Positions 1-64,000 of a stretch of 64,000 nt of DNA are shown in pieces. The position numbers were made by a program, and so were the translations under genes. The stretch spans positions 43,100,581 to 43,164,580 of the forward strand of contig OX442314.1 in NCBI GenBank assembly GCA_949358305.1, written 5' to 3'. Numbering within the stretch: the stretch's first letter is position 1; each line of letters starts with the position of its first letter. Origin of the DNA: Strigamia acuminata (Eukaryota > Arthropoda > Chilopoda > Geophilomorpha > Linotaeniidae). The notes beneath the pieces were generated by a model. The model saw nothing but the letters and a program-made list of their open reading frames with translations, did no database searches and was not told the origin of the DNA.

Positions 1-2830
1 TCAAGCAAAATACATATAAAAGAATATTCTGAAATTAAAACAACTATTAAATTGATAGAATTCTTTAAGAATTCCGTCAACAAGTCAACTTTTCAAAATT
101 AGGCCCGACCGCGTGGTTTTGTCAGATTGTCGACGACAAAATGACGTTACCCGGGCGGAACCAACTTCAACAAGTTCGGGCAAGACTCTCATTCTCAGGG
201 TTGGGCCTTTAGGCCTGACCACGTGGTAGAAATTATTAGTTTTGTTAAAACACATAATTTCCACGACGGAAAATCGGAATAAAGTGAATTACACTTATTT
301 TCTTGCGAGAAGTTCTAAAACAGAATAAAATATATTAAACGCAAATATAAATTTCGTTCGAAACTGATTTTACACATCCAAAAAATTTCATTTGAAATTT
401 TATCACTGTAAGCACATTTCCGAATTCTCATAAACACACGAAAAACTTCAAAATTTATTTTAAATTTAGGCAGCCTATCTCGGTAGAACCTCCACTTGTG
501 ACGATTCTACTTTTGGGCCAATTTATTAGTCCTTTTAAGATAGATAATTCGGTTTATACAAGACGTTGCTAAGTTTAGCAACAACCTAACCGAGATAAGC
601 TACGGAAGCCTTTACAAACATGAATATGTGATCGAATAGAAATAACTTACAGTTTTAGTGTGACTTAACATATTTATTACTAAATATTAATGATAACAGT
701 AAATGGGTTCTTGACGCGTGTAAACGGGCGGCATCAACTGGTTGAGGATCCGGGCGAAGCCAGAGGGATACGGCTGACTTGCGGCATCGTCACAAATATC
801 GCTACGGAGACGTATTTGGTCCGCAGCTCGAATATCTAAATATGCGAAGAGTCCTTCGCATTAATCGGAATATTCGGCAGAATATTCCATGTTCCAAATG
901 AATAAAAGTAAAGTGATTAAAGTAATATAACAAATGAATTGTTATATAAATAATGATTGGGCGGGGACCGTCACGACAATTGAGAGAACGTCGCGGGAGT
1001 TGTTGAGACTCCATCCGCCAGCACGCCTTACGACGACAAGATCTCGTGATCAGGCGCCGAGTATTTGTTTGTACGCTTTACATCGCTATCGGTGGTACCA
1101 ACCACCGGGTAAACATTCCTATGGATTTACCAATTCCAGGATTACCAATACCTGAGTAATTGTTTAACGAAATGTCTTCACGGACAATTCTCACGGGCTA
1201 CCAACCCGGCGTAGTGTGCCTTTAAATATGCCATTCACCGACCACTAAAGTACGGAAGGACCTATGATACGCAATTCGCCCTGGAATAGCATTTGTCCGT
1301 GTTTGTTTCGTGCTCGGGTGGGACCTCCCGCACACATGCCCTTGGCAGAGCGTCTGACCCTCGTCCGAGGAATCGCTCAGATAGATGCGACTATCACCGA
1401 TCATATAGTTTGACATTTATTTAACGGGTTAGTCAATCCCGTGCATGAGCACTACACTATGCCACCGTATGAAATCCTACTGTCCCTTAGAACAGCTGGC
1501 TAACACTACGGGGCCATTTCATGTTGTTAACATGTCTACAAGGTTAGCCTTCCCAGATGGGCCTTACAACAAGCAATAACGAGATAGTAAGTCTACATAT
1601 CCATTGAGAGCTGAGGAGGCCTGATGTGTCGATAAGAAAGTGAAATCAAACGATAACAACAATTCAATTACAGACATTTACAGTTATCAAGCCAAGCCTT
1701 GGGGAAGTGGAAAACTGATGCTTATATAGTTCTGTAGAACTACTAGATTGGCGACAGCCAATCAGCGTACGAATCGGCGGATTCGTGGGTCACTAGTCCG
1801 GACCTAATATGTGACTATGTCCAGATGGGCCCAGTTGGGGTCCGGAAGGGTCCGATTGGTTCCCTTCGACAGGTAAGTAAAGTGGACATTGATTCGATAG
1901 AATCAACATCATCAAGTAATTAATACTTAATTTATATCGAATAAAATAGTTATATTTTATTCACCGTGTCTAAATAATTATTTATCACACTTTTTAGTTT
2001 TTAACCGAGTTTGAAATACGCGCGTTGGTTAAACAGCGCCATCTATGGTGAACATTGACAACTATTGATTTGTAATCATCACATTTTGTAGGACAAATCA
2101 ACTGGTTATCCCTTATGAAATTGTGAACACGCTTTATCACAGCGCCGTCTATTTTACTTCCTAGTGTCGAGAGTAATTGTGTCATGGTAAACGCACTGTT
2201 AAAAACACAACATAATTAATTAAAAAAATGACCAATAATAAAACGCCTCCCAAAAACTATGCATTTCCCCGCAAAACAAACTGAAATGCCTCCACTTTTT
2301 AAACCCCCCAAAAATATCTACTTTACCCCCTTTTAAGTTTCTTCTCCCCCTATTTCCCGAAACCCCCCCCCCAACTAGATTTTGTCGCCTCGTTACGTCG
2401 CATGAACGTGTTACGTGTAACGTTCGTGTGACGTACGTGTCTGTTTGACTATATAAACAGGAATGTTGACAAAAAACTAAGGAAATCGAAACGAATGTTC
2501 GTAAGGATATTGTGTGCTTGCAGCTAGCCTCCTCTGACGATGAATTTGTTGCCGCAAAATAAGCATCTGCATTCATTGATTACTTCAATGAGGAATATCT
2601 AGACCGGTTCTGTGGTTGGCACGTCGGCCATTGCGTCGGATCTCCTTGCACCAACAATGGATTAGAGTCCACAAACAACGGAATTTAGTGTGACAACTGC
2701 AAGATTTGGCATTTCATTCAAGACAAAATCATCCCAAATCATTATTCACCCACCAGCAAAAAATAGATGTGGTGATGGGTGAAAATCATACCAATAGTGT
2801 AGAACACCATAAGGTCCATCCGAAATAAAT
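1..2830. other. Intergenic region, no gene recognised
   Basis: I see no convincing coding region on either strand; open frames are short and lack recognisable motifs. Two short related words, GACC-C/A-CGTGGT preceded by TTAGGCC, occur near 105 and 215. C-rich tracts and an ACGT-rich patch (six ACGT in about 45 bp near 2395-2437) lie in 2280-2440. The region could hold degraded repeats. Confidence 0.4.
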
Positions 2831-2854
2831 GTATCCTCTTTACTTTTTAGCCAG

Positions 2855-3204
2855 ATATGTGTTGTTACACCAAATTCTGCATTTGTTTCACCACTTTCTG
2901 AAGCAACATACTACTTTTCTTCTATTTAGAGATGAAATTAATGTTCCAATGTTTGAATTTCACCAAATAATGCACCTACCCATGGTAAGTACAACACCAA
3001 ATAATCTGAAATATTTAGTTAATTCAATGACAAATAGGTTCATTATAGTTATTAGAATGAATAGGAAGCAAACCAAACATTAGAAATGAAAATTGGTTAT
3101 ATTTTTGATGATTTAGAGCACATGGTCTCAAACTTTTTTCCAGCATAAATGACATTTTTTGAACAATTTTTTTTATTTCTTAAATTTGATTTGAGTTATT
3201 GTCT
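2855..3204. mobile_element. Left part of old Tc1-like repeat, split by LTR element
   Basis: This stretch is closely similar to 39344-39700. The similarity resumes on the other side of the LTR element at 16889, so the repeat was the target of that insertion. A TIR-like word (GGTCTCAAACTTTTTTCCA) occurs at about 3123. No intact transposase is visible. Confidence 0.6.
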
Positions 3205-4367
3205 TGTAATGAATCGCGTTTCCCGAGCGGTTTGGGACGCGTTTGAAAGACGCCGCGATACAGAAAATCTTGGGAGCCTGGTCCTCGAGACCTGCCCAGC
3301 CGTGAGTGCGCGCCTTATGTCGGTAGCACACACTCCAGATCCCGATCTTTACACGAATATTTATTTTGGCCGGGTATTCCGAGCTACTAAAATGGGGGGA
3401 CAGAATTTGCTTAGCGGTCACCAGAGTCAAGACCCAACGCGCGTCCCGCAACGTATCGTGCAGATCACAAGATCACACGAAGTTAAACGAAACACGTAAC
3501 GTCCCGACTCACAAGCGTCCGCCTCGCTGTCGAAGTGAAGCGTGAAATGCGTGCTAACGCGTGCGTAACTGGCCTGCACGGTCACTCAAATCCCTAACTA
3601 AACCTCGCACAAGTGCTTAATTAAGCTAAAGCCCGTAGTGGGCGGCGAAACTAAGCTACGCGCCGAATGCATGAAATAAATAGACACAAAGACTTCAGTT
3701 TGAAAGCCAAACAAACTTATCCTGCCTAAATAGCGACGCGTCACGGCGCTTAAAACGATACGAAAAGAAGCGGAAAAACAACAGGTTCAAATGGGTAAAA
3801 CTGTGAGTTAACACTAATAAAGATGAGATGAAAACCTAGAGTCATGTCTCAGAACTACTAGGTGAAAACAAAGCAGCAAGTGAGCTTTGTGAAGTGAGCT
3901 AAGACTCTGCCATGAGCACTGGCTCCAAAGAGCACCTACGCGTTCGGGATACAGAGCTTAACCGAGGAAAAAAGGGAAAAATAGGGTGAAAGGTAAACTT
4001 GGACTCATCCAAGCTCAACCAATCACGGAAGAGTCAAGAGCCAATCAGTACAGTCGGTGCATACTAAGTGTATGACTAACGTCGACGCATACTGACCAGA
4101 ATAGAAATGCAAATGAGTTCGCATCAAAACAATAAACAGAAATAGAAAAACTAGGAAGAGATAAGAGAGAAGTGAGAGAAAGAGAAGAAAGTTAGGAATG
4201 AGTAAGGGATAAGAAAGGAAGAAATGAGGGAAAAATGAGGAGAATTCGGCTAAACGTAAGACAGAATGTAAACAATACAAGGTAGGAACACAATTAGGGT
4301 TTATTAGAAACACAACACGGGGGAAACAATGCGTACTACTCGTACGCGTGAACACCGGACCGTGACA
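3205..4367 (-). repeat. 3' LTR of the Ty3/gypsy element (1163 bp)
   Basis: The boundaries come from comparison with the right-hand copy and from the GTCT target duplication just outside at 3201-3204. The LTR reads TGTCAC...ATTACA in sense. It contains five ACGCGT sites. This copy lacks the MITE found in the other LTR and therefore represents the original empty site. Confidence 0.95.
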
Positions 4368-4997
4368 CGCCCCAACCACCAGAGTTTTATTGCTCCGGTT
4401 AAAATGGCAATGAAACGATACAAAGCAGGAACAAAATCAAAAAACATAATCAAAATCAATAAACAATCAAAATAGACTAGATTCGCCGCAACCTTAGCGG
4501 TCTTAAACTTAAGAATGATGCGATAACAAAAGAGAATGACTAAATCAAACATTCGCGTCAGACGCGTTAAATAATAAACTAAACAACAGCAAGAATGCAT
4601 TTGGCACTAAGATAAATTCTAAAACTAACAAAAAATCACCATACAATCCTTGATTGTCGGGAAAACCAACGCCTGGCGCGGCCAGCCGCACAGCCAAAGG
4701 AAGAAAATTTAGAGGTCATCTCCATCCGGTACGTGATTGCCGGAGGAGGAATGAACATCCTTCGGCCGTGCAGGTGGTCACAGAGGGCGCGGTAAACACT
4801 AGAAAATAAACAAAAATAAATAAATATCACAATCGGTAAAAAATATCACATTCAGTTATCACAACTTGGAAAACGAAATATAAAATTATAAAATGAACAC
4901 GCGTTTGAATGGGGGCTTACCCACCCAAACCAAAAAATGCGTAAAAACAAAAAGTCACGTTTAGTAAGTCCACACAGGTTCAAGTCACTGTCAACAC
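4368..4997 (-). other. Polypurine tract and untranslated stretch before the 3' LTR
   Basis: In sense orientation the bases directly before the LTR read GGTGGTTGGGGCG. This is a short, imperfect purine tract in the position of the plus-strand primer. The remaining roughly 600 bp up to the third ORF's stop codon holds no ORF that I can support. Confidence 0.5.
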
Positions 4998-6779
4998 TTA
5001 GTCACTATCTCCTGGGAACACCACACGGAGAATCTCCTCGACCAGGAGCACCACACGACACGCAATCACATCCCCAAGCTGGTCCTCGTTTCGGGGGCGA
5101 TAACGCGTAAGGTTGGACGCGATGAGCTGCTCCAGGGCCCCGATCTGAGTGTCGTCCAGCTCGAAGAGGGCCATGGCCTGGTTCTCCGGCCACCCATGTT
5201 CTGCCCTCGCGACGGCATAAAAATACTGCCGCCACAAGTCCGGGTCCGCCTGTAAAAAGGTCGTCGGATCGCGAAGGGAAGGCCGTTGCCAATCGAGGGC
5301 CCCAAAGGGAAAAAGCTCGTCGAAACCGGTGCGTGCCCACACAGTCGTGGGAAACTCACTCACACGCGTATAACGCATCCAGTCGCTATTGCTTTGCTGG
5401 CGGAAAATCACTCGCTGAACCGCAGCACTCAAGTCCCTAAAGTTCATGCTGGAAACCGCAAGGGGGTTGCAACTGGGGCTCGAATTTCGCCGGGCCTGGC
5501 GCTCAAATCTACGTGTCGCCTGCTCGGGTACGACGTCCGGCTCGGGGGCAGGCATGATGGCCTTTCGCTTACACGGGGCCGGCGCGCCACCAGCGACTCT
5601 TCCTCCAGAAATGCCCCGAATATGCCCTTCCGCAATCTTGGCGAGGGCCCGTCGCTCCAAGCGAGTACGCGCTGATTGTTGGTGACGCGAATACCCACTA
5701 CAATTCCGGGCCAAAAACTGTTCAGGAGTTTCTCCCGCCGTCTTGGGTGCCTCCTGGATGACCGTAGGCGTCTCCGCGGCCCTCCTCACCGGGACCAAAG
5801 CCAATTCTTCCACCTCACAAATGGGCTGCGACGCCTCAACTGCCGGAAGTCCTCCTGCCGCCTCGGTCACATCTCGAATCTCCACAGTGGAGTCGGGTGG
5901 TATAGCTCGTCGGAGGCGGGCGGCCGCGTGGAGATGGAGCCGACGAAGCTGGGCGATCTCCTCAATCAGGTGTTCGTTACGCTCCTCGATACAGCGTACG
6001 CGTTCCTGTTCCTCCTCCTCGGGTGTGGCTCCCCATCTGGTCACCGTTTCGGGATCCTCTCTCTTCTGCAGCTCCCTAGAGTGGAGGGGACGCGTAATGG
6101 TCGGCATCTTGTCCTGATTGGAATGTCGGATGACATTAATCGAACTCGTGCCGTCTGGAAGTCCACGCAACATCACTGGCAACGGGGGTGCACAAGCTCC
6201 CTCCACCGGCACAATCGAGTTCATCGGCGGATACTGCCAATTTCTAGGTCTAATCCCAGCCGCCGTGGCCTCCGACACGGTGTTCCTCCAAAACGTCTCG
6301 TGGCGCCGGACAAAACGCGTTGTGGCGTACGCGTCACCCCGGATTACTTGGAATTCCTCCGGCCATTTAAACTGTGAAAGGTCCCGTCTGTCCCAAAAAG
6401 GCTTACGGAGCGCCATCGCCTGAAGCCGACGCATCCAAATCTTGAAGGGGCCACGGCGGAGGGCGCCTTTTCCTTTACACGCCGGGCATTCCTTGGTCCC
6501 CCTCTCAATGTGCCCCCAACCCGAGCAGTAGGGACATATCTCGAAGTTAGGGAATCCTCCCTCTTTTGGATGATCGGGGTGCCATGGCGGAATCAAAATT
6601 GGTCCACCGGCATACAAATCCGGAACTGGGTAGGGCGGCTTGTAGGTCCCACGACGCGTTGAGGAACGTGGACGCGGATCTGGGCATTGTTCCGCTCCTG
6701 CCGCTCCCTCGTCGTCCCAAAATTCTTCATCGGTCGACACATCATCGAGGCTCTCATTGTCGCTGTCCGAGTCTGCCAT
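4998..6779 (-). CDS. Third ORF of the retrotransposon, unknown function, DnaJ-like zinc motif
   Basis: This 593-codon ORF lies between pol and the 3' LTR, where some elements carry env. It has no signal peptide or membrane segment, so it is not a typical envelope protein. The N-terminus is very acidic (residues 1-30). Residues 82-105 contain two CxxCxGxG-like knuckles (C82, C85, C98, C101) spaced as in half of a DnaJ cysteine-rich domain, suggesting one zinc ion. Residues about 255-295 are Glu/Arg/Leu-rich and probably coiled coil. A hydrophobic C-terminal part (about 450-593) contains DLWR and ends near VVFPGD. The start is a clear ATG. It would need a spliced or subgenomic mRNA. A nucleic-acid-binding or accessory role is only an inference. 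Confidence 0.75.
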   Translation of the reverse strand: MADSDSDNESLDDVSTDEEFWDDEGAAGAEQCPDPRPRSSTRRGTYKPPYPVPDLYAGGPILIPPWHPDHPKEGGFPNFEICPYCSGWGHIERGTKECPACKGKGALRRGPFKIWMRRLQAMALRKPFWDRRDLSQFKWPEEFQVIRGDAYATTRFVRRHETFWRNTVSEATAAGIRPRNWQYPPMNSIVPVEGACAPPLPVMLRGLPDGTSSINVIRHSNQDKMPTITRPLHSRELQKREDPETVTRWGATPEEEEQERVRCIEERNEHLIEEIAQLRRLHLHAAARLRRAIPPDSTVEIRDVTEAAGGLPAVEASQPICEVEELALVPVRRAAETPTVIQEAPKTAGETPEQFLARNCSGYSRHQQSARTRLERRALAKIAEGHIRGISGGRVAGGAPAPCKRKAIMPAPEPDVVPEQATRRFERQARRNSSPSCNPLAVSSMNFRDLSAAVQRVIFRQQSNSDWMRYTRVSEFPTTVWARTGFDELFPFGALDWQRPSLRDPTTFLQADPDLWRQYFYAVARAEHGWPENQAMALFELDDTQIGALEQLIASNLTRYRPRNEDQLGDVIACRVVLLVEEILRVVFPGDSD

Positions 6780-8147
6780 GACAACACACTACTCTAAATC
6801 ACAGAAAGAATGTAAACAAATGAACAAACAATAAATTACAAAATGGTTCAAATTCATGGACAAAAATTCAACGCATATAAACATGGCGAACAAACAAAAA
6901 ATACACAGTGCTCAGAATTATGACGCTGGTTCTAATGAGGAAATTTACATAAGTGTGCAACGCATAAATGAACATAATCAAAACGAAAAATGCATAAGCC
7001 TCAGCATTAACTAGCATAGTTGAGAAGTAGCTATCCAGGCCGCTGACAAGCACCGGATTCCAAAATACTCGCTATAACCCACAAGGTGAATACAAGCGCT
7101 ATAACTGACAATTTGATAATTTCAAAGAAAAGGTACAAATTAATATAAAATGCAGTTGCACACTCCCAATATACAGCTTCAACTAAGATGCAGAACACCC
7201 AGTATATAACATGAAATAGCCAAAGATATACGCACAAAAAACGGGTTCGCATTACATGAATAAATTGAGAATAAAGATCAAAATATCTAAAGTGCAAACA
7301 AATAAGCAATAACAAAGCTCTTCCAAGTAAAATACAAACAAGAACGTGAAAAGTACAAAGTACGCGTCCTGTAAATGCATAGGCATTCTAAACAAATGTG
7401 AGCACGAGCGCGCGACTAAATGTCAAAAGACAAACACGAAGAAAAATGTTCTAAGTCCAACAAAGATGGACGCCGAGGCCCGGATTGAGGCTAAAACTCA
7501 GTCACGTGACCCTAACAAAATTCCTCAACGAAGTGCAAATTCGGCCATGTTGTTTCTCGAAAAGTGAGAGTGACGAAAATTCCAAGCCCGAGCCGTAAAA
7601 ATGTCAAAACAAAACTAACAACGCGTAAAATCAAACTAAACGAAGTTAAACAATTGAATAACTCAATAATTCTAACAATAAGGCGTGAAAAAATAAAGTT
7701 TTGTCGACACGGCGCGAGCGACGGCGTTCGCCACACTAACTCACGAGTAAAAATACAAAATTGTCCATGAAATGAAAAATAAACACACTCACGGTTACAA
7801 ATACACTAAAATCCAATGCTCCTCGCCCCGTCGAACACCCAAATCCGCTATTCTATGCGTTGTCGAACTCCGCTGAAATCGCACGAGGTAAACGCGTCCA
7901 ACAAGTGGGGGAAAATGGCGACCGAGCACAAGTGTGAAAAACACGTGGTCGGTCATCTGACCAATGAACACTCAGCGCCCCCCCACGAGGAAATTAGTCA
8001 CCAATTCTTCTGAATAGCGAACTTGAGCCCCGACAAACGGGCAAAGACACGGAAAAAGTACAAAAACTTAAGATTAACAAATAAAACAAGTAAAAATTAG
8101 GAATAATTTCCAAATACAATAAAGAAACAAATAACGCTTTGACACAA
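6780..8147. other. Gap between pol and the third ORF
   Basis: About 1.4 kb of AT-rich sequence inside the retrotransposon. Two short overlapping minus-strand frames (7315-7031 and 7053-6868) are rich in Phe, Tyr, Leu and Ile, but this is also what T-rich DNA gives by chance. ACGCGT sites continue here at 7362, 7621 and 7892. It may hold splice signals for the third ORF or remnants of a lost gene. Confidence 0.4.
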
Positions 8148-11100
8148 TTAGGAGACGACTTCCGCCGTGTTTTCCGATGTTTTAACGCGTGAACATCGTT
8201 CCTTTGCGAAGTTAATGCAAATAGACCGAATTTCTGACTGAAATTCAGCAACACGGGCGGAAATGTCAACTTGGTCTGCTGGAGACAAATCCTCCATTTC
8301 CAGTCCAGATTCCTCGTCTTCAGGGTCACTGGCGACGTCAGGAACTTCCGGTTCTGGTTCTGGCGCCTGATACCAGTGGCGGAGATCCGCCACGTGAATT
8401 GGCTGTGAAATGTTCCCGTTTTCGTCCATTAAAAGCACGGTATTCGGTCCAAGAAGACGATGTAGCAGGTAAACGCCCTCGGTTCGGTGTTGGAAACCCG
8501 AACTTACCTGTTTGTCGGTCGACGACAAAGTCCGATTTTTGACGGTGACCCAATCTCCAGGTTTGAACGCGTGTGGCCGCCGTTTCCGGTCATACCACTT
8601 CTTGTGGCGCAAGTTGGCGGCCTCCAAGTTCTTCTTAGCTTCTCCTCGAACGCGTAGCAAATAACGATGGAGAAATTGAGCCTCGTCTGGTGGTAGTGGT
8701 TCTCCGTCGTCCGTATCCGAGTCCACGTCGCCTGGAAACCGTGCTTCCTGTCCCGTAACCATCATATATGGTGAAAATTTAAGTGATGTCTGGTACGCAG
8801 AGTTGATGGCGAGAATAAATGAACCAATATGTCGATCCCAACGCGTATGTTCATCAATATACGCAAGGATGCATGTTTTGAGTGATTGGTTCAGCCTTTC
8901 CGCCAAGTTCCCCTGCGGATGGTACACAGACAGATACTTATTGACCATTCCCATTTCCGCACACCGCGCCTGAAATTTGGCGGAGCGGAAAGTGGGGGCG
9001 TTGTCACTAATGACGGTTTTTGGATATGCCCATCGATTAGTGAATTTCTTAAGCTGTTTGATTGTGGTGGAGACATCGGCTCTTTCTGTTAAGCGTACAT
9101 CCACCCAACGACTGGCGGCGTCAACCATGACAAACGCGTAACAGTGGCCGCCAGTCGACTTCAGCTTCTTTCCGAAATAATCGATGTAAATGGTTCGAAA
9201 TAACCTTCTTGGCTTCGCAGTCTCCATCTCGCCGTACGGAAGTCTTCGTTCCACCTTAGCCCTTTGACAGGGCTCGCACACCTTGATCCATTCCGTCACA
9301 TCTTTTTTCATCCCCGGCCAAAACACGCGTGTTTTTAAACGCATCATAGTCTTTTCGATGCCTAAATGGCCGGAGGTAGGCGGAAAATGTAGACAGTGGA
9401 AATACTTGTAGCGTAGCGGTAATGGAAGATATATCCGACGCGTAGGAGCCCGCTGACCAATTTTGGTTGGTGGAAACTTGCAAAGCAAGCCTCTGTATAA
9501 AGCCATGTCGATTGCTTGTTTCTTGACCTTTTCAGCCTCCTCTTCATCCGGCGGAAGACTTTTCGAACTGAGATACGAAATTAGTCCTTTTGACCATTCA
9601 TCGGCGTTTTGGGCTTCTTTAATGGCTTTCTGCGTTGGAAGTATCTCAATTGTCGGGTGATCCGCCGGAAGTGAGTAAAAACTGCCGTCGGAGGAGTGGT
9701 CGGAGTGTTGGGACAACTCCGGGTCGACGGAGGGTGTTGGAGAGGCCAATTGTCGCCGCGTCTGCGTCGCAGGCCCCAAATCCAGTGGCAAGTCCGGAAT
9801 CCGGAACTCGTCAGAATCCGTGTCACCTGGCGGCTCCCCACTTAAAAGGGACATTTCACTGCCTTCGGAGTCGGAAGCACGGTCGAAGATTATGGGAGCC
9901 TTTTTGGGCCTGCCAACAGGTCTCTTCTCCACAACCTTCTTCGGTCGCCCCCTCTTCCTTTTCACAGGGACATCCCCGGGCAGGGAAACCGCTGAAGACT
10001 CTTCATCCTCAGAGATTAGTTGCTCCACCGGGTCCTCAATGATTGGGTGCTTCCTTGGTCGGCCTCTTTTCCTCTTCGCGGGGGGGTCCCCAGCAGGGAG
10101 AGAAGCCGCCACAGACTCCTCATCATCGGAAACGAGCCCATCAAACATTGGGTTCTGGATGACCGGATGCTTCCTTGGTCGGCCTCTTTTCCTTTTCACC
10201 GGAGTAGCCCCAACTGGTGTTGGTCCTCCGGCGATCGGGTGCTTTCGTGGACGTCCCCTCCTCCTTTTTGGAGGATTGTTGTCCACCGGACCAACATCCA
10301 CCGACCCCAGAGCCGCCCCGGCCAACCTGGCGAGCAAGATGCGTTTTTGACGACGCATTGTGACAGCTCGAACAATTTTAGCATTTGATGGTTTAAAAAG
10401 CATTAAATCTTCCAACTCCTCCATCTTTGGCACAGGCCAATCCCTGTAATCGTCAAAGAACGCACAATAACATGTGTCGTCCAAAGCTGGGCAGTCCTCA
10501 TCTTCCAACTCGATTGGTGGGTCGACAGGGGCGCGGCTCAACGCGTCAGCAACTCGATTCTTTGTTCCACTGCAGTGTAGGAACGTAAAACGATATTCCG
10601 ACAAAGAAAGAATCCAGCGCGCCAATCGACCCTTGGGCTCTCGTTGGGTGAAAAGCCACAGCAAGGACTTATGGTCACTCTCGAGGTAAAAGTCCATTAG
10701 CTCGAGATACGCCCTGAAGCGCTTCACAGCCCACACAGCGGCCAGGCATTCGATTTCAGTTGTCATATAATTCTTCTCCGCCTTGTTTAAGGCTCTCGAC
10801 GCGAAGGCAATGGGAACGCGTACGCCGTCATTGTTGATTTGCATCAAGACGGCACCAAGCCCCGAATAACTGGCGTCTGTTTGGAGAATATAGGGTTTCG
10901 TCCAATCGGGGAAATTCCTATGAAGTGTAGACAACGAAATCTGGTTTTTCAAATACTCAAAGGCCGCCTGGTGCTCGGGCTTCCACACCCAAGGCGCATT
11001 TTTTCGCATCAGAACACGAAATACCTCGCAAGTCTTAGAATAACCGGGAAAGAACGACGCGTAATACCCGACCATCCCCTTGAAGCGTTGCAGCTCTTTG

Positions 11101-13274
11101 AGGTTAGTCGGCACCGGGTATTTTTGGATAGCGTCAGTTTTCTTCGGGTTGGGTCGGATAATTCCCTCTTCAACGATATGGCCAAGAACCTCAAGGCTCC
11201 TCTTACACAATTCAGTCTTCCCGGCGTTCATGGTAAAACCGGCGTTGTCGAGGAGCGAGAGCACCTTTTGCAGGTGAACAACATGCTCCTCGAAGGTCTT
11301 ACTAAAGACAATAATATCGTCAATATAGACAAAGACGAATTTGTAGAGGTGTTCAGCCAATGTAAGATTCATGGCGCGTTGCAGGGTGGCCGGCCCGTTG
11401 ATAGGACCGAAGGGCATACGCGTATATTCGTAGAGTCCCCTGTGGGTGACAAACGCGAGATATCGTTCATCTCCAGGTCGGACTCCTATTTGATGGAACG
11501 CTTCCCTTCCGTCGATTATGGAAAACCATTTTGCTCCACCAAGATACGCAAAGATGTTGTCGATATCTGGGAGAGGATAGACGTCAGGCAAAGTTTGGGC
11601 ATTTATCGGCCTAAAGTCCATAGCGCAGCGCCAGCGCCCGTCCTTCTTCGGGACCACAACCGGCGCTACAGCGCAGTCACTTTTGGAGCGTCTTATTACT
11701 CCTTGTGCCATTTTTTGGTCTATATAAGCGTCGATAATGTCCTTTTTTGCCGGATTCACCGGACGAACCGGAACATGAATCGGCCTAAAGTCGGGCTTCA
11801 AATTCACCTCAAATTGCGTATTATTGCAGAGCCCCAGCTCCTCACGAAAGATGTGAGCAACTGGTTTCAACGCAGCCATTAGATGAGTTATGCGTTTTGG
11901 CTCCAACTGATTACACAATTGGTCGTAGACCCAAGTGAGCTTGGTCGGGTCCCTATTCGGGATATATTGCACAAAATTAATATCATGCTGCCTAGGAGTA
12001 CTCTCAACACCTTCTGTTATAGGGAAAGTAGGAGGAGTCTCCACGTCGCCCACGCCGCCCCCCGCCACGGGAGAAGCCGTAAGGGCCACCGAAGGGCTTC
12101 GAGAAGCCATCTTCACCCTCGCCTTGCGCAATTTAACTGCCCGACGCAGTTGGCTCAAACACATGGTCCGTTTTCCAGGTTTACGCGTTATTCGCACGAT
12201 ACTCTTGCGTGCCTTTTCACGCCTCCTGGGGGACCAAATGAATGTCCATTGTTGAGAGTCGGGGTTCCTTCGAGCCAAAACAACCTTCACAATGTGGGGA
12301 TTGTCCGAATACGGAGGCTCAAACAACTCCTTTTCAAATTCACGCTTGCTCAGGAAAACGCAATTCACTTCACCAATCGGCGGCTTAGCCACGGGCTCCT
12401 CCCTTTCAACTGGAGGAGTGTCCTCGTCCGGCTTCACCTCCTGCTTAACCGAGCTAATGGGTTCCGCTGGATTTTCCGGTAATTTAACCGGCGGATTCCT
12501 CATTCCCGGCAAGTTGTACAGAGGCGGGCCTCGGACGCAAACTCCCTCCGGCAACGAGGGTTGTTCCTTGGTCAGAGGGAAAAGGACCACTGGATCGGAG
12601 GCTCGGGCTTGCTCCTCATTCAGGAAGGGGTGACGCGTTCCATCTCCCAGGAGAAACCAATAGTTATTGCCGTGATCTACGCATAAACCAACGGCCTTAC
12701 AGAAGTCCAGCCCCAGGAGGAGTTCCTGCGACCCCTGCGCAATGATGAGACAAGTGAAGCAAACTACCGCCAAGGGAGCTCGGACGGCAATTTGCACACA
12801 ACCAATGACGCGTTCAATTTGATTTGACGCGGTCCGAATTGTCTCGTCCATTGGGACCATCTCCACTCCAATTTCCTTGGAAAGCCTTTTGAACAGCGGC
12901 ATAGTCATTATACATGTCTGCGCTCCGCTATCCATTAGGGCTATAAACTCGATGTTCACCCAAGCTATCTTAACGAAGGGCGCATCGCGGCGACAACGGT
13001 CCTGCAACCCGATTATCAGCTTCGGTTCTTTGGAAGCCAAGAACTCGGGTGGCGACAACATGATAAAATTTGTCATTTTTGGAGGGGCACCAGCCACAAC
13101 AGTAGCATCAACTTCTGCTGGTTTGGGTGGCTCGATCCAATCACTTGGGCCACCTGTAGAAGCAGCCAACGACCGATTTACTTGCGTTTCGGGTCCGCCG
13201 CCTTCTCGGACGGGTTGGTCGACGGACCCAGGTCGTTTCCCGGAAACTGCCAGGGCTTGAAGCAATGGGGACAT
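8148..13274 (-). CDS. pol: Pol polyprotein: protease, RT, RNase H, AT-hooks, integrase
   Basis: The open frame has 1708 codons from its first ATG, but it is probably expressed by -1 frameshifting from gag. Retropepsin active site DSGA lies at about residue 115. Reverse transcriptase has YIDD at about 650. RNase H has the TDAS motif near 798. Integrase starts with an HHCC zinc domain near 1290-1330, followed by a DDE core (D near 1363, SDN near 1421, catalytic E near 1458) and a GPY-like C-terminal module. Between RNase H and integrase, residues about 1003-1125 hold five AT-hook cores (GRPRKH, GRPKK) separated by Ser/Glu/Asp-rich linkers, which is unusual. No chromodomain is visible. There are no internal stops, so the gene looks functional. 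It overlaps gag by 97 nt. Confidence 0.95.
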   Translation of the reverse strand: MSPLLQALAVSGKRPGSVDQPVREGGGPETQVNRSLAASTGGPSDWIEPPKPAEVDATVVAGAPPKMTNFIMLSPPEFLASKEPKLIIGLQDRCRRDAPFVKIAWVNIEFIALMDSGAQTCIMTMPLFKRLSKEIGVEMVPMDETIRTASNQIERVIGCVQIAVRAPLAVVCFTCLIIAQGSQELLLGLDFCKAVGLCVDHGNNYWFLLGDGTRHPFLNEEQARASDPVVLFPLTKEQPSLPEGVCVRGPPLYNLPGMRNPPVKLPENPAEPISSVKQEVKPDEDTPPVEREEPVAKPPIGEVNCVFLSKREFEKELFEPPYSDNPHIVKVVLARRNPDSQQWTFIWSPRRREKARKSIVRITRKPGKRTMCLSQLRRAVKLRKARVKMASRSPSVALTASPVAGGGVGDVETPPTFPITEGVESTPRQHDINFVQYIPNRDPTKLTWVYDQLCNQLEPKRITHLMAALKPVAHIFREELGLCNNTQFEVNLKPDFRPIHVPVRPVNPAKKDIIDAYIDQKMAQGVIRRSKSDCAVAPVVVPKKDGRWRCAMDFRPINAQTLPDVYPLPDIDNIFAYLGGAKWFSIIDGREAFHQIGVRPGDERYLAFVTHRGLYEYTRMPFGPINGPATLQRAMNLTLAEHLYKFVFVYIDDIIVFSKTFEEHVVHLQKVLSLLDNAGFTMNAGKTELCKRSLEVLGHIVEEGIIRPNPKKTDAIQKYPVPTNLKELQRFKGMVGYYASFFPGYSKTCEVFRVLMRKNAPWVWKPEHQAAFEYLKNQISLSTLHRNFPDWTKPYILQTDASYSGLGAVLMQINNDGVRVPIAFASRALNKAEKNYMTTEIECLAAVWAVKRFRAYLELMDFYLESDHKSLLWLFTQREPKGRLARWILSLSEYRFTFLHCSGTKNRVADALSRAPVDPPIELEDEDCPALDDTCYCAFFDDYRDWPVPKMEELEDLMLFKPSNAKIVRAVTMRRQKRILLARLAGAALGSVDVGPVDNNPPKRRRGRPRKHPIAGGPTPVGATPVKRKRGRPRKHPVIQNPMFDGLVSDDEESVAASLPAGDPPAKRKRGRPRKHPIIEDPVEQLISEDEESSAVSLPGDVPVKRKRGRPKKVVEKRPVGRPKKAPIIFDRASDSEGSEMSLLSGEPPGDTDSDEFRIPDLPLDLGPATQTRRQLASPTPSVDPELSQHSDHSSDGSFYSLPADHPTIEILPTQKAIKEAQNADEWSKGLISYLSSKSLPPDEEEAEKVKKQAIDMALYRGLLCKFPPTKIGQRAPTRRIYLPLPLRYKYFHCLHFPPTSGHLGIEKTMMRLKTRVFWPGMKKDVTEWIKVCEPCQRAKVERRLPYGEMETAKPRRLFRTIYIDYFGKKLKSTGGHCYAFVMVDAASRWVDVRLTERADVSTTIKQLKKFTNRWAYPKTVISDNAPTFRSAKFQARCAEMGMVNKYLSVYHPQGNLAERLNQSLKTCILAYIDEHTRWDRHIGSFILAINSAYQTSLKFSPYMMVTGQEARFPGDVDSDTDDGEPLPPDEAQFLHRYLLRVRGEAKKNLEAANLRHKKWYDRKRRPHAFKPGDWVTVKNRTLSSTDKQVSSGFQHRTEGVYLLHRLLGPNTVLLMDENGNISQPIHVADLRHWYQAPEPEPEVPDVASDPEDEESGLEMEDLSPADQVDISARVAEFQSEIRSICINFAKERCSRVKTSENTAEVVS

Positions 13275-15205
13275 AAAGCAATGCGTTTTTCAATATCACG
13301 CATATACCAACGATCCTTGCGATTTCGCACCCACTCAGCTCCGGGTGGTAACACTAAATTGGGAGGGCTAGCAGTGTTGGCAAAGGAATGGGCGGCATGG
13401 CCACACAATGCCACCGCGACACCCGGAGGAACCTTTGCTTCCGGGGCCTTTGCAGGGGCACCGATTACCCGTGTCGGCGCCGGAGGTTCACTCCTCAGGG
13501 ACTGCCCGACGACACTCTGCGCGTCACCATCCGCCATCGGATAGCCCAAAACCTCAGCCAACGCGACCAATTTTCTCTTGTCAAATTGGAGGCGTGGTGG
13601 AGGTTTCTCTGTCTTAGCCGGTTCCACTTTCCTAGTCTCCCCAACCCTAGCTTTCCTAGGTTTGGGTTCGGGAGCGGGAACTAGGCCTTTTCGAACTCCT
13701 TTTTCGTCAAATCTACGGTGTTGAAGGGCACGCATCTTCAACTCACGATCCGCCACCTGTCCCAGATCTATCGCCCGCGACATGGAATGCACGCCATAGC
13801 GGACCATCGTATCGGTGATCTGCGGCTGCAGCCAATGCTGAGCCAAATTCCACTGCTGCCGATCCCCTAGCACACCTGTCAGTTCAAGGTAACGACTCAT
13901 TTCACACAGAAACTCTGCCGTATCCTCTCCAACTTCCTGACACGCATCTTGTAAGAAGACCGCCGCGTCAGCCTCAGACAGGGAATACACCTTGCGGAAG
14001 CGCACGACAAATTCACTCCATGTTTTGGGTTTATGACGCAAGCGCAGGAACCAATTTAACGGTTTCCCACCCAAGGCCAAAGGAATAAACAAGTCGATGT
14101 ACGCCTCCTCCGACACGCGTGACATAACAAAATGTGCACGCAGTTTTGCCAGGAATCGCTCAACAGCATTATAAGATAGGTCCGTCTCATCAAACTTCGG
14201 CACACTCTCCGATTTCACATGCGACAAATCATACTGCGGCGGCGGGGCCGGTATGGGCGGATAAGTCCGCTGCCGGAAACGCGAATTGACTGAATTTCCG
14301 CGCGCAGCAGCTGCCCGATCGACACTTGCCGTCGAAGGAAGGCTGACAGCCGAGGATTTGGAACGAATTATGTCCCTCATAACCTCACTGTTGGCATACT
14401 CCGACGGAGCGTATCTTTGCGAGCCCGCTTGGGCTGTCACGTTCGATGGCCTCTCCCGCGGGGGCAGCGGAGGGTTTATATCATCCGGCGCTCCCCCTTC
14501 TCCTGCTAAACCTTGTCTGTCAAATTCACTTGGCGTCAGGATACGTGAGCGGACCGGTCTCGGCCCCTGATCCTGCCCAGGAGGAGGCCCGTCGCCAGGC
14601 AGAGTGTCATGAGGTCTCTGCTGAACAGGTGGAATAACCCCCTCCACGGGCTGCACGGTTAAAGCCACAATTTCCTCCCTAACTACATCCCTCATCCCCC
14701 CTAGAGTCTCATTCCTCCAATGTACCAATCTGCAGTCGATATTATGACTAAATTGTTCCATTGTTCGAACAACGCGTTCATTCAGCGCCAGCTCGGCTCG
14801 CTGTAAATAACGCAACCAATCTGGTTCACGTTGGACTTCCTCCCTAGCAACATTATCCTCCGGACTAGATCCCGGAGGAGCGGTGGGGTTTCTCGGCACC
14901 GGGGGAGTCAACACCGCTGACGCTGAAAAATCCACTCGAGACTCATGCAGAGACGAGGAGGTGTCGGGGCGATAGGAGCCATCTGTTGTGGAGGCCCCCA
15001 TCTCTGCAATTGCAGCACCCTCGTGTATTTGCGAGTAGGATGGCGGCCGACCATCCCCTGCCAAGGGAACGCCATGCACGGACTTGGGCCTTGGCTGCGA
15101 GTCAGACGGGCGCGGCGTACGTTCGTAAAGCCGCTCACCCGCCCGACGCAACCAGTCGGGCCACACACTTGTAGAGTCATCACCAAGATGACCTCCTTCC
15201 GCCAT
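13178..15205 (-). CDS. gag: Gag-like structural protein of the retrotransposon
   Basis: The 675-codon ORF follows the 5' LTR and primer site and precedes pol in the order expected for gag. The N-terminal half is Pro-, Ser- and Arg-rich. Residues about 330-480 (VPKFDETDLSYNAVERFL through the LNWF region) resemble the capsid-like core of Ty3/gypsy Gag (retrotrans_gag family). The C-terminus is basic and has CxxC/CxxH pairs (CGHAAH and CPHC) instead of a standard CCHC knuckle. The start ATG at 15205 has an in-frame acidic leader. The last codons contain the slippery site feeding pol. Assignment rests on position and general features. Confidence 0.85.
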   Translation of the reverse strand: MAEGGHLGDDSTSVWPDWLRRAGERLYERTPRPSDSQPRPKSVHGVPLAGDGRPPSYSQIHEGAAIAEMGASTTDGSYRPDTSSSLHESRVDFSASAVLTPPVPRNPTAPPGSSPEDNVAREEVQREPDWLRYLQRAELALNERVVRTMEQFSHNIDCRLVHWRNETLGGMRDVVREEIVALTVQPVEGVIPPVQQRPHDTLPGDGPPPGQDQGPRPVRSRILTPSEFDRQGLAGEGGAPDDINPPLPPRERPSNVTAQAGSQRYAPSEYANSEVMRDIIRSKSSAVSLPSTASVDRAAAARGNSVNSRFRQRTYPPIPAPPPQYDLSHVKSESVPKFDETDLSYNAVERFLAKLRAHFVMSRVSEEAYIDLFIPLALGGKPLNWFLRLRHKPKTWSEFVVRFRKVYSLSEADAAVFLQDACQEVGEDTAEFLCEMSRYLELTGVLGDRQQWNLAQHWLQPQITDTMVRYGVHSMSRAIDLGQVADRELKMRALQHRRFDEKGVRKGLVPAPEPKPRKARVGETRKVEPAKTEKPPPRLQFDKRKLVALAEVLGYPMADGDAQSVVGQSLRSEPPAPTRVIGAPAKAPEAKVPPGVAVALCGHAAHSFANTASPPNLVLPPGAEWVRNRKDRWYMRDIEKRIALCPHCFKPWQFPGNDLGPSTNPSEKAADPKRK
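13191..13241 (-). promoter_or_regulatory. Programmed -1 frameshift signal between gag and pol
   Basis: On the minus strand the heptamer GGGAAAC (13241-13235) lies in the gag frame as G GGA AAC, the canonical X XXY YYZ slippery form. Five bases downstream begins a perfect 7-bp stem, GGGTCCG (13229-13223) with CGGACCC (13197-13191). Pol is in the -1 frame relative to gag. The arrangement matches retroviral gag-pol frameshift sites; a pseudoknot is possible but not shown. Confidence 0.85.
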
Positions 15206-15363
15206 GATAGACAGAAACTATAGCAGTGACTCAAATGAATGATCTTACTGCTTAAAAAGTAGCGAATAACAACGCCACTTAAACCTTAATTTTTCCAAAG
15301 ATAATTGCCGCACCCACCGCAAAAGCAGTTTATATGGGCAGCAATTAGAAAAACTCGGAATAT

Positions 15364-15381
15364 TCCCGGGTTTCGGCACCA
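15364..15381 (-). other. Primer binding site complementary to tRNA-Phe
   Basis: The plus strand reads TCCCGGGTTTCGGCACCA, which equals the last 18 nt (with CCA) of typical metazoan tRNA-Phe, whose acceptor stem starts GCCGAAA. It ends two bases from the LTR. The minus strand therefore carries an 18-nt primer binding site in the standard place. Confidence 0.85.
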
Positions 15382-15383
15382 CG

Positions 15384-16888
15384 TGTAATGAATCGCGTTT
15401 CCCGAGCGGTTTGGGACGCGTTTGAAAGACGCCGCGATACAGAAAATCTTGGGAGCCTGGTCCTCGAGACCTGCCCAGCCGTGAGTGCGCGCCTTATGTC
15501 GGTAGCACACACTCCAGATCCCGATCTTTACACGAATATTTATTTTGGCCGGGTATTCCGAGCTACTAAAATGGGGGGACAGAATTTGCTTAGCGGTCAC
15601 CAGAGTCAAGACCCAACGCGCGTCCCGCAACGTATCGTGCAGATCACAAGATCACACGAAGTTAAACGAAACACGTAACGTCCCGACTCACAAGCGTCCG
15701 CCTCGCTGTCGAAGTGAAGCGTGAAATGCGTGCTAACGCGTGCGTAACTGGCCTGCACGGTCACTCAAATCCCTAACTACAGTCCGTGCACGGTATCTTG
15801 ATGCTAAATTCGTACTGCGCATCCCATTATTGCGCAGACGATTTTCTAATTCCAGTTGTTATGTGGCAGTATTAAGCCTAATATTAGGCCTAATAATGCG
15901 AAAATAAGGTAAATAAACAAAAATATTTTGGTACTACGTTGTAAATTACTTTTAATTATGAGTTTATTGTCGTTTATTTACTTTATTTTATTTTATTTTA
16001 ACTTTATTAGGCCTATTATTAGGCTTAATACTGCTAAATAACAACTGGAATTAGAAAATCGTCTGCGCAGAATGGGATGCGCAGTACGAATTTAGCATCA
16101 AGATACCGTGCACGGACTATAAACCTCGCACAAGTGCTTAATTAAGCTAAAGCCCGTAGTGGGCGGCGAAACTAAGCTACGCGCCGAATGCATGAAATAA
16201 ATAGACACAAAGACTTCAGTTTGAAAGCCAAACAAACTTATCCTGCCTAAATAGCGACGCGTCACGGCGCTTAAAACGATACGAAAAGAAGCGGAAAAAC
16301 AACAGGTTCAAATGGGTAAAACTGTGAGTTAACACTAATAAAGATGAGATGAAAACCTAGAGTCATGTCTCAGAACTACTAGGTGAAAACAAAGCAGCAA
16401 GTGAGCTTTGTGAAGTGAGCTAAGACTCTGCCATGAGCACTGGCTCCAAAGAGCACCTACGCGTTCGGGATACAGAGCTTAACCGAGGAAAAAAGGGAAA
16501 AATAGGGTGAAAGGTAAACTTGGACTCATCCAAGCTCAACCAATCACGGAAGAGTCAAGAGCCAATCAGTACAGTCGGTGCATACTAAGTGTATGACTAA
16601 CGTCGACGCGTACTGACCAGAATAGAAATGCAAATGAGTTCGCATCAAAACAATAAACAGAAATAGAAAAACTAGGAAGAGATAAGAGAGAAGTGAGAGA
16701 AAGAGAAGAAAGTTAGGAATGAGTAAGGGATAAGAAAGGAAGAAATGAGGGAAAAATGAGGAGAATTCGGCTAAACGTAAGACAGAATGTAAACAATACA
16801 AGGTAGGAACACAATTAGGGTTTATTAGAAACACAACACGGGGGAAACAATGCGTACTACTCGTACGCGTGAACACCGGACCGTGACA
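15384..16888 (-). repeat. 5' LTR of the Ty3/gypsy element, interrupted by a MITE
   Basis: This copy is 1505 bp instead of 1163 bp because of a 340-bp MITE plus a 2-bp TA duplication. Outside the insertion it matches the other LTR with one difference seen (G at 16610, which creates an extra ACGCGT). The GTCT target duplication follows at 16889-16892. Confidence 0.95.
15780..16119. mobile_element. Tc1/mariner-type MITE inside the 5' LTR
   Basis: Long terminal inverted repeats begin YAGTCCGTGCACGGTATCTT and extend for most of each half. The element is flanked by a TA duplication (15778-15779 and 16120-16121), and the empty site is visible in the other LTR. There is no coding capacity. A degenerate relative lies at 19712-20202. 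Confidence 0.9.
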
Positions 16889-17012
16889 GTCTTATAATTT
16901 AAAACAATGCTTTATTGTCATCATATATAAACCTGTAAATAAATTTTCATGCCAAAATTTGACTTGCAACCAAGAAACCTGTAGTGGTCTCAAACTTTTT
17001 TCCACCACTGTA
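16889..17012. mobile_element. Right end of the split Tc1-like repeat
   Basis: It continues the repeat interrupted at 3204 and matches 39700-39795. It ends with the TIR CAGTGGTGGAAAAAAGTTTG in reverse complement (to 17010), followed by TA, as expected of Tc1-like elements. Confidence 0.65.
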
Positions 17013-17381
17013 CATGTGTAAACACATTTTAGGTATATCAATTGGTGAGAAGCTGTACTCTGTTCCGCTTAAGGCAAAAAATGTTCCTCTAGGAGAAAAA
17101 AGGAAACGGTGGCAGGCCGTCTAAGGCTAAAAAGGCACTTTTCGTGCAATAACTGCTCATTTTGGGGGGTAATTGAGTTATTTTGGATATTTCTGTTTAT
17201 GGGAATTCAGTTTTTAGGGGGCCCAAAATTGTATTTTGGGGGGCCAAGTAGATTTTCCTGATTGGTTTTATTTGGGGGCCCAAACATATTTTTTCGGGGG
17301 GGAACCGGTTAATTCAGGGGGGCCATTAATAGCAATCCAAAAAAAATTATTCCAAATAAAACCAACCATACCACACCACAC

Positions 17382-18386
17382 CTGTGTAATTTTACTCCAT
17401 TTTTCTGCAAATTTTCTCTTCCGCCTTGTTCCCGGTCCAACAGCACGACCGCATCGGTTACATTCAACCCGGCGCTTCTCAACATCTGAAAATTGATAAC
17501 ACTTAATGTGAATCCACGACTATTCATCGCGCGGCCAAGTCATCGCGCGGCCAAGTCATCGCGCGGCCAAGTCATCGCGCGGCCAAGTCATCGCGCGGCC
17601 AAGTCATCGCGACACAAAACGGTACTAATAATAACACTAATTCCTAAGAAGGACTAACAAGGGGGGGCTGCGCCCCCCTTGACCCCCCGCGAACCTAACC
17701 TTGCTGGTTTTTTGATGCAAACCACTTTTTTGAGCCGGCTTGTCGTGAGTTGGTCACGCGATGACTTGGCCGCGCGATGACTTGGCCGCGCGATGACTTG
17801 GCCGCGCGATGACTTGGCCGCGCGATGACTTGGCCGCGCGATGACTTGGCCGCGCGATGACTTGGCCGCGCGATGACTTGGCCGCGCGATGACTTGGCGC
17901 CGATGAATGGTCGTGCGATGAATGGTCGCGCGATGAATAGTCGCCGTACCCTGGAGTTTTGTTTGTTAGATTTATATTTATTCTCACTTGTACTGTGTCC
18001 AATGTGCTGCCCCCCGACGTTACCAGATCCTCAATTACGAGACAAGTGTCTCCGACGGTAAACACACCTTCGATTAATTTTTTCGTCCCGTATTTTTTCT
18101 CCTCTTTCCTCCGCATCAGCATTGGCAATTTGCTTTTTAGACTCATACACTGAAAAATAATTTATTTATTACATTTTAAGTTAAAATTGTATTGTTAGTC
18201 CGTACTGTTGCAATTGGGAGTGCAGTGTAAGGGACGCCACAAATATTTTGACAGACTATTTTTCGAAATCGAGATGAATAGATTGGAGATTTGTTCCTGT
18301 AAAAGCAGTTTTAAGAAATTAGAAACACGACTGGAAAATGTTAACATTTTTTTACTTACCAGCAATTCAGGATCTCACAGAGGGAG
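17382..18386 (-). pseudogene. UMPS: UMP synthase OPRT-domain remnant
   Basis: Four minus-strand exon-like blocks with splice signals resemble the orotate phosphoribosyltransferase half of UMP synthase (orotate to OMP in pyrimidine synthesis): 18386-18360, 18296-18206, 18149-17988 and 17485-17382. Recognisable motifs are [23 protein letters not shown], the PRPP loop [10 protein letters not shown] and [10 protein letters not shown]. Against function: the first block has LNCW where the family has LKSG; about 25-30 residues expected between SPIY and CGVPY are missing; the early N-terminus is not found; and no OMP decarboxylase exon is visible downstream before or beyond the retrotransposon. The intron between the last two blocks holds a palindromic repeat. 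A diverged functional gene is not excluded. Confidence 0.65.
17518..17943. repeat. Palindromic element with arrays of a 16-bp word
   Basis: The left arm has about five copies of TCATCGCGCGGCCAAG, and the right arm about nine copies of its reverse complement. The centre contains a G/C-rich palindrome (GGGGGGCTGCGCCCCCC). The outer ends are GACTATTCATCGC and GCGATGAATAGTC. A relative with more degenerate words lies at 46836-47213. It is located in a UMPS-relic intron. Confidence 0.75.
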
Positions 18387-18639
18387 CTGCAATGCACAAA
18401 GTTTGTTTCTAAAACGGGTTGAATGAAATGAAGCAAGATTGGTGGCGTCGACAGGTGGTAATTTTGAGAACTTCAATTTATAACATAAATGATGAAATGA
18501 TCAGTATAAAACAATTTTTCGTCTTTAAATCTTTTCTCCTTTCTTCAACTCATCATCCAATTTCCGAGAAACATTTCCACGCACAAACCAAAACACATTT
18601 TAATTAATAAAATCCTTATTGGAACGTTTTATTCCATCA

Positions 18640-18647
18640 TGACGTCA
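18640..18647. promoter_or_regulatory. CRE palindrome TGACGTCA
   Basis: A perfect CREB/ATF-type site lies in the divergent region between the UMPS relic and SH2B. The same octamer sits just upstream of RBM8A and of its duplicated scrap. Function is inferred only from the match. Confidence 0.4.
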
Positions 18648-19060
18648 TTTCATCTACGGTTACTATGGTTACAAAACAACAGCGAACATCTTTAATCATC
18701 TCTCGTATCCACGTTCCACGAAAACAACACCGAAATCAAATAAAATTCCAAAACAGCCGTCCAACGTCAACGAAACCCCACCTTTTGACATTTCTAAATG
18801 CCAAACGACTCAAACCCCGAATTATTACCAGCCCCTACCATCGGAATGCTATAGAAAAAAAAATCAACCAATAGTAGATCACTATGTCATCGCTTATTTC
18901 AATGCGCCATCTGTGATCAATTTCCCCCTCGAAAACCCCTTAAACATCGCAAATGGCAGCTGAAACGGCCGTTCGCCACCACTCGCGCCCGACCCTAACA
19001 ACAATCCGCACCACACCGACGATCCGCACGCGCCAAAGGTAAAATGCCGCGCCCGATCTA

Positions 19061-22000
19061 ATGGCATCGAGCAGCAACGGCGAAAGCGACGACTCGCCGC
19101 TCTGGTTGGACATCTGCGACCGCCACGCGCATCGCGCCGCGGCACAACTGGCCGCCGAGCTGCGCGCATTCGTCGACGAGCATCCGGGCAACCCGGCGGG
19201 CGGCGACGACTTCTCGAGCCGATTCTGCGAGCATTTCGCGGACTACTTCGCGTCGGAATTGAAGCGACGGGACGAGAACAGCGTGAACAAGTCGAGCGAG
19301 AGTGTGGCGGGCCTGGCGGGCGTGGCGGCGAAGGCGTCGTCCGATTCGTCGGATTGTTCGGACCGGGAGTCTCCGAAAACGAACCACAAGCGCTTCTTCC
19401 GGCGGTTGAGTTTCAAGGGGCTGACCAGGGGCAAGGGGCTGTTCCACAAGCAGCACTCGGACGAGGTGGAGTTGTCGGAGCGGAGAGTACAGAGCGACAA
19501 GCACGAGAAGATGAAGTTGGCGAAGATTATCGTCGAGTGTCGGAAAGAAGGAATTGTTAACTATTTGACCGGTGACAATATGGACGGGAAGCACAAGTGG
19601 GAGAAGTGTAGGCTGGCGCTGGTCAAGACGACGGCCGGTTACATGCTAGAGTTCTATTCGCCGCCTAAGGTACGCGACGAATAGCTCGCGCTAAAGAGTT
19701 GAGCTAGCTTAAAGTTTGGACACAAAATACGAATTATAGTTATTTTGATGCTAAATCCTTACTTCGTAAACGATTTTCTAATTTCACTCGTTATTTAGCA
19801 GTTTTAAGCTTAATATTAGGCCTAATAATGCTAAAATAAAGTAAATAAACAACGATAAACTTATTATTTACAGCTAGTACCAAAATATTTATATTTATTT
19901 ACCTTATTTTTAGCATTATTAGGCTTAATATTAGGCTTAATATACTGCTAAATAACAACTGGAATTAGAAAATCGTCTGGTATGAATTTAGTACAGTCGA
20001 AACTCTTTATAACGGATCGAAAGAGAACCGAAAAATCAATTCGTTATAACGAGAATTCATTATATAGAAATTATTTAACACGGGTGTTCTACGGCCAGCC
20101 AACTAAACCAGCCATTTTTAGGTATTCGTTATATCGATAATTCGTTATATCCCGATTCGTTATAAAGAGTTTGCACTGTATCGAGATACCGGGCGCAAAC
20201 TGTAGGCACGGCCATAACCAATGTTGTTTGAAATATTCAAAAACGTCTTTGAATTTTGCCGGATAAACCTTTGCGGGCTGCTACGTGTTGAATCGTTGTC
20301 GGGGAATCGGTGTTCCCTTATAATTGCCGATGGAATTTAAAAGAGAAGTTTTTGAACATTTTAAACAACACATTGCAATAACAGAACTGCATTGCAACAC
20401 TGCCCACAACTAATGATTAATATACAGTCAAAACTCATAATAACAAATCGCAAGGGACCCGATAAATGCATAAATGCATGCAATATATTTATATTCAATA
20501 TAAAGCCAAAATCTGCTATTAATGCATATTTTCCGAAAATCGGAAATAAATGCATAAATTGCAGTTTTGACCGTATATTTAATTGACCAACGCATGATAT
20601 TATCGCCGTATCGTGTTTGGCCCGTGCACATATGGAAAGGCGGTAATCGGCTGATTGGAGCTTACCGCATGTTTGCATAAAAGAATTGCAAATTATGCGG
20701 GGAAAGGCGAGCGGGCGGATCATTTTATTCAATTAATAATCAGCAGTTTTGTCTTGGGCCAATATCTTTCAATGTTTTGCAACTAAATTCATTTTCCTTT
20801 CGGTGATAAATTTAGAATAAACAATAAACGAGGATGAAAATAGCGAATTATCCCGAGCAGCTGTTCAAAAGATCTATTTGTACAGAAAGAAAACCTTCAA
20901 TTTCAATTGAAAATTGAATAATACATTGTCTGGCTCAATGGTGCCACTTTACATTCGCTTTTCTGAGTGATGTGTGTGATGCAATTCCTGTGCAGGGCTC
21001 ACCAAAGCCGAGTTAACTGGACATGCCATTGAAATCTTATCAAAGGCCCACTTTAAACACGTCTGTCATTGATTGTTATGCTTTTGTGTGCAAAGGTCAT
21101 GGATGTTAACAGGGATTTATTTTGGTATTTTATTTACACTTGAGTGCATTAAATTGGCCAAGAAATGCCAGAGTTGGAAGGAAGTGCTTCTTACATCAGT
21201 CAACACAGGATCTTGCATGTGAAATGTCTTTAAATGAGGAAATAAATTAAATAGAAGAAAAAATAATTTTTTTTTTGTTCAAATTACTTTTAATTTAATT
21301 AGATAATAATTTTTAAAAAATTTCATGACCTAATTTTTTTTGGTGTCCAGGAAATAGAGGGGTATGTAAGCAACATTCTTCTTACCTGGAGTTATTTGTG
21401 CCAGTTTGATTGAACAATAAACAAGATTAAATTTCTTAATATCTGATATCATCAATTTGCTTGTGGCTGCAGGTGATGAATCATTTTTATCAGAAAAATA
21501 TATTTTATTTTTTTTTAATGCTACATCTTGATGGAAAAAAAAAACTTTGAAAACAGATTTATTGCTGCCAAATAATGTGAAGTTATGAGTAACAAAAATA
21601 TTTAATGTGTTCAGTTTTCACATTCAAGACCATTACACCGCATTAACCCGCTTTAAGCCGCAAGCCGGTGTGAATTTTTTTCAATAAGAATTGAGCCTAA
21701 ACAAGCGTAAAAAGCATTTTTAGATGTCCAAAATGGAGGAAACTGGCCTAAATTTCTATAAATTTACCCAGATTTTAGTAATAATCTTCAAAAAATTTAG
21801 AAAACACAAATTTCAGACCAAAATTCCAACATAATTATTCATCCGTAGAAATTAGTAAACAAAAAATATTTTTCTTTGGGAAGGAGCGCAAACATATTTT
21901 AAACTCAACGGGTTGCCGACTGCTACAAACGCTAAGAACCAAAATTTCACTGCATTAGAAATGGATCTTTAAAAAAAAAAAAAGAGAGATAAAAAAAAAC

Positions 22001-25000
22001 GGAGGAAATGCAGAGGCATAATTAAATAAAACAGGAAAGACCAGAGGGGGAGAGAACTATTATAACAGGGCTAGACTAAGCAGAAACCCGTCACTAAGTG
22101 GAGACACAAATTTTAATGGCAATAAATGCAAACTTACCACAAGGGACTAAGAAAAAATCAATAGATTTTTAAACTCCGCTTTAAAAGAGATGTTGGCATT
22201 ACTCTTCCAGCATCACGATGACTTAATCAAAACATTGATCTTAATGCACTTTAAATGAGCATAAGCACGGAAAATGAGACTTTGAAAGCTTCAATTGAAC
22301 TGGTTTAATGTAATTGTGATGTTGTTGTCGCTTAATTGGATACCTTCCGGTCTGTTCAGTTAAATGCCATTAAGAAATTAAATTATATTATATGTACTCA
22401 AAAGTTAATTTCTATTTACTTTCGCTTAGATATTAAGGACCCATAATCATGTTGTTTGTTAGGCTTGCGTTTATCTCGGTCCGTCGATTCAACCAGATAA
22501 TTCCGAAAACATGTTAATCGCTCGACAATTTTCCGCCACGTGCGATACTAGATTTTTAGGATAATTTTGGTCATCGAATTCTATATATTGCATAAAATGG
22601 AATTTTTGGTGCATATTTTACGCGCATAAAACGAATTTTATTTTGCATAAATATCCGAGGTCTACTCATTATAATGAATCGCGAGGGAACCGAGAAATCG
22701 GTTCGTTACAACGAAAGTTCGTTATATCAAAATTGGTTTTCTACAGCCAACCAACCGAGCCATTTTTCGTTATAACTTATAACAAGAAATTCGTTATATC
22801 GCGATTCGTTATAATGAAGTTCGAATAAAATAAAAAGCGTCTAAAAATTATTAATTAAATTTATTTTTGTTTTTCGACAGGCTGTCAAACCAAAGAGCGG
22901 CGTGTTCTGCTTTCTGATAATCGAAGCCCGGGAAACGACCGCGTTAGAAATGCCGGATCACGAAGACACGTTTATGCTGAAGGTTTGCTTCATTTGCGTC
23001 ATTCGGTTTAATTGGCCACCTGTTTTGATTGCAGCATAAGTTGACTGTAATTAAAGATGTGGGTTGAGGGAAAAATATTTTTCCGTTCAACGAAGCGGGA
23101 AGATGTGAAAAATAATGATTACGGCTGCTTTTTCGGGGCTTCGATAAAGTCATTCGACTAACTGCAGCTAAACGAATATTGTGATGTCATAGCGTTGCTA
23201 CTCGGATGGAGAGTTTATAGATTCTGTATCAAATCCTATAAGTGTTCACCAAATGCTGATTTTAGCTGTGAATGAATGGATGGATGGATGGATGGATGGT
23301 GTTTTTAAAATGATTTCTTGGAAGTTGGTTATGTTATGGAGTAATGACCTGATTATGGATGTGATATAAATAAGGGATATGGAGTCACGTGTTTCCAGCT
23401 AACCTCTGGGCACAACAGTTACTATTACACAGTAGATGTGACCAACATGTCAATGGGAATAGGTAGACTGTGGTCATCCAGTTAATATTTACAAGTCTTG
23501 ATAATTTAAAAGAAATTGAGAAATTTGAAGATTTTTGATAAATTTTGACAAAATTTCACATATTTTGATGAATTTTGACAAAATGAGAGATATTTTTGAT
23601 CAATTTTGACAAAATTTCATGTTTTTATCGTGAATTTTGACAAAATTTCATGTTTTTATCATGAATTTTGACAAAATTTCATGTTTTTATCATGAATTTT
23701 GACAAAATTTCATGTTTTTATCATGAATTTTGACAAAATTTCATGTTTTTATCACATATTTTGACAAAATTTCATGTTTTTATCATAAATTTTGACAAAG
23801 TTTCATGTTTTTATCATGAATTTTTACAAAATTCCATGTTTTTATCATGAATTTTGACAAAATTTCATGTTTTTATCATGAATTTTGACAAAATTTCATG
23901 TTTTTATCATGAGTTTTGACAAAATTTCGTTTTTATCATGAATTTTGACAAAATTTCATGTTTTTATCATAAATTTTGACAAAATTTCATGTTTTTATAA
24001 TAAATATTGACAAAATTTCATGTTTTTATCATAAATGTTGACAAATTTTCATGTTTTTATCATTAATTTTCAATTCTGATAACATCTGAGACATTTTTGA
24101 TAAACACAAGGTGCATTCATAGAGTCATTTGAACTTGTTTACATTTTTCAAACCAGGCTGAAAACAATATGGAATATGTAATCGAAGGACACGATGCAGA
24201 TGACATGCGTTCATGGTTGGCCACCATTACATACTGCATGCGAAGTACTTTAACGGACAATAACAATCGAGATAGTTCCTTGTAAGTTAGCAGAGCACAG
24301 TTTCAGCTCATCATCATTTCAACCAATAAAAACAAACTGATAAAAAAAATATAATAACTTTTCACTTCTAAATTTACAGAAGACCGCGATCGGGGACTGT
24401 TCCTGAATCACCGGGTCAGCGTTCTCGCAGTCGAAGAAGCGACAAAAGCGACGAAAATGATGCCCCGGAGCTTCCGCCTCGTGTTTTAGATGCACTTCCG
24501 ATTAACGGATTTCACTCTTTACGTCCAGCCACAAATCATCGACATTCAGAATTAAGTGTCTCGCCGAGATCAAACGATGGAATAGGTAAAACCGACCCCA
24601 TTGATTGGTCAACGTTATAATGAATCGCAAAGGGACCAGAAAAATCGGTTGGCTGTAACGAAAGTTCGTTATATCAGAATTTTTTAACATGGTGTTCTAT
24701 TGGCAACCGACCAACCGAGCCATTTTTAAGAATTCGTTATAACTAGGGCCTGGATAAATGCATAAATGCATAGGAATTATTTTTATTCGAACTGCGATAT
24801 AACAAAATTTTCGTTATTCTGCTTTGATAAAGGAATATACCGTAACAAAATAACTCTTAAAATTGTGACAAAACAGTTAAAGTCCCACCGGACTTCCGTA
24901 AGGAAAACAACTTTCAAGATAATTTTTATCAAAGCAGAATAAAGAAAAATTCGTTATATCGCGGTTCGTTACAACATGGTTCGACTGTATTTATTAATAT

Positions 25001-26406
25001 GCTTGTTCCTTTTTTTAAATAGGAGGCATGGCGAATGTTTACCAGATATTATTGGAGTATCCGTGGTATCACGGAGCGTTAATACGGTCGGAAGCCGCTC
25101 ACATGGTGCTTCAAGATGGGCCAGCTGGACATGGGGTGTTTTTAGTGCGCCTAAGTGAAACTAGGAATGGAGAACTGGTTCTTACATTCAACTTTCAAGG
25201 AAGAGCAAAAGTAATTGAATATAAATCTTGTAATATTCTCTCTAGTCCAATTCTGTTTTAAAGGGTTTTTATTTTTTATTTTTTATTTATATGGTTTTGA
25301 TTTAACACGGTTTAGAAAAACAATTTCAATTTTGTTTTTACACGATTTCTTTTGATTTAACATTGGAAAAATATTTCTACTCAAGTATTCCTTCGAATTA
25401 AAGTCGCCCTCGATTACGAGCCGTAGCTAATATTTGAAGATATTCATGCACAAAATTACTGGTTCATGGTTTGTAAAAGAAAGAAACATTTAATTAGGTT
25501 ATTTAAATTGTATAAATGCTTTACATCATAAATCAGCGAACGTGGCATTTTTCTTAAAAATAATAAAGAAAGAGAGAATTAAAATTAACCTAGACGGGCG
25601 AAACCGGTCAAAATGACCGGTCGAAATAGCATGAACGATATGTGTCAAATTGAGTTGTTTTAAATTCAGAAACAGGCGAAACATGCGAAGAAAATATTAA
25701 AACAAAAATTGATGGATTTTATAAAACCTGATAAAATTAAAATGGAAATTTTGATTTCAGACCGATGCAATTTTGTATAGATCTGATTCCCTGATATAGA
25801 TCATTAAACTATATCTAGTCATTCATAAAATGCATATATATGTGTATATATTTTACATTATTGCTATTTAGTCATTAAAAATTATTAAATTATTATTTTC
25901 TCAACGGGTCATTATGACCGGTTTTGGCCATTCTAGTGTTAAAGGTCGCCCTTGATTACAGAATTGAGTGTGTACACATTTTTTTTAATTCAAAACATTT
26001 TGTCTCTTAGCATTTACGAATGACGGTCAACACGGACGGACAATGCCGAGTACAACATTTGTGGTTCCAAACAATTTTCGACATGCTCGAACATTTTCGC
26101 ATTCACCCAATCCCGCTAGAATCGGGCGGCGCTTCCGACGTCACGTTGACCGAATTCGTCATGGCCGTTGACTCGGCGAGTCTCGACAGCTCGCCGGAAC
26201 AAACTCCGATTCACGCGGAAATGACCACGAGGGCTGCGAACGACATGGGACTGCATTCACGCGCACAGCAGATTCCGGAAACGCGCGAAATTGTCACAAA
26301 TTCTGGTTCCATCAGAATGAGAACCGAATCGCTGGAAAGGCTACAAAGCGAACAACAACTCGGAGTGCACGGACGCGCAGTTGAAAATACTTACTCGTTT
26401 GTGTGA
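19061..26406 (+). CDS. SH2B: SH2B-family adaptor protein
   Basis: Six exons close in frame to 541 aa: 19061-19669, 22881-22982, 24157-24281, 24380-24585, 25023-25210, 26011-26406. All introns are GT-AG. SH2B/APS/Lnk adaptors bind activated receptor tyrosine kinases and JAKs at the plasma membrane. The N-terminus (residues about 10-75) has the acidic/aromatic Phe-zipper-like dimerisation helix ending in [16 protein letters not shown] domain spans about 145-280 across exons 1-3 (from [13 protein letters not shown] to [13 protein letters not shown]). A Pro/Arg-rich linker follows. The SH2 domain runs from [11 protein letters not shown] through FLVRLSE, with the phosphotyrosine-binding Arg in FLVR, to [15 protein letters not shown]. 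Exon 1 is GC-rich, unlike its surroundings. Introns hold MITEs and a minisatellite. Confidence 0.93.
19712..20202. mobile_element. Degenerate MITE with a second MITE nested in it
   Basis: It is related to the MITE at 15780-16119 (shared TTTTGATGCTAAAT, AGGCCTAATAATGC, GGAATTAGAAAATCGTCT). A pogo-like MITE (19994-20178, CAGTCGAAAC...GCACTG ends, TA duplication) interrupts its right arm. It lies in the first SH2B intron. Confidence 0.75.
20424..20580. mobile_element. Short inverted-repeat element (ATAAATGCAT family)
   Basis: The ends read ACAGTCAAAACT and, on the reverse strand, ACGGTCAAAACT. The interior is rich in AATGCATAAATGCAT. It is located in the first SH2B intron. Similar words occur near 24750 and in 31640-31870. 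Confidence 0.6.
21630..21920 (-). mobile_element. Repeat copy related to 32640-32830
   Basis: The reverse complement shares an internal stretch with 32680-32830 (including GACATCTAAAAATGC and TGGAATTT). One end has CGCAAGCCGG, as in the terminal repeat of the better copy. No ORF. It lies in the first SH2B intron. Confidence 0.55.
22658..22826. mobile_element. Pogo-like MITE (TTATAACGAA family)
   Basis: It shares ATTATAATGAATCGCGAGGG, CCAACCAACCGAGCCATTTTT and CGTTATATCGCGATTCGTTATAA with copies at 19994, 24608 and 45662. Ends are eroded. It lies directly upstream of SH2B exon 2. Confidence 0.65.
23520..24075. repeat. Minisatellite, about 31-bp unit
   Basis: Roughly 17 copies of a unit containing AATTTCATGTTTTTATCATG and AATTTTGACAA, with point changes between copies. 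It lies in the intron before SH2B exon 3. Confidence 0.9.
24608..24987. mobile_element. Pogo-like MITE with internal insertion
   Basis: The outer parts match the TTATAACGAA family (CGTTATAATGAATCGCAAAG, ending GGTTCGACTG then TA). The middle holds a second inverted repeat (TCTGCTTTGATAAAGG and ATTTTTATCAAAGCAGA). It ends 35 bp before SH2B exon 5. Confidence 0.6.
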
Positions 26407-27387
26407 AAAAAACATTCGCCGCAAAGAAATTCTAGTCAATTTGGGTATTAAATGCTCCCAATATTCCTATTTCACTTTTAATTTGGTGGTAACACAATTT
26501 AAGAGGAATTTATAGTCGTTTGTTATATTTAATCACAGATTTTATGTGATGTTCACAATGTTTACATTACTGGTCACAAAAAAAAAACTTCTAAAGTTTG
26601 TATGATTGTTGTTTGCTCAGTTTTATTTATTTTGTTGCCTAATTTTTGTTTTGCTTTCCGCTTTGCACGACCGGTTAGTCGACTACGATATTGTGTGTGA
26701 ATTGTTCTTAAAGTATTTTTTTTTTGGGGGGGGGGGGGGGGGTGGGGGATTAATTTTGATTTTTTTATTTGCTGGAGTTTATGATTATGGAGATGTGTGT
26801 GGAAAAATTATTATTAATTTTTTGAGATTGCTGCAAATTTATGCAAATTGTATTTTTGGATGTTAAACAAATGTTTTTATTGTAAATGAATATTATTATA
26901 TTAAAAATATTAAGTGATCTCTTTTTTTGCACCTCATTTCCCCCTGTATGGCCCGGGTGTGACCAATTGGCAACATTGGAATGACTTGATGCGTTTATTT
27001 AATTTTAAATTTTAAACTGACGGTAAACTTTCTTGTTTCACTCAAAAGTTTACGTTAAATCTTTTGAAGTGGCTACGTTCACGTCCGACGTGAGCGTATT
27101 ATTTTCATGTGATTGGTTGAGAGATGCATTGAAATACATTGGTGAAAATCCTCATTTTGTCGACTTTGCTAAAAACGGATAAGGTTAGGTCTGGGGGGGT
27201 CAAGGGGGGGGGGCTACGCCCCCCCTTGTAAGAAAAAAAGAAGCTAAAACGTTGCAAACATTGAATTTGAGAAAACTTACGTTGAGGAAACAAACCGGCA
27301 TGCCAATCACAGCACGTCATGAAAATAATACGTTCACCGCCTAAATCTTTAGAATACAGCATTTCCTCTAATTAGACGTAGTACTAT
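26407..27387. other. SH2B 3' region and intergenic repeats
   Basis: No gene is recognised. A poly-T/poly-G tract lies at about 26720-26748. An inverted-repeat element with GTGARCGTATTATTTTCATG in both arms spans about 27075-27340, with a G/C-rich palindrome inside that is also found near 17660. Confidence 0.5.
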
Positions 27388-27735
27388 TGTGAGTGGCGGT
27401 TGGTCACCTCATGGTCAGGAGAAGGTCACGTGGTGTTTGGACACCATCCACAATAATTAAACAACACAGAGAACACACAGTTTGGGATTGATGTTATCTT
27501 TATTGCCACGATGTCTAGGGTTGAGCGTTATTGCATTGGTTGTTCAGACCAACCATTGACCACACGAACAGCGAGATCGAAATGATGTATCAGCCTGTCG
27601 TGTTTTGCAGCACAGTCATCAAATCGCTTCTAATCCCAGCAGACTTAGAAGCAACCTGGCCTTGTATAAACTCGTAAGGAGGACCAGCCACGGTATGACT
27701 GGATGTTATACTGGGTCAGTCGAGTGAATAAATGA
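27388..27735 (-). mobile_element. LTR remnant related to the second retrotransposon
   Basis: It begins TGTGAGTG like the LTR at 60146. It then shares the order of short blocks (CACGTGGT, ATTAAA, a CTTTATTG region, TGTCTAGGG) at low identity. No internal element region is attached, so a diverged solo LTR is the likeliest explanation. Boundaries on the right are uncertain. Confidence 0.4.
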
Positions 27736-27762
27736 GTTTAAAATTCCAATTGGCTATTTTAT

Positions 27763-30321
27763 TTATCTACTATGATATTTAGCATCTGATTCAGTTGATT
27801 CATCCGAGCCATCCGATTCACACTCTATAAATCCTTCATGTTTATACACTATCCACATAGTCACTACAACCGTAATAGTGGCAAATCCAGTGGCAGCAGC
27901 TGCCGGCCCATTCACATTCCTGTCGAGAAGATAACCGGAGATAACGGGAGCGATCATTCGAGACAGCGACATGATGCTGTGGCCCATTCCCACCACGGTG
28001 CCACAAAGCTCCGGCCTGCTCCTGGATACCAAAAGTTCGGTGATAACGGTGCACAGCGTGGAGTTGCAGAATCCTAAAGGAATGAGAAAAAGGATAACTG
28101 TCCACAGTTCCCGGCACGCAGCCAGGAAGTAGAGGGTCAGGCAGAGGACCGCGGTGCAGTAGAAGAGGAGGGAATATATTCCGATGTAGATCAACAAGGG
28201 AGCCACTAGGAAGCTCGAGACGACCGTTATTACTGCTTGGTAGGAGAGGATGTATCCGGAGGTTTTACTGCTGATTGCATACTTTTCGTTCAGGATGAGC
28301 ACAAAATTCTCCCGGTATAATGCGATGGAAAAGGTGACGAGGAATCGCAGCAAAAACACATCCCACAGTCGGCCGTATTCGAGCGTGGTTAGAAAAGTGA
28401 AGAAACTGCCTTTATCTCTGCTCCCATCCCGATTATGCTGCTGATATTTGTTGTATACATTTGGAATAAGGAATTCAATAATAACTGGAATTGGAAACAG
28501 ATTAAAATGCAAACACGTTTAGATTAAATGTATATTAATCGTCAGGTGTGGGCAGTGTTGTTTAATTAACGTTATTATTATTATAAATTAGCGATTTTTC
28601 ACCCATGGCACCTGAAAACACCCATGGCACCTGAAAAATCGATTTAAAATGGGTACAATTGTGACTAGGGTTTCTGTTTTCCCGGTACCAAAATGGCCGG
28701 TACTCCCGGGACTAAAAAAGGTCAGGCGACGAAATATGGCTAAAAATGACCGTTTTTTCATCAAAAATGGCCATTTTTATCATTGAAAAGTTATAAAATG
28801 TAACGTTTTAATGACGAAAATGACGTTTCAGCAACGTCTTGACAATTTTGGACGGAACCGGTTATTTTTTCAAATTTCCTGGTTTCCGGTTCTGTGACTT
28901 TTCAAACGGCTTCCCGGTACCGAAACCGTAATTGTGACGATTTTAGAATATCTTAAAGGAGTAGCTTCCATCTAGCCGGTAGCATAATCCACAACAACCA
29001 GAGTGAACCTATTCCGGTTTCAGTTCTAGGTTTCAGTCTTCCTTTAGGTGTTTAGTTTTTGACGATCCGATCTACCGTTCTCGAGACATTTGCGCTTTTC
29101 ATTAATTTTTGTCCCAATTTGCCATATTTGCTCGCACTTTCATGGTGGATATCTATCTTTTCATTGATGAAAAGCGCAAATATCTCGAGAACGGAAGCTT
29201 GGATCGTCAAAAACTAAACACCAAAAGAGCGAGCGGAAAAAATTACATCAGAAACGTTAATTAAACATCACCGCCCACAACTAATGATTAATATACGGGG
29301 AGTTCTCAAAGTTTCTAGACAATTTGAAAAAATTATTAAATTTATAAAAAAAAAAAATCAGATACTTTTGGAAGTGAAAATTTAAAAAGAAAAACCTAGC
29401 GTGTTTTCAAATAGGAAACGAATGCAAATTACAAATTACGTGTGCAAATCAGGAAAAGAAACGCCGCCACAAAACATATTGCGAAGAAACCAATTTGCGT
29501 GTCGGCCATTCGACCGCCAATGAGTGGTCCAATGATGTAACCGATATTCGAAATGGCCAAGAAGTGACTAAAAGCCACAGGACCGTCTTCCTTGCTCATC
29601 ACATCTGCGAAATAGGCTCGAACTAATGTCTGACTATGTTTCACAACGCCTGAATATGGGTGATTAAGACAACATTAGTGGAAGAATTCGCATCGGTATC
29701 TACTTGCCAGCAATAACTCTTCCAATTATGAACAATGGAAGTGCATTTTTCAGACCAGAAATTCCCAAAATGAGATAACTGATCGAAGAAAAAAAGAGAC
29801 TCCACACGAGAGTGCTTTTCCGACCGTGCACGTCGCTCCAACGACCCTGAAATCATTCGTTAGTCAAATTCCGTCATTAACACGAGCCGCCATTTTAACT
29901 CCGTACCACAAATAGACTGGAAATGCATTGCAAAGCGCTGAATATTGAAACCAGAGCTCCGATTTGGGTGTTTGACATTCCCAATGACCGCGCATAAATC
30001 GGGAGGATGGGGACCACCAAACTGACAGCAAATAAATCCTAGAAATAAAAAAAATTAATGTTTTTTGTTTTTGTTTTTCGTTTTGTTTTTAATACTTACG
30101 AAAAAACCCATGAGGAAAAACCATTTGATGAATGAATAATTACGCCTTAGATAACCGTAGCTTACGTCATCGTATGCACCGTCGCATAATTCTTCGGGCG
30201 TTTGATTTGCACAGCTGTGTGTGTGGGTCGACTGATTGTGGTTGTTATGGTTGTGGTTGTTGTGACAGTGATTGTGTTGACCGTTTGCTGGTCTGTGTCG
30301 ATGCGTCGCCATTGCTTTCAA
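27763..30321 (-). CDS. MFSD9: Major facilitator transporter, MFSD9-like
   Basis: Five exons close in frame to 474 aa: 30321-30100, 30038-29907, 29846-29708, 29649-29440, 28484-27763. The third intron has a GC donor (GCAAGT). Twelve hydrophobic segments are expected from the family. Visible hallmarks are DLFAVSLVVPILP in helix 1, the MFS loop motif GRWSDVHGRKS after helix 2, AGVVKHSQTLVRAYFADV around helix 4-5 and GYIIGPLIGG in helix 5. The order and wording match MFSD9, an orphan transporter. The N-terminus before helix 1 is strikingly His/Asn-rich (residues 5-40), which could bind metal ions. The C-tail is acidic. Intron 4 carries two MITEs. Substrate is unknown. Confidence 0.9.
28666..28930. 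mobile_element. hAT-type MITE, copy 1 (265 bp)
   Basis: Ends are TAGGGTTTCTGTTTTCCCGG and its near-complement CGGTACCGAAACCGTA. It has a perfect 8-bp target duplication ATTGTGAC (28658-28665, 28931-28938). It lies in MFSD9 intron 4. Confidence 0.9.
29038..29236. mobile_element. Inverted-repeat MITE
   Basis: The arms contain GTGTTTAGTTTTTGACGATC and CGTTCTCGAGA-C/T-ATTTGCGCTTTTCAT in opposite orientations around a short centre. It lies in MFSD9 intron 4. Confidence 0.75.
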
Positions 30322-30609
30322 CTAAAAGCCAAACTCGTCCGATTGCTCATCCAGTCATACATTTTTTAAGTCGTAAATCATGGCCGAACAATCACTACTG
30401 CCGACCATTGTTGCGATGCATTGTGGGATTGCTGAAGTTAGGCTTCGTGCGAAATCTTCGCCGCAATGTGAAACGAAATTATTTCTTTTTGGTTTATCGA
30501 TTTGAAGCAAGAAATTTTATGACATAAAAATTTAATTCCCAGTATTATAGTTAGTTATTACAATACAAATGCTAAAATCAACGACATTCTTAGGAAAGAA
30601 ATCCGATTT

Positions 30610-31185
30610 TTATCGCCGGCGTCCTCCTCCGCTGCGTTTTCCTTTCGTCTTTGAAGGTCCTGAAAAATATTTACAAAAAAAAAAAAATTAATAAAAATCA
30701 AAATTTGAGGAGGAATAAATCAATAAACGACCTTTTACAAAACACCAATCAACGTTGACTGTTTGGCCCAAAATTTCCGTCCCGTTCAACGACTCCAGCG
30801 CGGATTGAGCCTCTTTGAACGTTTCGTACTCGACGAGAGCGTAGCCCTTTAAAAAGCCGGTGCGCCGGTCCAGATTCAAGTGTAGATTTTTGATTTCGCC
30901 GTACTCGGCGAACTTTTCGTGGATGTCGTCCTCCTGGCATTCTTCGTGCACGCCCGTGACAAAAAGGATCCAGCCCTCGACGGAACGTTGCGGTCCCTGT
31001 GTCTCCGATTCGTCGATTTCCATGCCTTCGAAGCCGCGCAGCTCCTCGCGAACGGGCGCGTCGGCATCCAGACCTCTTCCTTTACGTTTCTTCGCTTTTT
31101 CTTTGAGTTTTTGGATTCCATGATCGCCTTCTTCGTCGACTTCAAATTCGTCTCCGGCAGCACCGAGGTCTAATACGTCCGCCAT
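30610..31185 (-). CDS. RBM8A: RNA-binding protein 8A (Y14), exon junction complex core
   Basis: Two exons (31185-30732 and 30659-30610) separated by a 72-bp intron encode 167 aa, close to the family length of about 174. Y14 pairs with MAGO in the exon junction complex and acts in mRNA localisation and nonsense-mediated decay. The start MADVLDL is typical. An acidic stretch and the [11 protein letters not shown] basic patch follow. One RRM (about residues 68-150) has RNP2 [10 protein letters not shown] and RNP1 [12 protein letters not shown]. It ends VDWCFVKG plus a short Gly/Arg tail encoded by exon 2. An upstream in-frame ATG (31239) is less likely because MADVL is the conserved start and the upstream segment overlaps a CRE. 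Confidence 0.95.
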
Positions 31186-31231
31186 TTTGGAAGTTACAAC
31201 AGTCAGGTTTGGGTGCTTTGCGCGCTGGGAT

Positions 31232-31239
31232 GACGTCAT
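31232..31239. promoter_or_regulatory. CRE palindrome upstream of RBM8A
   Basis: TGACGTCA lies 46 nt upstream of the RBM8A start codon, in the 254-bp gap after TAMM41. The spacing is nearly the same as in the duplicated scrap at 38716. A CREB/ATF promoter element is inferred. Confidence 0.5.
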
Positions 31240-31439
31240 ATGTTTGTAATAGTCTTAATTTTGTGAATTTTTGTTAGAAATAAAAACAGGGTGAATGAAT
31301 GCGATCATTGGGACACTTAATTATTTTTATTTTATAATCACAAAATAATATTAATATATTATTATTTTATAGTCCATTTTTTTGTTATTAAAACGACTTT
31401 TTTTTTTTTTAAAAATACAAAAAATTTTGAGACAGTGTC

Positions 31440-33419
31440 TCATCTCTTTAGACTCCGAATCATCTTTGCAATTTTGCTGCCGCCATAACGAACCGATTTA
31501 ATTACGCCAGCCGTTAAAATCCCCTTTAAGCTCTGCGTCCAACTCGACTTCCGAACGATTTGTTCAATGCCTAAAAAAAATTTAAAAAAAAAATATTTAC
31601 CGGTATCAATCGATTAAAATTTTTACGTCAACAGCTCATCACTAAACAACGGATATTTATGCAAAATAAAATTCGTTTTATGCACATACAATACGCAAAA
31701 TAAATTCTATTTTATGCAGTAAATGCAAAAGAAATTCTATTTTATGCAGTAAATGCAAAATAAATTCTATTTTATGCAGTAAATGCGAAATAAATTCTAC
31801 GAATTTATACATTTACGTCAATTTTGGACGTTTTATGCAATAAAACATATTTCTATGCATTTATCCGGTCTCTAATCATCACCTATCGCTATCATTTCGG
31901 CGCAATCAACATCTTGCGCCGTGGCACTCAAAATCTCCTCAACGTCCAAATATCGTCCGTCGCGGTGCCATTTAATGACCAACCTGTGCTGCAGTTGCTT
32001 CGGTATCAAATTCAAATGATGCAACCGTGCGCTCGAACTGCAATCTTGCTGAAAACAACACAATCAAAACATCAATTCCCCACTTCCAATCAAAAACTCC
32101 AATTTCCAAACATAAAAATACTAAAAAAAAAAAAAAAAAACCTCCAACATTTGCTTCGTTTCGTCCCAATATAAAACCTGCCCCATCGTTTTTATGTGTG
32201 GTCTGTACAAGTTCCTAAACTCCTCGACTTGTGGCCCGACGATATCGACCACTTTGTTCCGATTTTCGCCGAGTATCATCCGAAAATCGCCCTTGTAGGA
32301 CAACCCGGCGAGATGCGTGTACAATTCTCGCTCGCTGAAAGCCTCCGGAAGTTGCAGAAGCGCAACGTGTAATGCGCTGTGCAGATTCACTTTGAGCGCC
32401 GACTGCATCGACGGTTGGTTCGGCTCTTTCAAAATGTGAACCTGCAAACTACATTCGTCATTTTCCGCGCACGTTTTTCGTCCCCGGCTCGACCTTTTAC
32501 CGGCTTGTGCAATCTCCCGCTCACGTACAACGTCTCCCAATCCAATAAATCCGTGATTAGCTTCGAAGTGCTTATCACGCCGTATTTAATGACCTGGAAA
32601 ATCGCCGAATAAATATATGTAGGGTGTCCGCAAGCCAATGCGCCCGTTTGAAATGAGCCCGGATAAATAATTATGTTGGAATTTGGGCTTGAAGTTTGAG
32701 TTTTTTTGATATTCTGAAGATTATTACTGAAATTTGGGCCAATTTCTTACATTTTGGACATCTAAAAATGCTATTTATGCTTGTTTTGGCTCAATTCTGA
32801 TTGAACAAAAGTTCATATGCACTTTCATCGGCATGCCAGTAAACCTCGCACTAATTCATACACAAAACATTTCAGTTAGTTTGTACTTTTCATTGACAAA
32901 TTAAAATTGTCGCAAAATCAAGTTGTGTCGACGAAAATTAAACACGATAAAAATATCTATGAGCAGTCGGCGCTAGCCGTTTATTTTATGTACTCATTTC
33001 AAATGGATGCAGCCGGCTTGCGGAAAAGCTTTAATTTTGTCTGTTCAAAACCTTATTTTCAAAGGGAACTAATGTATTGAAATAAATGTTTGCGCCTAAA
33101 TTCTGTTGGATCCGTGAAATGAAGTTGGCGCCTCCTAATCGCAGTAACGAGTAGTGTCTGGGATTCATTTTCAAGTTCTCTGCATGCCATGCTGTTGGGT
33201 TGTCAACTGCGATGATGAAATCGATCATGCTGTTCTGTAAGGAGAGAAGGGAAACTGTAAATAAATGTTTTCATGTTCTAAAATTGTGTTTAGATTTACC
33301 TTGGATATGTCTTGCGCTCCTTGCCTGAAAATTGCAGAGCCATAAGCAAATGCAAACGAAAAATTTTGTGGAAACAGTCTGAGAACACGTCGTAACATGT
33401 CGTCCACTAATAAACTCAT
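31440..33419 (-). CDS. TAMM41: Mitochondrial phosphatidate cytidylyltransferase, TAM41
   Basis: Six exons close in frame to 330 aa: 33419-33300, 33234-33052, 32593-32501, 32441-32142, 32048-31883, 31570-31440. TAM41 makes CDP-diacylglycerol from phosphatidic acid and CTP at the matrix side of the inner mitochondrial membrane, feeding cardiolipin synthesis. The nucleotidyltransferase-fold motifs are present: [10 protein letters not shown] near residue 26, then [11 protein letters not shown] carrying the metal-binding Asp, then [12 protein letters not shown]. Later family blocks are [30 protein letters not shown] and a C-terminal [16 protein letters not shown]. Donor sites GTTTTG (33051) and GTTTTT (32141) are weak. 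Intron 2 contains a MITE and intron 5 a set of short tandem repeats. Homology is clear throughout. Confidence 0.93.
31640..31875. repeat. ATGCA-rich tandem repeats in TAMM41 intron 5
   Basis: Three to four copies of a roughly 30-bp unit containing AATTCTATTTTATGCAGTAA lie between TTATGCAAAATAAAATTC and CTATGCATTTATCCGG. They are related to the ATAAATGCAT element at 20424. Confidence 0.7.
32627..33030. mobile_element. MITE in TAMM41 intron 2
   Basis: Terminal repeats of about 30 bp: CCGCAAGCC...TTTGAAATGAG on the left, and the same on the reverse strand at the right end (CTCATTTCAAATGG...GGCTTGCGG). The interior matches 21630-21920 in reverse. No ORF. Confidence 0.75.
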
Positions 33420-33944
33420 TTTATTGTAAAGATATTTCTGGATACGGTGTATTTTGAGGTACCGCCCAAAGTTGGTTAGTTGGTTCTGGTTCTGGTTCCG
33501 TTTCCTGCTGGTGGGGGTTGTTGGGAGCGCCGCAGAAGTGTGTAATCGATCCGTGTTTTATTTTAACACATAATTTGTATTTCTGTTCGTTAAATTTTAA
33601 TTTTTATGAAATAATTTCATAAAAATTAATGTGATGTCTATGTTTTGTGCTTGTTTTTAATTATAGCCGATTAAAATTTGATGCATAGTTTTCAATTTTA
33701 ACAAAAAAATAATAATTTTGTTTGTATAAAATTGTAATTTTAATAAAACAAAAAAAAACCAAATTTGCAAAAATATATGACAAATTAAACAATGTACACA
33801 GTGCACTTCAACACTTCCATTTTCGGTCTTTTTAGTCTTATTTTTAAAATTGAAAAACAAGAAATCGGATGAAAAATTGAAAAACATTCACATGTTTAAT
33901 TTTGCAGTAAAAACCTAAGTTACAAAGAAATCGTCAAATTGTAA

Positions 33945-35905
33945 TCAACAATCCTTCGCTGAGAGCGTTTCTAGGAGTTCGCCAGACGATTTTAATTCCT
34001 GTTTAAAACGAACAAACAAAAAATTGTAGTTTTATATCTTAAAAACTCTGAATTAATACCTTAATGATGTCCAGACCACCCACTAACTCCCCATTCACGT
34101 AAACCTGAGGGTAGGTCGGCCAATTCGAATAAACCTTCAAATCCTGTCGCACTTGCTCGTCTTCGAGAATGTCGAACGTCGAGTAACTCACTCCCGTTTC
34201 TTTCAAAATTTCAACCAGAGTTTTACTGAAGCCGCAGCGCGGTGTTTCCGCATTCCCTTTCATGAAAACCATAATGGCCGCCTTGTTTATCAACTTCTTC
34301 AGCCTTTGCAAAGGAAATTAAAAATTATTTCATCTCACTCGAAATATTCGGTGCATGTAAACGTAGTATAAACGTCCGCAAAATACGTTACGCATAGGGT
34401 TTCTGTTTCCCCGCCTTTTTAAAATTCCCGGTTCCCGGTACCAAAATGGCCGGTACTCCCGGGAAATCGGTACTCCAGGGACCAAAAAAGGTCAGGCGAG
34501 AGGCGACGAAAAATGACAAAACATGGCCGTTTTTTGTCAAAAATAGCCATTTTTAGCAATTTTGAGCCATTTTTAATGGTAAAAATGGCCGTTTTCCGTC
34601 AAAAGTGGCCGTTTTTCGTCAAGAATGGCCGTTTTTCGTCAAAAATAGGCATTTTTCGTTAAAAATGGCCATTTTTTAGCCATTTTTTGTTCAAAATGGC
34701 CATTTTCATCAGTGAAACGTTACAAAATTTAACGTTTGACCGATGAAAATGATGTTTCAGCAACGAATTTTTGACGGAACCGGTTTTTCTCCAATTTCCC
34801 GATTCCCGGTACCGTGATTTCTCACCGGGATTCCCGGAAAATCGGTACCCCGGTTTCCCGGTACCGAAACCCTAGTTACGCATAATTTTCATTTTTATTT
34901 TTTTTACGTATTTACTTTTCGTCCTTGTTTTCCTTCTTGGGCAAAATCGGACTAAGTTCTCCACTTGATTCCATCTCCTTCACAATATCCAACCCGCCAA
35001 TTAATTCTCCCTTGACATACAACTGGGGATAAGTCGGCCAGTTCGAGAACGTTTTTAAACCTTGGCGAACATCTTCATCCGACAGGATGTCAAACGTGCT
35101 GTAATCCGTGTTGTGTTGGTTGAGAATTTCTATTATACTTTTGCTAAAGCCTAAATTAAATCGACGAATAAATTAAATTAAATTAAAACCACTCGAGCAA
35201 CCAAAATTACCGCATCGCGGCTCGAGCGCCGATCCTTTCATAAATAACACACAACCAGCCTGATTGATTAGAGATTTCAATCTGGTGTTTAAATCCTTCT
35301 CGGGTCGCGCGGGAGACGACGGTGACGGTAAAACAAATCCGATTTGGCAATTTTCTTTGATCTTTTTGTTTAATTCCGCAACATTAGCGCCGTTTATTCG
35401 CGCCACCTCCTTGCTGCTCTGTAAATAAATAAAATATGAATGTATCGAGTGATGAATTTGACGTTAAAATTTATAATTTAATTTTTTGGTTTGTTTTTAT
35501 TCACTTTAATTAAAACACAAGTTGGCACTGCATTGATGTCGTATTTAAGCGACAATTCCGGTATGTTTTCCGCTTCGACCTACGATTTAAATAAAAATTA
35601 GTGTTTTAGTAGTTTGTAATAGATTTATAAATGTTTGGTGAGTAATTTGCCTCTAGTATGGTGACGGAATTCAACGCCGGGTCGTTGGAAATCAATTGTA
35701 AAACTTCGGTGATTTGTTTGCATTGCGGCGCCCACGCTGTCCAGAAGTGAACGACAAGTAAATTTCCTTTGCTGGTTTAAAAATAAATAAAATGTCAGTT
35801 TAAATGGCTGGTTATTTTTTTTTTGTTGTTTGCTGGTGTTTACCCGGAGCTTTCATTTAGGATTTTGTCGAAATCTTGGATTTTCTTCACATTCGTGATA
35901 GCCAT
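33945..35905 (-). CDS. GLRX3: Glutaredoxin-3 (PICOT), monothiol multidomain glutaredoxin
   Basis: Seven exons close in frame to 332 aa (human about 335): 35905-35844, 35771-35651, 35579-35505, 35418-35211, 35150-34916, 34303-34060, 33998-33945. An N-terminal thioredoxin-like domain has WTAWAPQC (a single Cys, as in PICOT), followed by two monothiol glutaredoxin domains, each with a CGFS active site (PRCGFSK twice) and the SNWPTYPQ and GGLDI motifs. Grx3 binds [2Fe-2S] clusters with BolA2 and works in cytosolic iron-sulfur supply. Intron 2 has a GC donor (GAG then GCAAAT). Intron 5 contains a complete hAT-type MITE. It is transcribed head to head with the dehydrogenase at 36646. Confidence 0.95.
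34395..34874. mobile_element. hAT-type MITE, copy 2 (480 bp)
   Basis: Ends are TAGGGTTTCTG and CCGAAACCCTA, with a perfect 8-bp target duplication GTTACGCA (34387-34394, 34875-34882). The interior is built from repeated AAAATGGCCATTTTT/CGTCAAAAATGG words. It lies in GLRX3 intron 5. Confidence 0.92.
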
Positions 35906-36137
35906 TTTTTGTGTTACTGCAAGGAAGACACAACCAATAAGTTACACTACAAAAGATCCAACCAATGACAGACCAGTTTGCCCAGTGCCATCCACCGATA
36001 TCTTTATGCAACATTTGGATGTGATGTTGCAGTTGTGAGGCGGCAAATTTGAAAACGTATAAACAAAGTTAAGTATAAATTTTAAATTTCGTTGGTAGAT
36101 CATCTGTTAATAAGAAAATTAATTATTATTTATTAAT

Positions 36138-36425
36138 TAATTATTGATATAAATCAATATAAATCAATATAAATCAGCATAAATTAATATAAATCAATAT
36201 AAATTAATATAAATCAATATAAATCAATATAAATCAATATAAATCTTTATAAATCAATATAAATTAATATAAATCAATATAAATCAATATAAATCAATAA
36301 AAATCAATATAAATCAATATAAATCAATAAAAATCAACACAAATCAATATAAATCAATATAAATCAATATAAATCAATATAAATCAATATAAATCAATAT
36401 AAATCAATATAAATCAATAAATTGT
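36138..36425. repeat. Tandem repeat of AAATCAATATA
   Basis: About 24 copies of an 11-12-bp unit with single-base variants lie in the divergent region between GLRX3 and the dehydrogenase gene, so close to both presumed promoters. Confidence 0.9.
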
Positions 36426-36645
36426 CAATATTCAACTAAAATAAATTCTAAAACAACATTAAACAATAAATTTAAATTTTCATGAACGAAATAGATGATT
36501 TACACCGCTTGATGTTGATTTCATTCCAACAAAACAAATTACTGCACAAAACCACAAAACACGCCATCAGACAGCGCTCAAATCGGCTTGCATTGCAGGA
36601 AAGCGCACCAACATCGGGTGGGGCGGCGGTCGGTGTAACAAAAAC

Positions 36646-38239
36646 GTGTCTAATCGTTCTCCCAGACCAAAAACAACCGTCAAAATGATTTTCCTACCCG
36701 ACATGCTCCCCCAAAACTTCCAGCCAGCAACAACACAGCCCGACGAAAGCGACGAAAAACCGATAACCCGAGAAAACCTCATGCTTCGCTGCGTCTTCAG
36801 TTTCGTATTGATTATTTTCCTCGCCATCGTCGGCGCGATCGTCGTGCTCATGTCGCCCTTGACGCCCGTCGAACCGTTCAATTCAAACCTAGACTGGGCC
36901 GACCTGGACGTCCCGAACGATCTAAGTTCGCGGGTCCCGTTCAACATCCCCCGACAGCTCAAAATACCAAAGGGCTTCGGAATCGAAGTGTACGCGCAGG
37001 TCCCGTCGGCGCGATTTCTCCTCACGCTCCCCGACGACACCGTGCTCGTTTCCCGACCGAAACTCGGACTCGTCTCGCTCCTGCGACCGTCCGGCTCTTT
37101 CCACCGGCCCGCGACGCTGCACACGTTCGTGTCCGACCTCAAACTACCCCAAGATATGATCTACCACAAGGAAACGAACGGAGACGAGTACATTTACGTC
37201 GCAGAGAGCACCAGAGTCGCGCGATATTTGTACAGAAAGGGACAGAAAAAGTTAGGCTTTGCCGAGGTATTTTTTTAAACATTTTTGATCATAAAATTAA
37301 TTTTTTGATCGTAAAATTAATTTTTTCATTCAATATTTTCATTTTCTGATCATAAAATTAATTTTTTCATTCAATATTTTCGTTTTCTGATCATAAAATT
37401 AATTTTTTCATTCAATATTTTTATTTTCTAAGGTCGTGGTGGACGATTTACCGTATTTCGACGGTTATTTGCACCCGTTCAAGGGCATAGCGATCGGCAA
37501 CGGGAGTTTGTACGTCTCGATCGGCAGCTCGACCGACGCGAACACCGAGGACTTGTCGGCCGAGCCAAAACGAGGCTCGATTTACGCCTACCGGCTTAGC
37601 GACGGTCAACGACGGCTCGTTTCGGCCGGGATTCGTCATTGCGAGGGGCTAGCCTTCCAGCCGGCCACCGGGAACCTGTGGGCGGTTTCCAGCCAGCGCA
37701 CCGACATCAAATACCCGTTCAAGGACGAAAATTACGGACGGTTTGACGACGAGTTCGCGCTGAACAATCCGGTGGACGAATTCATGCAGATAGTCGAGGG
37801 GGAAGACTACGGCTGGCCTTATTGCAATCCGCTACATTCGTTCATCGTGCCCGTACGATACGCGCCCGATTTCGACAACAATCCGCGCGAGACTGAGCGT
37901 AACTGTTCCGATTTTCGCATGGTGGATTTGGACCTCCCGCCGCACTCCGTGCCGCTCGGATTGACGTTTTGGAGCGGAGAGAACGTCCCGAATCACTACA
38001 ACGGGATCGCGGTGATCGCGTTGCACGACAACTGGAAGGACGGACATAAAGTGATTCACGTGCCGTGGAATCCGCTGAAAAGACCGCAGTTTTTCAAGGA
38101 ACTCGTCGTCGGATGGGCGTCGGAGAGTGATAAGACTCGGTGGGGTCAACCGGTGGACACGGCCGTGTTGCGAGACGGGAGTCTTTTGATTTCGGAGGAT
38201 TTGCACGGCGTTATTTATAGATTGTACAAGAAAACTTAG
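36646..38239 (+). CDS. Membrane-anchored PQQ/sorbosone-dehydrogenase-like beta-propeller
   Basis: Two exons (36646-37266, 37433-38239) encode 475 aa. After a cytoplasmic N-terminus of about 45 residues comes one membrane segment (CVFSFVLIIFLAIVGAIVVL), making a type II or uncleaved-anchor protein. The rest is a six-bladed-propeller glucose/sorbosone dehydrogenase-like domain: PKGFGIEVYAQVPSARFL, YIYVAESTRVARY, GSLYVSIGSSTDAN, GIRHCEGLAFQPATGNLWAV and EDYGWPYCNP are typical of the bacterial L-sorbosone dehydrogenase/COG2133 group. PQQ use and substrate cannot be read from the sequence. The exons are GC-richer than the flanks. The intron (166 bp) contains a 43-bp tandem repeat. Start: the first ATG that keeps the whole anchor; M14 and M20 are alternatives. 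Confidence 0.82.
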
Positions 38240-38584
38240 TGATTTTGTAGAGAAGTTTTAGTCATAATTGTGCCTTGTTTCAAGTGAAACAGTTTTTTCA
38301 ATTCATAGTTTAGTAAGCTGTTAATTAATTAATAAACTCGAAGTTTATTTGTTTTTCAATTTGTTTTTTTTTACATTTCACACATTTTCATCAATTTTCT
38401 ATATTTATTTTTATATTTATTTTTCCAAAAGTCGATTATTTTTAACGCGTAGAAATAAACCAGAATGTAAATTCCACACTGAGAATAAATCACAAATCTA
38501 TTTTACAAAACCTCTGTTTAGGTTTATTTAAAATATTTTTAAAATTTTGATTGAAAATTTTGTTCAGTTGTAATTTTTAAGAGA

Positions 38585-38613
38585 CAAACTTTTTGTGCAT
38601 TGCAGCTCCCTCT
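38585..38613 (+). repeat. Duplicated splice-junction fragment from the UMPS relic
   Basis: A 29-bp stretch (TTTGTGCATTGCAGCTCCCT and onward to GAGAT) is identical to the reverse complement of about 18381-18409, spanning the acceptor and start of the first UMPS-relic block. Confidence 0.6.
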
Positions 38614-38715
38614 GTGAGATTAAAGCGAAACTAAAAATGTAAATAAACATGATTGTCTCCTCTAGGGCACCGTAGAAAGGAATAGTCGTCCTCGTTAACG
38701 ACTGGTATAAAGAAA

Positions 38716-38889
38716 TGACGTCATCATACCGCGACCGGTGCCGACCGGTCGTTGAAAATTTAAAAAATGGCGGCCTCGGTGCCGGTTGATTTTACGTGTT
38801 TTTAGGAATTTCTTTTAGATTTTGGATAAAATTTTTCAGGACCTTCAAAGACAAAAGAAAAACGCAGCGGAGGAGGACGCCGGCGATAA
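38716..38889 (+). pseudogene. RBM8A-derived fragment: CRE, start codon and last exon
   Basis: 38840-38889 repeats the RBM8A terminal exon with two base changes, including its CAG acceptor and TAA stop, in the opposite orientation. Upstream, TGACGTCA (38716-38723) stands 43 nt before AAATGGCGGCC (ATG 38767), echoing the RBM8A promoter, where the gap is 46 nt and the start is AAATGGCGGAC. The RRM-coding part is absent. It is probably a deleted gene copy. A tiny spliced ORF is conceivable but unsupported. Confidence 0.65.
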
Positions 38890-39343
38890 AAGTTGATTTT
38901 TTTAAAAAAATGTAATTATTCGTAGTTTGAGCATTCTTGTATTGTAATATTAATAATAATTGAATTAAATTTTCATGTATAAATTTCTGCTTCTTTTTTT
39001 TTTTTAACTAAATGCTTTGTAATTAGCTGGTGGAGTTGTTTAAAATGACCATGTTTAAGTTTTAAAATGTCCTTTTCAGAAGAAAAGAAGTAAGTTTTTA
39101 TTTAAGAAATGCAATTTTTACTTAAAAAATGCAATTTTTATTTAAAAAATGCAATTTTAACTTAAAACATGCAATTTTTTCTTTTAAATGTCAATTTGTC
39201 TCGAAAAAGAAAATTACAGGTATTAGTATTTACACCAAAAATGGCAAAACTTTATTGAAAAAGGCAAATAATTCTAATTTTATCATTATGATGTCTTCGG
39301 CCAAGTAAAAGGTTGTCATTCGGCCGAATTTTGATGCCAATTC

Positions 39344-39795
39344 TTGCAGTTGTTACACCAAATTCTGCATTTGTTTCACCACATTCTGAAGCAATATACT
39401 ACTCTTCTTCCATTTACAGATGAAATAAATGTTCCAATGTTTGAATTTCACCAAATAATGCACCTACCCATGCTAAGGACAACACCAAATAATCTGAAAT
39501 ATTTAGTTAATTCAATGACAAATAGGTTCATTATAGTTATTAGAATGAATAGGAAGCAAACCAAACATTAGAAATGAAAATTGGTTATATTTTTGATGAT
39601 TTAGAGCACATGGTCTAAAGCTTTTTTTCCAGCATAAATGACATTTTTAGAACAATTTCTTTTATTTCTTAAATTTGATTTGAGTTATAATCTTATAATT
39701 TTTAAATATTATTGCTTCATTGTCATGATATAAACCTGTAAATAAATTTTCAAGTCAAAATTTGACTTGCAACTAAGAAACCTGTAGTGGTCTCA
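39344..39795. mobile_element. Second copy of the Tc1-like repeat (uninterrupted)
   Basis: It matches 2855-3204 joined to 16893-16997. At the retrotransposon target it reads AGTTATAATCTTATAATTTT, so it documents the empty site. It is followed by four copies of a 15-bp unit GTTGTGTCGCTGTAC (39797-39856). Confidence 0.75.
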
Positions 39796-39856
39796 AACGT
39801 TGTGTCGCTGTACGTTGTGTCGCTGTACGTTGTGTCGCTGTACATTGTGTCGCTGT

Positions 39857-40531
39857 TCTAAAATGTCGCGCTAGATGACACGCCTGTGTACATACAATAA
39901 ATAAAACTTGCAGAGAACAACAAGCAAACTGATTACTCTTAAAATTAATGATGATTTACAAGCACGTATTTTTAATTTTAATTCTCGCTAATCATAACCA
40001 AAAAATAAAAAATTAACTCGTCAACACGACCATCAAATTCTGCCCCAGAAATTTTACGACGCATAATTAACAGGAAGTTAAAACAAACTATAAATTAGCC
40101 CTCCACTAACTACAAAAAACCTACTCGACCCTCTTACTTCACCGCCCGCAAGGCCGCAAACCACCAAGAACTATTTCCAACCTAACGAGACCAGAGCACG
40201 GCAAAAACATATTACAACTCAAAAACATAAATTCCCACCAACACATTTATGTCTCCCCAGATTATACTCATCAAAATCCCACACCAGCGACATACCCCCA
40301 TATTTACGTCAAATTTATGTGAATGTTGACCAAATTCCGCATATTCCGGTACCTTAGGGGCCGTTGAAGCCTACAACTATCTATTTTTACAACTAATAGC
40401 ATTGTAATTGGTGGTTTCGAGTTGAAAACAAACTTCTAACGATCAATCACACACAACTGATTGCAATCTCGTGCAACAAGAACAAAACTTTCATCCCGTT
40501 TGAGAATTTTTCAATTCTTTCGAGCTCTGTC
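39857..40531. other. Intergenic region before the channel gene
   Basis: Nothing beyond AT-rich sequence and a likely promoter region for the DEG/ENaC gene; no ORF is supported. Confidence 0.4.
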
Positions 40532-43500
40532 ATGGCGGCGGGTGCGCGAAGGATCAACGCAAAGTTGATTCGAATTTTGATGCAAAAAACAAGTTTGAGT
40601 GACGGCATAGTCAAAGATATATTCGATAATTGCAAACCGACGTACACGAGGATCCTGTGGGGTTCGGTTTTGCTCGTGTGTCTGTTTACATGTTGTTACC
40701 AAACGGGCGACCGAATCGCTTATTATTTCCAAGACCCGACGGCCGTGGACGTGAGTTTTAGGAAGTTGGATTCGTTCATGTATCCGTCGGTTCGCTTTTG
40801 CTCGATGGCCACGAGTTATGTTGAAAAGTTTACGAGGAATAGTGGCATCGATTTGTCGGGGTTCCATTGCAAATTCGCGTTTTATGCGCTGCTCAACGAA
40901 CCCGGGGTGAATTTCTCGGAAATGTGGGACGTCGGTCAGAATCAGTTTAAACATTTTGAAATAAAAACGCTTAATGTGAGTATAAATACTGTATTTGTAG
41001 CAATTTTGTTTTCGCTTTAATTTTATGTTTTTCGTTCAGAATTCGGTGGACCCATCGAAGTTCGTGAGGGAAATGTCGTCAATCGGGTTATGCAATTCAG
41101 TGAAACTGGGTAAGTACGGTACGGATGTGTGCGGGGCCGTCTTAACACTTTTCAGCACCCTGGGCTAATAAAAATAATAAGTTGCGCGAGAAACACGAGA
41201 TGCGTGAGAGCTGCATTAAGTGCATTGCACTGCAAGGGAGTGATCAGCCGGCGAGGGCAGCTGGTTACAGTTATGCCGTGAACCAAAGATAACATGGACT
41301 CATGTTATTTCCTATTGATTCATTTTTCTGTGCGTTGATTGGATGACAGCAATCACGTTTCATGCATTGCTTGTTTTGTTACCTGTTGCTATCCCAGAAA
41401 ACATTGCGACTTTGTATTATGTGGCGCCGTCGGTGGCAAAACGCACTGACCATTAGTGTCCATGTTATCCTTGGTTCATGCAATCATCAGTCCCAAATGT
41501 TGTGCCAGTTTGTCGGTGGAATCAGAAAACTATTTTGGGATAATTTGTGAGGTCCACTTGAGATTTCGACTGACTAGGGGCCTCCGCAGGGTTTAATTTG
41601 GCATTGTAAGCATACAGGAAGTGTTAACTATACATTGGTGAGTCAGTAAAGGCACATCAAACACACATCCTGTATAATAGCTCTTCTCTTTGCATATAAC
41701 CATGTGTGTATGAAGATCATGATGGAACTGGAGTTTTGAAGGCGACCATGAGACCATATTTGATGTGCTCAGGAAAAGCCGTTGTAATGGTAACGACGAT
41801 ATTCCAATCAAAGTTTTTAATTTTTGCATGCATGGGTGTTCACCTCGTACGACTGGAATTTAGTTTTCTGAATAAGTTTGTCTTTTCTGGAAAACTGTTT
41901 CGTTTACGCGAGCAGTTTTACAGAAAGGTAAAATTCGCATTTTCACTTATCCAGATAAGTGGGTACATGTAAAGATGGTGATGTTTATACAAACCAGGAT
42001 TAAGTCATCAAAATTCTTGAATGAGATATTATGATCATGATATGGCGTGTTGTTTGCCAGAGTACAACTGATTTATGGATTGTAAGCACGCAGAAGGCCG
42101 GTATAGTAACCTAGACAATGACCAAGAGGTAAAAAACTAATATACATGGCAGTGGCCTTGTGTGGATGAATTTCAGAATTTGTATAAGCCTTTTAAAAAT
42201 TAAAAAAACTCTAAAATAAAAATTTTCTAAAAAAAAACAAAAAAAACAAAAAAAAAAAAACTGCAGTTTTTGGTAAAAAAAAAAAAAACTGCAACTTTTG
42301 TTTAGTTTGCACAATTTCATTCTTGCAGGCTGAAGTGACAGATGGAACACAATACCTGCAGTACCTTCTGCTGTATTTCACCGGAAGAAAATATTCCATT
42401 GACATCCACATAAAAAAAGTAAAACAAGCTATACATCCAAAACTGAAAAATTTTTGCTTTCTCACAAATCATTATCATCGTTAACACAGTTTATCCATTT
42501 ATTTTAGCATTACTTTTTGAACACTAAGAAAAATCCCTGCACAGATGCAACAACTTTCAAACGATGTGCAAAACGATGTCTCAACAAACTATACACTTCA
42601 AAACCATGTTGGTGAGTAACACTTGAGAGTTGCATTTCATGGTCTTGCATAACTTGTGACCGGCTGCCCCTGCGCTCTTCACTGCCAAGCAGCCATTGCA
42701 TTGGGAAATGCACTATAAGGACATCTGCGTCGAGCAATTCGTGACCGCATGTTGTACGTCTGAACACTCACAAAACAAATAGCTAGAAATCAGACTTACA
42801 AGTTAGTGTTTTTCTTTTGGTGCATTGTTTTGCTGATGACGCAATGCAGTAATCACAATTCACCCACATGGAAATAATCAAATAAGGAGGCGGCAAAAAA
42901 ATTGTCGCTTGCATCTTGCTAGGAGATTTGGAAATGAGTGTGTGGCCTTAGAGTGGTTGGTCGAGTCCACTACATTTAGGATCAACATATTGCAATCCAT
43001 CAATATTTGTCTGCTGTAAATATCCTAAGTCATAGTAGACTTGTCCAGTTACTCTGGTGACAAATAGTAGGCGCATTCGAAAACCGCATGTTTAACTTTC
43101 GGTTAAATATTACTATCGTACCTTGGTAAAGCAGTTTAAATATGTTGTTTAAAAAGCTGTTTAGTCTAGAATGACTTTTCGAATGCGCCTACTGTTATCG
43201 GTGACACAATTAGTACTAATAAGTAATGGGAACGGCCATACCACATTGAAAACATCGGTTCTCGTCCGATCCCCAAACTTAAGCAGCATCAGGTCTTGTT
43301 AGTACATGGTTGGGTGACCAGCTGGGTATCCCAGAATCCTAGAGCTACCCAGGCAGCACAATGGGTACTAGGGTTTCGGTTTTCCCGCCCTTTTCCAATT
43401 CCTGGTTCCCGGTACCAAAATGGCCAGTATTCCCGGGAAATCGGTACTCCCGGGAATTAAAATCAGGCGACAGAAAATGGTTAAAAATGGCCGTTTTTCG

Positions 43501-46500
43501 TAAAAAATATACCGGTAGCAAATTTTAGCCATTTTTTGTCAAAAAAAGCCCATTTTAGCCATTTTTTGTCAAAAAAGGCCCATTTTAGCCATTTTTTGTC
43601 AAAAAAGGCCCATTTTAGCCATTTTTTGTCAAAAAAGGCCCATTTTAGCCATTTTTTGTCAAAAAAGGCCCATTTTAGCCATTTTTTATGGTAAAAATAG
43701 CCATTTTCATCATTGAAACATTACAAGTTGCAACGTTTCAATGACGAAAATGAAGTTTTAACGACGTTTTTTGACGGAACCGGTTATTTTGAAAATTCCC
43801 GATTCCCGGTACCGTGATTTTTCACCGGGTTTCCCAGGAAATCGGTACCCCGGTTTCCCGGTACCGAAACCCTAATGGGTACTATCCATTGTCCAAAGTC
43901 CAAATTTTCATATTGCTGCGATATCGCTGTTTGTATTAAATTTTTTTTTTTTAAAACTCAACTAACAGGTTGCCATTCATGGGTTCCAAATTCGATCCTC
44001 AGTGTTCACCATCCCATAACACAATCAAGATAATGGAAGACACAATGTTGCAAGTCTTTCAACTAAATCCCAAACTCACTTGTAATTGTCACAGGAAATG
44101 CAAAGACTCCACCTTAGAATTCTCCACACAAAGTGTAATGGCCCTCGAAAACACCGTAGAGTTTGAATACAAACTATCCAGCAATAATATATTAATTTCG
44201 ATGGAACGTTGGCAATACGATACAATAAGTCTCATGGCAGATATTGCAGGCAACGTTGGACTGTGGCTTGGACTTTCAATCTTATCAACTGCAGAAATGG
44301 TGTCCGAACTCTTGAAGCTGAAAGAAAGATGCAAGAAACAACAGAAACTCCTCAAAAGGACTTGCCATCAAAGGATCATTGAACGCATTAAGCAAATTCA
44401 AGAAGATATTGCCATTGATGCCAAAAACCAAGCAGAAGTTCCCAAATTCCAGCCGTTGGACATTCTAAAGCGAATACTCCATTTTTGTCTCATTTGTTTC
44501 ACTTGTGTCTTAATCCAACTGAGGATAAGTCACTTCTACAATAACTTCAGCCATTCGTTCGTCGAAGTGGAAGATATAGATAAAGTTCAGTTTCCGGATA
44601 TCTTTATTTGCGGTTTCAGTTGGCGAATCGACAAACTAGAGACGCTATACGCTGCAGAAAATGATTTGGAGAACACTTCCTGTAAAATTGATTTTCTTGA
44701 CTTGCTGAACATAAAGAAGAAGAAGGTGTCGGTTGAAGATTTGTGGAAGAATTCGTATGTTCCGGAATTACCAATTGTCAACGTCCTTCCTCGAGTGAGC
44801 ATTTTTACATCTTATTTTGTCACCAACAACTGCCATGTGTAATCATGTGATGTGAACTATTTCAGAACCCCATACCTGAAGAGATAGCTAGAGCGACCAA
44901 ATTAACTGCCGTTCCAACGGTAATAGGAACCTGTTCAAAATATTCGTTCGGTAAGTAGGCACTACCGGTAGCAGTAAGAAATAACAGTAATTCAAGAACT
45001 AGATGCAATGGTTCGGTGCGTCTTAAGCTAGATTCACGCTTGTGTTCACACTCGACCAAGGGTCGGCAACCTTTTGAGACGGAAGAGCCAACCTTTTGAG
45101 ACGGAAGCGCCAAAAGTTACAATTTACAAAATTTCCTAGTTTTTAAAGAGCCACTAACATTTTTGTTTCAATATTATGGTATTTGATCTTGACATCGAAA
45201 GAGCCGCAGGTTGCCGACGGTTGTGATTAGGGTTGCCGTGTTACAAAATGTTGAACTAAGATTACAATCCTATCTTAAATTTCTTATTCACATTGCTATT
45301 TTGTAGATCAAGTCAGCTATTACGGCCTGTTTACAATGATTCTCACCATTTTCATCATTCCTGAGAGAAAAATGTGCGATTCCAACTCGGTGAAGGTGCT
45401 TGCTTAATTGTATTTACATAAATGCACTTAACTAATTTATACACAAATTTTGCAGTCAGATTTAAAATTAAAGAATTATATTCTCAAGGAGTAAAATAAA
45501 AATAAACCTTTTAATTTATAGATATACATTAATCAACCGAATGATCCATTCACCAACATCGCGTCTCGGAGAGAATCACCTGGAACTAGTTTCACAATCA
45601 ATACATTTAAATTACAAAAAGTATAAATCACCCTTCCCTTAATGGTCAAACTAAATTTATACAGTCGAGCCTCATTATAACGAATAGCAAGAGACCCAAA
45701 AAATCAATTCGTTATAACGAGAATTTGTTATATCGAAAATTTCCAACATGGTGTTCTTTGGCCAACCAACCAATCAAACCATTTTTAAGTATTCGTCATG
45801 ACAAAAAATTCGTTATATCGCGGTTCGTTATAACGTAATTCGCTATAACAAAATTCGCTATAATGAAATTCGTTATAACGAAATTAGTTTTCACAAAAAT
45901 ATTTGTTATAACGAAATTAGTTGTAACAAAAAAATATGTTATTACGAAATTAGTTATAAGTTATAACAAAAAAATTCGTTATAACGATATTCGTTTTAAC
46001 GAGATTCGACTGTATTATTTTAGATTATACGAATGTCAAAACAAGATGCTCCATGCAACCCAACAGCGGCTACTTACTTCAACTGCAGACAAAAATGCTT
46101 AACAAACAGAATTAAGAAACAACTCACCTGCAGGTTCAAAATCATTGTGAAATAAATCAATATCGGAATATCGGTAATTAATATTCATAACTTTCAGCTT
46201 ACCTTTCATACCAGCATTGAATAATTCCTCTTGCGATTCCGCCGAGCGCGCCAAACAAGCCCGCGAAGCGTATCTGAAAACGCAATTCAAGACCGATTAT
46301 CAGAAGGATTGCCAATGTTATCCGCTGTGCGAAGAAATCGTTTACTCGTGGCACATTTTCAACCAACCTTTCTCGAGGAAAAATGTGGCCACTTTGCTGT
46401 TTACGGTTTCGAACAACAAAATGATGGTGGTTATCGAAAAAAGCACGTACAACTTTGTCAACTTGGTTTGCGACATTGGAAACATTTTCAGTTTATTTCT

Positions 46501-46621
46501 GGGACTGTCGATCCTGTCGTTAACCAGGTTTCTAACCGCACAAATAATACCGCTCTTTTGGAATTCATTTAACACGATCACTTCTATTTACAAATATTTC
46601 AATTCATGTCCATATATATAA
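40532..46621 (+). CDS. Two-domain (concatenated) DEG/ENaC sodium channel
   Basis: Eleven exons close in frame to 831 aa: 40532-40975, 41040-41109, 41773-41927 (tentative), 42329-42418, 42508-42611, 43969-44794, 44866-44950, 45307-45395, 45522-45620, 46024-46133, 46198-46621. Each half is a DEG/ENaC subunit: TM1 with a post-TM1 aromatic/Pro segment (MYPSVRFCS; FPDIFICGFSWR), a short Cys-rich extracellular domain, CxCxxxC before TM2 (CNCHRKC; CQCYPLC) and TM2 with the GxS filter (GLWLGLSILS; FLGLSILSLTRF). The single exon 43969-44794 encodes TM2 of domain 1, a linker of about 60 residues and TM1 of domain 2 without a stop. The N-terminal HG gating motif is DG. Such channels are normally trimers of one-domain subunits. 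Alternative processing into two proteins is possible. Confidence 0.8.
43065..43194. mobile_element. 130-bp MITE
   Basis: The terminal inverted repeat is YAGTAGGCGCATTCGAAAA at both ends (the right end as complement). No coding capacity. It lies in an intron of the channel gene. Confidence 0.75.
43228..43348 (+). rRNA. 5S rRNA-derived sequence, diverged
   Basis: It contains AACGGCCATACCAC, CGGTTCTCGTCCGATC, TTAAGCAGCATC, TTAGTACATGGTTGGGTGAC and CTGGG-ATCCCAG in the order and spacing of animal 5S rRNA. Several substitutions in conserved positions and no proper 3' end pairing suggest a pseudogene or a 5S-headed SINE. It lies in an intron of the channel gene, just before a hAT-type MITE. Confidence 0.75.
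43369..43874. mobile_element. hAT-type MITE, copy 3 (506 bp)
   Basis: Ends TAGGGTTTCGG and CCGAAACCCTA; 8-bp target duplication ATGGGTAC (43361-43368, 43875-43882). The interior has about five tandem copies of a 30-bp unit (CATTTTTTGTCAAAAAAGGC). It lies in the intron before the large channel exon. Confidence 0.92.
45662..46012. mobile_element. Pogo-like MITE next to a splice acceptor
   Basis: Ends CAGTCGAGCCTC and GAGATTCGACTG, TA duplication (45660-45661, 46013-46014). The right part is an expanded run of CGTTATAACGAAATTAG-like words. Only nine bases separate the TA from channel exon 10, so the intron's branch region lies inside the element. Confidence 0.85.
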
Positions 46622-46835
46622 AAAAAAAAGCAAAACAAAATAAACAGATTTTAATTAGAAGATTTAATGACAAATTAAATACGTGACTCTACCAAAGGCC
46701 TTTCGACCGTTTCCGGTCATCTTCAGTGGTAACGGCGTACGGTAATTAATTTGTCATTCAATCTTTTAATAAAAACCTCAAAGTGATACGCATTTGAAAT
46801 AGAAGTATTAACAAACAGGTTTTTTGGAATCCACA

Positions 46836-47213
46836 ACTATTCATCGCCCGATATCTCATCGCTGCTAAGTCATCGGGCGGACAAGTCATCGTGCGGTCAA
46901 GTCATCGCGTGAAAAGTAATCGGCTCGCGTGACCAACTCATCGCGGCGACAATTGGGTGGTTGTCAAGTAATCGCGCAATTCATCGCACTTCAAAATTTT
47001 AAACAATTTTGTGTTTTTAAGATGTGTTTAAAACATCTTTAAAACACAAAATTATTTAAAATTTTGAAGTGCGATGAATTACGCAATAAATCGTGCGATT
47101 AGTTGGCAACCACCCAATTGTCACCGCGATGAGTTGGTCACGCGATTACTTTTCACGCGATGACTTAGCAGCGATGAATACTCGCGCGATGAGATATCGG
47201 GCGATGAATAGTC
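46836..47213. repeat. Second palindromic GCGATGA-word element
   Basis: Left words (TCATCGCCCG, TCATCGTGCGGTCAAG, TCATCGCGTGAAAAG, CCAACTCATCGCG) recur as complements in the right arm around an AATTTTAAACAATTTTGTG centre. The outer ends match 17518-17943. It lies between the channel gene and Artemis. Confidence 0.7.
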
Positions 47214-47504
47214 ACCGTACCGTTTTTTGCACTAAACAACTAAACTTAATTAAGATATGTTAAAGCTTCAAATTGTGGCCGGGGCGTGTATTTATTTATC
47301 AGAACCCGGCGCCAATTTGAAGCTTTACGGTATACATATATATATATCTCTATAAATTCATGTATTCAATTGTAATTCATCCATTTTTCCATTATATAAA
47401 AGCAGAAATTGTTTAAAAATAACAAGTTTAAAAAGTTGTAGAGAAAAATTCATTCAAGTTCAAAAATTTCAAATTAATACAAATAAAAAATAGTGTGTAT
47501 AAAA

Positions 47505-50385
47505 TTAATCTAGAAATAATTTCCGTCGTTTCACATTGATATTATCAATTAAACCCAGTTCACCATTAACAAATCTAAATTGTGGTGAAGATTTCGGGTC
47601 AGGCGTAAATTCATCAGGCGTGCTGTCATCCGAATCTCCGTTTCTGCGCTGCATTTGAGGCGACAGAGAATCATCAGCAGTTAAATCAATCAAATCTGGA
47701 CTTTTCACCAATACATTGTCCGAATAATTCTTGCGCGACTGCGATAAACAATTGTCTTTAACCGGCGAACACAAATCCACGTCAAACAGAAGGTCGGTCG
47801 ATTGACTCGAGTCGCCTACATCTAAAAATAAAATTAAAAAAATAAAATTTAAGAATATTTTGTAATAATAACATTTTTTTTCTAAAAATACAGTAGCTGC
47901 ATTCAAAAATTAAAATAACAATTTTAGTTTAAGTGTATTTTAAGTTTTAACATGGGTTTAAACAGGAAATGATGACATTTTTGGTTCAAAATTGAAGTAA
48001 AACACAAATTATTTTAGTTTTTGAAAGCAGCTAGTAATATTAATAATTTACAGTTCTGGTCCCGCGAAAGAGCGCCAAGCGTTATAATTTCATGCGTTGT
48101 TGATTTCTCTTCTTCGCAGACATCCTTTCGATAATTATTTAACAAATCTAACACCTGGAATGATTCCTCTATAAAATATTTGATAGGGTTTCTGTTTCCC
48201 AGCCTTTTTCCAATTCCCAATTCCCGGTACCAAAATGGCCGGTACTCCCAGGAAATCGGTACTCCTCGGACTATAAAAGGTCAAGTAAGAGGCGACGAAA
48301 AATGACAGTAAATGGCAGTTTATCGTCAAAAATGGCCATTTTTAACCATTTTTCATGGCAAAAATGGCCGTTTTCCGTCAGAAATGGTCATTTTTAGCCA
48401 TTTTTCATGGTAAAAATGGCATTATTTTGTCAAAAATAGCCATTTTTAGCCATTTTTCGTCAAGAATAGCCATTTTTAGCCATTTTCCATGGTAAAAATA
48501 GTTCGTCAAAAATGGTCATTTTCAGCATTGAAACATTACAAAATGTAACGTTTCAATGATGAATTTTTGACGGAACCAGTACTTCTCAAATTAACCGGTT
48601 CCCGGTACCGTGATTTCTCACGGTGTTTCCCGGTACCGGAACCCTAATATTTGAGTATTTAATTGATTGTGAATATATTTTAAACCTGTTTTTCAGAGGA
48701 TCCAATCGGTACTACGTTAGGATAAATTTTATTCGGAGAAAGAGCCGACACAAAATCACAAACTTCCTCCAACGACGAATGAGTTGAGTAAAACAACCGA
48801 TATATATTTTCTTTTTCATCAAAAACGAGTGGATCCTTAAAAGCCTTCAATCCCGAAAACCACATTGCAGACACTTTGACCGTTGCTAATTTCATCTTCC
48901 CCGGCGAGTAGCCGCACGGTAACAAACTATTTCCACGATTTAACTGAAAAATTTAATGTAAATTTCACCGATAAATAAAAAACAAATCCTTAATAACGAC
49001 CGTATTTCCGCAATTAAGAGTCGCCCTCGAATAGGGTTTCTATTATCCCGCCTTTTTTTAATTCCCGGTTCCCGGTACTAAAATGGCTGGTACTCCCGAG
49101 AAATCGGTATTCCCGAGGTAAAAAATATCAGGCGACGAAAAATGGCTAAAAATGGTCGTTTTCTGTCAAAAATGGCCGCTTTAAGCCATTTTTCAAGGTA
49201 AAAATAGCCGTTATTCATCAAAAATAGTCGTTTTTTAGTAAAAAAAAAAGCCGTTTTTCATTGCATTCATGCATTCTGTTGGATTATTGCCATCGTTGAC
49301 GGCTTTTAAGCGCGAAAGTACGGTATTAAAAGCTCCAAAATACATTAGAATAACATGCGTGGATTCTCGTGCAAGGATCTTCGGTAATCGCTTCCGAAAT
49401 CGAATCAACGTCTAGAAATTTGCTGATTTTATTGGAATCCACGTGGATTTTCACTTTCAACTCGCTGTATAATTTCACGAATAAATATTCGTAGCCGTAT
49501 TGCGCCGGCAACACCAATCGAAGAACATTATTCTTGTTTCTACTCAAATACTTTCTCGTAAACTTAATAAAAAAATCGCAGCTGGTTTCGCGCTTGGGGA
49601 TACGCAAGAAACTTGGAACACAAAACGTCGTATCGAGGTACAAACTCTCGATTTTTTTACCACTGAAAAGAAATAGTAAGTAAATATTAAAATTATTCTT
49701 AAAATATAATAAAAAGTCCGTACTCGTCACCAGATTTAAGATATCGACAACGTTTCCCAATCGGCCACCGAAAATCTCCCGTGTACAGAACTGTTCCTTC
49801 GTCTCCTTCGAACAGAAACCTAGAAAAGTATTAATAACCGTTTTTATTTCGTTTAAAATGTGTAAAGTAATCACTACACACATTACTGAACCAGGACAGT
49901 GACCAGCGGCCAGTAATGTAACGGTTACTTCACTCTGTTGGTCATTTTCGTTCGGAATTTTGATGATTGTCGGTGCTTCGACTTCAATGACGTGGATAAA
50001 CGGCGCTAAACGACTGTAAGAAACGTCATTCGCTAAAATATCGCGGGTGATCTTGGACGTGTATAATTTAACATCAATTTGGCTGAAATTAAAGAAAAAA
50101 TAATTATTTTGTTTTAAATAAACACATAAGCAATGTGCAGGTGTTTTATATAACCTTTCGTTTAGTCTTTGGTAGAAGTTGTTGCTGTTTAATCCTTCCA
50201 TGTGATCTGAATAAAAAGAAATACACTTTGTAAATTTTTATTATTATTTATTTACTTTTATTATGCGAATAGTTACCGCTGTGACAGTGGCTTAGGAAAT
50301 AAGCAGTGGAGTCCAAATTCTTTCCGTCGAATTTATCTAAGGAGATTTTTGAATATTCATTCATGGTTCCGCCGAATTTGCTCAT
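47505..50385 (-). CDS. DCLRE1C: Artemis nuclease (metallo-beta-lactamase/beta-CASP)
   Basis: Eight exons close in frame to 484 aa: 50385-50277, 50206-50155, 50082-49882, 49819-49724, 49662-49344, 48943-48686, 48154-48052, 47821-47505. Artemis opens DNA hairpins and trims ends in non-homologous end joining with DNA-PKcs. The metal-binding HxHxDH is split over exons 1-2 (SHCHSDHMEGL). [12 protein letters not shown] supplies the next His, and LYTGDFR and YLDTTFC follow. The beta-CASP part includes [17 protein letters not shown] and YPNVVPIG. The N-terminus ([20 protein letters not shown]) is the family start. The C-terminal tail is shorter than the human one (692 aa) and Ser/Asp-rich. Introns 5 and 6 contain hAT-type MITEs. 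Confidence 0.93.
48184..48646. mobile_element. hAT-type MITE, copy 4 (463 bp)
   Basis: Ends TAGGGTTTCTG and CCGGAACCCTA; 8-bp target duplication ATATTTGA (48176-48183, 48647-48654). It lies in Artemis intron 6. Confidence 0.92.
49032..49270. mobile_element. hAT-type MITE, copy 5, right end missing
   Basis: It begins TAGGGTTTCTATTATCCCGC and follows the family through AAAATGG-rich words, but no right terminal repeat is seen before exon 5 of Artemis. Truncated or diverged. Confidence 0.75.
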
Positions 50386-51059
50386 TATCACAATTTCCCT
50401 CGCAATTTTTTTGATTTTAGTTCATTCTAGCCCTACACAGTGCTGCTACAGCTAAAAGGTGGTGCTTAGTTTGGACTCATCGCCTCTTTTGCTGCGACAC
50501 AAAACGAAACGTAGCGAAACATACCACCACGTTTTCTTTATTGCGAGCCGCCAGCCAATAGAATGCGCGACGAGGTGCTCGATGGAAGAAACTCCGGAGT
50601 TGAATTCTGCCGTTTAGTTTTTGCTTCATTTCTCGCATTTTTTTCGGAAATTGAGTTTATTCTTATCGTTCAAATCACGTTGTAAAAGAACAGGTGTTGA
50701 AGCGCCGATTCAAAAGTGTTCCAGTTTTGTATTTTGCCACCAAACAGCGCTAATGACAAGTGGGCCATGACATCACCTTAGCTCAGACCACGCGGTAAAT
50801 ATTATATTTATCTATTTATTATATTTATCTAAACTGTTTTATTTATGCTCGTTTTTTAAATTTTTTTAAATCAATTTTGGCAAGTGCAAGCCTAATTTTA
50901 ATTGAATTTTAGCAAATACCAGCCATTTTTCATTTATTTTAGCAAATACATGCCACTTTTTCATAAATTTTGGCAAATATAAGCCATTTTTTAATGAATT
51001 TTTTATCCCATTTTTTTCTGTTTATTAATTTTGTTTTTCCTGAATTCCAGATTTAAAAC

Positions 51060-52446
51060 ATGGGAAGGAGGTGTTTTGTTCCACACTGTAAAGGAGGGTA
51101 TCCTAACCAACCCAAGGTGTCAACATTCAAGACACCTAGCAACATCGAGGAAAGGAAGAAATGGCAAGCAGCAATTCCTCGAAAGGATCGTCAAATAACT
51201 GCAAAAGATTGCGTTTGTGAAGTTCATTTTCAACCAGATGACATAATCCGTTTTTGGGAAACAACCGATAACAATGGACTAGTTCTGGCACATGTTGACT
51301 ATAAGATACCTTCACTGAAGAAAGGTGCTGTGCCTTCATTATTCCCGAACTGCCCAGCTTACTTATCGAAAGGAAAACCTACCAAACGGAAATCACCTAC
51401 AGAACGAAAGTTTTCAGCGACGGCAAAGAAAAAGTCTAACAAATCAAAAAAGCCCCATCTTGAGGAAATTGAAGAGCCCAATGTTGGATCTAGCAAGGAC
51501 TATGCAGAACCTAATGTTGGATCTGGCATGGACCATGCAGAGCCTAATGTTGGATCTAGCATTGAGTATGCAGAGCCTAATGTTGAATCTGGCATGGACA
51601 ACGCAGAGCCTAATGTTGGATCTGGCATGGGCTACGCAGAGCCTAATGTTGGATCTGGCATGGACTACGCAGTGCCTAATGCTGGATCTGGCATGGACTA
51701 CGCAGAGCCACAATGTGCAGAACCAATCGAAGAAATTAATAATCCGGATATTTTGTTTGGTAACATACGACTCTTAGCTTCAACTTTAAAATTTAAAGTT
51801 CCACACGCATCTTGGTTACTTCAAGTCAATGATGCGCCAAAAAAGTAGTCTGTCACGTTTTTCCAAATTCACACTCAATCATTTGGACCTACTGTTATAC
51901 AGAAATGTTTAACTGTTACTGATACCCTGCAGTTTTCGTGTTTCATTTTCAACAGAATTAAAATGCCAGTTGACCAGTGAAACTGACAGGATAAAAGACA
52001 TTAACCACTTGGAAGAATTACTCGTCACGTTACATGATTCTAAGATTTGTTACGGAGGCCCTAACAAGGAGCAATTCCAGGGTATTTCTCCGGAATCTGC
52101 ACATGTCGACTATATGGGCAGATGGAGAAGACACAACAAGTGCTCATTTTTGTGCAGTAATGACTCAAACACTTTTAGCTACTCGAACACTTGCAGTTTC
52201 TGTAAAAATTTAGATAAAACACTTTTAAGCATACTGTATAGGAAGAAAACTACTACCAAAGTCTCTAGAGCTAGGTGTTTGGTTTCACCTACTGAAAAAA
52301 TCAACCTAATTCGAAAAGCAACAAAAAACGAACGCAGAGAGAGCAAGGCAACGGCTGAATCTCAAGGTGACAGTTCTCAAAAGACAGCTGGAAAGCTTGA
52401 AGCAAGAATATATATGCAGGAAAAAAACGAGAGTAAATCAGAATAA
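51060..52446 (+). CDS. THAP-domain protein, copy A (frameshifted C-terminus)
   Basis: The first exon starts at the THAP methionine (MGRRCFVPHC). A likely donor at 51759 (GTAACA) joins to 51956 in frame, giving 396 aa; unspliced, a 262-aa protein ends at 51848. The THAP zinc finger (C2CH: C5, C10, C53, H56 with the AVPSLF box) binds DNA. Residues about 140-225 are roughly eight tandem 11-residue repeats of the type EPNVGSGMDYA. Compared with copy B, a 4-bp duplication (AGAG near 52338) shifts the frame of the last 40 residues and destroys the basic/leucine coiled coil. THAP proteins include cellular regulators and P-element-type transposases; no transposase domain is seen here. Confidence 0.8.
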
Positions 52447-52879
52447 ATATTATTTTCGAATGTCAATACGGACCAAACCGCAACTTTATTGGTCAAAATT
52501 ATGTCAAAATTGTTGAGTTTGTCATTCAACATTCTCTCTCTCATTTACTAGTATACACATGATTTTGCAATATTGCTTGTGTCCAGAACCCTAAATTAGA
52601 GTATTCTTGTATTAATGGATTGTTCAAATGAAAAAAATTCAGAATGATGGTCCAATAAACCATTACTCACTTTTACTCATTTTTACTAACGACTCGATAA
52701 ACGACCATTTTACAAGATAATTACTCTTGAACGCATCAAAACACAATGCTGTAAAATTTAAATTGAATAATTAAAACATTAAAACAAAAAAGTTAATAAG
52801 AAAACAAAAATGATATAATACTTTTGACATTTTACTAAATTATTCTTCCTTTTAAAAATAAAAAATAAAAATATAAATT

Positions 52880-52926
52880 TGGACACACCGGGAATCGAAC
52901 CTGGGTCTTTTCACTGAGTTACGTCC
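52880..52926 (-). other. tRNA-like element without anticodon arm, copy A
   Basis: On the minus strand GGACGTA (7 nt) can pair with TGTGTCC followed by A, and the T-arm carries a perfect B box, GGTTCGATTCC. Only about 47 nt lie between the ends and there is no anticodon stem. It is more likely a deleted tRNA or a SINE end than a tRNA gene. Confidence 0.5.
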
Positions 52927-53025
52927 CCGATCGACCCAGAAACCACCCAAAACCAAATTTTCATCAACAAAAAATCCGCTTTCTACAATTCCAAATCATT
53001 AAATAAAAATTTAAAAAAAAAAAAA

Positions 53026-54110
53026 TCCATTTTCAACTGAGAAAATGTGTTTTTAAGTAAAAAAAAAATGAATTTTCACGAGAAAAAAAGAAAAGAAAAT
53101 GCATTTTCAACTGAAAAAATGTGTTTTTAAGTAAAAAAAATGAATTTTCACGAGAAAAAAAGAAAAGAAAATGCATTTTCAACTGAAAAAAATGTGTTTT
53201 TAAGAGAAAGAATAAATTTTCACGAGAAAAAAAGGAAAAAAAATGCATTTTCAACTGAAAAAATGTGTTTTTAAGAGAAAGAATAAATTTTCACGAGAAA
53301 AAAAAGAAAAAAAATGCATTTTCAACTGAAAAAATGTGTTTTTAAGTAAAAAAAAATGAATTTTCACGAGAAAAAAAGAAAAGAAAATGCATTTTCAACT
53401 GAAAAAATGTGTTTTTAAGAGAAAGAATAAATTTTCACGAGAAAAAAAGGAAAAAAAATGCATTTTCAACTGAAAAAATGTGTTTTTAAGAGAAAGAATA
53501 AATTTTCACGAGAAAAAAAAGAAAAAAAATGCATTTTCAACTGAAAAAATGTGTTTTTAAGTAAAAAAAAATGAATTTTCACGAGAAAAAAAGAAAAGAA
53601 AATGCATTTTCAACTGAAAAAATGTGTTTTTAAGAGAAAGAATAAATTTTCACGAGAAAAAAAGGAAAAAAAATGCATTTTCAACTGAAAAAATGTGTTT
53701 TTAAGTAAAAAAAAATGAATTTTCACGAGAAGAAAACGTTTTCAAGTGAATTAAATCCAAGTGAAAAAGCATTTTCACGAGAAAAAAATGTGTTTTTGTG
53801 CATAAAAAAGCATTTTCACGAGAAAAAAAATGTGTTTTTGTGCATAAAAAAGCATTTTCACGAGAAAAAAATGTGTTTTTGTGCATAAAAAAGCATTTTC
53901 ACGAGAAAAAAATGTGTTTTTGTGCATAAAAAAGCATTTTCACGAGAAAAAAATGTGTTTCTGTGTATAAAAATGCATTTTGACGAGATAAAGTGAAAAA
54001 CAAATGCATTTTCAAGTGAAAAAATGTGTTTTTAAGTGAAAAAATGCATTTTTACGAGAAGAAAACGTTTTCAAGTGAAATAAATCCGAGTGAAAAATAA
54101 TGCATTTTCA
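53026..54110. repeat. Minisatellite with higher-order A-B-B' organisation
   Basis: About ten units of roughly 72 bp (AATGCATTTTCAACTG, AAAAATGTGTTTTTAAG, AATTTTCACGAG) alternate between an A type (AAGTAAAAAAAATG) and two B types (AAGAGAAAGAATAAA). About five 41-bp units follow (GTGTTTTTGTGCATAAAAAAG). It lies between the two THAP copies; long frames through it are repeat artefacts. Confidence 0.9.
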
Positions 54111-54973
54111 CGAAATGCAAGTGGAAAATTGCATTTCCGGGAGAAAATTGCCCTTTTGTTGAACATTAGGTTTAGAAAATAAGTTATTTGGTTAAGGAAA
54201 GTAGGTTAGGTTTTTTAAGCTTTTTTAAGGTTTTTTAAGGCTTAAAAAATATGAGTTAGATTAGGCTTAATTTCGGGACTTAATTTCGCTGGAGAAATTT
54301 GAATTTTCGATTTTGACGACACATATTTTACAATATTTGAACACAACAGTTAGATTTCGTCATGTTGAATCACATTTGAATTCGGTCATACAGATTTTAT
54401 TAATTCCACGAAATTTCATTACAATAATTGTGCCAATACATTTCACGACATTTTAGCCACGAGATAATAAATACTCGGTAACAAGTAAATCTAAAAAACC
54501 AAGTTTTTGAAAAAGGCTTGTATTTATATATTTATATTGGTGTTTCAAATTGCCGCCAGAGTGCGCTACTACCGCAGATTGTTTCGTGATTGCCGTGATC
54601 GTGGCAAAAAACCTTGAACAAAGTACTTTTTCTAGACAATATTAAAAAACAAAATATATGGGCGGATAGGAATTTTCATTTTAACCAGATTTAGCCTGGT
54701 TTCAGAATTTTTAAATCATTTTTTGCTATCGAAAACATCAAAATCCGTATCCGTATCGGGCCAACATTTTGGCTGGCATCCATTAAAGGACATGGGTTCC
54801 GCCAGGTGGCGCTGCGGTTCATAAATATGAGATTATGGCACACAAATTTGAAAATTTCAAACATTTTCTTTCCTTCCTTACTAAGGAATTGGATCGAAAC
54901 ATCTTTTATTGCATGGCTTCATACCTATTGTTGCATCCGAGTTGAATAATAACCGATCTGATCTGATCTGATC

Positions 54974-55005
<32 letters not shown>

Positions 55006-55184
55006 GTTTTTTATCTCCAAAAACATAGGCTTAAAAAAACGAATCGTTACGTCACTAACTCTGCTCTTTCTTCCTGAATAAAGACAAATTTGACAATGTC
55101 AAAAATGGTTGCTTTCTTGTCAAAAATGGTCGTTTTTTGTCAAAAATGGTCGTTTTTTGTCAAAAATGGACGTTTTTCGTAAAA
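54111..55184. other. Intergenic sequence between THAP copies
   Basis: No gene is seen. It contains a run of about 23 T at 54977 preceded by three TGATC repeats, and AAAAATGGTCGTTTTTTGTC repeats at 55095-55180 just before duplication copy B. Confidence 0.5.
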
Positions 55185-55370
55185 AATTTGCCAAGTGCAA
55201 GCCTTATTTAAATTGAATTTTAGCAAATACCAGCCATTTTTCATTTATTATAGCAAATATATGCCACTTTTTCATAAATTTTGGCAAATATAAGCCATTT
55301 TTTAATGAATTTTTTATCTCATTTTTTTCTGTTTATTAATTTTGTTTTTCCTGAATTCCAGATTTAAAAC

Positions 55371-56763
55371 ATGGGAAGGAGGTGTTTTGTTCCACACTGT
55401 AAAGGAGGGTATCCTAACCAACCCAAGGTGTCAACATTCAAGACACCTAGCAACATCGAGGAAAGGAAGAAATGGCAAGCAGCAATTCCTCGAAAGGATC
55501 GTCAAATAACTGCAAAAGATTGCGTTTGTGAAGTTCATTTTCAACCAGATGACATAATCCGTTTTTGGGAAACAACCGATAACAATGGACTAGTTCTGGC
55601 ACATGTTGACTATAAGATACCTTCACTGAAGAAAGGTGCTGTGCCTTCATTATTCCCGAACTGCCCAGCTTACTTATCGAAAGGAAAACCTACCAAACGG
55701 AAATCACCTACAGAACGAAAGTTTTCAGCGACGGCAAAGAAAAAGTCTAACAAATCAAAAAAGCCCCATCTTGAGGAAATTGAAGAGCCCAATGTTGGAT
55801 CTAGCAAGGACTATGCAGAACCTAATGTTGGATCTGGCATGGACCATGCAGAGCCTAATGTTGGATCTAGCATTGAGTATGCAGAGCCTAATGTTGAATC
55901 TGGCATGGACAACGCAGAGCCTAATGTTGGATCTGGCATGGGCTACGCAGAGCCTAATGTTGGATCTGGCATGGACTACGCAGTGCCTAATGCTGGATCT
56001 GGCATGGACTACGCAGAGCCACAATGTGCAGAACCAATCGAAGAAATTAATAATCCGGATATTTTGTTTGGTAACATACGACTCTTAGCTTCAACTTTAA
56101 AATTTAAAGTTCCACACGCATCTTGGTTACTTCAAGTCAATGATGCGCCAAAAAAGTAGTCTGTCACGTTTTTCCAAATTCACACTCAATCATTTGGACC
56201 TACTGTTATACAGAAATGTTTAACTGTTACTGATACCCTGCAGTTTTCGTGTTTCATTTTCAACAGAATTAAAATGCCAGTTGACCAGTGAAACTGACAG
56301 GATAAAAGACATTAACCACTTGGAAGAATTACTCGTCACGTTACATGATTCTAAGATTTGTTACGGAGGCCCTAACAAGGAGCAATTCCCGGGTATTTCT
56401 TCTGAATCTGCACATATCGACTATATGGGCAGATGGAGACACAACAAGTGCTCATTTTTGTGCAGTAATGACTCAAACACTTTTAGCTACTCGAACACTT
56501 GCAGTTTCTGTAAAAATTTAGATAAAACACTTTTAAGCATACTGTATAGGAAGAAAACTACTACCAAAGTCTCTAGAGCTAGGTGTTTGGTTTCACCTAC
56601 TGAAAAAATCAACCTAATTCGAAAAGCAACAAAAAACGAACGCAGAGCAAGGCAACGGCTGAATCTCAAGGTGACAGTTCTCAAAAGACAGCTGGAAAGC
56701 TTGAAGCAAGAATATGCAGGAAAAAAAAAAACGAGAGTAAATCAGAATAAATATTATTTTTGA
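55371..56763 (+). CDS. THAP-domain protein, copy B (intact coiled coil)
   Basis: The exons 55371-56070 and 56267-56763 close in frame to 398 aa. The first exon encodes the same protein sequence as copy A, with the THAP C2CH finger and eight 11-residue repeats. The second exon encodes a Cys-containing middle (CSFLCSN, CSFCKN) and a basic, Leu-spaced C-terminal helix (RRARQRLNLKVTVLKRQLES), likely a dimerising coiled coil. This looks like the functional parent form. The donor GTAACA and acceptor CAACAG are identical in both copies. Target genes are unknown. Confidence 0.83.
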
Positions 56764-57182
56764 ATGTCAATATGGACCAAACCGCAACTTTATTGGTCAA
56801 AATTATGTCAAAATTGTTGAGTTTGTCATTCAACATTCTCTCTCTCATTTACTAGTATACACATGATTTTGCAATATTGCTTGTGTCCAGAACCCTAAAT
56901 TAGAGTATTCTTGTATTAATGGATTGTTCAAATGAAAAAAATTCAGAATGATGGTCCAATAAACCATTACTCACTTTTACTCATTTTTACTAACGACTCG
57001 ATAAACGACCATTTTACAAGATAATTACTCTTGAACGCATCAAAACACAATGCTGTAAAATTTAAATTGAATAATTAAAACATTAAAAAAAAAAGTTAAT
57101 AAGAAAACAAAAATGATATAATACTTTTGACATTTTACTAAATTATTCTTCCTTTTAAAAATAAAAAATAAAAATATAAATT

Positions 57183-57229
57183 TGGACACACCGGGAATCG
57201 AACCTGGGTCTTTTCACTGAGTTACGTCC
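57183..57229 (-). other. tRNA-like element without anticodon arm, copy B
   Basis: Identical to the element at 52880-52926 as part of the segmental duplication. Confidence 0.5.
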
Positions 57230-57482
57230 CCGATCGACCCAGAAACCACCCAAAACCAAATTTTCATCAACAAAAAATCCGCTTTCTAAAATTCCAAATC
57301 ATTAAATAAAAATTAAAAAAAAAAAAAAAAACTCCTTTCATTACAGTCACAAAAATGTCTGTTTTTTTTACTACTAAAATAGCAAAACAACTTTTCAAAA
57401 ACTCTCTTGTCATTATTACGTGAGTATGTATGTTCCAAACCATGGTAACCAGTCTCCAGGCTGCCATGGCGAAGACCATATC

Positions 57483-57783
57483 CAGGCACGGATCTAGCTT
57501 TTGGCTTGAGGTGTTTTTGGGGCCCCTTTATCAAAATTTGTAATAGCGACCTATCTTCTTTTTTCTTTTTTTAGTACATTGCCTTGTCTTGGGGCCCCCC
57601 TAAACCTTGGGAGCCTGGGCTCAAGCCCCATTAGCCCTATGCTATACTCTTTCCGCACTCAAGAGGAGCCCTGGAAGCTGGGCTCCCATTGGTCTACTGC
57701 TACACTACTGAAATAGCTCGGCCAATGGGAGCCCAGCTTCCAGGGCTCCTCTTGAGTGCGGAAAGAGTATAGATCCGCCCCTG
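57483..57783. mobile_element. hAT-type MITE containing a perfect 51-bp hairpin
   Basis: The ends CAGGCACGGATCTA and (complement) CAGGGGCGGATCTA are flanked by ACCATATC/ACCATACC (one mismatch in eight). Inside, 57642-57692 and 57722-57772 are exact reverse complements around a 29-nt loop. No ORF. Confidence 0.8.
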
Positions 57784-57791
57784 ACCATACC

Positions 57792-59261
57792 AGTCACTAT
57801 ACCACTGCAATTCATATGTAATCAACCGGGAATCAAACAGAGATTTATTTTTTTTCATTAATTGCATTTAATGTAATGGATAACAGCTGAGATAACTCAT
57901 TTCGTATAATATTTTATAATATTTATTTTATAATATGGGGTCGTCCATAAATTATGTAACGCCTGAAGGGGGGGGGAAGGGGGTTTCATATTTTGTTACG
58001 AGTTGTTACGACGGGGAGGGGGGGGGTTCTTAAAAATATTACGTAACAAAAAGTGAAAATTTTGCTTTTATTGTTTCAATTCATTATTATTGTAAATTTT
58101 AAATTTTTGTAAAAAATTTTAAATTTTTGTAAAAAATTTTAAATTTTTGTAAAAATTTTTAAATTTTTGTAAAATTTTGTATTATAAGCTTGTATCAAAT
58201 TTTTTTTTTTGGGGGGGATGGTAAGTTTTGTTGCGTAATATTCCAGGGGGGGTTTGTGGATTTGTTACAACGTTGTAACAGGGGGGGGGGGGGGGAGGGG
58301 GTCTAAAAATCAAAAAATTTAAATACATTTCTTCCAGACTCGAAACTGATTTACTGTACGACATGTTCGCTAGTGTAACGCGCACATACACGCAACGTGC
58401 AGGAAACGCGAAAACGAATGCGGGAATTCAACACGCTGGCAAAAAATAACGCTGGCACACAAAACGCTGGCACTAGAAATGCTGGCACCAGCAACACTGG
58501 CAAATAAAAGGTTACAATGGGATAGAATATAATCACTTTTTAATTAAATATTTACAACGCTAAAAAAGAGAACGCTGGCAAAAAAAAAATATATTCCAGA
58601 AAGGCTAAAACTGAAAACGCTGGCAGTCCTAGACGCTGGCAACGCTGTGCACCAGCAAATTATTGTGGGCTATTATTCTGGCTTTTATTGTTTTGTATTG
58701 CTTGTACAACATGAAAATAATAATCCAACACTTAAAAATTTGTTCCAAATATTTCCAAAAGCTGAACAGAATGTAATGAATGCTGTGCTAATGATTTAAT
58801 GAAAGTTAATAAACAAAAGGAGAAATAAAGAATTTCTGACCTGTCCCCTTGTGCGCATAAAATAAATGGTAAAATGTTTACTAAATCAGTCGTGTTAGAA
58901 ATTTATATAATATTATATTAGAAAATTAAGATCCAATTATCACACAGAATTTGTCATGAATTCCTAATCTATTTTTAATTAAATGATGGCTTGCACATTT
59001 GCAGGTAATTTTGCTCGAGAAAATTCATTATCTTCGCTTTGCACCAATTGGCTAAACTCGATCACGTGCGATACTCCATGATCCTACTTAAACGCATTGG
59101 AAAATAGGTAATGCACACTCGACAAGAAATTTTGCCGAACACGCTCCATTTTGAGAAATCTATTGTTCAATTCTGAAAACACGTAAGAAAATAGAAATTG
59201 CTCATCTCAATTGTTCTTACATTAATTCTCTAATTTTTATAGCGATCCAATAAGAAAAACT
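57792..59261. other. Intergenic region with G-runs and CGCTGGCA repeats
   Basis: It holds G-runs at about 57968-58030 and 58200-58300, an A/T repeat TAAATTTTTGTAAAAA, and about nine scattered copies of A-A/C-GCTGGCA at 58430-58660. No coding region is seen. The last 200 bp probably contain the promoter of the peptide gene. Confidence 0.5.
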
Positions 59262-59942
59262 ATGGCCAACGGTACCGGTACTGTTCTTCTGATGCTGTGT
59301 GCCTTCTTGATGCTTGCTCAACTTATTGGGTAAATAACCAAAAACCTAGTTGTTTTGAACTTAAAGTTAAGTGCGTGCTTCTTCTCCGTCTTCCTGGGCC
59401 AAGTAAACTTACAATCCATTAAAAGAAACTCAGACAGTTTCCAATGTCTGTGTTTACACAAACATTGTGTAAACTTGTTGGGACGCATGCTCACATAAAT
59501 AAGAACTAGGGAGTGCAGATTGTTTGGTTTTAGGCCTTTAATCGTTGTCTAGAGGTTGGAGTCCTCCAGTCTACCCACATGCTGGCCGTGCCGCGTAGTT
59601 TGCGATAAGTTATAGTTGAATGAAAAACTAATGGGAACCAACTTCATTCATTATCTAAACGATTGAGTATAATGAAAAATATCAGTTGATGAGCAGAAAG
59701 AGAAGAAGATCCAAATCACAATCTGTTGGTTCAACTCTATGAATGCAATGCACCAAACGCACATTCTACAATGAACTTTGCACCTGTATTCCTTAAGCTC
59801 ATGTAAATCATGTGTTAACTCAAATCGTTTTTCTTCCAGAGCTTGTCAAGAAGAAGGTTACGGGTGTCATAAACATAGTGACTGCTGCAACGGAAAATGC
59901 GGAGGCTTTTACTTTTGTAAATATGCTAATCCATTAGGTTGA
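59262..59942 (+). CDS. Small secreted inhibitor-cystine-knot-type peptide
   Basis: Two exons (59262-59329 and 59840-59942) with a phase-2 GT-AG intron encode 56 aa. Residues 1-23 form a hydrophobic signal peptide. The mature part has six cysteines spaced C-x6-C-x5-CC-x3-C-x5-C, the classic knottin framework (three disulfides expected). This scaffold occurs in venom toxins, antimicrobial and protease/amylase-inhibitor peptides and in non-venom secreted peptides, so the role cannot be assigned. There is no propeptide between signal and first Cys, unlike many venom precursors. AATAAA follows at about 60009. The intron break just before the cysteine module is common in such genes. Confidence 0.85.
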
Positions 59943-60145
59943 GATTGACCAATTTGAACAATTCCTACTGTATATCGCTAGAGCATCAATATACATATAC
60001 TAGTAGATAAATAAAGATGTACTTCTAATGCAAACCGGAATTATTTATTAACACTCGTAACAGTCACAAACACAAGCAATTTACACTTTGCTCATTGAAA
60101 GAAAACCAAGTGCGAAGATTAATTTCCTCAACAGAAACATCAAGT

Positions 60146-61437
60146 TGTGAGTGTTCGGACGGACGCCACGTGGTCTGGGGAGGACCACGAGGCGCTGGAC
60201 GCAACACACACGATGATTAAATCCACGAAATACACGAAAGACACAAGTTTAGGTTTTGGTTATTACTTTATTGTTGTCTAGGGGTATGATATGGTGTCTC
60301 AAGGTGTATTTCCCAAATGTAATAGCGGTTTTGCCGCTATTCCTGATTGACCACGTGTCACGGCAATCGGTTGCGGCGATCCGGGTTTTTACTTATTAAA
60401 TTATTTAAATTCAATAAGCAATCGTCGTAGAGATGCCGTACAGGACTTCTACTCTGTGGCCAAATGTTTGTCTAGGGGAATGATTTTACACAGAGTAAAG
60501 GAAAAATTAGATAGTTTTAATCGTTCAAAATACAAAGGAGGTATTATTTAAAATGTTTGGGGTCGATCTGGCTTCTTCTTCAAATATACACTCACAGTTG
60601 ACCGTTGGCTCCAAGATGGCGTCGATGGCGTCGTGTGAGCGCGGGATTTTAGCGGAGTAAACTCAACGCTAAAATACGTTGCTAAAATATACTAAAAATC
60701 CTCGCGGAGCAAGCTCAACACGAGAATACGTCTTGCACACAGCGGTTTGATTATTACGGAGCAAGCTCGACGTAACAATCCGTCTTAACACAATCCGCCT
60801 TGTGGAGTTAAACTCAACACAAAGCCTTCAAATTGACAGAGCAAGCTCAATGTCAATTTACACACAGAAATGGCTTAAATTACGCGTAGTAATTCAAGCA
60901 GAAAGGCGCTATTCCGTACAGTTGGCACGGACCAGCAATGAATCTCAACTCTTCCAGATATCACAGATCACACTTAGCAATGGTTGGCATAAGTTTGACA
61001 CAGATGTGAATGGTTTGGAAGCAGAATCAAGAATGCGGGAAGAGTGGGCCAAAACCGTTTGGCTCACTCCTAAATCTGCTCAGAAAAGCTGCGCAGATGA
61101 CGAGTTGCACAAAGATCACACACGGCCGCCTTCGGGTCGTGTGCAACAATTGAGCCGGGCACGCGCGAGGGGAAGGGATGCTCCGCCCAGGCACACGCCT
61201 AGCAGCATCATCAAAGCAATGCACGCTGCAGCGCGATTGGTTGACGCTGTTGCTGGGCCAAAACTTGCTGCAAAACACAATATTATTTGGGTAATATTGT
61301 GTCTTGGTTTATATTTTATTAATGTATGTTTTATTTCAATTTACATTGAAACAAAACATATAAGCTTGTTGAATATGTTTATAAGACAATTTGGAAATAT
61401 GGTGCGCACTCAAATAGGAATATTTGAGGTCACCACA
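60146..61437 (-). repeat. 3' LTR of the second retrotransposon (1292 bp)
   Basis: In sense it starts TGTGGTGACC next to the polypurine tract and ends CACTCACA (TG...CA). The outer boundary is inferred from the TG/CA rule because the partner LTR is outside the window. It contains the hairpin array at 60646-60898. Confidence 0.75.
60646..60898 (-). other. Array of six covarying hairpins in the LTR
   Basis: Five stem-loops (60646-60675, 60698-60727, 60749-60780, 60797-60825, 60830-60859) have different 8-10-bp stems around nearly the same apical segment, in sense TTGAGCTTGCTC or TTGAGTTTACTC: a two-base bulge, GAG:CTC and a CUUG-type loop. A sixth (60874-60898) has loop TACGC. Imperfect pairs inside the stems are C/A on the plus strand, hence G.U in the element's RNA. 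This strongly suggests a selected RNA structure. Confidence 0.85.
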
Positions 61438-61458
61438 CTTCCCCCCCTTTTAAGAAAG
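61438..61458 (-). other. Polypurine tract of the second retrotransposon
   Basis: In sense it reads AAAAGGGGGGGAAG directly before the LTR's TGTGG, a textbook plus-strand primer. Confidence 0.85.
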
Positions 61459-61610
61459 AATCCTATTCTTTTCCAAAAGAGACAGGTAAGTATGAGAATA
61501 AATACACAAAGTTTCAAAGTAAAATGGAACAGGATATATATTTATTCTTTTTTATTACAGTGTAAAAATAAAAAAAGGAATTATTTTTAATGAACGGGCG
61601 TGTTCCCTAA

Positions 61611-64000
61611 TTATTTCGGCAACATGTCCGTCGAATGATCGTTTGGATCTTTGTGCTCTGTGACGGTGCACAAAGGTCGGCCGGCGTTTGGTCCTGACCG
61701 GAAGCCAGGGTTGATGTGGAGCCACACTTGCTTGATGCGGTCCACACCATCCCTTCGTCCAAAACCCATCTCGAAATACTCCTGCGGGTCTTGAGGCGTA
61801 ATTCGAGCGAACACCAGGCGTTGATGTAGGATCCACGGCTGTTGTTCCTTGATGTGGTTTTCCAGCCACGCGAGGACTCGGTTGCATAAATCCTCGCTGT
61901 TCTGGAGAATCGTTTTCGTCGCGCTCGTTATGTAGCAGAAGGCGTATAATGAGCGCAAACGTTGATAGGCGGTGAGGTGGGTGGCCATATTCGATCCCCT
62001 ATCTCTCGGCGGCGAATCCTTTGGAGGAGGCGGCGGTGGCGGCGACTTTTTGCAGATCGAGAGGGATCTGGATCTGCGCAAAGCCGGGGTGCGCGTCTTT
62101 GGTCTGGCACCGCTGGCCACAGGCACGACGAACTCGCGATCGTCGCTGTCGAGCCATTCCATCGGAGACGAGATGTTGCAACTCGGTGCCTCGGTTGCAC
62201 GGGAAACACTCGACGTTGCCGTGATGGCAGCGTGGAGTGGAGCTGCGGATGACGGTGGTGCGCCAGCGGGACGGGCGGTAGCTCGTTCTGCTGCGCGTCG
62301 CTGCTTCAGCGCAGCCCATTCCTGCCGTAGTCGAATGGCGGATCCAGCCGGAGTTTCGCCAGTCGCCTCGGCTTGTTGCGTCAATTCGGCGAGCATCGTT
62401 GGAGGATCGGGGCGAACTGACTCCCAATCGTCCAGCAAGGCTCGTGGAAGCCCTAACGGCACGGTCCACAATCGAGTGGCGGCCGCCAGAGCAATCTGTG
62501 GGTCGGGAAAGACTCCTTGGAACAGGATTCGAAGAAGTCCCTCCGACAACTTCCTGTTCATCTTCTGCAGCGTCCGTTGCAGTTGCTTGTCGGACTTGCA
62601 CGACGCAAGCTCTCGCGCAAGCCATTGCCATTCTTTCTCTCCTTCGCGGATCTGAGCGAGTTGGTATTCGTCCAGATGCGCGAGGTACATCGTTTGGGCT
62701 GTCTCGGGAAACGATGAGAATCGCCTCCAGAGATCAGCGCACTCCTGTGCGGGAAATGGTTCTTGAGAGACGTATCCCTCAAAACGGATGACCGATGTCA
62801 CGTGTGGCACGGGCACCGATGGGTCTGGTCGCATGTCGCTGGTGACTGGGCGGCAAGCGAACGGCAAAGAGGTGTTGACGTCTCCTTGACCGGCTTGCAA
62901 TGCGGCGATGCGTCGATCTTCTTTTGCTATCTCGTCCGACCAGTCAATCCGGCCGGAGGAGGAAGCGCTAAGCTGTGAAGCGTTGGACTTTTCTTCACGC
63001 GACGAGAGTGAACTCCTCGTGGAAGATTGGCGCGATTGCACTCGAGGTCGGCTTCGGGATGTGGGTCTCGACACGGACTTCGAATGTCTTTTTGGCGGCG
63101 TCGGCTCGCGTCGGTGATGTGAGCGATGACGAGTCTTCTGGAGTGGAGGTAACCCTCCAATGGCGCCTTCCCCCGACGACTGTGTTGGGGAGGAGCGACG
63201 GCCACTGTAGGGCGACCTCGATGATCGTGACCTCGACGTGGAGCGCGGTGGCACCACGTGGATGGTGGAAGCGACCTGTACCCGGGGCTCAGGCTCTGGA
63301 TACGGGTTTGGCACGAAATCAGCATGGAAACATCCGCCCATGGCTAGCTGATGCATCTCCGATTGGCATGTCGGCACCCAACGTTTCTTTCCGTCCGTTG
63401 TTACACGGAAAGATTCGTGGTAGAGGCGTACAACCTCGGCCTTGGTTTGGTCCAAGCGTTGGAAAATGTCCTCCAAAATCTGTCGACGCTCCCACGCAGG
63501 AGCGTTGAAGTAACGGCGATGGTCTCGCGTTTCTTGATTGATCACTGTGAAGGCGAAGTCGAGCAACACGTTTCGCAGTGGTCCGAAGGTGTCGCGCTTC
63601 ATTGCCCACTCGAGGGCGTCGCGATGACCGAATCCATCGATTAAATAGGCGATCCGAAACTTCGTTCCCCATCGCTTGTTTAAGGCCTTGGAGAACTTGT
63701 GTCGGGCCGCCCAAAACGTTAGTCTTCCTTTAGACTTTATGATCTCCGGTGGCAAAGCGTGTCGCCAGACACCAGGAGCTGTCGGAACATCGGGATGCAG
63801 TTCAAGATGCGTTTCCCGAAGCTGGATGATCCGGTCGTGTCTCTGTGCACGAGTTTCGCCGTTTGGATCGGCGAATAGGCCTCCTCGAAGTTGTGGTCGG
63901 GGCGGCGTGACTGGCAAACGGGCAGCAGCGTCGGCCAGAGCGGCTTGAGCTTCGGCGGACGCTTCGGCGGACTCTTCGGTGACATCCACGGATGCATTCA
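61611..64000 (-). CDS. Long ORF of the second retrotransposon, unknown function, 5'-truncated
   Basis: At least 796 codons remain open to the window edge; the first in-frame codon usable as a start near the edge is only GTG, so the true N-terminus lies outside. The protein is hydrophilic. An N-terminal folded part contains GRLTFWAARHKFSKALNKRW. A Ser/Arg-rich middle (about residues 245-345) resembles an RNA-binding tail. A helical segment (about 400-490) carries DLWRRF and ends LLRILFQGVFPD. A proline run and a C-terminal domain with LYAFCYITSATKTI follow. There is no membrane segment, protease, RT or integrase. Its position just before the 3' LTR matches the third ORF of the other element, with which it may share a segment. 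Confidence 0.75.
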   Translation of the reverse strand, partial: NASVDVTEESAEASAEAQAALADAAARLPVTPPRPQLRGGLFADPNGETRAQRHDRIIQLRETHLELHPDVPTAPGVWRHALPPEIIKSKGRLTFWAARHKFSKALNKRWGTKFRIAYLIDGFGHRDALEWAMKRDTFGPLRNVLLDFAFTVINQETRDHRRYFNAPAWERRQILEDIFQRLDQTKAEVVRLYHESFRVTTDGKKRWVPTCQSEMHQLAMGGCFHADFVPNPYPEPEPRVQVASTIHVVPPRSTSRSRSSRSPYSGRRSSPTQSSGEGAIGGLPPLQKTRHRSHHRREPTPPKRHSKSVSRPTSRSRPRVQSRQSSTRSSLSSREEKSNASQLSASSSGRIDWSDEIAKEDRRIAALQAGQGDVNTSLPFACRPVTSDMRPDPSVPVPHVTSVIRFEGYVSQEPFPAQECADLWRRFSSFPETAQTMYLAHLDEYQLAQIREGEKEWQWLARELASCKSDKQLQRTLQKMNRKLSEGLLRILFQGVFPDPQIALAAATRLWTVPLGLPRALLDDWESVRPDPPTMLAELTQQAEATGETPAGSAIRLRQEWAALKQRRAAERATARPAGAPPSSAAPLHAAITATSSVSRATEAPSCNISSPMEWLDSDDREFVVPVASGARPKTRTPALRRSRSLSICKKSPPPPPPPKDSPPRDRGSNMATHLTAYQRLRSLYAFCYITSATKTILQNSEDLCNRVLAWLENHIKEQQPWILHQRLVFARITPQDPQEYFEMGFGRRDGVDRIKQVWLHINPGFRSGPNAGRPLCTVTEHKDPNDHSTDMLPK

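Follow-up and report, generated by a model that had tools for sequence, protein, structure and literature searches.

The question raised by this locus is what a row of hairpins does in the long terminal repeat (LTR) of a retrotransposon, and whether the selected molecule is the RNA or the DNA. The window, that is, the whole stretch of 64,000 nucleotides of the Strigamia acuminata genome analyzed here, contains five hairpins that present a common apex on entirely different stems, followed by a sixth hairpin. Here, the element that carries them is described, the pairing is compared among many copies of the LTR, and the conserved core is set against known RNA motifs that bind arginine.

Results

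The element carrying the array

The hairpins belong to a 12.5-kb element of the Ty3/gypsy type on the minus strand, young and present in high copy number in its animal host. Its 3' LTR (60372-61437, minus strand; 1066 bp, TG...CA) was delimited by genome comparison and alignment, the genome searched comprising 237.5 Mb in 157 contigs. The sequence-only reading had placed the array in an LTR, and this assignment was correct: the repeat adjoins a polypurine tract, read from the sequence directly before it (61438-61451, minus strand), and the 5' LTR (L018), located beyond the window edge, differs from it at 1 of 1066 positions. The element is flanked on both sides by the 4-bp target duplication ACCG, and duplications of this length were found at five of the six LTR pairs compared. 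After the 5' LTR comes the primer site TGGGGGCCCGGCCGGG, which we take to be tRNA-Pro-like, and then gag, a weak protease match, reverse transcriptase (RT), RNase H, integrase, a third ORF, and the 3' LTR. In the domain search, Retrotrans_gag, RVT_1, RT_RNaseH, Integrase_H2C2, and rve were matched in this order on the minus strand, with a protease match below the cut-off. Both the domain order, with gag and then RT-RNase H-integrase between the LTRs, and the ends of the element, with TG...CA repeats, primer site, polypurine tract, and a short target duplication, are those of Ty3/gypsy elements.

Two products of the element are relevant for what follows. Gag carries a CCHC zinc knuckle and the arginine-rich stretch RSRRRHRSKRKR, complete in three of nine Gag copies; in the other six, either the retrieved sequence or the reading frame stops before or within it. 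Arginine-rich stretches are common among Gag-like proteins. The third ORF (61611-63989, minus strand, from the ORF list) encodes at least 792 amino acids, extends past the window, is arginine/serine-rich in places, and would be a candidate partner of the array. A search that scored 7991 candidates detected no homologue of it at E≤0.001, and no match was obtained in Pfam or NCBIfam. Among the genomic matches to this ORF, 52 of the 57 scored (1882 candidates) contain no stop codon, and therefore the family looks young.

Hairpins of this copy

The array spans 253 nt inside the 3' LTR (60646-60898), and the five hairpins with a common apex, as well as the sixth, were all found at the positions that the sequence-only reading had given. 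In the minus-strand (sense) RNA, hairpins 1 (60646-60675) and 2 (60698-60727) have a 9-bp stem, a UU bulge, and a GAG:CUC helix, with the loops UUUA and CUUG, respectively. Hairpin 3 (60749-60780, minus strand) has a 10-bp stem, a UC bulge, GAG:CUC, and the loop CUUG; hairpin 4 (60797-60825, minus strand) has an 8-bp stem, a UU bulge, GAG:CUC, and the loop UUUAA; and hairpin 5 (60829-60860, minus strand) has a 10-bp stem, a UU bulge, GAG:CUC, and the loop CUUG. The pairing of the stems is as had been proposed, the stems being in fact 1-3 bp longer; a UU bulge had been ascribed to the whole series and is present in hairpins 1, 2, 4, and 5, hairpin 3 being the exception. Also, the five mismatches noticed within stems (60700:60725, 60705:60720, 60753:60776, 60799:60823, and 60877:60895) are indeed all C.A or A.C, read 5' to 3', on the plus strand, which corresponds to G.U in the sense RNA.

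Hairpin 6 (60874-60898, minus strand) is a plain 10-bp stem with a 5-nt loop and without the shared apex. In the alignment of the 30 closest LTRs, it is 99.6% paired and shows no double change, whereas hairpin 5 shows the most (three pairs). Perhaps hairpin 6 is part of the region but not of the array proper.

When a unit is defined as a lower stem of 6 bp or more, a 2-nt 5' bulge, and GAG-N4-5-CTC, the window contains five units on the minus strand and none on the plus strand. Dinucleotide shuffling of the 253-nt array gave no unit in 1999 of 2000 sequences and a single unit in the remaining one, on which ground a chance origin of the units was rejected. The sense RNA of the array folds at -73.3 kcal/mol (z = -3.52). 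The plus-strand RNA (z = -3.84) and the DNA (z = -4.35) also fold well, and therefore folding energy cannot tell which strand is selected; the base changes do.

Covariation among copies

Two alignments were used. The first consists of 30 LTRs (25 distinct rows) collected by DNA similarity alone. In it, 99.8% of the stem cells are paired, compared with 33.5-46.0% when the partners are slid by 1-3 columns, and double changes occur in four pairs and in none of the slid versions. Counted over all 30 rows, 1981 cells are Watson-Crick, 142 are G.U, two are A.C, one is another mismatch, and four are gaps.

More divergent copies were sought with a pattern that required three GAG-N4-CTC blocks and took no account of the bulge. 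On each strand of the genome it matched 578 places, against 195 with the pattern reversed as a control. A tandem satellite rich in GAG/CTC (L047; C1:10019982-10020622) also fits this pattern, and so some of the places are not arrays. Moreover, 20 more distant stretches, with 72-86% identity to one divergent LTR, were chosen by the analyst from 48 matches; at least one unit was found in 19 of them, often with other stem sequences. Altogether, 70 loci were scanned, leaving out two inner pieces (L031 and L032) and the satellite; the locus scan found no unit in L073. The length filters were passed by 58 arrays, 47 of them distinct; since some loci overlap (for example, L037/L050 and L043-L046/L053), repeats are dropped from all distinct counts. 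Omission of the shorter L048, L055, L057, and L058 gave the second alignment, of 43 distinct arrays with divergent copies included. Conservation of GAG:CUC in this alignment is partly a product of selection by the scan, which required several GAG..CTC units; the identity of the bulge was not among its criteria.

In the 43-array alignment, 99.1% of 2656 stem cells are paired in the sense RNA. Double changes affect 14 pairs and 61 cells, the slid controls reaching at most four pairs and five cells. A tree-based null, in which the same substitutions were placed on the same branches but in random columns, was run 300 times. It gave a pairing of 77.2% (SD 3.5, maximum 86.2%) and 20.8 double-change cells (maximum 50), and none of the 300 nulls reached the observed value of either; the number of double-change pairs was matched by 15 of them. 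On the branches, the events that keep a stem pair amount to 17.0 double and 54.7 single changes, and those that break one to 20.9 single and 3.8 double (means of 50 resolutions). In the pair-by-pair tree test no single pair was found at E≤0.05, the best being a stem pair (E = 0.083), followed by a non-stem pair (E = 0.233). The covariation that had been anticipated among LTR copies is thus found at the level of the whole structure, and at the present divergence an R-scape-type criterion singles out no individual pair. The earlier proposal of a selected sense-strand RNA structure, which had named packaging, export, and reverse transcription among its possible roles, is upheld by the whole-structure test in the 30 LTRs and in the 43 distinct arrays. 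Judged from these alignments, selection on the RNA structure of the array appears close to shown.

Which strand is selected

In the 43-array alignment, the cells that are not Watson-Crick in the sense RNA comprise 162 G.U, 12 A.C, and 13 other mismatches, and in the 91 distinct units the corresponding numbers are 64, 6, and 19. The excess of G.U over A.C indicates that selection acts on the sense RNA, and the strand argument first drawn from this single copy holds across many. That the repeats serve instead as palindromic protein-binding sites or cruciforms in DNA is scarcely credible: inverted repeats do fold well as DNA and as plus-strand RNA, but duplex DNA has no reason to favor G.U over A.C, and this asymmetry largely refutes the reading, which was rejected.

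Conserved core

The units follow the consensus RYR-U-Y-GAG-YNUR-CUC-YRY. A plain 2-nt 5' bulge is present in 323 of the 329 GAG..CTC hairpins found inside arrays at the 70 loci. Among the 91 distinct units, the bulge is UU in 47, UC in 40, UA in three, and CU in one, and the pair under it is G-C in 50, A-U in 35, and G-U in six. U occupies the first bulge position in all 213 lettered cells of the 43-array alignment and also in 150 of 150 in the 30-LTR alignment, which was gathered without any motif. Above the bulge, the first pair is G-C in 210 and the second is A-U in all of the 213 lettered cells. The mean entropy in the 43-array alignment is 0.0 for the first bulge base, 0.03 for GAG:CUC, 0.18 for the first three lower pairs, 0.28 for further lower pairs, 0.54 for the linkers, and 0.87 for the second bulge base, the most variable class of position. 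Most loops are YNUR with a nearly fixed U, that of hairpin 4 being YNUAA; most are not self-complementary by eye, and loop-loop kissing was set aside. Between one and seven units were detected per locus, where some arrays may be truncated at the ends of the fetched stretches; the seven-unit form was found in LTRs of 1139 bp.

Position in the transcript

A putative poly(A) signal, ATTAAA (60516-60521, minus strand), is present in nine of nine aligned LTRs, and UGUGU follows it in the sense direction (60492-60488) in eight of nine. If ATTAAA acts in this role and transcription starts upstream of the array, the array would lie in R and thus at both ends of the RNA, like TAR. On the other hand, if the AATAAA and TATAAA found close to the start of the LTR were used, the array would lie in U5. 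In either case, it would form part of the 5' leader. A leader intron between GTGAGT (60595) and CCCCTAG (60478), both on the minus strand, was considered and not retained, the donor being absent in L037/L050, which represent one place. The stretch after the array between these two motifs is AT-rich and divergent, like a leader intron.

Comparison with TAR, 7SK, and other RNAs

A search of 60300-61500 against 4227 Rfam families at E≤1 gave no match of the array to 7SK or to any other family, and a known RNA family was ruled out on this basis. The only match in this interval was mir-2831, outside the array and with 19.3 bits against a cut-off of 90.

The array resembles HIV TAR in being a hairpin structure in LTR-derived RNA, and in its upper helix, which is GAGC:GCUC in TAR as in most array units. 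Nonetheless, TAR is one hairpin with a larger loop and a 3-nt bulge, whereas the array has five hairpins (1-7 detected across loci) with 2-nt bulges, and HIV is a different kind of element. In the arginine sandwich, as described in PMC6189040, a pyrimidine of the bulge joins a base pair above it in a triple and covers the arginine, and the nucleotide before the bulge forms the base on which the arginine rests. According to that paper, the triple joins U23 to A27-U38 in TAR and U40 to A43-U66 in 7SK; in TAR, G26 is also bonded by the arginine. Its authors regard the two bulges as identical in secondary structure. By the residues A22, U23, G26, and A27-U38 described there, TAR shares with the array a 5' pyrimidine bulge that starts with U and is followed by G-C and A-U pairs. 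The 7SK stem-loop 1 motif ASM3 is also similar, with a 2-nt UU bulge, G-C and then A-U above it, and a purine-pyrimidine pair below, although it reads GAUC where the array reads GAG, and lies within a longer bulged stem of a separate RNA of pol III type.

The sequence layout of the sandwich is found in the LTR core: the bases that the triple requires (bulge U and A-U pair) do not vary, the G-C pair is nearly fixed, and the second base of the bulge is unconstrained. The array is like TAR or 7SK ASM3 in this layout and is classed as neither; it is not filed as 7SK because no model matched it.

The host has its own 7SK gene at C1:11838216-11838504 (L076 1498-1791, minus strand), followed by a T run, with 56.6 bits to RF00100 and a slightly better fit to Arthropod_7SK (58.8 bits). 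It contains CA-UU-GAUC...GAUC-UG, in which UU is a bulge in the structure line of the Rfam model, present in a 41-nt fold and absent in a 75-nt fold. Also, two host matches to HEXIM were found, with 152.4 (L074; 149 on re-search) and 62.6 bits (L075). In these HEXIM and 7SK searches the controls stayed silent, yet matches were obtained.

Discussion

Based on the comparison of copies, the sense transcript of the LTR would fold into a row of separate hairpins, each displaying the same recognition core on a stem whose sequence is free to change. From the stem upward, this core comprises a purine-pyrimidine pair, a two-nucleotide bulge on the 5' side with U in first place, a G-C pair followed by an A-U pair, and a tight loop of the form YNUR. 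If it behaves like the motif of TAR and 7SK, its first bulge U may contact the A-U pair in a U.A-U triple, which would create a slot for one arginine. An arginine-rich protein could then dock on several hairpins at once, with the copy number providing avidity. The likeliest partners would be Gag, through its arginine-rich stretches and zinc knuckle, or the product of the third ORF, and in this way the RNA would be singled out for packaging or for handling in the nucleus. Host HEXIM/P-TEFb may be a second candidate. We give an even chance to the reading that an arginine-rich protein, bound in sandwich mode, docks repeatedly along the LTR transcript at the hairpins of the array. Two limits apply to it: a core so short and conserved fits many RNA-binding proteins, and a sandwich leaves the invariant U of the loop unexplained.

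Packaging signals (psi) of retroviruses comprise several hairpins in LTR-proximal leader RNA, and the array could be such a signal, read by the knuckle and basic stretches of Gag through the loop and GAG:CUC and without any sandwich. The CCHC knuckle of Gag, the nearly fixed U of the YNUR loop, and the location of the array in LTR sequence ahead of gag are all in line with this possibility, which we nevertheless hold to be rather unlikely, since it gives no reason for a fixed first bulge base beside the most variable second one. Also, the array differs from the stem-loops of psi in repeating a single core on covarying stems.

The repetition of similar hairpins with one core, and the lack of a match in Rfam, would also suit docking by a host RNA-binding protein that has nothing to do with the sandwich, such as one acting in RNA transport or export. 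This alternative names no candidate protein and the pattern of the bulge agrees with a geometry already known, so that we consider it unlikely.

The element may have evolved its own TAR, its LTR RNA imitating the sandwich site of host 7SK several times so as to pull in P-TEFb through HEXIM, or through an arginine-rich protein of its own, and promote elongation, an idea that seems distinctly improbable. In 7SK, according to PMC6189040, a G-C pair under the bulge abolishes HEXIM binding, and Tat still binds, about fivefold more weakly; together with the G-C pair found at this position in 50 of the 91 distinct units, this argues against plain HEXIM binding by those units.

Finally, the structure itself could be selected without a specific partner, for stability, shielding from small RNAs, or control of translation or reverse transcription. 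Pairing that is kept while the stem sequence changes would be expected in this case as well, but the core is conserved well above stems and linkers, which points to recognition and makes this explanation very doubtful.

Arginine-sandwich hairpins in LTR transcripts are already known from HIV. If the docking of an arginine-rich protein on the array is real, a covarying array of sandwiches in a Ty3/gypsy element of an animal would point to an origin of this RNA-protein lock outside the lentiviruses. No such array was found in the open-access literature on retrotransposons, TAR, and LTR structure, as covered by the titles and abstract openings among the matches listed. The 91 distinct versions of the core constitute a natural set for asking which bases matter, and the array makes RNA control in Ty3/gypsy elements directly testable.

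Other features of these sequences can be mentioned. The window contains a second gypsy-type element (3205-16888, minus strand), which has RT-RNase H-integrase as well as a third ORF of its own that includes a stretch of CxxCxG type; the unit scan of the window detected no hairpin of the array type in it. On the plus strand, a 2.2-kb direct duplication (50861-53025 and 55174-57328; 98.5% identity) carries a gene that by eye is THAP-like and has an internal repeat, and a gene at 59262-59942, read by eye as having two exons, would encode a small secreted cysteine-rich peptide with a knottin-like cysteine spacing. Elsewhere in the genome, upstream of the array of a divergent LTR, a stretch that by eye resembles a coding fragment of a RING finger was observed (L048 1230-1500, minus strand, in C1:29270000-29272500), as if a piece of a host exon had been captured.
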